Assembly (NCBI GenBank): GCA_020628865.1
Contig: JAHDEJ010000041.1
Location: forward strand, 1 to 38,720
DNA length: 38,720 nucleotides
From: Acidimicrobiales bacterium
GTDB taxonomy: Bacteria > Actinomycetota > Acidimicrobiia > Acidimicrobiales > SHLQ01
Reading direction: 5' to 3'
In this document: one piece after another, positions 1 through 38,720 of the stretch
Numbering within the stretch: the stretch's first letter is position 1
Layout of the letters: every line of letters starts with the position of its first letter
Notes under the pieces: model-generated
What the model saw: the letters and a program-made list of their open reading frames with translations, nothing else
What the model was told of the DNA's origin: nothing
Databases searched by the model: none
Made by a program: the position numbers and the translations under genes

Positions 1-2
1 GT

Positions 3-380
3 GACGAGGTCCGGGTGTTCGGCGGCGATTATGCGACTCCCGACGGAACCTGCATCCGCGACTACATCCACGTGGTCGACCTCGCACGAGCGCACGTCGC
101 TGCCCTCGATCGCCTGGCCGAGCTTCAGACGGTCCCGGCCTTGAACGTCGGAACCGGCATGGGTCGGTCGGTGCTCGAGATCATCAACGCGGCGAGTGCC
201 GCTGTCGGTTCGGCGATCCCGCATCGGATCGTCGATCGCCGTCCCGGGGACGCTGCGGAGGTCATCGCCGATCCGACACTCGCAACCGAGATGCTCGGCT
301 GGGAGGCCACGCACACGTTGGAGGACATCGCCGAGAGCCAATGGCGTTGGCGACAGATGAATCCAACCGGCTACCGGTGA
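3..380 (+). CDS. galE: UDP-glucose 4-epimerase, C-terminal part (5' truncated by window edge)
   Basis: This is the C-terminal end of an extended short-chain dehydrogenase/reductase of the GalE type, which interconverts UDP-glucose and UDP-galactose with bound NAD in the cytoplasm. The frame is open to the left edge, so the start and the Rossmann nucleotide-binding half lie outside the window. Visible are the family segments VFGGDYATPDGTCIRDYIHV and VVDLARAH, then LNVGTG and a region ending in RRPGDAAEVIADP, all typical of GalE C-terminal halves. The GTG at 15 is an internal Val codon, not a start. The stop (TGA 378-380) abuts the stop of the convergent yajQ gene with no intergenic base. A related nucleotide-sugar epimerase cannot be excluded, but the GalE signature is good. 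Confidence 0.86.
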   Translation, partial: DEVRVFGGDYATPDGTCIRDYIHVVDLARAHVAALDRLAELQTVPALNVGTGMGRSVLEIINAASAAVGSAIPHRIVDRRPGDAAEVIADPTLATEMLGWEATHTLEDIAESQWRWRQMNPTGYR

Positions 381-869
381 TCAGTCTCGGAAATTGTTGA
401 ACTGCAGCGGGATGCCGTGGTCGGCTTCCTTCAGCGCAGTGATGACCTCTTGCAGCGCATCGCGCTTCTTGCCCGTCACCCGGAGCTGATCGCCCTGCGT
501 ACTGGACTGGATGCCCTTGATGCCGAGCGCCTTGATCGCCTTGTTGAGCTCCTTGGCCTTGTCGGCCGCGATGCCGGACTGCAGCGTCGCGGTCTGGCGA
601 ACGGTGTTGCCGGACGCCTGCTCGACCGTGCCGTAGTCGAGCACCTTCATGCTGACCTTCCGCTTCACGAGCTTCTCTTCGAGTACCTGTCGAAGCGCGG
701 TCAGCCGGTCCTCGCTGATCGAGGCCAGCTTGATCTCGTCGTCGCCCAGCTCGACTGACGAGTTGGTGTTCTTGAAGTCGAATCGCTGGGAGACTTCGCG
801 GGCGGCCTGATCGACCGCGTTGCGGACTTCCTGCATGTCCACTTCGGAAACGACGTCGAATGATGGCAT
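381..869 (-). CDS. yajQ: YajQ family nucleotide-binding protein
   Basis: A 162-residue cytoplasmic protein of the YajQ/UPF0234 family, whose members bind nucleotides and in some bacteria cyclic di-GMP. The start is the ATG at 869 (protein begins MPSFDVVSEVD, the family N-terminus), preceded by GGGAG at a good distance; the open frame continues upstream through the tRNA and is not coding there. The family landmarks SQRFDFKNTNSSVELGDDEI, the central KRKVSMKVLDYG segment and the C-terminal GIPLQFNNFRD are intact, and the length is that of the family (about 160-165 residues). It lies downstream of tRNA-Tyr on the same strand, with a strong hairpin between them. The cellular role in this organism is unknown; no c-di-GMP enzyme is present in the window. 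Confidence 0.93.
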   Translation of the reverse strand: MPSFDVVSEVDMQEVRNAVDQAAREVSQRFDFKNTNSSVELGDDEIKLASISEDRLTALRQVLEEKLVKRKVSMKVLDYGTVEQASGNTVRQTATLQSGIAADKAKELNKAIKALGIKGIQSSTQGDQLRVTGKKRDALQEVITALKEADHGIPLQFNNFRD

Positions 870-917
870 GAGCGTTCTCCCTGGGGATGTGGGCGGTGGA
901 GCGGTCCAAAACTGGAA

Positions 918-943
918 ACTCCCGAGGCGTTCACCTCGGGAGT
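918..943 (-). terminator. Hairpin terminator downstream of tRNA-Tyr
   Basis: A perfect 10-bp inverted repeat (ACTCCCGAGG / CCTCGGGAGT) with a 6-nt loop begins about 10 nt after the tRNA 3' end on the minus strand. It is followed by a T-rich run reading TTTCCAGTTTT, which fits an intrinsic terminator. The yajQ start lies about 50 nt further downstream, so it could also act as a partial terminator controlling read-through into yajQ. Confidence 0.7.
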
Positions 944-952
944 CTTGCAGTG

Positions 953-1035
953 TGGGCCGAGATGGATTTGAACCATCGTAGGCATAAGCCGACGGGTTTA
1001 CAGCCCGTTCCCTTTGGCCGCTCGGGCACCGACCC
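953..1035 (-). tRNA. tRNA-Tyr (GTA anticodon)
   Basis: An 83-nt class II tRNA. The acceptor stem is GGGTCGG paired with TCGGCCC (two G-U pairs), and the D region is CCCGAGCGGCCAAAGGGA, as in bacterial tRNA-Tyr. The anticodon arm is ACGGGCTGTAAACCCGT with GTA in the loop. A long variable arm and a T arm GATGG-TTCAAAT-CCATC follow. The discriminator base is A and no CCA is encoded. A promoter-like pair of hexamers lies upstream and a strong hairpin downstream, so the gene is probably its own transcription unit. Confidence 0.96.
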
Positions 1036-1046
1036 TCAGGCGAAAG

Positions 1047-1074
1047 ATGGTAGCGGAATCCGTGGTTCTGTCCA
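1047..1074 (-). promoter_or_regulatory. Putative sigma-70-type promoter of tRNA-Tyr
   Basis: On the minus strand a TGGACA hexamer (1069-1074) and a TACCAT hexamer (1047-1052) are separated by 16 nt. The tRNA 5' end at 1035 lies 11 nt after the -10 box. Hexamers and spacing match a housekeeping promoter; this was read by eye only. Confidence 0.5.
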
Positions 1075-1102
1075 CCCGCCGGAAGCGTTTTTGTGCGCCG
1101 CC

Positions 1103-1231
1103 TCAGCTGGCCAGAGCAAGGATGAAGACGAGCAACATCAGGACGACCAGAGCGACCGCCAACAGCCGCAACGCATTGATGCGGGTCCGTGATGTGGCGT
1201 AGGGGACGTCTTCGGGATCGAGGTCCGCCAT
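1103..1231 (-). CDS. 42-residue single-span membrane peptide coupled to htpX
   Basis: A short ORF whose ATG (1231-1229) shares one base with the htpX stop codon (TGATG junction), so it is probably translated by coupling after the protease. The peptide starts [20 protein letters not shown]. That acidic then basic polar head is followed by one hydrophobic segment of about 20 residues (about 21-40, rich in Leu, Val, Ala) and a two-residue tail. This is the pattern of a small single-pass membrane protein. I do not recognise the family. The coupling and clean amphipathic layout argue for a real gene, and a partner or regulator of the membrane protease HtpX is a natural but unproven idea. There is no visible terminator between it and the tRNA promoter. 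Confidence 0.55.
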   Translation of the reverse strand: MADLDPEDVPYATSRTRINALRLLAVALVVLMLLVFILALAS

Positions 1232-2124
1232 CAGCGCCACGTACCCGAGCGAAGCTCGGCGATGCGGAGCTGCGTGGGCGGGTGGGTCGAGAAGAGCTTG
1301 CCGAACCCGCCGAGGCCACCCAGGTCGTTCCGCAGCTCCTCCTTCAGCGGATTGATGATGTAGTTCGAGGCCTGCGCCGGGTTCACGTGCATCGCCGGCT
1401 GCAGGTGGTTGCCGGCCGCGGTCTCGAGCTTTTCCAAAGCCTGTGCGAGCGGTTCGCCATCACCCATGAGGCGGGCGGCGGAGGCGTCGGCCTGGAACTC
1501 GCGGCTGCGGCTGATGGAGGCGCGGATCAGGCTCGCTGCGAGCGGCGCAAGCAGCGCCAGCGCAATCGCCGCGAACGGGTTGCCGTCGTTTCCACTGCGT
1601 CGACCGCCGTACATGCCGCCCCACATCGCCATGCGGGCGAGGAAGGTGACGGCCATGCCGATGGCGGATGCGATCGATCCGATGAGGATGTCTCGGTTGC
1701 GGATGTGGGCGAGCTCGTGGGCGAGCACGCCGCGAACTTCGTCCCAGGTCATCTGCTGCAGCAGTCCGTGCGTCACCGCAACGGCGGCGTTGTTCGGGTT
1801 GCGACCTGTTGCGAATGCGTTCGGCGCCGGGTTGGGCGTGATGTACAGCGCCGGCATCGGCATCTCTGCCCGTGTGGTGAGATCCTCCATGATCTCCCAG
1901 TACTCGGGGAACTGTTCCCGGCTGGCCGGCTGCGCCTTGGCCGAGGCGATCGCGATTCGGTCGCTGAACCAGTACGAGCCGCCGACCATCACCAACCCGA
2001 TGATCAGGCCCAGGGTCGCGCCCGAGCCACCGCCGAGTGCGGCGCCGAAGACGATGAAGATTCCCCCGAGAAGTGCCAGGAGGGCAAAGGTCTTGCTGGT
2101 GTTCTTGAACGCGGCTTCGCTCAC
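1231..2124 (-). CDS. htpX: HtpX-type zinc metalloprotease (M48 family)
   Basis: A 297-residue membrane metalloprotease of family M48B. HtpX proteins sit in the cytoplasmic membrane with a cytosolic active site and degrade misfolded membrane proteins. Two hydrophobic segments lie at about 12-30 and 35-53. The catalytic zinc motif HELAH is at about 136-140, the third ligand Glu is in [13 protein letters not shown] at about 209, and further hydrophobic segments are at about 147-170 and 184-203. The start is a GTG at 2124 preceded by AAAGGG, and the length is usual for the family. It is followed by a one-base overlap with a small membrane peptide gene. The gap to the upstream pirin gene (2125-2236) holds no ORF that I can support. 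Confidence 0.94.
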
Positions 2125-2236
2125 GATTCCCTTTCTCCACCCGAGTCGGATGGCTGACGAGGTACAACGCTAGCCCGTGGCGGGTATTCCGAACCCATTC
2201 GCTCGAGCGATGGACTCGACCGGCGCACGTGTTCCG

Positions 2237-3082
2237 TCACGTCGGCAGCGGCACCCAGTTTTCGTGGTCGTCGGGAACCAGCGGGAATCGTTGGGCGGCC
2301 CAGTCCGCCTTGGCCTGTTCGATCCGCTCTGGGTCGCTGTGTACGAAGTTCCACCAGATGGTTCGAGGGCCGACCAGCGCGCCGCCGATGAGGAGGGCGC
2401 GGCCCCAGCCGGCAATGTCGACGGAGCCGGGTTCGACAACCGCGAGGTGGCCGGTTGGCACCAGCTGGCCGTCGACAACCACCTCGCCCTCGATCGGGAG
2501 GATCCCGCGTTCCGGGTGCGTGTCGTCCAGGCGCAGCGAGTCGCTTCCATCGAGAAAGACGTCGGCGAGGACGAGGGGCGAAGACACGGGCACGGGAGAT
2601 TCGTGTCCCCAGGCGGAGCCGGCGGCGAGACGAATGCGGGCCGGCCCGATGTCAAAGCGGGGTTGGTCGACGGCCGGGACATGCGCGAAGAACGGGGCCA
2701 CGTCCTCTCCCCCATCGGGCAACGCAATCCAGATCTGCGCACCTCGGACGAAGAGGTCGGCGTCAAGATCGTCGGGGTGGCCGCGTTCGGTGTGGGACAC
2801 GCCGGACCCTGCAGTCATCCAGTTGACGGCTCCGGGCTCGATCGACTGGACAGCGCCCGTGGAGTCCCGGTGCACCATCCGCCCGTCGAACAGATAGGTG
2901 AGCGTGGACAGGCCGATGTGTGGGTGCGCATCCACGTTCATCGACCGACCGGCCGGGATGGTCTCCGGGCCGATCAGGTCGAGGAAGATGAATGGGCCCA
3001 CCGTCCGCCGCTTCGCATACGGCAGGACGCGCCGTACCGTGCTCGATCCAATCGAGCGTTCCCGGGGCGAGATGATCTCCAT
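2237..3082 (-). CDS. Pirin family protein
   Basis: A 281-residue bicupin of the pirin family, cytoplasmic, iron-binding; known members act as quercetin dioxygenases or regulatory partners, and the substrate cannot be read here. The N-terminal cupin shows NVDAHPHIGLSTLTYLFDG and, later, AGSGVSHTER, the His-x-His and His/Glu metal-ligand segments of pirins. The C-terminal pirin domain follows from about residue 170. I chose the ATG at 3082; an in-frame GTG directly before it (3085) is equally possible, since a GGGAG lies about 9 and 6 nt upstream of the two codons. The gene lies downstream of acs, separated by a 73-nt gap with a long inverted repeat. Confidence 0.92.
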   Translation of the reverse strand: MEIISPRERSIGSSTVRRVLPYAKRRTVGPFIFLDLIGPETIPAGRSMNVDAHPHIGLSTLTYLFDGRMVHRDSTGAVQSIEPGAVNWMTAGSGVSHTERGHPDDLDADLFVRGAQIWIALPDGGEDVAPFFAHVPAVDQPRFDIGPARIRLAAGSAWGHESPVPVSSPLVLADVFLDGSDSLRLDDTHPERGILPIEGEVVVDGQLVPTGHLAVVEPGSVDIAGWGRALLIGGALVGPRTIWWNFVHSDPERIEQAKADWAAQRFPLVPDDHENWVPLPT

Positions 3083-3099
3083 CACGCCACTCTCCCAGA

Positions 3100-3148
3100 G
3101 ATCTGTGCAGCAGGGTGTGCCTCTGGGACACCCACAGCTGCACAGATC
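3100..3148 (-). terminator. Long inverted repeat between acs and the pirin gene
   Basis: A 12-bp perfect repeat GATCTGTGCAGC (3100-3111) / GCTGCACAGATC (3137-3148) encloses a second 6-bp stem GGGTGT / ACACCC with a 9-nt loop. The hairpin starts 8 nt after the acs stop, which suits a terminator. There is no T-run on the minus strand, and the pirin ribosome-binding site follows immediately. It may instead be an operator or an mRNA-stabilising structure. Confidence 0.55.
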
Positions 3149-3155
3149 GCTCGGG

Positions 3156-5150
3156 TCAGTCCTCGTCGGCGGCTGCGGCGCCGGCCTGGATCAGTTCGAC
3201 GACGTTCGCATCGGCGAGCGTGGTGGTGTCGCCGAGCGTCTTGCCTTCGGCGACATCACGCAGCAGTCGACGCATGATCTTGCCGCTCCGGGTCTTGGGC
3301 AGGTCGGGTACCAGATAGACGTCTCGAGGGCGAGCGATCGGACCCAGCTTCGTGGCCACGTGCTGACGGAGCTCGGCGCTCAGTTCGTCCGTCGCTTCGA
3401 CGCCACCGACGAGGATCGTGTAGCCGACGATCGCCTGACCGGTCGTGTCGTCCGATGCTCCCACGACGGCCGCCTCGGCCACCGCATCATGATCGACCAG
3501 CGCCGACTCGACCTCGGTGGTCGAGATCCGGTGGCCGCTCACGTTCATCACGTCGTCGACGCGGCCGAGGAGCCACAGGTAGCCGTCGTCGTCGATCTTG
3601 GCGCCGTCGCCGGCGAAGTACCGGCCCTCGTACGTGCTCCAGTAGGTCTCCTTGTAGCGCTCCGGGTCTCCCCAGATGCCCCGTAGCATCGACGGCCACG
3701 GCTTCGTGATCGTGAGGTAGCCACCGCCTCGCTCCACGGGGTTGCCGTCGTCGTCGACGAGCTCGGCAAACACCCCCGGGATGGTGTGGCAGGCGGAACC
3801 GGGCTTGGTGGTGGTGACGCCGGGCAGCGGCGTGATCATGTGGCCACCGGTCTCCGTCTGCCACCAGGTGTCCATGATCGGCAGCGATTCCTGGCCGATG
3901 TGCTCGTGGTACCACATCCACGCTTCCGGGTTGATGGGCTCGCCAACGGTTCCGAGTACTCGCAGGGTGGAGAAGTCGTAGCCGTCGAGTTCCTGTGTCC
4001 CCCACTTCATGAAGGTCCGGATGGCGGTGGGTGCCGTGTAGAACTGCGTGACCTTGTAGCGGGTGATGATGTCCCAGAGCCGACCCTTGTGCCACGATGC
4101 CCGGTCATCGCCGTTGCGCTCGGCCTCGCGGGGCGTGTCGGGCGTGCCTTCGTACATCACGCTCGTGCAGCCATTGGTGAGCGGGCCGTAGACGATGTAG
4201 CTGTGGCCGGTCACCCAGCCGATGTCGGCGGCGCACCAGTAGATGTCGGTCTCGGGGTGGACATCGAACGTGTACTTGTGCGTGAACGCCACCTGGGTGA
4301 GGTAGCCGCCGGTGGTGTGCATGATGCCCTTGGGCTTGGCCGTGGTCCCCGACGTGTAGAGCAGGTAGAGGAGCTGCTCGGCGTCCATCGGCTCGGCCGG
4401 ACACTCGTTGGAGGCGTCGGCCATGAGCTCGTGCCACCAGTGGTCCCGGCCCTCGGCCATGGTCACTTCGGTGTCGCACCGGTTGACGACGACGACGTTC
4501 TCGACCGTCGGAGCGCCGTCGGCCAGTGCGGCGTCGACGTTGACCTTGAGCGCCGACGGGGCGCCTCGGCGGTAGCCGGCATCGGCGGTGATGACCATTC
4601 GGGCGTCGGCGTCCTCGCAACGGTCCTTGATCGCGTCGGGCGAGAAGCCACCGAAGATGACCGAGTGCGCGACACCGATGCGGCTGCACGCCAGCATGGC
4701 AATCGGAAGCTCGAGGATCATCGGCATGTAGATGGCGACACGATCGCCCTTCTCCAGCCCGAGGCTCTTCAGCACGTTCGCGAACTTCTGCACCTCGTCG
4801 AGCAACTCGGCGTAGGTGACGGTGCGAGTGTCGCCCGGCTCGCCCTCCCAGTGGTAGGCGACCCGGTCCCCGTTGCCGGCCTCGACATGACGGTCGAGGC
4901 AGTTCTCGCTCATGTTGAGCTGACCGTCGGAGAACCACTTCGCAAACGGCAGGTCCCATTCGAGAACGGTGCTGAAGTCCTTGCGCCACGTCAGCAGCTC
5001 GCGCGCTTGACGGGCCCAGAAGGCCTCGAAGTCGGCCGCAGCTTCCTCGTAGAGGGACTGATCGGCGGTGTGGGCGCCAGCCTGGAATGCTGCGGACGGC
5101 GGAAAGCGCCGGTCCTCGACCTCGTAGACCTCGATCGTCGAATCAGACAT
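3156..5150 (-). CDS. acs: Acetyl-CoA synthetase (AMP-forming)
   Basis: A 664-residue cytoplasmic acyl-adenylate-forming ligase that converts acetate, ATP and CoA to acetyl-CoA, AMP and pyrophosphate. The N-terminal acetyl-CoA synthetase region (FEAFWARQARELLTWRKDFS) is followed by the phosphate-binding loop YTSGTTAKPKG at about 265-275. Downstream lie DIGWVTGHSYIVYGPL, DTWWQTETGG and the C-terminal lid motif PKTRSGKIMRR, whose catalytic and acetylatable Lys is at about 624. Length matches bacterial Acs. The ATG at 5150 is preceded by AGGGGGAACACC. The phosphate loop reads GTTAK where many homologues have GSTGK, a modest variant unlikely to abolish activity. It is separate from the respiratory operons in the window. 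Confidence 0.97.
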   Translation of the reverse strand: MSDSTIEVYEVEDRRFPPSAAFQAGAHTADQSLYEEAAADFEAFWARQARELLTWRKDFSTVLEWDLPFAKWFSDGQLNMSENCLDRHVEAGNGDRVAYHWEGEPGDTRTVTYAELLDEVQKFANVLKSLGLEKGDRVAIYMPMILELPIAMLACSRIGVAHSVIFGGFSPDAIKDRCEDADARMVITADAGYRRGAPSALKVNVDAALADGAPTVENVVVVNRCDTEVTMAEGRDHWWHELMADASNECPAEPMDAEQLLYLLYTSGTTAKPKGIMHTTGGYLTQVAFTHKYTFDVHPETDIYWCAADIGWVTGHSYIVYGPLTNGCTSVMYEGTPDTPREAERNGDDRASWHKGRLWDIITRYKVTQFYTAPTAIRTFMKWGTQELDGYDFSTLRVLGTVGEPINPEAWMWYHEHIGQESLPIMDTWWQTETGGHMITPLPGVTTTKPGSACHTIPGVFAELVDDDGNPVERGGGYLTITKPWPSMLRGIWGDPERYKETYWSTYEGRYFAGDGAKIDDDGYLWLLGRVDDVMNVSGHRISTTEVESALVDHDAVAEAAVVGASDDTTGQAIVGYTILVGGVEATDELSAELRQHVATKLGPIARPRDVYLVPDLPKTRSGKIMRRLLRDVAEGKTLGDTTTLADANVVELIQAGAAAADED

Positions 5151-5217
5151 GGTGTTCCCCCTGCAAGATGTGCCTTCTCGCCGACGACACTACCGCGGAG
5201 GTCGGAGTCGATTCTCG

Positions 5218-5310
5218 TTAGGCGTTGGCCGCCTCGGAGGTCAACATCGCGGCAAGTGCCGCCATCATCGCGATGATCCCGCTGGCCGCGGTGAACATGA
5301 TTCGTCGCAT
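5218..5310 (-). CDS. Possible 30-residue hydrophobic peptide
   Basis: A short ORF (ATG 5310, stop TAA 5218-5220) encoding an Ala/Met-rich peptide that begins MRRIMFTAASGIIAMMAALA. AAAGG lies 6 nt upstream of the start, a good ribosome-binding spacing. Two Arg followed by a single hydrophobic stretch resemble a small membrane peptide or a cleaved signal-like sequence. It stands alone between acs and an unknown ORF, with a palindrome in its presumed 5' leader. I do not recognise it; the short length leaves chance occurrence possible. Confidence 0.32.
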   Translation of the reverse strand: MRRIMFTAASGIIAMMAALAAMLTSEAANA

Positions 5311-5323
5311 CTCGCGCCTTTCC

Positions 5324-5357
5324 GATGCCGTCGGCATCTCGCACTCATCACCGACGG
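5324..5357 (-). promoter_or_regulatory. Palindrome with alternative pairing partner
   Basis: A 15-nt palindrome GATGCCGACGGCATC (minus strand, 5324-5338) lies 13 nt upstream of the small ORF start. Its CCGACGG core can also pair with CCGTCGG at 5351-5357 (minus-strand reading). Two mutually exclusive hairpins are therefore possible in a leader RNA, or the palindrome may be an operator. The function is not known. Confidence 0.28.
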
Positions 5358-5424
5358 TACGTTCGGAAGATGACGCGCAGATGAAGCGGCTCGGAATGAC
5401 GATGAAATTGTGTGGGGGATGCCG

Positions 5425-5682
5425 TCAGGCGCGGGGGCTGGTGAGCTGCGACGCCACCCGATTCGTGATGAAGGATCGTTCCAGGCCGGTGGCATCGACG
5501 AGCGTGTCGATGTCGGCGGCGCGGAGGTCCTCCGGTCGGTCCTCGCGAAGGAGGCCGATGAGCTCGAGGTAGGCCTCGATCACATTCTCACTGGTCCGGG
5601 AAAGCGGGAAGCCCACCGAGGTCCTGCCCACGGAGAGTGCGCTCGGCGACACTTCCAACGGCGTTCTGTCCTCGGTGACCAT
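5425..5682 (-). CDS. Hypothetical protein, 85 residues
   Basis: A small soluble protein that I do not recognise. It begins MVTEDRTPLEVSPSALSVGR. The middle is predicted helical and acidic (ENVIEAYLELIGLLREDRPE), followed by LRAADIDTLVDATGL and a basic tail. There are no Cys, no membrane segment and no known motif. The composition is balanced and unlike the Arg/Pro/His-rich shadow ORFs around it, which supports a real gene. The ATG at 5682 has no ribosome-binding site, but a TAGTAT box ends 6 nt upstream, so the mRNA may be leaderless. It is the first gene past the end of the cluster 1 nuo operon. Confidence 0.55.
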   Translation of the reverse strand: MVTEDRTPLEVSPSALSVGRTSVGFPLSRTSENVIEAYLELIGLLREDRPEDLRAADIDTLVDATGLERSFITNRVASQLTSPRA

Positions 5683-5688
5683 AGGCCG

Positions 5689-5694
5689 ATACTA
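5689..5694 (-). promoter_or_regulatory. Putative -10 box for a leaderless transcript
   Basis: TAGTAT on the minus strand ends 6 nt before the ATG at 5682, so transcription would start at or next to the A of the start codon. No ribosome-binding site is visible and no clear -35 box sits at 16-18 nt. A 10-bp palindrome GTCAATTGAC lies at 5722-5731. Confidence 0.35.
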
Positions 5695-5768
5695 ACGACA
5701 CGAAATCGTCGGCGCTGAAGAGTCAATTGACCCAGTGCAGCCGGGTGCTCGAATTTCGGCACTGCTCG

Positions 5769-6779
5769 TCAGGAAATGACCCATTCGGCCACGGTGAAAC
5801 CGCCCAATCCTTCGGGATCGAGCAGTGCCTCCGCCTCACGAATTCGACTCCGCATGCGAAGCGCCGCAAGGTCGCCGACCGATGCGGAGGCCTCCCAGAC
5901 CCTGCGCCCCTCCTCGACCAGTTCATCGATTCCATGCGAGGCCAGCCAGTCCGCCTGGGAGCGGATCGAGGAGGCCGGCATCACCGCCTCCAGTTGCGAA
6001 AGATCCACATCGACGGTGATGTCCTTGAGCCCGATGTGTTCGAGCGGCGAGCCGGCTCGCCCGTGCTGGGCGTAGGTTCGGATCTCCACGTCGGTGCTCT
6101 GCCATCGGCAATAGTCGATGACGATCACCCGACCTCGCTCGACGATCTCGGTCGCCTGTCGGAGCCACGCCGCGGCCGCTGGCTGGTACACGGCCTGGCC
6201 GACGACCGGGTCGATGGCCGGCACCTCGTCGAGCAGATGCCATCCGAGCACGAGCTCCTCGTCCTTGGCGTCGACCACCGCCTGTTCCCATTCGCCGTTG
6301 TGGTGGCGGACGGGTACGAAGGGGAGGTTGTCGAGCAGCTCGTTGGCGAGCACCACACCGATCATCGTCTCCGGCAGCTCGGCCTGGCTTCGCACACCCG
6401 CCGGGTGAGACTCGCGTTGTGCCGCCGACGACTCAACCGCCACGTAGTCCATGACTTCCGCGCAGCGGGGCCGGGCGGCCAGGACGGCCCGAGCAAGCGT
6501 GCCGGGGCCGGCGCCCGCGTCGACGACCGTGAACGGGTCCGGCTGTCCCAGTCGGTCCCATTCCGCATCGAGGGCCCGTGCGACCACGTGACCGAACAGC
6601 GGCCCCACCTCGGGGCTGGTGAGAAAATCGCCCCGCCGGCCGGCCTGGCCGCCGGATCGATAGAAGCCGTGGTCGACGTCGTACAGCGCAACGTCGAGAA
6701 ACCGTCGAAACGGCATCGGGCCATCGGCAACGATCGATTGGCGGACCAGCTGGTCCAGCGGGGTGAGCGGGTCGCTCAG
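5769..6779 (-). CDS. MidA/NDUFAF7-type SAM-dependent methyltransferase
   Basis: A class I methyltransferase of the MidA family. The mitochondrial member NDUFAF7 dimethylates an Arg of the NuoD homologue NDUFS2 and is needed for complex I assembly. Seen here: the family N-terminal block MPFRRFLDVALYDVDHGFYR, then GDFLTSPEVGPLFG, and the SAM motif I VVDAGAGPGTLARA. Further on lie VLANELLDNLPF and VIVIDYC. The conventional ATG is at 6716, but the frame upstream of it reads LTPLDQLVRQSIVADGP, which belongs to the family. No ATG, GTG or TTG exists before the upstream stop. I therefore propose a CTG start at 6779 that overlaps the nuoN1 stop (CTGA), with GGAG 7 nt upstream; this gives 336 residues. 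Position at the end of an 11-gene nuo operon strongly suggests a complex I assembly role. ATG 6716 is the conservative alternative. Confidence 0.88.
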   Translation of the reverse strand: MSDPLTPLDQLVRQSIVADGPMPFRRFLDVALYDVDHGFYRSGGQAGRRGDFLTSPEVGPLFGHVVARALDAEWDRLGQPDPFTVVDAGAGPGTLARAVLAARPRCAEVMDYVAVESSAAQRESHPAGVRSQAELPETMIGVVLANELLDNLPFVPVRHHNGEWEQAVVDAKDEELVLGWHLLDEVPAIDPVVGQAVYQPAAAAWLRQATEIVERGRVIVIDYCRWQSTDVEIRTYAQHGRAGSPLEHIGLKDITVDVDLSQLEAVMPASSIRSQADWLASHGIDELVEEGRRVWEASASVGDLAALRMRSRIREAEALLDPEGLGGFTVAEWVIS

Positions 6780-8290
6780 CCGCCTGCTCCGACGAGGAGC
6801 GACACATCAGCGACCGTGTCGACGAGCTTCGGGTAAACGCCGAAGGCCATCGTGGCCAGCGCGGTCAGGCCGAGGGCTCCGACCAACGATGCCGGGATGC
6901 GAATCGGCGTGACGTCACCGTCGGGTGCCTCGTCCGCCCACATCGTGCGCAGGACGCTCAGGTAGTAGTAGAGCGCGATGACCGAGTTGACAGCGGCGAT
7001 GACGGCGAGGCTGTAGCCCATCGTCGTATCGGCGTTCACGAGTGCACGGAACACGACGAACTTGGCCCACCATCCGCCGAACGGCGGGATGCCGGCGAGC
7101 GCCATGAGGAACACGGTCATGACGACGGTCAGGCCGGGGGCGTATTGGAAGAGACCCGCATAGCTCGAGATCTCGGCCGACTTGGTCTTGCGGGCGATCC
7201 CGAGGATCACCGCGAAGACACCGAGGTTCATGGCGGCGTAAATGACGAGGTAGGTGACGACGGCACGCAGGGCTTCGTCGGCCACGTCGCCGCTGACTCC
7301 GGCGACGGCGAGCGGCGCCATGATGTAACCGGCCGAGGCGATACCGGAGTACGCCATCATGCGGACCATGTTGGTCTGGCGAAGCGCAACCAGGTTGCCG
7401 ACGGTCATCGACGCTGCGGCGAGCACCCACATCAGCGGCTCGTACACGTCGCCGCGGCCCCAGAAGCCGACGAAGACGAGTTGGACGAGAGCGACAAAGC
7501 CGGCGGCCTTGGAAGCCACTGCCAGGAACGCCGTGACCGGGGTCGGCGCACCTTCGTAGGTGTCCGGTGCCCAGGTGTGGAACGGGACGGCCGAGACCTT
7601 GAAGGCAAAGCCGGCGATCACGAACACGATGGCGAGGCTGACGACCGAGGTCGACTCTCCGGTGTTCAACACCTCGCCCATGTCGGCGAGGATCGTGGTG
7701 CCGGTGACGCCGTAGAGCAACGACATGCCGTAGAGCATGACCGCCGACGCGAACACGCCCATCAGGTAGTACTTCAGACCGGCCTCGTTCGACTTGAGGT
7801 CACGCTTGCGCCATGTGGCCATGAGGTAGGCGGGAATCGAGAGCAGCTCGAGCGCCACGAAGATCGTGATGAGATCACGGGCCGACGCCATGACGATCAT
7901 GCCGAGCACCGACGAGATCAGCATCCCGTAGTACTCGTTCTCCCAATAGTCGCCCTCGGAGATGTAGTTCGTAGACAACAGCACCACGACGTAGCCGGAC
8001 AGCAGGAACATCGCCTTCATGACGAGGGCGAAGTTGTCCACCACGTAGGCGTCGTTGAACATGTAGCGGTCGTTGCCGTCGATGGCGAGGGTGACGACCG
8101 GAACGAGGGCGGCGAGCAGGCCGATACCGGCGAGCGCCGAGGTGAACTTGCGGCCGCGCTCCAGGTAGACGGCATCGATCAGGGTGAGCAGCGCGCCGAA
8201 GCCGAGCAGGATGAGCTCGGGGGCAACGGCGTGCCAGTCGATCGGTGGCCGCTCGAACGGCACCACCTGGGCAAGTACGGCAGCAGACAT
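6776..8290 (-). CDS. nuoN: NADH-quinone oxidoreductase subunit N (cluster 1)
   Basis: A 504-residue antiporter-like, multi-span membrane subunit of complex I that forms one of the proton channels of the membrane arm. Channel residues are recognisable: Glu in FVALELLSIPAYLMATW, the central Lys in GFAFKVSAVPFHTWAPDTYEG, and the broken-helix segment around LALAGIPPFGGWWAKF. The start at 8290 has GAGGG upstream, inside the end of nuoM1. Its stop is overlapped by the proposed CTG start of the methyltransferase gene. It is the last structural subunit gene of the cluster. About 14 hydrophobic segments are expected for this family and the sequence is hydrophobic throughout. Confidence 0.96.
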   Translation of the reverse strand: MSAAVLAQVVPFERPPIDWHAVAPELILLGFGALLTLIDAVYLERGRKFTSALAGIGLLAALVPVVTLAIDGNDRYMFNDAYVVDNFALVMKAMFLLSGYVVVLLSTNYISEGDYWENEYYGMLISSVLGMIVMASARDLITIFVALELLSIPAYLMATWRKRDLKSNEAGLKYYLMGVFASAVMLYGMSLLYGVTGTTILADMGEVLNTGESTSVVSLAIVFVIAGFAFKVSAVPFHTWAPDTYEGAPTPVTAFLAVASKAAGFVALVQLVFVGFWGRGDVYEPLMWVLAAASMTVGNLVALRQTNMVRMMAYSGIASAGYIMAPLAVAGVSGDVADEALRAVVTYLVIYAAMNLGVFAVILGIARKTKSAEISSYAGLFQYAPGLTVVMTVFLMALAGIPPFGGWWAKFVVFRALVNADTTMGYSLAVIAAVNSVIALYYYLSVLRTMWADEAPDGDVTPIRIPASLVGALGLTALATMAFGVYPKLVDTVADVSLLVGAGG

Positions 8291-8292
8291 GA

Positions 8293-9936
8293 TCAGCCCT
8301 CGTCCCCGGCGATGGCGACGTTCAGCTGGGCGAGAGCTTCATCGATGCCCTCGCGTTCACAGAGGCCGATGTCGAAGCTTCCCTTGACGGACGAATCGAG
8401 GTCGCCGGCGGAGAGGCAGTCGCTCAGGTTGGCGTCGACGGCATCGTCGGTCACGTTGAAGATGAGGCCCGGCACGAGGCCGAACACGAGGATCAGCACG
8501 AGCAGCGGGCTCCAGGCCAGCCATTCCTCGCGGTTCGTGTCGGTGATGTGCGGGTCGTTCGCAAACTCTTCGGACGGCTCGCCCATGGCGGTGCGCTGCA
8601 GCAGCCAGAGGAGGTAGCCGGCGGCGAGGACTGTGCCGAGCGCCGCGATGACCATGTAGACCCGGAACAGGCCGACGGGCAGACCGTTTGCCGGGTTGTA
8701 CGCAGCGAGGATGGCCGGAAACTCACCCCAGAAACCGGCGAGGCCGGGCAGACCGAGCGACGCCATGGAGATGAAGCCGAGGATCCAGCCCATGCGCGGC
8801 GCCTGCACCAGCAGGCCGCCGAGACGCTTGATCTCGAGCGTGTGGTAGCGCTCCTTCACCGAGCCGGCGACGAAGAAGAGCATGCCGGTGATGAGACCGT
8901 GAGCGACCATGCCGAAGACGGCGGCGTTGATGCCCCAGTCGGTCAGCGTCGCGATGCCGAGCATGACGTAGCCCATGTGCGCCACCGACGAGAAGGCGAT
9001 GAGACGCTTCATGTCGGTCTGGGCGAGACAGCCGAGCGCACCGTAGATGATGCCGATGACCGCGAGCAGGCCGATCCACGGAGCCCACGCAACGGCGGCC
9101 TCGGGGAGGATCGGGATGGCGATGCGGACGAAGCCGTAGGTGCCGAGCTTCAGGAGCACGGCAGCCAGGATGACCGAACCCTGCGTGGGCGCCTGGGTGT
9201 GGGCGTCAGGCAGCCAGGTGTGGAACGGGAACATCGGCACCTTGACGCCGAAGCCGAGGAGCATGCCACCGAAGACCCACAGCTGGGCGTTGCGACTCAC
9301 ACCGTTCTCGACGACGGCGTCGGCGAGGCCCGTGATGGAGAAGGTCTCGCCGCCGGCCAGGAAGAACAGGGCGAGGAAGCTGACGAGCATCAGCGCCGAA
9401 CCGAACAGCGTGTAGAGGAAGAACTTCAGCGAGGCGTAGCGACGATCCTCGCCACCCCAAACGGCGATCATGAAGAACATCGGTAGGAGCACGACTTCGA
9501 AGAACACGAAGAAGAGCACGAGGTCCCGAGCCACGAAGGTGCCGATCATGCCGGCGTGCAGCACGAGGATCAGCATCAGGAATGCCTTGGGGTTGTGCGG
9601 CTCCGGGAAGTGGTTCCACGAGTAGATGATCACCAGCGGCGTGATGAGCATCGTCAGCAGCAGCAGCGGCAGCGACATGCCGTCGATGCCGATGGAGTAC
9701 TGGGTGCGGATGATGTCGATCCAGTCGTGGCTCACGGCCCACTGCATTTCGTCGGCCCGATCGAAATCGAAGTCGAAGAGGAGCAGAACGCCGATCGCAG
9801 CGACCACGAGTGACGTGGCCAGAGCGATCACCTTGTGGGTGGCCTCATCGCTCTTGGGAAACGCCATCATGACGGCGACGCCGACGAGTGGCAGGAAGAT
9901 TGCGAGGGTCAGTCCCCACTCTTGCAAGAATTCCAT
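8293..9936 (-). CDS. nuoM: NADH-quinone oxidoreductase subunit M (cluster 1)
   Basis: A 547-residue antiporter-like membrane subunit of complex I. Diagnostic segments are FFVFFEVVLLPMFFMIAVWGG with the channel Glu, GVKVPMFPFHTWLPDAHT with the channel Lys, and SLGLPGLAGFWGEF. The C-terminus carries an unusual polar extension of about 50 residues containing two Cys and many Asp/Glu (from about residue 497) after the last membrane helix; its role is unknown. The gene lies 15 nt after nuoL1 and 2 nt before nuoN1. It is one of two nuoM copies in the window; the other (cluster 2) has a His/Asp-rich tail instead. Confidence 0.96.
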   Translation of the reverse strand: MEFLQEWGLTLAIFLPLVGVAVMMAFPKSDEATHKVIALATSLVVAAIGVLLLFDFDFDRADEMQWAVSHDWIDIIRTQYSIGIDGMSLPLLLLTMLITPLVIIYSWNHFPEPHNPKAFLMLILVLHAGMIGTFVARDLVLFFVFFEVVLLPMFFMIAVWGGEDRRYASLKFFLYTLFGSALMLVSFLALFFLAGGETFSITGLADAVVENGVSRNAQLWVFGGMLLGFGVKVPMFPFHTWLPDAHTQAPTQGSVILAAVLLKLGTYGFVRIAIPILPEAAVAWAPWIGLLAVIGIIYGALGCLAQTDMKRLIAFSSVAHMGYVMLGIATLTDWGINAAVFGMVAHGLITGMLFFVAGSVKERYHTLEIKRLGGLLVQAPRMGWILGFISMASLGLPGLAGFWGEFPAILAAYNPANGLPVGLFRVYMVIAALGTVLAAGYLLWLLQRTAMGEPSEEFANDPHITDTNREEWLAWSPLLVLILVFGLVPGLIFNVTDDAVDANLSDCLSAGDLDSSVKGSFDIGLCEREGIDEALAQLNVAIAGDEG

Positions 9937-9951
9937 GGTGTTACCTGTTTC

Positions 9952-12264
9952 CTAAACGAGAACGATGAAGATGCCAGCGAGAATCGTGGCACCCGCGAAC
10001 AGGATCGCCGCATACTGCTGGACCTTGCCGGTCTGCACTTTGCGAAGTCCCTGGCCGCTGTTGGTGGACAGTTGGCCGGAGCCGTTGACGGCTCCGTCGA
10101 TGACGGCTTGGTCGATGTTCTTGTAGACGAACTGCCCGGCGCGTACCGAGCTGCGTCCTGCGGTGTTGACGACTTCGTCGAGCACGTTCTGGTTGAACCA
10201 GTAGGCGGCCTTGGCGATCGGGCCCTTGACGGCGGCGACGATGACACCCTGGTAGAGCCAGTCGAGGTAGTACTTGTTGACGAGCACCTGGTGACCCGTG
10301 CGGGCAAGGCCGTTGGTGGTCGTGAGGCCGTTGGGGAGGCCGGTCAGCTTCTCGCCCGTCTCCTTCGCGAGGCCGTCGACCTTCACGAAGTAGTAGAAGT
10401 AGGCGAGCGCCGGGCCGACGAGACCGACGACGCTTGCCACGATGGCGAGACCCCAGCTCGGCACCGAGTGGCTGATGGCCGGGAAGTACGCGGCAGCGGG
10501 CTCCACGAAGTGGCCGAATCGTTCCTGCCACGCCGATGGCTCCTTGGCGCTTCCGGTGAGGAATCCGGGCGGAAAGTTCAGGAAGCCGGCACCGATTGCG
10601 AACACGCTCAGGATGATGAGCGGAATCGTGATGCGGGGACCGGACTCGTGCGGCGTGCCGTGGCCACGGAACTCACCGAAGAAGGTGAGGTAGATGGCAC
10701 GGGTCATGTACGCACCGGTGAGGGCAGCACCGACGAGGCCCATGACGAGCATCAGGTGATAGCTGCCGTTCGCAGCCTCCGCGCCAACGCCGAAGCCGCC
10801 GGTGCCGACGAGGATTTCGTCCTTCGACCAGAAGCCCGACGTCGGGAAGATGCCCATCAGTGCGATCGAGCAGATGATGAAGGTCTTGTACGTGGTGGGC
10901 ATGAATTCCTTCATGCCGCCCATGTCCTTCTTCATGTCGAAGCTGTGCACCGAGTGCGCCACCGAACCGGAGCCGAGGAACAAGCCGGCCTTGAAGAAGG
11001 CGTGGGTGAAGAGGTGGAAGATGGCCGCGGTCCAGGCGCCGACGCCGAGGGCCATCACCATGTAGCCAAGCTGCGACACCGTCGAGTAGGCGAGCACCTT
11101 CTTGATGTCGTTCTGCACGAATGCGAGCAGTCCGGCGAAGACGACGGTCACCGCGCCGATGATGGCGAGACCGTTGATGCTGCTGCCGCTGATGGCGTAG
11201 CCCTGCCAGAACACCGGGTACAGACGGGCGATCATGAACACGCCGGCGACAACCATCGTTGCGGCGTGGATGAGCGCAGACACGGGCGTCGGGCCGGCCA
11301 TGGCGTCCGGCAGCCAGGTGTGCAGGATGAACTGACCGGACTTGGACATGACGGCAGCGGTGAGCGAGATCGCTGCCCAGGTCACGGCGGTCTGGCTGAT
11401 CTCGCCGGCGACGACCTTCTCGTTGATCGTCGTGATGTCGAACGTTCCACCGGCGGAGAAGAACAGGATGATCATGCCGACGAGGAGGCCGATGTCGCCC
11501 ACACGGTTGGTGAGGAACGCCTTGAGGGCGGCGTCGGAGTTCGGCTTCTCTTCCCACCAATGGCCGATGAGCGCGAAGGAACACACGCCCACCAGCTCCC
11601 ATGCAGCGATCAGCTGGAGCGTGCTGCTGGACAGCACGAAGAACAGCATCGACGCACTGAAGAGCGACAGGAACGCGAAGTAATGCGTGTAGCGCCGGTC
11701 CCCGGACACGTAGTCCGTGCTGTAGATGTGCACGAGCAACGAGATCATCGTGACGACGAACAGCATGATGACGGACGGACCGTCGAGCAGCGTGCCCACG
11801 AGGAACGACACACCGCCGTTGACGAGCCACTCGCGCTGCTTCAGCACGGCGACGGCCGGGTGCGATTCCTCGCCACCCTCTTCAGCCAGTGCCGTGAGCG
11901 TGACGTCTTCGGCCACGCCGTCGACGTTCAGGATTGCGGACGCATGATCGTCCTCGTCACCGTGGTCCTCCCCGTGGGAGTCCTCGACGACGCCATGGAG
12001 CTTGCTTTCGGCGACACCGTCGAAGTTGTCGCGATGATCGAGCCAGGCGACGTTCGTGAGGATCGCAAGAATGAACGCTGCACCGATGGCGGCGATGCCG
12101 AGCTCGGCACCGCCCTTGGGCATGCGCTTGCCGAAGAACAGGATGCCGAGGAACGACAGTGCCGGCAGGAGCGGAATGATCCACACGTTCTCGAGGAACC
12201 AGTTGGCCTCAGACGTGAACGAGACCTCCGGGACGGCCTCGACGGCGAGAGTGAGCAGAGACAT
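9952..12264 (-). CDS. nuoL: NADH-quinone oxidoreductase subunit L (cluster 1)
   Basis: A 770-residue distal proton-pumping subunit of complex I, the antiporter-like subunit with the long lateral helix. The channel Glu lies in AAWELVGVCSF (about 223) and the central Lys in MSKSGQFILHTWLPDAMAGP (about 308). KDEILVGTGGFG lies further on, and a long C-terminal region ends in the terminal hydrophobic helix. Between the first two hydrophobic segments and the third there is an extra polar insertion at about 76-140. It includes an Asp/Glu/His-rich run, EDSHGEDHGDEDDH (about 94-107), that I would not expect in ordinary NuoL. The gene follows nuoK1 by 4 nt. Confidence 0.96.
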   Translation of the reverse strand: MSLLTLAVEAVPEVSFTSEANWFLENVWIIPLLPALSFLGILFFGKRMPKGGAELGIAAIGAAFILAILTNVAWLDHRDNFDGVAESKLHGVVEDSHGEDHGDEDDHASAILNVDGVAEDVTLTALAEEGGEESHPAVAVLKQREWLVNGGVSFLVGTLLDGPSVIMLFVVTMISLLVHIYSTDYVSGDRRYTHYFAFLSLFSASMLFFVLSSSTLQLIAAWELVGVCSFALIGHWWEEKPNSDAALKAFLTNRVGDIGLLVGMIILFFSAGGTFDITTINEKVVAGEISQTAVTWAAISLTAAVMSKSGQFILHTWLPDAMAGPTPVSALIHAATMVVAGVFMIARLYPVFWQGYAISGSSINGLAIIGAVTVVFAGLLAFVQNDIKKVLAYSTVSQLGYMVMALGVGAWTAAIFHLFTHAFFKAGLFLGSGSVAHSVHSFDMKKDMGGMKEFMPTTYKTFIICSIALMGIFPTSGFWSKDEILVGTGGFGVGAEAANGSYHLMLVMGLVGAALTGAYMTRAIYLTFFGEFRGHGTPHESGPRITIPLIILSVFAIGAGFLNFPPGFLTGSAKEPSAWQERFGHFVEPAAAYFPAISHSVPSWGLAIVASVVGLVGPALAYFYYFVKVDGLAKETGEKLTGLPNGLTTTNGLARTGHQVLVNKYYLDWLYQGVIVAAVKGPIAKAAYWFNQNVLDEVVNTAGRSSVRAGQFVYKNIDQAVIDGAVNGSGQLSTNSGQGLRKVQTGKVQQYAAILFAGATILAGIFIVLV

Positions 12265-12268
12265 GCAA

Positions 12269-12568
12269 TCAGCCCTTCAGCATGTCGACTTCGGTGAAGT
12301 CGATGCTCTTGCGGTTGCGGTACATCAGCAGGACCATCGCCAGACCCACACCGACCTCGGCGGCGGCCACGGCGATGACGAAGACAGCGAAGACGTCGCC
12401 CATCACGTTGTCCTGGAACGCACCGAAGGCGACCAGGTTGATGTTGACGGCGTTGAGAATGAGCTCGACCGACATGAGGACGAGCACACCGTTGCGGCGG
12501 GTGAGCACGCCGTACACGCCGATGCAGAACAGGGCTGCGGCGAGCAGGAGGAACTGGTTGAGCATCAT
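12269..12568 (-). CDS. nuoK: NADH-quinone oxidoreductase subunit K (cluster 1)
   Basis: A 99-residue, three-span membrane subunit of complex I. The two conserved membrane Glu are present in LMSVELILNAVN (about 35) and AVAAAEVGVGLA (about 71); these form part of the proton path between the quinone site and the antiporter-like subunits. Two adjacent ATG codons (12568 and 12565) are possible starts; GGAG lies upstream across the end of nuoJ1. Length is exactly that of the family. Confidence 0.96.
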   Translation of the reverse strand: MMLNQFLLLAAALFCIGVYGVLTRRNGVLVLMSVELILNAVNINLVAFGAFQDNVMGDVFAVFVIAVAAAEVGVGLAMVLLMYRNRKSIDFTEVDMLKG

Positions 12569-12576
12569 GGTTCGCT

Positions 12577-13299
12577 CTACTCCTTCCGGGCCACGACAAC
12601 GGCGCCGATCAATGCTGCGAGCAGCAGGACCGACACGGCTTCGAACGCCACGATGTACTGCGAGAAGATCGAGTCGGCGATCTCCTTGTTGTTGCCGAAG
12701 AGTTCGGCGCCCGGCACACGGCGGGCGACCTCGATCGGCAGTCCTTCGACCTCGGCTTCGCTCAGTTCCACCATCGTGGAGTCGGGCAGACCGTCGAAGC
12801 GGTCGAATGCGTCACGCACCGGCGTGGGCAGGTCGCCCAGCGCAACCTCGGTCACGACGTAGCGGACCTGCTCCGGTTCACCGAAGACGAGCTCTTCGTT
12901 GCGGAACCCGTCGACGAGGGCGTAGCCCATGACGACCATGAGCAGCAGGCCGACGATGGCACCCATCGTGCGCCGTTCGGACTCGACCGAATCGTCGTCG
13001 CCCATCTGGGCTCGGGTGAGCATGATGCCGAAGAGGAACAGCACGATGATGGCGCCGATGTACACCATGATCTGCGTGGCACCGACGAAGTCGGAGCCGA
13101 GCAGGATGAACAGCGCAGACACGCCGGCGAGCACGATCACCAGGTAGAGGGCGGCGTGCATCACGTTGCCGGTGGTCACCATCTTGATGGCCGAGAACAA
13201 CATGAGGCCGGCGATGATCGCGAATGCGATGTTCTCCGGGATGTCGAACTCGGAGCTGGTGAGCGGGTTGGCCGCCTGGGCCACAAGCGCGGCGATCAT
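12577..13299 (-). CDS. nuoJ: NADH-quinone oxidoreductase subunit J (cluster 1)
   Basis: A 240-residue membrane subunit of complex I with about five membrane segments. The signature region reads [20 protein letters not shown], the pi-bulge helix of NuoJ. The start is the ATG at 13299, which overlaps the nuoI1 stop (ATGA); the open frame upstream of it is a shadow of nuoI1. The protein is longer than common NuoJ (about 165-210) because of an extended polar loop at roughly 135-210 before the last membrane helix. Confidence 0.94.
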
Positions 13300-13829
13300 C
13301 GAGGCACCTTCCGGACCTTCGCCTCGGAGCCGCTCTCGTAGGACTCGAAGTCCGGCACGGTTTCCATCCACTCGGCCAGACGGCTCTTGTCGTGGAGGAG
13401 GTCGGCGATGCGCGGCTCGGAGAACTCGTACTCGGGGCTCCAGAACAGGGCATCGAACGGGCAGACCTCGACGCAGATGCCGCAGTACATGCAGAGCGCA
13501 AAGTCGATGTCGAAGCGGTCCAGCTTGTTCTTCTGGCGCGGCTTGCCACCGGCGCGGCGCGGCGGCGCCTTTTCCTTGTGGCCCTCGATGTAGATGCACC
13601 AATCCGGGCACTCACGGGCACACAGCATGCAGGCCGTGCAGTTGTCTTCCTGCAGCGCAATGACGCCACGGGCACGCGGTGCCGGCGCTTCCTTCTCGTG
13701 CGGGTACTGAATGGTGACCGCGCCCTTGGACGGGCTCGGCGGCTTCAGCGGACCATCGGGGAAGATCGTTTCGATCGCCGACTTGGCCGTGACGCCAAGG
13801 CCCTTGATCATTCCGGGGACGAGACCCAT
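13296..13829 (-). CDS. nuoI: NADH-quinone oxidoreductase subunit I, two [4Fe-4S] (cluster 1)
   Basis: A 177-residue peripheral-arm subunit of complex I carrying two tetranuclear clusters: [12 protein letters not shown] (64-74) and [12 protein letters not shown] (113-124). The ATG at 13829 shares one base with the nuoH1 stop. Between the two cluster motifs lies a strongly basic loop (about 84-105) with nine Lys/Arg and only two acidic residues. The cluster 2 NuoI has an ordinary loop there. Because this operon lacks nuoE, nuoF and nuoG and faces a gene for an acidic ferredoxin, the loop is a candidate docking surface for an electron donor; this is inference. Confidence 0.95.
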
Positions 13830-14863
13830 CAGAACACCACCTTCAGGATGCCGGTCGCCACGATGTTGACGAGCGACAGCGGGATGAGCACCTTCCACGC
13901 CAGCTTCTGCAGCTGATCCTCACGGAAGCGGGGGTAGGTGAAACGGAACCAGAAGATGAGGAAGGTCACGAGCATGACCTTGCCGAACAGGACCGCCGGT
14001 CCGAGGATGTTGAAGAGGTTGGAGTCCGGGTCGAGGCCCGGCACCCACCAGCCGCCGAGGAACAGCACCGAGGCGATCATGGAGAACACGCCGGCGGTGG
14101 CGAACTCGCCGATGAAGAACAGCAGGAAGCGGATGCCCGAGTACTCGGTCATGTAGCCCGACACGAGCTCGGATTCGGCGACCGGCATGTCGAACGGCGG
14201 CTGCGTGAGCTCGGCCTGCATGGCGATGAGGAAGATCGCGAAGCCGATGAACTGGGTGATGATGAACGGGTTGCCGATGCCCGAGATGCCGAAGATCTCG
14301 CCTTCGGCCTGGGCGTAGACGATCTCCTGCATGTTGAGCGTGCCGGCCTGGATGACCACGCCCATGACGGCGAGCACCAGGGGCAGCTCGTAGGCGATGA
14401 GCTGGCCGGCCGCACGAAGACCGCCGAGCAGCGAGTACTTCGATGCTGAGGCCCAGCCGGCCATCAGGATGCCGATGACCGAAACGGACGACACGGCGAG
14501 GGCGAAGAAGATGCCCGTGTCCAGGTTGACGAACCAGGCGTCGGGGCCGAACGGCACGACGAGGATCAACAGGAACGTACTCATCAGCACCACGAACGGC
14601 GCCGCCGCGAAGACCAGCTTGTCGGCCTTGCGCGGGAAGATGTCTTCCTTCTGGAATGCCTTGCCGACCTCGGCCAGTAGCTGGAGCGAACCGGCGGGAC
14701 CGGCCTCCATCGGACCGAGGCGGCTCTGCACGAAGCTCATCAGCTTGAACAGGTAGATGTACACCAGCGCACCAGCGGGAAGCAGCACGGCGGCGAGGCC
14801 ACCGAGCACCCGGAAGGTGGTCTGACCCCAATAGGGGATTTCGACGGACAGGATGGAGATCAC
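13829..14863 (-). CDS. nuoH: NADH-quinone oxidoreductase subunit H (cluster 1)
   Basis: A 344-residue, eight-span membrane subunit that joins the quinone cavity to the proton channels. Family segments are present: [52 protein letters not shown] and [20 protein letters not shown] with its cluster of Glu. I use the GTG at 14863 as start: it overlaps the nuoD1 stop as GTGA, like the other junctions of this operon, and the protein then begins [16 protein letters not shown]. The frame further upstream is a shadow of nuoD1. Confidence 0.95.
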
Positions 14864-16047
14864 CGGTCGATATCCCCCAGGATGAAGTACAGCGATCCGA
14901 GGATCGTGATGATGTCGGGCACGTAGACGCCCTTGAGCAGCCACGGCGTGATCGACACGTTGTTGAACGACGCGGAACGGATCTTCACCCGGTACGGGTT
15001 CAGATCGCCCTTCGAGACGACGTAGTAGCCCATGACGCCGAGCGGGTTCTCCGTCTCGACGTACGCCTCGCCGGCGGGCACCTTGATGATGCGCGGCACC
15101 TTGGCCATGATCGGGCCGGACGGGATCTGGTCGAGCAGCTGATCGACGATCTTCGTGCCCTCACGGACTTCCTGGAGACGCACCCACATGCGGCTGTAGC
15201 TGTCGCCGTCCGGGTGGGTCCACACCTTCCAGTCGACCTGGTCGTAGACGAGGCCGGGGCTCATGTTGTCCCGACGGACGTCCCAGTCGACGCCGGAGCC
15301 ACGGATGTTCACGCCGGAGAGGCCGTAGGCGAGGCCGACGTCCTTCGGGATGATGCCGATGCCACGGGTACGAGCCTGGAAGATCTCGTTGCCATACATG
15401 AGCTCTTCGATCTGATCGCAGAAGTCACGCACCTTTTCCATGGCGTTCTTCGTGTTCTGGATCCAACCGGCGGGCAGGTCGTCCTTCAGGCCGCCGATGC
15501 GGTCGAAGTTCGGGTGGAAGCGGCCACCGGTGACGGCCTCGATCTGGTTGAGGACGTACTCGCGGTCGCGGAAGGCGAAGAAGATCGGTGTCACCGCGCC
15601 CACCTGGACGCCCATGTCGCCGATTCCCAGGATCACGTTGGCGATGCGGGACATCTCGTGGAGGATCGTGCGGATGTACTGGGCACGAGGCGGCGCCTCG
15701 ACCTCCATCAGCTTCTCTGCGGCGAGGATGAACGGCGTCTCGTTGGCGAAGCTGCCGACCCAGTCGATGCGGTTCACCAGCGTGGTGACCTGCGGGTAGG
15801 TACGAACCTCGGCGAGCTTCTCGTAGCCGCGGTGCATGTAGCCCATGACCGGTTCGGCGGCGACAACCTGCTCACCGTCGAGCTTGGCGATGATGCGCAG
15901 CGTGCCGTGCGTGGCCGGGTGCTGCGGACCGAGGTTGAGGGTCATGCCCTCGGTCTCGATCTCGACGTTCACCCGGGCATCGGCTGCCTGTTGGCTGATG
16001 TAGCGGAGCTGTTCCTGCTCGGAAAGATCTGGAATCTGGGTGGTCAT
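14860..16047 (-). CDS. nuoD: NADH-quinone oxidoreductase subunit D (cluster 1)
   Basis: A 395-residue quinone-site subunit of complex I (49-kDa homologue). The quinone-binding region is intact: LGPQHPATHGTLR (His at about 43 and 47) and the Tyr of RTYPQ (about 84). The segment GYMHRGYEKL contains Arg73. It aligns with the Arg that NDUFAF7 symmetrically dimethylates in mitochondrial NDUFS2 (HRGTEK). The second NuoD in this window has Thr there. The start ATG at 16047 overlaps the nuoC1 stop (ATGA). The protein lacks the N-terminal extension of cluster 2 NuoD. Confidence 0.96.
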   Translation of the reverse strand: MTTQIPDLSEQEQLRYISQQAADARVNVEIETEGMTLNLGPQHPATHGTLRIIAKLDGEQVVAAEPVMGYMHRGYEKLAEVRTYPQVTTLVNRIDWVGSFANETPFILAAEKLMEVEAPPRAQYIRTILHEMSRIANVILGIGDMGVQVGAVTPIFFAFRDREYVLNQIEAVTGGRFHPNFDRIGGLKDDLPAGWIQNTKNAMEKVRDFCDQIEELMYGNEIFQARTRGIGIIPKDVGLAYGLSGVNIRGSGVDWDVRRDNMSPGLVYDQVDWKVWTHPDGDSYSRMWVRLQEVREGTKIVDQLLDQIPSGPIMAKVPRIIKVPAGEAYVETENPLGVMGYYVVSKGDLNPYRVKIRSASFNNVSITPWLLKGVYVPDIITILGSLYFILGDIDR

Positions 16048-16727
16048 GCGTCCTCCCCTTCTTCGTCTTCGCCCGGCATGGGTTCGACGTCCACGATGCC
16101 CGGCCAGGGCTTGATGCGGCGGGACAACAGGGCGAAGTCCTTGCGCATCGGGTTTCCTTCGAAGGCACCCGGCAGATACAGGTTGCGCAGGTTCGGGTGA
16201 CCAACGAAGTCGATGCCGAACATCTCTGCGGCCTCACGCTCGTGCCAGTTGGCGCCCGAGTAGACGGGGATCCAGGTGGCGATGCTGAGGTCGTCGTCGG
16301 GAAGGTCGGCCTTCAGCGTGATGGCCCGGTTGTTCACGATGTCGTTGACCCGGGCGAACACCTGGAAGCGGGTGTCGCCTCCGGCGACGCCGGTCTCCAT
16401 GACCACGTCGTCGTCCTCGTCCTCCGGCGGGTTCAGGGTGAGGTCGACCTGGCTGTCCATGTCGCGTCCGAATGGCGACGGCATCCAGTCGATGGCCGAG
16501 AGGAAGCTGAAGTAGCCGAAGCCCATGGACTTCAGTGCCATGCCGGTGTCGACCCAGGCGTCGCGGGAAACGCGGACCCAGATGTCGTCGTTCGGCCGAA
16601 TGTGCGATTCGACGATGCCGTCGCCGACCTCGTCGGTCAGCGAGGCGAGCGTGGCTTCGCGAACTTCGTCCGTCTCGGCAACGACGTCTGCCTCGTCGAC
16701 CGTGTCGACTGCGGTCTCGTCGCTCAT
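16044..16727 (-). CDS. nuoC: NADH-quinone oxidoreductase subunit C (cluster 1)
   Basis: A 227-residue peripheral-arm subunit (30-kDa homologue). The family signature is HEREAAEMFGIDFVGHPNLR followed by LYLPGAFEGNPMRKDF. I choose the ATG at 16727 (protein begins [10 protein letters not shown]), which has GAGGG upstream and overlaps the stop of a 21-codon mini-ORF as ATGA; the longer frame from 16754 adds nine residues with no support. The N-terminal 35 residues are very acidic. An acidic insertion (NPPEDEDDDVV) sits in the middle. The C-terminus is also acidic. Confidence 0.93.
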   Translation of the reverse strand: MSDETAVDTVDEADVVAETDEVREATLASLTDEVGDGIVESHIRPNDDIWVRVSRDAWVDTGMALKSMGFGYFSFLSAIDWMPSPFGRDMDSQVDLTLNPPEDEDDDVVMETGVAGGDTRFQVFARVNDIVNNRAITLKADLPDDDLSIATWIPVYSGANWHEREAAEMFGIDFVGHPNLRNLYLPGAFEGNPMRKDFALLSRRIKPWPGIVDVEPMPGEDEEGEDA

Positions 16728-16789
16728 GGTTCTGCCCTCATGGTGCTGACGCACGGGGCCGGGCGGCCACGTTCACTTCGTTCACTCAT
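16724..16789 (-). CDS. 21-codon mini-ORF bridging nuoB1 and nuoC1
   Basis: A tiny ORF that exactly fills the gap between nuoB1 and nuoC1. Its ATG (16789-16787) overlaps the nuoB1 stop as ATGA, and its TGA overlaps the nuoC1 start as ATGA. The peptide starts [12 protein letters not shown] and is basic. It may serve to carry ribosomes across the 58-nt gap so that nuoC1 stays coupled, or encode a small peptide. The SERSER part comes from a short repeat (AGTGAACGAAGTGAACG). Chance cannot be excluded for such a short frame. Confidence 0.4.
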
Positions 16790-17289
16790 GACCCCACCAC
16801 GATCGGTTCGCCGACCCAGCGTTCCTGCATGTCTTCGTTCTGGATGCGCTCCTGGAGCATGACGATGCCCTCGAGGAGTGCTTCCGGCCGCGGCGGACAG
16901 CCGGGGACGTAGACATCGACGGGAATGATCTGATCGACACCCTTGGTTACGGAATAGGAGTCCCAGTAGGGGCCGCCGCAGTTGGCGCACGAACCCATGG
17001 AGATGACGTACTTCGGATCAGGCATCTGCTCATACAGACGACGGATCGCGGGAGCCATCTTGTCGGTGACCGTCCCGGACACGACGACCATGTCGGCCTG
17101 ACGCGGCGAGGCCGGCAACGGGATGACGCCGAGGCGCATCACGTCGTAGCGGGGCGACGCGAACGCCGCTCCCATCTCGAGCGCGCAGCACGCGAGGCCC
17201 CACTGGTACACCCAAAGGCTGTACTTGCGGCTCATGTTGAGCAGCGTTTGGAGGGACTTCGGCGTCTTGCCGGATTCGACTAGACCCAT
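16786..17289 (-). CDS. nuoB: NADH-quinone oxidoreductase subunit B, N2 cluster (cluster 1)
   Basis: A 167-residue peripheral-arm subunit holding cluster N2, the last iron-sulfur centre before quinone. Ligands are visible: the adjacent Cys pair in [10 protein letters not shown] (34, 35), Cys in GSCANCGG (101) and Cys in VPGCPPRPE (131). GSCANCGG has a Cys (104) where a Ser is usual. I choose the ATG at 17289 ([10 protein letters not shown]), which overlaps the end of nuoA1 by 10 nt; the frame from 17481 is antisense-like shadow of nuoA1. It ends in an ATGA overlap with the mini-ORF. Confidence 0.95.
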
Positions 17290-17645
17290 TTGAGCATTCC
17301 CTTCCGCCAGGCGTACACCAGGCCGAGGAGGAGGATGAAGACGAAGATCGCCATCTCGACGAGGCCGAAGACGCCGAGGGCTTCGAGGCGGCTGGCCCAG
17401 GGGAAGATGAAGATGGCTTCCACGTCGAAGAGGACGAAGAGCAGGGCGAAGACGTAGTAGCGAATGTTGGCCTGCGCCCACATGTCGCCGGTCGGGTTCA
17501 CGCCGGACTCGTAGGTCATGAGCTTCTGCTCGGACGGCTTCGAGGGTCGCAGAAGAGAGGCGATCCCGAGGAAGGCGCCCACGAGGGCGACGCCGACGCC
17601 ACCGAAGATGGCGACGACGAGATAACTACGAAGGAAATCTGACAC
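17280..17645 (-). CDS. nuoA: NADH-quinone oxidoreductase subunit A (cluster 1)
   Basis: A 121-residue, three-span membrane subunit and the first gene of the cluster 1 operon. Family marks are [40 protein letters not shown] and the C-terminal membrane helix. Start is the GTG at 17645; no strong ribosome-binding site is seen, so translation may start weakly. The 221-nt region upstream faces the ferredoxin gene and must hold the operon promoter. Confidence 0.94.
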
Positions 17646-17866
17646 GGCTGCTCAGGCTATCTGTCGATTTTTGGCCCCGCCAAGGTGTGAGCGGCGCACG
17701 TTACGGACGTCACGAATGTATCCGGATCCGGGTCCAAAGAGGCTGATCGGGGTGGGCTTCTGTGACTCATTTCCACCCTTCGCGCGGGTCGAACGGTTCA
17801 AGCCGTGCATCTGCTTGGCCGACCATTACACTGAACATGGCGTTAGCAGGTACAGGGAGACCGTAA
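17646..17866. promoter_or_regulatory. Divergent control region of cluster 1 nuo and ferredoxin
   Basis: A 221-nt gap between two divergent genes, so it should carry both promoters. A 10-bp perfect palindrome CCGGATCCGG sits near the middle (17722-17731) and could be an operator. A TACACT box (17827-17832) is a weak -10 candidate for the ferredoxin gene; no convincing -35 was found on either strand. The ferredoxin ribosome-binding site GGGAG is at 17855-17859. No ORF here is believable. Confidence 0.4.
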
Positions 17867-18127
17867 ATGAAGGTTTGGATCGATCAGGACTTGTGCACCG
17901 GTGACGGCCTCTGCGAAGAGATCGCCCCCGCAGTGTTCTTCGGACAGGACGATGGCCTGTTCTACGTGAAGGAGTCCAAGGACAACTACGGCGAAGAGAA
18001 GCTCTTCGACGGAACGAACAACCCGGCTGGCGCCGAGGGCATGGCCCGCGTCCCGGATGCGCTCATCGAGAGCGTCATCGAATCGGCCGAGGAATGCCCC
18101 GGAGAGTGCATCTTCCTCGAAGCCTGA
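17867..18127 (+). CDS. Acidic single-cluster ferredoxin
   Basis: An 86-residue soluble electron carrier. Cys10 and Cys16 (CTGDGLC, a C-x5-C spacing) and Cys77 in EECPGECIF form the three-Cys pattern of actinobacterial [3Fe-4S] ferredoxins. A fourth Cys (81) follows. The protein is strongly acidic (about 20 Asp/Glu against about 5 Lys/Arg). A stretch at about 35-58 is inserted relative to the usual 60-65-residue type. The ATG at 17867 has GGGAG 7 nt upstream and a strong terminator follows. It is divergent from the nuo operon that lacks the NADH module, which makes it the obvious candidate electron donor; no P450 or other usual partner is in the window. Confidence 0.92.
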   Translation: MKVWIDQDLCTGDGLCEEIAPAVFFGQDDGLFYVKESKDNYGEEKLFDGTNNPAGAEGMARVPDALIESVIESAEECPGECIFLEA

Positions 18128-18146
18128 GCATCAACTCAGTTCGAAT

Positions 18147-18176
18147 CGAAGGCCCGGCCACTCGGCCGGGCCTTCG
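18147..18176 (+). terminator. Ferredoxin terminator
   Basis: A perfect 13-bp GC-rich stem (CGAAGGCCCGGCC / GGCCGGGCCTTCG) with a 4-nt loop begins 19 nt after the ferredoxin stop and is followed by CCGTTTTCGCCC. It fits an intrinsic terminator on the plus strand. Read from the minus side it may also stop leakage from the opposite operon. Confidence 0.85.
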
Positions 18177-18197
18177 CCGTTTTCGCCCTCCCCCACC

Positions 18198-18351
18198 GTG
18201 CCTGGCACCATCGCGCCTCCAAGGTGCCTGGCACCTTCGGGGGCAAAAGGTGCCAGGTACCTTTCCACAGGCTCGCGACTGATTCGCTGATTTTTCAACG
18301 AAACAGTGTCGACGTTGTCCACAGTTGGCGTCGAAAGGTGCCAGGCACCAT
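18198..18351. repeat. Array of four GTGCC-type palindromes
   Basis: Four copies of a short palindrome occur within 154 nt: GTGCCTGGCAC at 18198-18208, AAGGTGCCTGGCACCTT at 18221-18237, AAAGGTGCCAGGTACCTTT at 18246-18264 (one mismatch) and AAGGTGCCAGGCACC at 18335-18349. The first two have T at the centre, the last two A, so the pairs are in opposite orientation. This resembles REP-type intergenic elements. No REP-associated transposase is in the window. The array lies between two convergent transcription units. Confidence 0.75.
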
Positions 18352-18389
18352 CGAAGGCGGCAGTGATGGAGCGCCGTCGATGGGGTTGG

Positions 18390-18815
18390 TCAGCGGTCGG
18401 GATCGAAGTTGATGAGGATCCACCAGGCGGCGCCGGCGAGCGTGGCGGCGGCACCGCCCTGCATGAGGGCGAAGGGGAGGCGATTCAAGATCCCACCCGG
18501 CCCGGGGATCACCCCGTTCAACAACGCCACCGACCCGAAGAACAACACGAAGGCCGACACCTGTGCGGTCCGACCCTGGAGGCCGGAACCCACGCTTCCA
18601 CGAGGCGACAACACGACCAGCAGGGCGGCCAGCAGCACGAGAACGCCGACGGTGATGCTGATGGGGGCGAGGCCCTGGCTCAGGATCGTCCGGGGCGTAC
18701 CGCCGTCCGACCACTCCTTGCCGGCCTGCAAGAGCCCAGCAAGCACACGGACACCGACCGCCAGCAAGAGCGCGGTGATGGCGACTTCACGCGCCTCATC
18801 CCGCGAGAGGCGCAT
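18390..18815 (-). CDS. Unknown four-span membrane protein at end of cluster 2 nuo operon
   Basis: A 141-residue membrane protein that I do not recognise. Hydrophobic segments lie at about 11-31, 50-70, 86-106 and 117-136, with a polar N-terminus MRLSRDEAREVA and a short tail ending NFDPDR. Gly- and Ala-rich segments and PGPGG in the third loop are notable. It starts 3 nt after the nuoN2 stop, so it is probably the last gene of the operon. A role as an accessory or assembly factor for complex I is an inference from position only. Confidence 0.75.
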   Translation of the reverse strand: MRLSRDEAREVAITALLLAVGVRVLAGLLQAGKEWSDGGTPRTILSQGLAPISITVGVLVLLAALLVVLSPRGSVGSGLQGRTAQVSAFVLFFGSVALLNGVIPGPGGILNRLPFALMQGGAAATLAGAAWWILINFDPDR

Positions 18816-18818
18816 CGG

Positions 18819-20312
18819 TCAGGAACCGGCAGCGAGCTGTACCAGCGCGTCTCGGGCCAGATCGTCGATCGGACCGGGGAAGATGCCGAACACGACGGTG
18901 ACGATGGCGGCCAGGCCGATCACGATCGCTGCGGTGCGGGGGACGTCGATCGACGGTGCATCCTCGTCGGGTTCGTCGAGGAACATCGTGACGATGACCT
19001 TGATGTACAGGTACGCCGCAACGACGGCGGCCATCATCGCAACGATCGCCAACCAGTAGGCGCCGTCGTCGATTGCCGCGCCGATCACTTCGAACTTGGC
19101 GAAGAAGCCAGTGGTCAGCGGAACCCCGGCCTGGGCCAGGAGGAACACGAGCAGCGCGACCGAGAGGAGCGGCTTGCGGCGGGCGAGGCCCCGGAAGCTG
19201 TCCAGCGAGTGGTCCGAGTCGCCCTCGCCGCCCATGACGGTGAGGACACCGAAGGTGCCGAGCACGAGGAAGGTGTAGCTGGCCAGGTAGAACAGCGCAG
19301 CAGCCGTCCCGCGGCTCGATGCAGCGGTGACGCCCAGCAGGATGAAGCCGGCGTGACTGATCGACGAGTAGGCGAGCAGCCGCTTCACATCGGTCTGGAC
19401 GATTGCGGAGAACGCACCGAGGACGAGCGTTGCCGCAGCGATCGCTTCGAGCGCCGGGCCCCAGTCGTCGACCATCGGCCGCAGGGCCACCGACAGCACG
19501 CGGATCAGACCGGCGAAACCTGCGGCCTTCACACCGGACGCCATCCATGCGACCACGGGCGTCGGGGCGCCCTGGTAGACGTCCGGCGTCCACGAGTGGA
19601 ACGGAACGGCGCCGACCTTGAATGCCAGGCCCACCATCAGCAGGGCGATGCCGCCGAGCAGCATGCCGTCCTGCACGATGACCGTGGTGTTGAGCACGCT
19701 CTGCATGGCCACGAGGTTCGTGGTCCCCGTGGCGCCGTAGAGCAGGGCGATGCCGTAGAGCAGGAACGCGGACGAGAAGGAGCCGAGCACGAAGTACTTG
19801 ATGCCCGCCTCCTGCGACTCGAACCGGCGACGGTGCATGGCTGCCAGGACATAGACGGCCATGGACAGGGTCTCGAGGCCGAGGAAGAACACCAGCAGGT
19901 CGTTCGAGAACGCCATGATGACGCCGCCGGCGCCCGACAGCAGCAACAGGACGTGCAGCTCCGGGCCGGCGAGTTCTTCACGCTCCAGATACGAGTGCGA
20001 CAGCAACGACGCCATGCCGACACCGACCGCGATCACGACGGTCAGGAACAGCGAGAATCCGTCGAAGCCGACCGAGTCCGCAATCGTCGAGGTTGCGCCT
20101 TCGTCCATCCACCGGTCCCACAGCGGGATGACGGTGATGATCGAGACGATCGAGGCGAGCACGGTCCAGCCGGTGATGCACCAGGCGGGCAGGTTCTTCA
20201 TGACCGAGGTGAAGGTCAGGATCAGGAGGCCGCCGACCGCAAGGACGAGCATCGGCAGCAGGATGGCGACATCGACGTCGGGGGTCTGTACCTGGCTGAG
20301 CAGCATCATCAC
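18819..20312 (-). CDS. nuoN: NADH-quinone oxidoreductase subunit N (cluster 2)
   Basis: A 497-residue antiporter-like membrane subunit of complex I. The channel Glu is in VFFLGLETLSMAVYVLAAMH and the central Lys in GLAFKVGAVPFHSWTPDVYQ. QAGVPLTTGFFAKFEVIGAA marks the later broken helix. The ATG at 20312 overlaps the nuoM2 stop (ATGA). It is followed by an unknown four-span protein gene. The sequence differs widely from the cluster 1 NuoN, so the two copies are old paralogues or of separate origin, not a recent duplication. Confidence 0.96.
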   Translation of the reverse strand: MMMLLSQVQTPDVDVAILLPMLVLAVGGLLILTFTSVMKNLPAWCITGWTVLASIVSIITVIPLWDRWMDEGATSTIADSVGFDGFSLFLTVVIAVGVGMASLLSHSYLEREELAGPELHVLLLLSGAGGVIMAFSNDLLVFFLGLETLSMAVYVLAAMHRRRFESQEAGIKYFVLGSFSSAFLLYGIALLYGATGTTNLVAMQSVLNTTVIVQDGMLLGGIALLMVGLAFKVGAVPFHSWTPDVYQGAPTPVVAWMASGVKAAGFAGLIRVLSVALRPMVDDWGPALEAIAAATLVLGAFSAIVQTDVKRLLAYSSISHAGFILLGVTAASSRGTAAALFYLASYTFLVLGTFGVLTVMGGEGDSDHSLDSFRGLARRKPLLSVALLVFLLAQAGVPLTTGFFAKFEVIGAAIDDGAYWLAIVAMMAAVVAAYLYIKVIVTMFLDEPDEDAPSIDVPRTAAIVIGLAAIVTVVFGIFPGPIDDLARDALVQLAAGS

Positions 20313-21943
20313 TCGCCCTCCTCATCGCCATGGTCGTCATCGCCGTGGTCGTCATGGTCATCGCCATGATCGTCGTCATGGTCGCCGACGACCTGATCGG
20401 CAACCGGCTCATCCCAGTCCGGGACGTGGATCTCGATGTGGCTGATCAGCGCATCGACCGACGGCTCGATCCGTTCGAGCATCGGCTTCGGGTAGACGCC
20501 GAGGAAGACGATCAGCACGAGCATCGGCAGCAGGATCAGACCCTCGGACACCTTGAGATCCGGCATCTCGGCGTTCTCGCCTTCGACCGGACCGTGGAAG
20601 ACCCGCTGGTAGGCCCAGAGCAGGTAGAGGGCGGCCAGGATCACACCGGATGCGGCGATCGAGGCGATCCACGGCGAGGCGACGAATGCGCCGATGAGCG
20701 TGAGGAACTCACCGACGAAGCCGTTGAGGCCTGGGAGGCCGATCGACGAGAGCATCACCAGGGTGAACGCCGCAGCGAACACGGGTGCCACCTTCTGGAG
20801 ACCACCGAGCTCGGCGATCTGACGGGTGTGGCGACGTTCGTACATCCAGCCGACGAGGAAGAAGAGGGCACCGGTCGACAGACCGTGGTTGACCATCTGC
20901 ATGACCGAGCCGACGAGACCTTCGGTGTTCAGCGCAAAGGTACCGAGCACGATGAAGCCGAGGTGAGCGACCGACGAGTAGGCAACGAGGCGCTTGAGGT
21001 CCTTCTGCATCGTGGCGGCGATTGCGCCGTAAATGATGCCGACGGTGCCGAGGATCATCATGACCGGGGCGAACCACACGGCCGCCTCGGGGAACAGATA
21101 GAGACCGAAGCGGAGGAAGCCGTAGGTGCCGAGCTTCAGCATCACACCGGCCAGGATCACGGATCCTGCGGTCGGCGCTTCGGTGTGGGCATCGGGCAGC
21201 CAGGTGTGGACCGGGAAGATCGGGACCTTCACCGAGAACGCCAGTGCGAACGAAAGGAAGACCCAGCGGCCGGCGTTCGTACCCCACGACTGGGCCTCGG
21301 CCAGCTCCACCACGTTGAAGGTCAGGTTGCCGGTGGCGTCTTCGTGGAGGAAGACGATCGACAGGATGCCGACCAGCATCAGGGCGGAGCCGAACATCGT
21401 GTAGAGGAAGAACTTGTTCGCCGCGTACTTCCGGTTGCCGTGACCCCAGGACCCGATGAGGAAGTACATCGGGACGAGCACGATCTCGAAGAACACGAAG
21501 AAGAAGAACAGGTCGAGGGTGAGGAACACACCCATGACGCCCGCTTCGAGCAGGACGATCCAGGCAAAGTACGGCTTCGGGTCGTGCTCAGGGTTCACGC
21601 CGAGCACGGCCAGCGGGAACAGGAACCCGGTGAGGACGACGAGGAACAGACTGATTCCGTCGACGCCGAGATCCCACGAGATTCCAAGCCCCTCCACCCA
21701 CGTTTGGGGATCGTCGGAGCGAAGCTGGAAACCGTCGTCGCTCTGCTTGAACACGAGCAGCACCCAGAGGCTGGCGGCACCGGTCATGCCGGTGGCAAGC
21801 AAGGCGACGAGGCGATGGGCCTCGGTGCGGGCCGCCGGGATGAGGGCGATCAGCAGCGCGCCGAGCGCGGGCATGACGATGAGCAGGGTGAGGGCCGGGA
21901 AGCTGACGTCGCTTCCTCCTGCGGCAAGTACTGTTCCCAACAT
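20309..21943 (-). CDS. nuoM: NADH-quinone oxidoreductase subunit M (cluster 2), His/Asp-rich tail
   Basis: A 544-residue antiporter-like membrane subunit of complex I. Diagnostic parts are FFVFFEIVLVPMYFLIGSWG with the channel Glu, SVKVPIFPVHTWLPDAHTEA with the channel Lys, and SIGLPGLNGFVGEFL. The last 24 residues (about 521-544) are almost only Asp, His, Gly and Glu, with five His; this looks like a metal-binding tail and is absent from the cluster 1 copy. Its ATG at 21943 shares a base with the nuoL2 stop. Confidence 0.96.
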   Translation of the reverse strand: MLGTVLAAGGSDVSFPALTLLIVMPALGALLIALIPAARTEAHRLVALLATGMTGAASLWVLLVFKQSDDGFQLRSDDPQTWVEGLGISWDLGVDGISLFLVVLTGFLFPLAVLGVNPEHDPKPYFAWIVLLEAGVMGVFLTLDLFFFFVFFEIVLVPMYFLIGSWGHGNRKYAANKFFLYTMFGSALMLVGILSIVFLHEDATGNLTFNVVELAEAQSWGTNAGRWVFLSFALAFSVKVPIFPVHTWLPDAHTEAPTAGSVILAGVMLKLGTYGFLRFGLYLFPEAAVWFAPVMMILGTVGIIYGAIAATMQKDLKRLVAYSSVAHLGFIVLGTFALNTEGLVGSVMQMVNHGLSTGALFFLVGWMYERRHTRQIAELGGLQKVAPVFAAAFTLVMLSSIGLPGLNGFVGEFLTLIGAFVASPWIASIAASGVILAALYLLWAYQRVFHGPVEGENAEMPDLKVSEGLILLPMLVLIVFLGVYPKPMLERIEPSVDALISHIEIHVPDWDEPVADQVVGDHDDDHGDDHDDHGDDDHGDEEGE

Positions 21944-24261
21944 CAGGCGGCCGTCCTTACGAGGAACCAGATCAGCAGCGCAGCGGATCCGAGAGCGATA
22001 CCGAGGGCGTAGGAGCGCACGAATCCGGTCTGGATTCGGCGGACCATTCCGCCTCCCGAGCGAACCGAGGTGGCCACGCCGTTGACGATGCCGTCGATGA
22101 CGTTGGCGTCGAACCAGGCGATGGCGTCGAACAGGACTCGGCCGGGGCCGCCCATGAAGGCGGTGACGGCGTTGTCGTAGTTCCAGCCCTCGGCGAGGAT
22201 CGGCTTCTCGAAGGTGGCCGGGTCACGCTGGTGGAGCAGATAGGTGGCTCGGGCAAGGAGGATCCCGGCGGCACCAGCGCCGATGGCGATGAATGCGAGG
22301 ATCCACTTGGTCGCCGCACTCGCGTTGATGATGTGCTCGTGCGCGAGGGCCGGCTCGAGCCAGTGACCGAGGAAGTGGAGGCCCTTCGTGAACGGCAGGT
22401 TCAGCGCGCCACCGACGATGCTCAGACCGGCGAGGACGACGAGCGGAGCCGTCATCTGCCACGGCGACTCGTGCGGATGGTGCTCGGCCCGGGCGGCGAC
22501 GGTCTCGGGGAGGAAGCCCTCGGCCTCACCGGCGCTCGGCGCTTCACCCGGCGCCGCGATCGGACGATCTCGGCGGGCATTCATGGCCGTGTCCCGGGCA
22601 CGCGAGGCAGTCGATGCCGATGCGGAGGCCTCGTCGAGGGCGGTGGCGGCAGGCGCGAGGGCGGCGTTCGCCTTTTCGAGGGCGGCTTCGGCCGTCTCGA
22701 GGCTGGTCTGAGCGGCCGACCGCTCGTCGTCGTCGACCGCAGAGGCCAGAGCGACCTTGGCGTCCGTCACTGCGGTTTCTGCGTCGCGGGCTGCAGCGAT
22801 TGCCTTTTCGTTCGCTTCGAGTGCGGTCGCCTGCGCATCGTTCGCCGCGCTTGCGGTGGTGGATGCATCGTCGACGTACGCGTCCCAGGCCTGCTCGATC
22901 TCGTCGGCGTCGGGGTCGGCGAAGCGATACCGGCCGAAGAAGGTCATGAAGACCTGGCGGCTCATGTAGAAGGCGGTGAGCATCGCGGTGAGGAGACCGA
23001 GTCCCCAGAGCAGGAAGCCGTTGATGCCGCCCTTGTCCCATGCGGAGAGGAGGATCTCGTCCTTCGACCAGAAGCCGGCGAACGGCGGGACACCGGCGAT
23101 GGCGAGCCAGCCGATGATGAACGTGATCGCGGTGATCGGCATGAGTTTTTGGAGCCCGCCGTACCGGCGCATGTCCTGGTCGTTGTCCATCCCGTGGATG
23201 ACGGAGCCGGAGCCGAGGAAGAGCAGCGCCTTGAAGAAGGCGTGCGTGATCATGTGGAAGATGGCAGCGACGTACGCGCCCACGCCGACAGCGAGGATCA
23301 TGTAGCCGAGCTGCGAGACCGTGGAGTAGGCCAGGACCTTCTTGATGTCGTTCTGGGCGACGGCGATCGTGGCCGCGAAGAGCGCCGTGCCGACACCGAC
23401 CCAGGCGATGACGTCGTTGGCCCAGCCGGCGTCGTGCAGGACGCTGTTGATTCGGGTCAAGAGGTAGACGCCGGACGTCACCATGGTGGCGGCGTGGATG
23501 AGCGCCGAGACCGGCGTCGGGCCGGCCATGGCGTCGGGCAGCCACAGGTACAGCGGGAACTGTGCGGACTTGCCCATGGCGCCGACGAAGATCAGCAGCG
23601 CGAGGCCGGTGGCGACCGAGCCGCTGACGGCGTGATCGGCAACGGCGGCGTCGATGTCCAGGTAGTTGATCGACCCGATGGTGGCGAACGCCAGGAACGT
23701 GGCGACCATGAAGCCCCAGTCACCGACGCGGTTGGTGACGAAGGCCTTCTTGCCAGCGGTGGCGTTTGCTTCTTCCTCGAACCAGAAGGAGATGAGGAAG
23801 TAAGAGCAGGCGCCCACGCCTTCCCAACCGAGGAAGGTGAGGAGCAGGTTGTCGCCCAGCACGAGCATCAGCATCGAGAAGGCGAACAGGTTGAGGTAGA
23901 GGAAGAACTTCGAGAAGTTGGCATCCCCGTGCATGTACCCGATCGAGTACAGGTGGATCAGCGTGCCGATACCGGTCACAAACAGGATCATGGCGACCGA
24001 CAGCGGATCGACGAGGAAGCCGACGTCGACGGAGAAGTCGCCGACCGGCACCCATTCGAAGACGGTGTGGGTGACGCGACGATCGTGCTCATCGAGCCCG
24101 ATCAGGCCCACCCAGGTGCCGACGGCGGCAAGGAACGATCCGCCGATTGCCGCGGTGGCCAACCAGCCCGCCATCGGCTCGCCGAGACGGCGTCCGGCGA
24201 CGAGCAGTGTGATGAATCCGAGCAGCGGAAGGAGCGGGACGAGGTAAACGAGTTCGGTCAT
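21943..24261 (-). CDS. nuoL: NADH-quinone oxidoreductase subunit L (cluster 2) with coiled-coil insertion
   Basis: A 772-residue distal proton-pumping subunit of complex I. The channel Glu is in LGWEGVGACSYFLISFW (147) and the Lys in GAMGKSAQFPLYLWLPDAM (231). HMITHAFFKALLFLGSGSVI and KDEILLSAWDKGG follow. After FMTFFGRYRF (about 447) an insertion of roughly 140 residues occurs before HHPHESPWQMTAPLVVLAG (about 594), where normal NuoL has only a short loop. The insertion is Ala-rich with regular Glu, Lys and Asp and looks like a long helix or coiled coil. Codon use there is like the rest of the gene. The start ATG at 24261 has GAGGGG upstream. Confidence 0.96.
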   Translation of the reverse strand: MTELVYLVPLLPLLGFITLLVAGRRLGEPMAGWLATAAIGGSFLAAVGTWVGLIGLDEHDRRVTHTVFEWVPVGDFSVDVGFLVDPLSVAMILFVTGIGTLIHLYSIGYMHGDANFSKFFLYLNLFAFSMLMLVLGDNLLLTFLGWEGVGACSYFLISFWFEEEANATAGKKAFVTNRVGDWGFMVATFLAFATIGSINYLDIDAAVADHAVSGSVATGLALLIFVGAMGKSAQFPLYLWLPDAMAGPTPVSALIHAATMVTSGVYLLTRINSVLHDAGWANDVIAWVGVGTALFAATIAVAQNDIKKVLAYSTVSQLGYMILAVGVGAYVAAIFHMITHAFFKALLFLGSGSVIHGMDNDQDMRRYGGLQKLMPITAITFIIGWLAIAGVPPFAGFWSKDEILLSAWDKGGINGFLLWGLGLLTAMLTAFYMSRQVFMTFFGRYRFADPDADEIEQAWDAYVDDASTTASAANDAQATALEANEKAIAAARDAETAVTDAKVALASAVDDDERSAAQTSLETAEAALEKANAALAPAATALDEASASASTASRARDTAMNARRDRPIAAPGEAPSAGEAEGFLPETVAARAEHHPHESPWQMTAPLVVLAGLSIVGGALNLPFTKGLHFLGHWLEPALAHEHIINASAATKWILAFIAIGAGAAGILLARATYLLHQRDPATFEKPILAEGWNYDNAVTAFMGGPGRVLFDAIAWFDANVIDGIVNGVATSVRSGGGMVRRIQTGFVRSYALGIALGSAALLIWFLVRTAA

Positions 24262-24264
24262 GCG

Positions 24265-24576
24265 TCAGCCCCTCAGTACCGAAAGATCGTCGGCCGTGGC
24301 GTCCTGGCGGCGGCGCATGATGGCCACCACGATTGCGAGGCCGATCACGACCTCGGCAGCGGCCACGACCATCACGAAGAACACGGCGACCTGGCCACCG
24401 ATGTCGTTCAGGCCCCAGGCCAGCGCAACGAAGGTCAGGTTGACGGCGTTCAGCATCAGCTCGACGCACATGAACATCACGAGCGGGTTCCGACGGACGA
24501 GCAGGCCGACGGCACCGATCGAGAACAGCAGGGCACCGAGAACCAGGTACCAGGTCGGGGTGAGGACCAGATCCAT
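24265..24576 (-). CDS. nuoK: NADH-quinone oxidoreductase subunit K (cluster 2)
   Basis: A 103-residue, three-span membrane subunit of complex I. The two conserved membrane Glu are in MFMCVELMLNAVNLTFVAL (39) and VVAAAEVVIGLAIVVA (75). The ATG at 24576 shares a base with the nuoJ2 stop; nuoL2 starts 3 nt after the stop. Size is that of the family and nothing is unusual. Confidence 0.96.
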   Translation of the reverse strand: MDLVLTPTWYLVLGALLFSIGAVGLLVRRNPLVMFMCVELMLNAVNLTFVALAWGLNDIGGQVAVFFVMVVAAAEVVIGLAIVVAIMRRRQDATADDLSVLRG

Positions 24577-25214
24577 CAGGCCTCCTCTGCGTCGACGACG
24601 GCGTCGTCGGCGGTCGGGTCGGCCGCATCGGCGGCGCGGGACACGCGGCGCTCAGGCAGGTCGGGCAGTGGCTGGAGTTCTCCGGAGATCTTGCGGGCCA
24701 TCACGACGGCGCCGACGACGGCGACGGTGAGGAGCAGACCCGTGACTTCGAAGGCGAACACGAAGTCCGTGAAGATCGACTCGGCGAGCTGATTGACGTC
24801 CGGCAGCGGTTCGCCGTCGACGCCGAGGCGGTCGAGCGCAGACCGGGAGCTCTGGAAGCCCGTTGCACCATCGACGGAGTAGATGATCGCGAGCAGCAGG
24901 CCGAGGATCGACGCGCCGGTGAACCAGGCGAGCTGCCGCTGGCCGATGATGGGCTCGACCCGGAGATTCTCCGAGCGATCGACGCCGAGCAGCATGATCA
25001 CGAACAGGAACAGGATGACGATGGCGCCGGCGTAGACGATGACCTGGATCGCGGCGAGGAAGTGGGCCTCGATCACGAGGAACAGCACAGCGACACCGAA
25101 GAGCGTCTGAATGAGGAACAGCGCAGCGTGCACGGGGTGGCGGGCGAAGATGACGCCGCCGGCACCGACCAGCACGATGGCGGCCGCGATGAGGAAGACG
25201 ATGACCTGCAGCAT
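24576..25214 (-). CDS. nuoJ: NADH-quinone oxidoreductase subunit J (cluster 2)
   Basis: A 212-residue membrane subunit of complex I with five hydrophobic segments. The family signature is AAIQVIVYAGAIVILFLFVI. A polar C-terminal tail rich in Asp and Ala (from about 178) follows the last helix. It lacks the long polar loop seen in the cluster 1 copy. The ATG at 25214 shares a base with the nuoI2 stop. Confidence 0.95.
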   Translation of the reverse strand: MLQVIVFLIAAAIVLVGAGGVIFARHPVHAALFLIQTLFGVAVLFLVIEAHFLAAIQVIVYAGAIVILFLFVIMLLGVDRSENLRVEPIIGQRQLAWFTGASILGLLLAIIYSVDGATGFQSSRSALDRLGVDGEPLPDVNQLAESIFTDFVFAFEVTGLLLTVAVVGAVVMARKISGELQPLPDLPERRVSRAADAADPTADDAVVDAEEA

Positions 25215-25864
25215 CAGTGGCCCCCGTGCTCGTCGTGATCGTCGGCGGCCGGTTCGGCTTCGATCACCGCATGCTGGCCCTGCTCGGGTGCACGCACGCC
25301 GTAGCCGAGTTCGCCCGACCAGGCGACCCGGTTCTCGTAGTCGGCGTCACCGCCGGGTGCGGTCGCCCGCATCCATCCGGAGGTGGCCAAGTCGTCGCCC
25401 TCGCGCCAATCTTCCCAGGGAAGCTTCTGTGGCATGCCATCGTCACCGACGACGAGTTCGTCCTTGGTGTAGATGGCGTCGGAGCGGTTGGTGAACGAGA
25501 ACTCGAAGAGCTTCGATTCGGTGATCGCTTCCGTGGGGCACGCTTCCACGCAGAGGTCGCAGTGGATGCAGCGCAGGTAGTTGATCTCGTAGATGTAGCC
25601 GTAGCGCTCACCCGGTGAGACCGGGTTGTCGGGCTGGTTGTCGGCGCCGCGGACGTAGATGCAGCGGGCCGGGCAGACGCCGGCGCACAGCTCACAGCCG
25701 ATGCACTTCTCCATGCCGTCCTCGTACCGGTTCAGTACGTGACGTCCGTGCAGGCGTTCGGGCTTCGGGCGCTTCTCGCCCTCTCCCCCGGCCTTGTATT
25801 CACCCGTGACCCGCTCTTCGAAGAGCTTGGCGAAGGTGACTGCGAATCCTTCGAGGTACCCCAT
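25214..25864 (-). CDS. nuoI: NADH-quinone oxidoreductase subunit I, two [4Fe-4S] (cluster 2)
   Basis: A 216-residue peripheral-arm subunit with two tetranuclear cluster motifs: CIGCELCAGVCP (54-65) and CIHCDLCVEACP (99-110). The segment between them (RGADNQPDNPVSPGERYGY) is ordinary, in contrast to the basic loop of the cluster 1 NuoI. The C-terminal third is longer than in cluster 1 and ends in a small His/Asp tail (DDHDEHGGH). The ATG at 25864 shares a base with the nuoH2 stop. Confidence 0.96.
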   Translation of the reverse strand: MGYLEGFAVTFAKLFEERVTGEYKAGGEGEKRPKPERLHGRHVLNRYEDGMEKCIGCELCAGVCPARCIYVRGADNQPDNPVSPGERYGYIYEINYLRCIHCDLCVEACPTEAITESKLFEFSFTNRSDAIYTKDELVVGDDGMPQKLPWEDWREGDDLATSGWMRATAPGGDADYENRVAWSGELGYGVRAPEQGQHAVIEAEPAADDHDEHGGH

Positions 25865-27120
25865 CAGCCGTACTCCAACACATCAGATTCGGCTCGGTTG
25901 AGACGAGCGTTTCGAATGGCACCCATCAAGAGGCTCATCGCCAGGACCCCGCCGGCGAGGCCGACGGCGATCACGACGAAGATGTTCCAGTCCTCGTCCT
26001 GACCGACGCGGATGGCCGCAAGGATCAGGAACCAGATGAGCGAGATCGGGATAAGCACCTTCCAGCCGAGGTCCATCAGCTGGTCGTAGCGGAGACGAGG
26101 CAGCGTGGCTCGGAACCAGACGAAGATGAACAGGAAGACGATGACCTTGCTGAAGAACCAGAGGATCGGCCAGAACCAATCGATGGCGTCCCACAGGATG
26201 GGGCCATCGGGGCCACCGAAGAAGAGCGTGACCATGATGGCCGACATGGTCACCACGTTCATGAACTCGGCGAGGAAGAAGAGCGAGAACCGCAGCGAGC
26301 TGTACTCGGTGTGGAACCCGCCGACGAGTTCCTGCTCGGCTTCGACGAGGTCGAAGGGCGGGCGGTTCAGCTCAGCCGTGCCGGCGATGAGGAACACGAT
26401 GAACGGGATGAAGCCAAGTCCGAAAATGTTCCAGCTAGCGACGGAAATTTCAACACCAAGCACCTCGGCACCACCGACTTGCTCAGCCACAATGTCATGG
26501 GTCGAGAGCGAGCCACTGGCAAGAAGCACCGCTGCGAGGGACAGTCCAAGAGCCGCCTCGTAGGAGACCATCTGGGCGGACGCACGCACCGAGCCGAGCA
26601 GCGGGTACTTGGATCCGGAGGACCAGCCGGCGAGCATGACGCCGTAGATGCCGAGGCCCGACATGGCGAGGAACAGCAGAATGCCCATGGGCGGGTCGAC
26701 GAGCTGCACGAGGAACGTGTGTCCGAAGAGCTCGGCTTCGCCGTTCTTGTCGGCGAAGTTGCCGCCGATCGGCACCATCGTGAACATCAGGAAGGCGGGG
26801 ATGAGCGACAGGTACGGGGCCAGCTTGAAGACGAAGCGGTCCGCCTGATCCGGGATGAGGTCTTCCTTGAAGAAGAGCTTGATGCCGTCGGCCAGGGTCT
26901 GGAGGATGCCCCATGGTCCGGCCACGTTCGGACCGATGCGGTTCTGCATGTCCGAGACGACCTTGCGCTCAAACCACACCATGAGCATCACGGCGACGAG
27001 CAGGAACGCAAAGATCAGGACGACCTGGATGATCAGGAAAACGGGATCGTTTTCCCAGAACCGCCAAGTGGGCCAGCTCCATTCGAACGTCTCGAGGTAC
27101 GGCTGCTGAGCGAAGATCAC
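25864..27120 (-). CDS. nuoH: NADH-quinone oxidoreductase subunit H (cluster 2)
   Basis: A 418-residue membrane subunit that links the quinone cavity to the proton channels. Family segments are MQNRIGPNVAGPWGILQTLA, GWSSGSKYPLLGSVRASAQM, SYEAALGLSL and AELNRPPFDLVEAEQELVGG. It is longer than the cluster 1 copy (344) through an N-terminal helix region and a C-terminal extra membrane segment, as in actinobacterial NuoH. The ATG at 27120 overlaps the nuoG2 stop (ATGA). Confidence 0.96.
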   Translation of the reverse strand: MIFAQQPYLETFEWSWPTWRFWENDPVFLIIQVVLIFAFLLVAVMLMVWFERKVVSDMQNRIGPNVAGPWGILQTLADGIKLFFKEDLIPDQADRFVFKLAPYLSLIPAFLMFTMVPIGGNFADKNGEAELFGHTFLVQLVDPPMGILLFLAMSGLGIYGVMLAGWSSGSKYPLLGSVRASAQMVSYEAALGLSLAAVLLASGSLSTHDIVAEQVGGAEVLGVEISVASWNIFGLGFIPFIVFLIAGTAELNRPPFDLVEAEQELVGGFHTEYSSLRFSLFFLAEFMNVVTMSAIMVTLFFGGPDGPILWDAIDWFWPILWFFSKVIVFLFIFVWFRATLPRLRYDQLMDLGWKVLIPISLIWFLILAAIRVGQDEDWNIFVVIAVGLAGGVLAMSLLMGAIRNARLNRAESDVLEYG

Positions 27121-29615
27121 GAGACACGCTCCAGGGACACGGTGGTCACCGTCCGGGCGGAGTCGAGCAGCGACGCAGCGGATGCATTGGGCTGATTGAA
27201 CTCGATGGCGACGGCTCCGGCGGGGACCCCGGCGTCGGCAACCACGGGCAGCGTGATCGAACCGACCTCGGACCGCACGGTGACATCGTCGCCGTCGGTG
27301 AACCCGAGCGAGGCGAACTGTGCCGGATTGATCGAGGCGGAGGCGCCGGCGGCGAGTTCGACGAGCGACGGGCTGTTGGTGAGCAGCGTGCCGGCGTCGT
27401 ACATCTTGCGGGTGACGATCAGTCGCATGTCGGACGAGTCCGCCATCTCGACGTTCGGTGCCGGTGGCCGGCTGATCGACGAACCGGCGAGCAGGACGCC
27501 TTCGGTGCCGCCCTCGGCGATGTCGGCCATCGAGAGGTCGGCGTGCAAGGGGGACGCGGCGGCGAAGTCGGCCCAGAGCTCGTCGAGATCGATGAAGCCG
27601 AGGTCGTCAGCGAGTTGTGCAGCGAGTTCGGCGGCGATCATCCAGTCGGGGCGGGCCGTTCCGGGAGGCGTCACCTTGCGAGCGATCGGGCTGAGGCGGC
27701 CCTCCATGTTCGTGAAGGTGCCGTCGACCTCGGTGGCGCTCGCGGCGGCCGGGAAGACGATGTCTGCGCCGGTCGAGGTGAGGTTCAGATGCGTGTCGAC
27801 CGAGATGAGGTGGTTGACCTTGTTGAACGCACGCTCGGCCAGGGCTGCATCGGGGAAGTCGGCGAGCGGGTCGCAGCCGAGGAGGATGGCGACCTCGACG
27901 TCTCCGGCGTCGGCCTTGCGAAGCATCGCTTCGGCATCGAGACCGGCAGAGGCGGGAAGCGATCCCCACGTGTCTGGTGCAGTGGAGCCGGCGAGACGGC
28001 GACGGCCGGGCAGCATGCCCGGGGCGAGGCCGGCGTCGATGGCGCCCATGACGTTGGCGCGGTGCAGGGCCGGGAGGAACGTGGCGTTCGGGTACTGCTC
28101 GGCCAGACGCAGCGCAGCTTGCGCCATGACGGTCGGATCTTCGCCGAGCGAACCGGAACCGAGCACCACGGTGACAGCGTCGGCCGCTCCGAGTGCCTCG
28201 GCCATTGCGGCAATGGCGTCAGCGTCGCAGCCACCGGCCGCACCGCCGGCAGCGAGAGCGCCGACGACGTCGCCGAGCTCGCCGGGCAGCGCGTGCAGCG
28301 ACTGGGCCGCGTACTGGCTGAGACCGCTCGAGCGGGGGTTGAGTTCGAGGATGGTGGCGCCGTCGTGCATGGCGGCGTGACGGAGGCGCAGGAACAGCGC
28401 GCCGTGCGTCTCCTTGGGATCGGCGCCGACCACCAGGACGGTTCCGCCCGGGGCGCAGGCCTGGTCGATGGTGGCGCGAGGCAGGCTGAGCAGCACCTCG
28501 GCTGCGGGCCCGTCACCGAGCTGGGCGTCCACGTTGTCGGTACCGATGACGGCCTTGGCGAGCTTGGCCCAGGCGTACTGCGATTCGGTGGTCATCCGGG
28601 ATCCGCCGAGCACGATGACCTTCTCGGGGTCGACGTCACGAAGTGCATCGCCGGCCTTGCCGAGGGCGAGCGCCCACGAGGCGCCGACGAGCTGATCGCC
28701 CGAGTCGGTCGGGTTGCCGAGCTTGTCGCCACGCACCAGGGGGCCGGTGAGGCGGGCGTCGGCGTTCCATGCTTCGAAGCTGAAGCGCTCCTTGTCAGAG
28801 AGCCAGCCCCAGTTGACGGGGTCGCTGTCCACGCCCAGGTATCGGAGTACCTCGTTGCGCGAGGACTGGACGGTGATGCGGCTGCCGACGGAATCCATCG
28901 TTGCCGTGGAGGCGATTTCGGTGAGGTCCCACGGACGGGCCTTGAAGCGGTACGGCTTGGCGGTGAGCGCACCCACCGGGCAGATCTGCACCGTGTTGCC
29001 GGAGAAGTACGACGAGAACGGCTCGTCCGGGAACGTGTTGACCTCGGTCTCGTTGCCGCGGGCCTGAAAGTGGATCAGCGGGTCACCGGCGACATCGCCG
29101 GCGAAGCGGGTGCAGCGGTCGCACAGGATGCAGCGTTCACGGTCCAGGTAGACGATGTCGGAGATCGGGATGGGCTTTTCGAAGTGGCGCTTCTCTTCGA
29201 CGAACCGGCTTTCGCCGGGGCCGTACGCAACGGTCTGGTCCTGGAGGGGGCACTCGCCGCCCTTGTCGCAGACCGGGCAGTCGAGCGGATGATTGATGAG
29301 CAGGAACTCGAGGACGCCGTCCTGGGCCTTCTTGGCAACGTCGGACTCGGTTTGGACGACCATGCCGTCGCTGACGGGGAGCATGCAGCTCGGCTGGAGG
29401 CCGGGCCCACGGCCGGTGTCGACCTCGACGAGGCACATGCGGCACATGCCCACCGGCTTCATGCGCGGGTGGTAGCAGAAGCGCGGGATGTAGACGCCAT
29501 GGCGCTCGGCGGCCGCGATGAGCAGCTCGCCCTTCTTCGCCATGATCTCGACACCGTCGATCGTGACGGGCACGCCGTCGGTGACTTCGTCAGCCTGGGG
29601 TTCCGTGGCGGTCAT
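27117..29615 (-). CDS. nuoG: NADH-quinone oxidoreductase subunit G (cluster 2)
   Basis: An 832-residue peripheral-arm subunit. N-terminal clusters: [2Fe-2S] with Cys47, 58, 61 and 77; the His-Cys3 cluster N5 (INHPLDCPVCDKGGEC, His109, Cys113, 116, 122); and N4 with CILCDRC (162, 165, 168) plus Cys212 in QICPVGALTAKPYRFKARPW. The inactive molybdopterin-oxidoreductase domain follows. Where NuoG with the extra cluster N7 has C-x2-C-x3-C, this protein reads LTEIASTATMDSVGSRI (about 231-247) with no Cys, so N7 is absent. Only cluster 2 has this subunit. The ATG at 29615 overlaps the nuoF2 stop (ATGA). Confidence 0.96.
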   Translation of the reverse strand: MTATEPQADEVTDGVPVTIDGVEIMAKKGELLIAAAERHGVYIPRFCYHPRMKPVGMCRMCLVEVDTGRGPGLQPSCMLPVSDGMVVQTESDVAKKAQDGVLEFLLINHPLDCPVCDKGGECPLQDQTVAYGPGESRFVEEKRHFEKPIPISDIVYLDRERCILCDRCTRFAGDVAGDPLIHFQARGNETEVNTFPDEPFSSYFSGNTVQICPVGALTAKPYRFKARPWDLTEIASTATMDSVGSRITVQSSRNEVLRYLGVDSDPVNWGWLSDKERFSFEAWNADARLTGPLVRGDKLGNPTDSGDQLVGASWALALGKAGDALRDVDPEKVIVLGGSRMTTESQYAWAKLAKAVIGTDNVDAQLGDGPAAEVLLSLPRATIDQACAPGGTVLVVGADPKETHGALFLRLRHAAMHDGATILELNPRSSGLSQYAAQSLHALPGELGDVVGALAAGGAAGGCDADAIAAMAEALGAADAVTVVLGSGSLGEDPTVMAQAALRLAEQYPNATFLPALHRANVMGAIDAGLAPGMLPGRRRLAGSTAPDTWGSLPASAGLDAEAMLRKADAGDVEVAILLGCDPLADFPDAALAERAFNKVNHLISVDTHLNLTSTGADIVFPAAASATEVDGTFTNMEGRLSPIARKVTPPGTARPDWMIAAELAAQLADDLGFIDLDELWADFAAASPLHADLSMADIAEGGTEGVLLAGSSISRPPAPNVEMADSSDMRLIVTRKMYDAGTLLTNSPSLVELAAGASASINPAQFASLGFTDGDDVTVRSEVGSITLPVVADAGVPAGAVAIEFNQPNASAASLLDSARTVTTVSLERVS

Positions 29616-30997
29616 GCGGTCACCTCAACTGGGGTACCGATCTTGGCTTCGAACTCGTGGCGGAAGCGGCGGATGGCAGACGTGATCGGCGCGACCGACG
29701 ACGGGCCGAGCGGGCAGATCGTGGTCTGGCGGGGCGGGAAGGGCACCGCGTCGAGCCCTTCGGCTTCGAACGAGGCCACCGGGTACGGCCCGGGCGAGAT
29801 GTTGTCGGCGACGTCGAGCAGCAGATCGAGGTCCTCGGGCCGGCCGTTGCCGTCGAGGATGCGCTGGAGGATCTTCTCTTCCCAGCTGGTGCCTTCGCGG
29901 CACGGCGCACACTTGCCACAGGATTCGCGGGCAAAGAAGCGCACGACCCGCAGGCAGGCCTTCACCGCATCGGTCGAGTCGTCCATGATGACGATCGCAC
30001 CGGAACCGAGCATCGTGCCGGCCGCACCGACCGGACGGGCCTCGAGCGGAAGCGAGACGTGCTCGGGGAACAGCCACGGGGCGGAGCCGCCGCCGGGGAT
30101 GAACATCTTGAGCTCGTGGCCGTCGCGCATGCCCTGGCAGTAGTCGTCGCCGTAGATGAGATCTTCGTACGTGGTGACACCCTGCTCGACCTCGTAGACG
30201 CCGGGGCGCTTCACGTGGCCGGACACCGCGAACATGCGGGTACCCGGAGAGGTCTCGCTGCCGAGTTCCTTGTACGCCTCGGCACCGTGTTCGAGCATCC
30301 ACGGCAGGTTGGCGAGGGTCTCGACGTTGTTCACGATCGTCGGCTGGCCGTAGAGGCCGACGGCGGCCGGGAAGAACGGCGGCTTCAGACGCGGCATGCC
30401 GCGGTTGCCTTCGAGGCTCTCGATGAGCGCGGTCTCTTCGCCGACGATGTACGCACCGGCACCCCAGTGCAGGACGATGTCGACCGAAAAGTCCGTGCCG
30501 AGGATGTTCTTGCCGACGTAGCCGGCTTCGTAGGCCTCGTTGAGGGCGTCGGCGAGGCGCTGCTGGGCGATCGCCATCTCGCCGCGGACGTAGAGGAAGC
30601 ACTGCGAGAGGCCGATCGCGTAGCAGGCGATGAGGCAGCCCTCGATGAGCTGATGGGGATCGAGCTCCATGAGGAGGCGATCCTTGTAGGTGCCGGGCTC
30701 GGACTCGTCGCCGTTGACGACGAGGTAGCGCGGCCAGACCTCGGGCGGGCAGAAGCCCCACTTGATGCCGGCCGGGAAACCGGCGCCGCCGCGACCGAGC
30801 AGCGTGCCTTCACGGACGATGCCGTGGCACTCTTCCGGGCCGTTCGCAAGGGCCTTCTTGAGCCCTTCGTAGCCGCCCGTCGCCAGGTAACGGTCCAGCG
30901 TGTAGCTGTCCTCGTAGCCGAAGCGACTCGACACGACCTTGGTGCCGGGGCTGTCGACATAGCCGGGAGCGTGCGGGACGTATTCGCCAGTTGCCAT
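29612..30997 (-). CDS. nuoF: NADH-quinone oxidoreductase subunit F, FMN and NADH site (cluster 2)
   Basis: A 461-residue subunit that binds NADH, FMN and cluster N3. Visible: the NADH/FMN loop GRGGAGFPAGIKW (69-80), the FMN segment NGDESEPGTYKDR, and the N3 ligands in ESCGKCAPCREG with a fourth Cys in TTICPLG. A short Pro-rich insertion precedes that last Cys. I use the ATG at 30997 (MATGEYVPHA), which shares a base with the nuoE2 stop; the frame from 31027 adds ten residues inside nuoE2. It is the only NADH-oxidising subunit gene in the window. Confidence 0.96.
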   Translation of the reverse strand: MATGEYVPHAPGYVDSPGTKVVSSRFGYEDSYTLDRYLATGGYEGLKKALANGPEECHGIVREGTLLGRGGAGFPAGIKWGFCPPEVWPRYLVVNGDESEPGTYKDRLLMELDPHQLIEGCLIACYAIGLSQCFLYVRGEMAIAQQRLADALNEAYEAGYVGKNILGTDFSVDIVLHWGAGAYIVGEETALIESLEGNRGMPRLKPPFFPAAVGLYGQPTIVNNVETLANLPWMLEHGAEAYKELGSETSPGTRMFAVSGHVKRPGVYEVEQGVTTYEDLIYGDDYCQGMRDGHELKMFIPGGGSAPWLFPEHVSLPLEARPVGAAGTMLGSGAIVIMDDSTDAVKACLRVVRFFARESCGKCAPCREGTSWEEKILQRILDGNGRPEDLDLLLDVADNISPGPYPVASFEAEGLDAVPFPPRQTTICPLGPSSVAPITSAIRRFRHEFEAKIGTPVEVTA

Positions 30998-31641
30998 CAG
31001 CTGTCGCCCTTCGTCGTCGTGAGCCACACCGGGTTCTCCGTGACCTGCTCCGGCGGCACGATACCGGCTGCCTTGTCCGGGTCGAGGTGCTGGCGGGTGA
31101 GGCCGAGCGTTCCATGGGAGGGAATCTGGTCGCCGGGGTTGGCGGTGATGAGCTTGTCCGGGGTGCGGCCGGCGCGGAGATCGTCGATGATCTCATCGAA
31201 ATCGTCGGTGCTGAGCCGGACGCCATAGCGGTAGTTGACCTGCATGCAGGGCGCCTCGGTGCAGGCAGCGATGCACTCGACGTCTTCCAACGTGAACATG
31301 CCGTCGCTGGTGGTGCCGCCGGGCCGGATGCCGAGTGTCTTCTCGGCGTGGTGTAGGAGCTCCTCGCCACCGAGCAGCTGGCAGGCGATGTTCGTGCAAA
31401 CGTTCACCATGTAGGTGCCGACCGGGTGCAGCTTGAACATCTCGTAGAACGTGCAAGTGCCACGCACCTCTGCCGGGGTGACACCGACGAGTTCTGCCAG
31501 GTGCGCCATCGCTTCGTCGGACACCCAGCCGTCCTGCTCCTGTGCAAGGTGCAGCAGCGGGATGAGTGCAGACTTCGGCCGCGGGTAGCGGGCGATGATC
31601 TCGTGCGCGATTTTGACGTTTGCTTCGGTGAGACGACTCAC
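30997..31641 (-). CDS. nuoE: NADH-quinone oxidoreductase subunit E, [2Fe-2S] (cluster 2)
   Basis: A 214-residue thioredoxin-like [2Fe-2S] subunit of the NADH module. Ligands are Cys82 and Cys87 (VCTNIAC) and Cys123 and Cys127 (CIAAC), after the family segment GVTPAEVRGTCTFYEMF. I choose the GTG at 31641, which overlaps the nuoD2 stop by one base (TAGTG) and gives the N-terminus SRLTEANVKIAHEII; the frame upstream is a shadow of nuoD2. The C-terminal 50 residues after the Fe-S domain are a polar extension. Confidence 0.95.
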   Translation of the reverse strand: MSRLTEANVKIAHEIIARYPRPKSALIPLLHLAQEQDGWVSDEAMAHLAELVGVTPAEVRGTCTFYEMFKLHPVGTYMVNVCTNIACQLLGGEELLHHAEKTLGIRPGGTTSDGMFTLEDVECIAACTEAPCMQVNYRYGVRLSTDDFDEIIDDLRAGRTPDKLITANPGDQIPSHGTLGLTRQHLDPDKAAGIVPPEQVTENPVWLTTTKGDS

Positions 31642-32957
31642 TAGCGGTCCACCTCTCCCATGATCGGATCGACGCTGGAGATCACGGCGACGGCATCGGC
31701 GAGCAGGCCGTTCTCCATCAGGTGGGGCAGCGTCTGCAGGTTGACGAAACTCGGTGCCCGCACATGCATGCGGACCGGCGTCGAGCTGCCGTCGGAAACG
31801 ATGTACACGCCGAGCTCGCCGCGGGGGCTCTCGACGGCGGCATAGGACTCGCCGACCGGGACCTTGAAGCCCTCGGTGAAGATCTTGAAGTGATGGATGA
31901 GTGCTTCCATCGATTCGTCGATGCGGGCCCGCGGCGGTGGCGTGACCTTCTTGTTCTGCGCCCGGTAGTCGCCCGATGGCATCTTCTCGATGCACTGGCG
32001 AACGATGCGCATGGACTCGCGGATCTCGTTGAGACGAATGGCGTAGCGATCGAAGCTGTCGCCGTAGCTGCCGACGATGACGTCGAAGTCGACCTCGTCA
32101 TAGGCCAGGTAGGGCATGTCCCGGCGAAGGTCCCAGCTGCTGCCGGCGGAGCGCAGGATCGGACCGGTCGCGCCGAGGGCAAGGCACTCGGCCTCGTTGA
32201 TCACGCCGACGCCCTGCAGCCGCTCACGCCAGATCGGCTGACCGGTCATCAGGATGTCGTATTCCTCGAGCCGGGGCTCGACGGCGTCGAGGTACTCGAT
32301 GAGGTCTTCCTGCCATCCGTCGGGGAGGTCGGCGGCAACGCCACCGGGACGGATGTAGTTGTGGTTCATGCGAAGGCCGGTGACCTTCTCGAAGAAGCGA
32401 AGCAGTGGCTCGCGCTCGCGCCAGCCGTAGATCATCATCGAGACGGCGCCGAGGTCCATGCCGTTGGTGGCCATGAACAGCAGGTGCGAGGCCATGCGGT
32501 TCAGCTCGGTCATCATCATGCGGATCCAGGTGGCCCGCTCCGGGATCTCCATCTCGAGCAGGTTCTCGACCGCAAGCGAGAAAGCGAGTTCGGTGAACAA
32601 CGGCGAGGCGTAGTCCATGCGGGTCACGTTGGTGCAGCCCTGGAGGTAGGTGAGCTGCTCGCCCGTCTTTTCCATGCCGGTGTGGAGGTAACCGATGATG
32701 GGCTTGGACCGCAGCACGGTCTCGCCTTCCATCTCGAGCATGAGGCGAAGCACGCCGTGGGTCGACGGATGCGACGGACCCATGTTGATGATCATCTTCG
32801 ACTCGCCGAGCTCGTCCTCGGGGTCGAGCGAGAGGGCGCCGGCCTCCGCTTCGGAGAGACGCAGCACGGCGTTGTCCCGCGACATCACCCGGCTGGCGTC
32901 GCCGACGAAGCCGGTGTCGGGGGCGTCGGTGGTCGGGGCGTCTTCTGCAATCGTCAT
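31641..32957 (-). CDS. nuoD: NADH-quinone oxidoreductase subunit D (cluster 2)
   Basis: A 438-residue quinone-site subunit of complex I. Quinone-site residues are intact: MGPSHPSTHGVLR (His63, His67) and the Tyr of LTYLQG (104). The segment IIGYLHTGMEKTG has Thr93 where the cluster 1 NuoD has the methylatable Arg; Thermus NuoD also has HTG. I choose the ATG at 32957 (MTIAEDAPTT), 4 nt after the nuoC2 stop. An N-terminal extension of about 50 residues precedes the conserved core. Confidence 0.95.
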   Translation of the reverse strand: MTIAEDAPTTDAPDTGFVGDASRVMSRDNAVLRLSEAEAGALSLDPEDELGESKMIINMGPSHPSTHGVLRLMLEMEGETVLRSKPIIGYLHTGMEKTGEQLTYLQGCTNVTRMDYASPLFTELAFSLAVENLLEMEIPERATWIRMMMTELNRMASHLLFMATNGMDLGAVSMMIYGWREREPLLRFFEKVTGLRMNHNYIRPGGVAADLPDGWQEDLIEYLDAVEPRLEEYDILMTGQPIWRERLQGVGVINEAECLALGATGPILRSAGSSWDLRRDMPYLAYDEVDFDVIVGSYGDSFDRYAIRLNEIRESMRIVRQCIEKMPSGDYRAQNKKVTPPPRARIDESMEALIHHFKIFTEGFKVPVGESYAAVESPRGELGVYIVSDGSSTPVRMHVRAPSFVNLQTLPHLMENGLLADAVAVISSVDPIMGEVDR

Positions 32958-32961
32958 GGGG

Positions 32962-33489
32962 TCACCGCTGTCCGGGGGCACCCTTGAACTGCACCGGGAT
33001 ACGACCGATGTCGTAGTCCTTGCGCAGGGGGTACCCGTTCCAGGTTTCGGGCATGAGGATCCGGCTCATGTCGGGGTGGTCGATGAACGCGATGCCGAAC
33101 ATGTCGAAGGCTTCGCGTTCCATTGCTTCGGTGCCGGGGTAGAGGTCGAAGAGCGACGGAACGTCGACATCGTCGGCCACCTGCGCCCGCACGCGAATCC
33201 GGCTGCGTTCCGCGTGGTTGATCAGGTTGACCACGATTTCGAAGCGTTCCGGCTGGATGCTGGCGGGAAGATCGGTTCGGTCGGTGCCGAGGTAGTCCAC
33301 GCCACACAGGTCGATGACCTGGGCAAAGCCCGCGGCGTGCAGCCGTGCGAGCAGATCGGCGTAACCCTCGACATCGGTGTGCAGCACGGTCTGACCAAAC
33401 GAGGTGGTGACCGGTGCGTCGTGGAGGAGTTCTTCGACAGGGGAGGCTGCCTCGACAGGCTCCTCTTCCGGAGTTTCGGTGTCCGACAT
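32962..33489 (-). CDS. nuoC: NADH-quinone oxidoreductase subunit C (cluster 2)
   Basis: A 175-residue peripheral-arm subunit. The signature is MEREAFDMFGIAFIDHPDMS and ILMPETWNGYPLRKDY; IDLCGVDYLG in the N-terminal half is also typical. The first 25 residues are acidic. The ATG at 33489 has GGGGA upstream and lies 8 nt after nuoB2; the C-terminus ends PVQFKGAPGQR, as in many actinobacterial NuoC. Confidence 0.95.
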   Translation of the reverse strand: MSDTETPEEEPVEAASPVEELLHDAPVTTSFGQTVLHTDVEGYADLLARLHAAGFAQVIDLCGVDYLGTDRTDLPASIQPERFEIVVNLINHAERSRIRVRAQVADDVDVPSLFDLYPGTEAMEREAFDMFGIAFIDHPDMSRILMPETWNGYPLRKDYDIGRIPVQFKGAPGQR

Positions 33490-33497
33490 GGTGTCCC

Positions 33498-34088
33498 CTA
33501 CCCGATGGCCACGGCCGTCTGGCCGTCCCGTTGCGCAACTTCGATTCCGGCGCCGCCACCGTTCTCGGCCCGACGGCGAAGCAGTTCACCGTTCTCGATC
33601 GAGTCGTGAAGGGTGAAGATTGCGTGGAGCAGCGTTTCGGGTCCGGGGGGACAACCCGGTGCGTAGACGTCGACCGGAACCACCTGGTCGACACCCTGCA
33701 CGATCGCGTAGTTGTTGAACATGCCGCCGCTGGAGGCGCACACGCCCATGGAGATGACCCACTTGGGTTCCATCATCTGGTCGTAGATGGTGCGCAGCAC
33801 GGGCGCCATCTTCTGCGAGACACGCCCGGCGACGATCATGAGATCGGCCTGACGCGGCGAGGCGCGGAAGACCTCCATGCCGTATCGGGCCATGTCGTAG
33901 TGACCGGCACCGGTGGCCATCATCTCGATGGCGCAGCACGCAAGACCGAACGTGGCCGGCCACAGGCTGCGGGCCCGGGACCAGTTGACGAGGTCTTCGA
34001 CTCGGGCCGTCAGAAAGTTGTGTTCGATGCCGGCGATGCCGTCGTCGAGCACCGTGCGGCCGGTGTCTTCGTCCTTGAACAGACCCAT
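33498..34088 (-). CDS. nuoB: NADH-quinone oxidoreductase subunit B, N2 cluster (cluster 2)
   Basis: A 196-residue subunit that carries cluster N2. Ligands: the Cys pair in [10 protein letters not shown] (51, 52), Cys in MGVCASSGG (117) and Cys in APGCPPGPE (146). I use the ATG at 34088 ([10 protein letters not shown]), one base after the nuoA2 stop; the frame from 34118 adds ten residues inside nuoA2. The C-terminal tail is longer than in the cluster 1 copy. Confidence 0.95.
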
Positions 34089-34089
34089 G

Positions 34090-34548
34090 TCAGGCTGCCT
34101 CTCCGTCCATGCGGCCATCGCTGCCCACTCGACGAATCGTCGAGGAGGTCGTGCGTTCCGCCGAGACGGCGGCCTTCAGCTTGCGAGCCTGGTGAACGGG
34201 GCCCCACTCGAGGGCGCCGTTGCCGATCAGATACACGAACGACTCGAACACGGCGGCGGCGAAGATGACGATCGCCCAGAGGCCGAATGCGCCGAGCTCC
34301 CGGTGAGCGACTGCCCACGGGTAGAAAAAGATGAGCTCGATGTCGAAGACGATGAAGATCATCGCGATGAGGAAGAACCGGACGGGAAAGCGTTCCGGGG
34401 TCTCCTTCGCGGGCTCGATGCCGCACTCGTAGGCCGAGTTCTTCTTGTCGTTGGGCCGGTTCGGCGCAAGCATCCGTGAGGCCACGAAGCTGATCGCTGC
34501 GAAGAGGATGCCGAGGATCAGGAGGCCGACAACCGGGAGGTACTGCAC
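34090..34548 (-). CDS. nuoA: NADH-quinone oxidoreductase subunit A (cluster 2)
   Basis: A 152-residue, three-span membrane subunit of complex I. Family marks are [20 protein letters not shown] and [21 protein letters not shown] polar, Arg/Lys-rich C-terminal tail of about 35 residues follows the last membrane helix and is missing in cluster 1 NuoA. The start is a GTG at 34548, one base after the stop of the unknown three-span gene, so nuo cluster 2 has no promoter gap of its own. Confidence 0.94.
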
Positions 34549-34549
34549 G

Positions 34550-35608
34550 TCAGTTCGCTTCCTCGAACTCCCGAACTCGCTTCATCGTCTCGAGGTCACG
34601 CAGGTGCAGCATGTAGCACAGCGCAAGGAAGATGAGGAGCGAGCCGAGGGTCACCATGGCCGGCGGGAACCGGAGGTTGCCGAGGTCACGGATCATGACG
34701 ACGGAGATGATGGGAGCCTCTTCGTCGACGGCCGGGAACGGCGGCGCCTGGCCCTCTTCGACGATGAGGGCCGCTTCGTCAAGGGCCCGGAGCTGGACGA
34801 CGGCATACTCGGGCGGGTTCTTGATGCGGGCCGAGTTGGCGATCCAGTGCCAGCCACGTCGCAGGTTGTCGGTGCAGAACGTGCAGGCGAGGTCGATGTC
34901 TCGGTCGAGGCGCGGCTTTCCACCGATGCGGAATGCGTCGAGGAACTTGAACTCGGTCGACGCCTCGAAGCTGAAGCCGTCCTGTTCGAGGATGGCGGCG
35001 CTCGCGGCGGACTGTGCTTCACCGGCGTCGGCGGTGTTCATGATCTCCCAACCGTTGAGGTTGGGGAGTCGGCCGTCTTCGAATGCGCCCTCGACGAAGT
35101 CGGGAGCGACGGAGAAGACCTGTGAGAGGGTCGTTGACTCGTTGCGCTGCTGCTGGCGGAGCCAGGCGGCTTCGACGACGGCGGGATCGACGCCTTCGAA
35201 CTCTTCGCTTTCCTTGTCGATCTCGGCGGTGAACTCGGCCATGGCCTCTTCACCGGCGGCGACGCCTTCGGCAGCGATCAGGAAGCCCTGCCCCTGCAGA
35301 AGTTCGGGATCGGGAAGATCCTGCGCCACGTCGACCGAGGATTCCGATATCGCCCCTCGGTTGAAGTCGAGGATGTGCCAGCTGACGGACTCACCGACGT
35401 AGCCGATGCCTCGGATCCACCAGAAGCCGCCCATGATCACCATCCAGCCGAAGAAGCCGGCGAGGGCGATGAGCGAGGCGAGGCGAACGCCGGAGTTGGT
35501 GGCCAGGATCAGCCAGATCGATCCGAAGAGGACGATGGCTCCGGTGGCGACAACGAGGATGCCGCGGATTTCGGGATCGAACCCGATCGCTGCGAGTGTC
35601 GACAACAT
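34550..35608 (-). CDS. Unknown three-span membrane protein with CxxC motif, between bc and nuo genes
   Basis: A 352-residue protein that I do not recognise. Hydrophobic segments lie at about 17-37, 42-64 and 314-334. Between the second and third is a large polar domain (65-310). In it, DIDLACTFCTDNLRRGWHW carries a C-x2-C pair (242, 245) that is not a heme site because no His follows. The linker around 118-160 is acidic and helical. It starts 2 nt after the diheme cytochrome c stop and ends one base before nuoA2, so it must be co-expressed with complexes III and I. A role as an accessory subunit or link between the two complexes is inference; disulfide or metal binding by the CxxC is possible. 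Confidence 0.82.
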   Translation of the reverse strand: MLSTLAAIGFDPEIRGILVVATGAIVLFGSIWLILATNSGVRLASLIALAGFFGWMVIMGGFWWIRGIGYVGESVSWHILDFNRGAISESSVDVAQDLPDPELLQGQGFLIAAEGVAAGEEAMAEFTAEIDKESEEFEGVDPAVVEAAWLRQQQRNESTTLSQVFSVAPDFVEGAFEDGRLPNLNGWEIMNTADAGEAQSAASAAILEQDGFSFEASTEFKFLDAFRIGGKPRLDRDIDLACTFCTDNLRRGWHWIANSARIKNPPEYAVVQLRALDEAALIVEEGQAPPFPAVDEEAPIISVVMIRDLGNLRFPPAMVTLGSLLIFLALCYMLHLRDLETMKRVREFEEAN

Positions 35609-35610
35609 GC

Positions 35611-36936
35611 TTACAGGCTCCTCGCGTAGGCCACGACAGCGGCGATCTGCTCTTCGGTCAGCGACGCTGGCCAGTTCTTGGACACTTCGACTCCGAATTC
35701 GTCGATTTCGACGAGGTCATCGTCGAGTCGGTTGCTGAAGCCGGGCATCTGGCCGGAGCCCTGACCGGCGACGCCGTAGCGAATGCCGTCCGCTGAACCC
35801 TTCCGGATGAAGTCGATGTGGCTGTCCACGTTCGGGAACTGCGTGACCTCCGCACCGTTGGTCAGGTTGGGACCGAACCAGCCGCCGCCCTGGAGGTATC
35901 CGGGCACGGTTGCGCCATCGGCGTCGGTCACGGTGGTGACCGGGTTGCCGGCGATGTCAAGATCGAAGGCGCCGTCGTAGGACCAACCTGCCGTGTGGCA
36001 ACGGGCGCAGCTGTACGCACCGGAGTCGGCCCGGTTGATGAAGAGGAGCTTGCCGTAAGTGAGGTATTCCTCGTGGCTCGGATCGGAGATCTCGTCGAGC
36101 CAGGCGGCCATCTGCTCGTTCGGGAATGTCTCGCCGACTTCGCGCTGGAAGTTGGAGAGTTCGCCCTGCGCCTCTTCGATGATGCTGCTCACGCCGGTCT
36201 GCTGGGCTCGGGCCAGGTTCTGCTTGGCGTCGAGGAAGCGAGCGGAGAGATCGGGGTCTCGCAGGACCCATTCTTCGCGGGCCTCGGCGATGAGACCGTC
36301 GGTCACGGCGACCTGGACGGCGTCGGCGTCCTTCTGGACGGACCGGAGGTAGACCACGATGACGTCGAGCTGCTGCGCAGTGAGCGGACCGCCGCCGGGA
36401 GCGCCCCACGCCGGCATGACGCCGTTGCGGCCGAAGTTCAGCGTGTGGATGACCTCGTCCTCGGTGAAGCGGGTGAGGAGGGAGGTGAGCGACGGCGCCA
36501 CCCAGTCGACGGATGCGACGAAGGCACCGGTGCCCTGCTCGGTGATGGCGAACGAGGCGATACCGCCGGCGCCACCGCCGCCGTGACACGACGAGCAGCT
36601 CTCTTCGAAGGCTTCCGCGCCGTCCTCGGTCCAGAGGTGCAGGGTGTTTTCGACGAGCCCTTCCTGGCGGCCGGGTTCACCCAGCCAGTAGAGGGGCAAC
36701 GCAAGGCCGATCACCGACAGGAGGAACAGCCCCGACAGGAGGCTCTGGTCCAACTTGGTGGTCTCGAGAATGTCGTCGGAATGGTACGGCTTCCGGTTGG
36801 CGGCAAGCTCGATTTCGGCGCCGCCCTCGCCTCGGGTCTCCAACAGGTTGAAGAAGAGGTAGACGAGGAAGCCGATTATGACGACGGCAAGGATGACAAC
36901 GCCAATGTTTCGCGTTGCACTCTGGGCAAGGATCAT
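35611..36936 (-). CDS. Membrane-anchored diheme cytochrome c of the bc complex
   Basis: A 441-residue membrane protein with hydrophobic segments at about 10-31 and 66-86 and two c-type heme sites: CSSCH (114-118) and CARCH (310-314). MPAW (about 174) and MPGF (about 397) offer Met axial ligands for the two hemes. The domains are separated by a charged, helical linker (about 200-270). The first heme domain should take electrons from the Rieske protein and the second pass them on. The ATG at 36936 follows an in-frame GTG at 36939; either may start the protein, as no strong ribosome-binding site is seen. It is the cytochrome c1-like partner in this gene set (QcrC role), although its layout differs from the classical actinobacterial QcrC. 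Confidence 0.92.
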   Translation of the reverse strand: MILAQSATRNIGVVILAVVIIGFLVYLFFNLLETRGEGGAEIELAANRKPYHSDDILETTKLDQSLLSGLFLLSVIGLALPLYWLGEPGRQEGLVENTLHLWTEDGAEAFEESCSSCHGGGGAGGIASFAITEQGTGAFVASVDWVAPSLTSLLTRFTEDEVIHTLNFGRNGVMPAWGAPGGGPLTAQQLDVIVVYLRSVQKDADAVQVAVTDGLIAEAREEWVLRDPDLSARFLDAKQNLARAQQTGVSSIIEEAQGELSNFQREVGETFPNEQMAAWLDEISDPSHEEYLTYGKLLFINRADSGAYSCARCHTAGWSYDGAFDLDIAGNPVTTVTDADGATVPGYLQGGGWFGPNLTNGAEVTQFPNVDSHIDFIRKGSADGIRYGVAGQGSGQMPGFSNRLDDDLVEIDEFGVEVSKNWPASLTEEQIAAVVAYARSL

Positions 36937-36971
36937 CACGGTCTCTGAATCTAGGGGAACTTTGGTCGTGG

Positions 36972-36989
36972 GACGATCTTTTGATCGTC
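36972..36989 (-). other. Stem-loop between Rieske and cytochrome c genes
   Basis: A perfect 7-bp stem GACGATC / GATCGTC with a 4-nt loop lies in the 65-nt gap between the Rieske and cytochrome c genes, the longest gap in the bc-nuo supercluster. No T-run follows on the minus strand, so an RNA processing or stabilising element is more likely than a terminator. Confidence 0.45.
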
Positions 36990-37001
36990 AGCAGTTTCGG
37001 G

Positions 37002-37850
37002 TCAGTGCGAGGAAGCGCCGAGGCAGCTGGGGCCTTCACGCTCCTGGCCGGTCGTGTTCACGCCGATCGACTGGCCACCGATGATGTTGCCGGTGTCGAC
37101 GACGAGATTTCCGTTCGAGATCGACATGGCGAAGAAGTCCATGCCGCGGGGAGCCGGTCCGCCACGCTTCTCGCCCACCTGGTTGTAGAACGAGCCGTGA
37201 CACGGGCACTCGAAGAACTGGGAACTGCCACACTCGGGCACGCGGCAACCGAGGTGCGGGCACTTCTGGAACAGCGCCATGAAGCCGGCCTCGATGCCGG
37301 GCCATGCGGCGGTGTCGCCGTACTCGACCGCAGCCTTCTCGAGGGCGCCGGACGGGTACTCGGTGACCCACATGCGACCTTCGGGGCGGTAGAGGAAGCC
37401 GTTGGCGGCGGTGATCTGTGCCCGGACGTCGCCGACCTCGCCGACGTTGATGGCCGAGCCGAAGCCCTCGGACGCGCCCGGCCAGAGCTGGGCGATGACC
37501 GCCGCTCCGAAACCACTGAGGGCGAATCCGAACATGCCGATGATCGACCGGTTGAGGAACTGGCGACGAGCGACGCCGATGGCCTCGGGATCGGGGGCGA
37601 CCCAGGGCTCGATTTCCGACTCGTCGAAGGCGACGAGGTCGCCCTGACGGCGCTCGAGCGCTGCAGCCTTCTCGACCTCGCGGCCGGTGACTTCCTCTTC
37701 GACCCCGATGGCGCCGGCGGCGACACGGGACTGATCCCGCTTGCGGGTCTCGGCCGAGATGGCGGAGTTGGCATCGCTGCGACGGGAGGCAGCAAAGAGT
37801 GCGATGGCAGCGAGGATGACGATGCCGATGATTGCGAGTGCAAGTACCAC
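37002..37850 (-). CDS. qcrA: Rieske [2Fe-2S] protein of the cytochrome bc complex
   Basis: A 282-residue iron-sulfur subunit that takes electrons from quinol and passes them to cytochrome c. Rieske box 1 is CPHLGC (197-202) and box 2 CPCHGS (215-220), giving two Cys and two His ligands and the disulfide Cys pair; an extra Cys (207) lies between. Hydrophobic segments are at about 2-21 and 102-122. The second is preceded by ARRQFLNRS, a twin-Arg motif suiting Tat export of the folded domain. The GTG at 37850 has a perfect AAGGAG 7 nt upstream, which overlaps the end of the cytochrome b gene. Typical actinobacterial QcrA has three N-terminal spans; this has two. Confidence 0.95.
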   Translation of the reverse strand: MVLALAIIGIVILAAIALFAASRRSDANSAISAETRKRDQSRVAAGAIGVEEEVTGREVEKAAALERRQGDLVAFDESEIEPWVAPDPEAIGVARRQFLNRSIIGMFGFALSGFGAAVIAQLWPGASEGFGSAINVGEVGDVRAQITAANGFLYRPEGRMWVTEYPSGALEKAAVEYGDTAAWPGIEAGFMALFQKCPHLGCRVPECGSSQFFECPCHGSFYNQVGEKRGGPAPRGMDFFAMSISNGNLVVDTGNIIGGQSIGVNTTGQEREGPSCLGASSH

Positions 37851-37861
37851 GTGAACGCTCC

Positions 37862-38641
37862 TTAGAACTCGAAGAACAGGCCGTCAGACCACGGCATGAT
37901 GAAGTTGAAGCCCGGGCCCCGGAAGAAGGAGCCGATCATGACGAGCACAGCCCAATACATGAGGTGCACTGTCTGCAACGAAATGGCGAACTTGCGATCT
38001 TCCGGCTTCATCGAAGGGTTCTTGTCGATGTAAGGAGCCAGGATCAGCAGGAACATGCCCATTCCGGGAATCGTCACGCCGGCCACCATCGGGTGGAACA
38101 TCGTGAGGAGTTCCTGCAGACCGAGGAAGTACCACGGGGCCTTGGACGGGTTCGGCGTCTCGTTGAAGTTGGCCAGCTCGAGGAGCGGGGCGTTCACGAA
38201 CACCGAGAAGATGAGGATGAAGGCCAGCACGAACAGTGCGCACACGAACTCGACGACGAGCAGGTGCGGCCACGTGTGGACCTTGTCCTGGGGTACGGCC
38301 TTGACGTCCTGGATCGAACCGGACTTCACGACCGTGAGCAGACGCTGGGTGTGGCCGCCGGGGCCAGTGGCCACGGGTGCGGCCGGCGCAGCGGCAACGG
38401 CGGTCGCCGCACCGGCAGCGGCTGGCGCTGCAGTTCCTGCGGCCTCGACGGCACCGCCGCCGTCGGCCTTGCTCTTTGCGGCCTTGGACCGCTCGAGCAG
38501 ATGCGCAGGGATCTTCGAAGCGGCTTCGCTCTGCGGAGCGTCGCTGGCCGCCTCGGCCGCGGCCGGAGCCTCGTCCTTGGAGGCCGCTTTCGCACGAGCC
38601 TCCTCGGCCCGCTTACGAAGATGTTCAGGGATTTCAGTCAT
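37862..38641 (-). CDS. Cytochrome b, C-terminal subunit (subunit IV-like) with Ala-rich extension
   Basis: A 259-residue membrane subunit forming the C-terminal half of a split cytochrome b in a menaquinol:cytochrome c reductase. About three hydrophobic segments follow residue 128. The quinol-site segment reads NPSKAPWYFLGLQELL, where b6f subunit IV has PEWY. The first 95 residues are an unusual polar and Ala/Pro-rich extension with two similar repeats: EIPEHLRKRAEEARAKA (3-19) and KIPAHLLERSKAAKSKA (43-59). The ATG at 38641 has AAGGGA upstream and follows the N-terminal cytochrome b gene by 18 nt. The symbol is left open because naming differs between lineages. Confidence 0.9.
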   Translation of the reverse strand: MTEIPEHLRKRAEEARAKAASKDEAPAAAEAASDAPQSEAASKIPAHLLERSKAAKSKADGGGAVEAAGTAAPAAAGAATAVAAAPAAPVATGPGGHTQRLLTVVKSGSIQDVKAVPQDKVHTWPHLLVVEFVCALFVLAFILIFSVFVNAPLLELANFNETPNPSKAPWYFLGLQELLTMFHPMVAGVTIPGMGMFLLILAPYIDKNPSMKPEDRKFAISLQTVHLMYWAVLVMIGSFFRGPGFNFIMPWSDGLFFEF

Positions 38642-38659
38642 GTCTGTGGGTCCCTTTCC

Positions 38660-38720
38660 TTAGAGCGGTCCGGAGATGCCGCCGTCCTTGCGGACTCTCC
38701 AGAAGTGAATGGCCATGAAG
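38660..38720 (-). CDS. Cytochrome b, N-terminal subunit, last 19 codons (5' part outside window)
   Basis: The 3' end of a gene that enters from the right edge. The readable residues FMAIHFWRVRKDGGISGPL end with TAA (38660-38662). HFWRVRKDGGIS is the C-terminal signature of the b6-like, heme-binding half of split cytochrome b. It precedes the C-terminal subunit gene by 18 nt, confirming a split cytochrome b in one operon. Confidence 0.85.
   Translation of the reverse strand, partial: FMAIHFWRVRKDGGISGPL

Follow-up and report, generated by a model that had tools for sequence, protein, structure and literature searches.

Does a membrane protein whose gene is wedged between those of a cytochrome bc complex and those of complex I belong to the former, to the latter or to both? 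The question is raised by a stretch of 38,720 nucleotides from an Acidimicrobiales bacterium (contig JAHDEJ010000041.1), hereafter called the window, in which an open reading frame for a three-helix membrane protein of 352 amino acids, here abbreviated as X, starts with ATG at position 35608 and runs down to 34550 on the minus strand.

The X Gene and Its Setting

The X gene begins 2 nt after the end of the bc operon's cytochrome c gene and is followed after 1 nt by nuoA; a first-pass annotation of this DNA had described the frame and its two gaps in the same way. The genes follow one another on the same strand in the order petD-like, Rieske, dihaem cytochrome c, X, nuoA, nuoB, nuoC and nuoD. 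The C-terminal (petD-like) subunit of cytochrome b is encoded at 37862..38641 (PF00032), the Rieske iron-sulphur protein at 37002..37850 (PF00355), the membrane-anchored dihaem cytochrome c, which carries the haem motifs CSSCH and CARCH, at 35611..36939 and NuoA, which opens the complex I set after X, at 34090..34548 (PF00507, E 3e-32), all on the minus strand. Because the contig ends where the window ends, the genes upstream of the petD-like gene fall outside the latter. In a congeneric locus (L051) this upstream region encodes a cyt b6-like N-terminal subunit of cytochrome b together with a two-cluster 4Fe-4S protein, and the cyt b6-like gene of the window lies beyond the contig end. The 4Fe-4S protein is small, carries two such motifs and has its gene immediately ahead of the cyt b6-like one (L051:13520-13936, minus strand), with equivalents in most loci; where enough sequence is available, it is almost always recognizable as a NuoI-like match at about 1 kb on the upstream side of petD.

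On the other side of X, complex I genes form two tandem sets on the minus strand of the window, at 6776-17481 and 18819-34548. The set that follows X comprises nuoA, B, C, D, E, F, G and onward, while the second has nuoB, C and D directly followed by nuoH and later by nuoL, M and N, with no E, F or G between D and H, and thus resembles the 11-subunit form of complex I.

Within the genus, X orthologs share 67-77% identity, a range similar to those of the adjacent cytochrome c (71-77%) and Rieske protein (70-74%). This conservation, together with the presence of homologs in 238 of the 296 genomes of the class, indicates that X is more than a chance reading frame.

Searches for Related Families and Folds

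The first-pass annotation knew no family with the layout of X and suggested profile and structure searches, which we have carried out with results that agree with its view. As a single protein, X has no match in Pfam, NCBIfam or the sequences of the PDB. When the 41 members of our main alignment were compared with Pfam-A and NCBIfam at their curated thresholds, only sub-threshold matches were obtained, all with E above 0.006, and none of six more distant members passed the Pfam cut-off. Profiles of X retrieved nothing significant from PDB sequences, and Foldseek found no PDB structure resembling the AlphaFold model at E 0.001. With VIA-align the best match to the whole model (Z 7.2) is due to long helices, while the polar domain gave weak alpha/beta matches (6l77, Z 5.8; the cystatin 3mwz, Z 4.5), scores that are too low for a fold to be named. 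We found no paper in the open-access literature that deals with X or with the Acidimicrobiia bc operon. Relatives of X itself are, by contrast, abundant.

Architecture and Membrane Orientation

The AlphaFold model of X, built with 41 sequences (pLDDT 90.7, pTM 0.80), shows helices at residues 12-39, 41-66 and 314-351 flanking a polar alpha/beta domain with four main strands, in agreement with the two N-terminal membrane segments and the single C-terminal one noted earlier. The N-terminal transmembrane hairpin (residues 12-66; 35411..35575, minus strand) has a near-invariant TNxGxR turn and is followed by the variable, acidic polar domain (about residues 76-313; 34670..35383, minus strand), which is predicted to be extracytoplasmic, and then by the C-terminal transmembrane helix with its tail (residues 314-352; 34553..34669, minus strand).

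Conservation is unevenly spread along this layout. Near-invariant residues of the hairpin are G29, T37, N38, G40, R42, G54 and W63, and those of the C-terminal helix are F327, L334 and H335; overall, the invariant or near-invariant positions group in the hairpin and near the last helix (G29, G40, W63, G72, G310 and R313). A conserved set of Cys, His or Met residues that could bind a cofactor is absent from the family. X is thus predicted to be embedded in the membrane and to carry no cofactor motif, as a supernumerary subunit of the bc complex would.

The length of the protein varies strongly among lineages. In one clade of Acidimicrobiia, X has only about 115-139 residues, with three helices and no polar domain, and its homologs in other classes have 219-313 residues. 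The hairpin profiles of long and short forms match strongly (99.3%), while the homology of helix 3 between them is modest (E 2.9e-6 vs 5.8e-5 for a control helix). Given that the polar region is variable, and absent in one clade, the three-helix module rather than this region constitutes the core of X.

As for orientation, every one of the 41 members has a positive residue in the loop between helices 1 and 2, the mean charge of the N-terminus is negative, the polar domain is strongly acidic (net charge about -16) and the positive-inside signal of the C-terminal tail is weak. The combination of a positive hairpin loop with an acidic domain suggests that the loop faces the cytoplasm and that the polar domain is exposed on the outer (p) side of the membrane. 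The paired cysteines of this domain, described below, support the same orientation.

Gene Neighbourhood and Co-occurrence with the bc Complex

To place X in its genomic context, we collected relatives from genomes belonging to the family, class and phylum of the window organism, as well as from named GTDB contigs, the latter being searched with a 12-row subset of the alignment and stemming mostly from Acidimicrobiia, with a few records that are probably mislabelled. In all the resulting 171 loci, which include a few overlapping copies of one place, bc genes of the same orientation lie directly upstream of X: cytochrome c is matched within 900 bp of X in 170 of them and Rieske within 1.5 kb in the remaining one, and in most loci the frames of X and cytochrome c overlap or nearly abut. 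The first-pass annotation had also called for a survey of loci across genomes; its outcome is that X resides in a respiratory locus of the bc type in every one of these cases. The gene nuoA follows X in 101 loci but not in 67, the other three contigs ending too soon. On a petD-like subunit tree, which was built quickly and has many weakly supported branches, adjacency to nuoA requires three changes and is missing from the more distant lineages. With bc linkage being universal and nuoA adjacency limited to part of the tree, we consider the former to be general and the latter to have arisen later, so that the nuo neighbour in the window is most likely a derived arrangement.

The distribution of X among the 296 genomes of the class leads in the same direction. 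Of these genomes, 238 have X, 247 the petD-like subunit and 294 nuoB. X and bc are both present in 231 genomes and both missing in 42, with seven genomes having X only and 16 having bc only; the agreement thus extends to 273 genomes, with 23 discordant (Fisher p 2e-30, a value that ignores relatedness). Draft assemblies and the sensitivity of the profiles may account for the 16 genomes with bc only and the seven with X only. Since the two genomes lacking a nuoB match carry both X and bc, all 42 genomes devoid of bc and X retain nuoB. X therefore follows bc and not complex I, and its linkage and co-occurrence alike are those that a supernumerary bc subunit would show.

Some additional features of these loci deserve mention. 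A gene for a Rex-like redox regulator (CoA_binding plus Put_DNA-bind_N) adjoins the bc-X genes in L202 (6662-7294), L208 (7056-7679) and L219 (8807-9601); it shares their strand in L202 and lies on the other strand in the remaining two loci. One draft genome has two diverged bc-X loci, L089 (G013:C199) and L005 (G013:C349), one of which groups with another family on the tree and probably comes from a contaminant contig. Finally, among L123, L155, L162, L200, L153 and L163 there are records titled Bifidobacterium breve or Acidobacteria; those included in the tree group with Acidimicrobiia, and mislabelling is probable.

A Probable Supernumerary Subunit of the bc Complex

The first-pass annotation had proposed that X might be either a supernumerary subunit or a bridge between complexes III and I. 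Universal linkage to bc and co-occurrence with it, combined with the derived nature of nuo adjacency, make an extra bc subunit likely and a bridge unlikely, so that only the first part of the proposal stands. In our view X probably serves the split-cytochrome-b bc complex in Acidimicrobiia and related classes of Actinomycetota as a supernumerary subunit without a cofactor, and we infer its physical membership in this complex from gene linkage and shared distribution. The complex concerned would be a menaquinol:cytochrome c oxidoreductase, in which the three-helix module, that is the hairpin joined by TNxGxR plus the C-terminal helix, would sit beside cytochrome b and the anchors of the Rieske protein and cytochrome c. 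The acidic domain, which spans roughly 130-280 residues in most lineages, would be carried on the p side, between the second helix and the third; there it would most likely pack on the dihaem cytochrome c, a putative contact that could steady the position of this cytochrome for electron transfer.

In the b6f complex, the small subunits PetG, PetL, PetM and PetN each contribute a single short helix around the split cytochrome b; X would resemble them in adding helices to a petB/petD-like arrangement, but differs in having three helices and, in most lineages, a large insert. To our knowledge, Mycobacterium and Corynebacterium are the sources of what is known structurally about complex III in actinobacteria.

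Another parallel could be subunit IV (fbcQ) of the bc1 complex of Rhodobacter sphaeroides, which stabilizes the complex, raises its activity and contacts the helices of the Rieske protein and cytochrome c1 (PMC10041115). This subunit has 124 residues, is encoded outside the fbc operon and has no homology to other supernumerary subunits (PMC10041115). X would be like subunit IV in being a cofactor-free membrane protein beyond the three catalytic bc subunits, and differs from it in having three helices, a gene within the operon and often a large p-side domain. Neither the X protein nor its profiles matched a PDB sequence, a comparison that remote kinship with FbcQ could escape. P29, which covers the dihaem QcrC in the Corynebacterium supercomplex (PMC8795186), offers a further parallel for a p-side domain packed on cytochrome c.

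If X is indeed a subunit, a further membrane partner that has no name in current annotation must be added to the split-cytochrome-b complexes of Acidimicrobiia and of the classes related to them, and structural studies on these organisms should expect to find it. With no, small or large domain in its different members, the X family also offers a natural series for probing the function of a supernumerary p-side domain.

Alternative Roles for X

Gene linkage would look alike for a structural subunit and for a factor dedicated to assembly, and the chief rival to the subunit reading is that X assists the assembly or maturation of the bc complex, for instance as a membrane chaperone for the dihaem cytochrome c or for Rieske insertion, and is absent from the mature complex. 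Such a factor would have the same exclusive linkage to bc and could accommodate a polar domain of variable length that one clade dispenses with. It would also be suited by two loci from two families of other classes, L216 (8740-12001) and L218 (9180-12065), in which the cytochrome c maturation protein ResB is encoded after X, accompanied in L216 by a ResA-like protein of the thioredoxin fold. In most loci, however, what comes after X is not a gene for cytochrome c biogenesis but a nuo gene, an unrelated gene or a convergent one. Moreover, within the genus X diverges at about the rate of its catalytic partners cytochrome c and Rieske, and members of the main alignment have no match to a chaperone or maturation family in Pfam-A or NCBIfam. 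We thus regard an assembly role as a serious but distinctly less probable explanation.

Another possibility is that X connects complex III to the terminal oxidase, its acidic p-side domain lying over the cytochrome c branch of a III-IV supercomplex. The actinobacterial III2IV2 supercomplex has accessory proteins, P29/LpqE and P20/PRSAF1 (PMC8795186, PMC11189923), among which P29 covers the dihaem QcrC in Corynebacterium (PMC8795186) and LpqE is associated with the closed form of QcrC in Mycobacterium (PMC11189923). A supernumerary X would share with these proteins its attachment to actinobacterial complex III, and its predicted acidic p-side domain, encoded next to a membrane-anchored dihaem cytochrome c, would recall the location of P29 on the p side of QcrC; the genome also has genes for a COX1-type oxidase. 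Yet the COX1 matches are on other contigs, and P29 and LpqE are lipid-anchored, P29 having no membrane helices, whereas X is predicted to have three helices and lacks a lipobox cysteine at its N-terminus. Furthermore, X matched neither PRSAF1/P20 nor other chains of solved supercomplexes by sequence profile or Foldseek. We therefore consider a linking function towards complex IV unlikely.

The bridging of complexes III and I is far less plausible still: the position of X between cytochrome c and nuoA in the window, with nuoA next in most loci, would fit a bridge, but X keeps its place beside bc where nuo is elsewhere, the adjacency is missing from distant lineages, and X is missing from genomes that lack bc while nuoB is near-universal in the class, its occurrence being tied to bc and not to nuo as well. 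The bc-nuo gene order by itself should consequently not be taken as a sign of a III-I supercomplex.

Equally improbable is a thiol redox or metal-binding function exerted through the cysteine pair to which the first-pass annotation gave weight. The pair, CTFC (Cys242 and Cys245; 34874..34885, minus strand), and the motif CTFCTDNLRRGWHW are indeed present in the window protein, whose only other cysteine is residue 331, but this CxxC is confined to the genus of the window, the polar domain elsewhere having its cysteine pair at other positions or no cysteine at all, and X matches no thioredoxin-type or other redox family in Pfam or NCBIfam. Among 137 distinct proteins, the polar domain has zero (65 proteins), two (69) or four (3) cysteines and never an odd number, and the pair occurs at many different places; kinship among these proteins lowers the number of independent cases, but several separate placements can be seen. 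Even counts at shifting places point to lineage-specific disulphides in an exported domain, of which CTFC probably represents one placement.

Domain Size and the Inter-haem Segment of Cytochrome c

The clade with short X has an unusual cytochrome c, in which the segment between the two haem motifs spans 279-365 residues, compared with a median of 149 elsewhere. A transfer of the domain between X and the inter-haem insert was considered and rejected, the two sequences showing no detectable similarity. Some loci with a long X domain also have long inter-haem segments, and over the whole set the correlation between the two lengths is weak (Spearman -0.13, p 0.10). The structural exchange of a short X for a long cytochrome c insert, seen in one clade and hence in one evolutionary case, is thus to be taken as a lead only. 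Tentatively, X might represent an undescribed family of bc subunits spread over several classes of Actinomycetota, in which a p-side domain has been added to the three-helix module, remodelled or lost and in which, where it is lacking, cytochrome c enlarged its inter-haem segment, the two elements possibly sharing one role on the outer face of the complex. As a separate observation, the long inter-haem insert of the short-X clade, in the cytochrome c of L202, L207, L209 and L212, contains a motif of the DxDxDGLSD type that is reminiscent of calcium-binding repeats.
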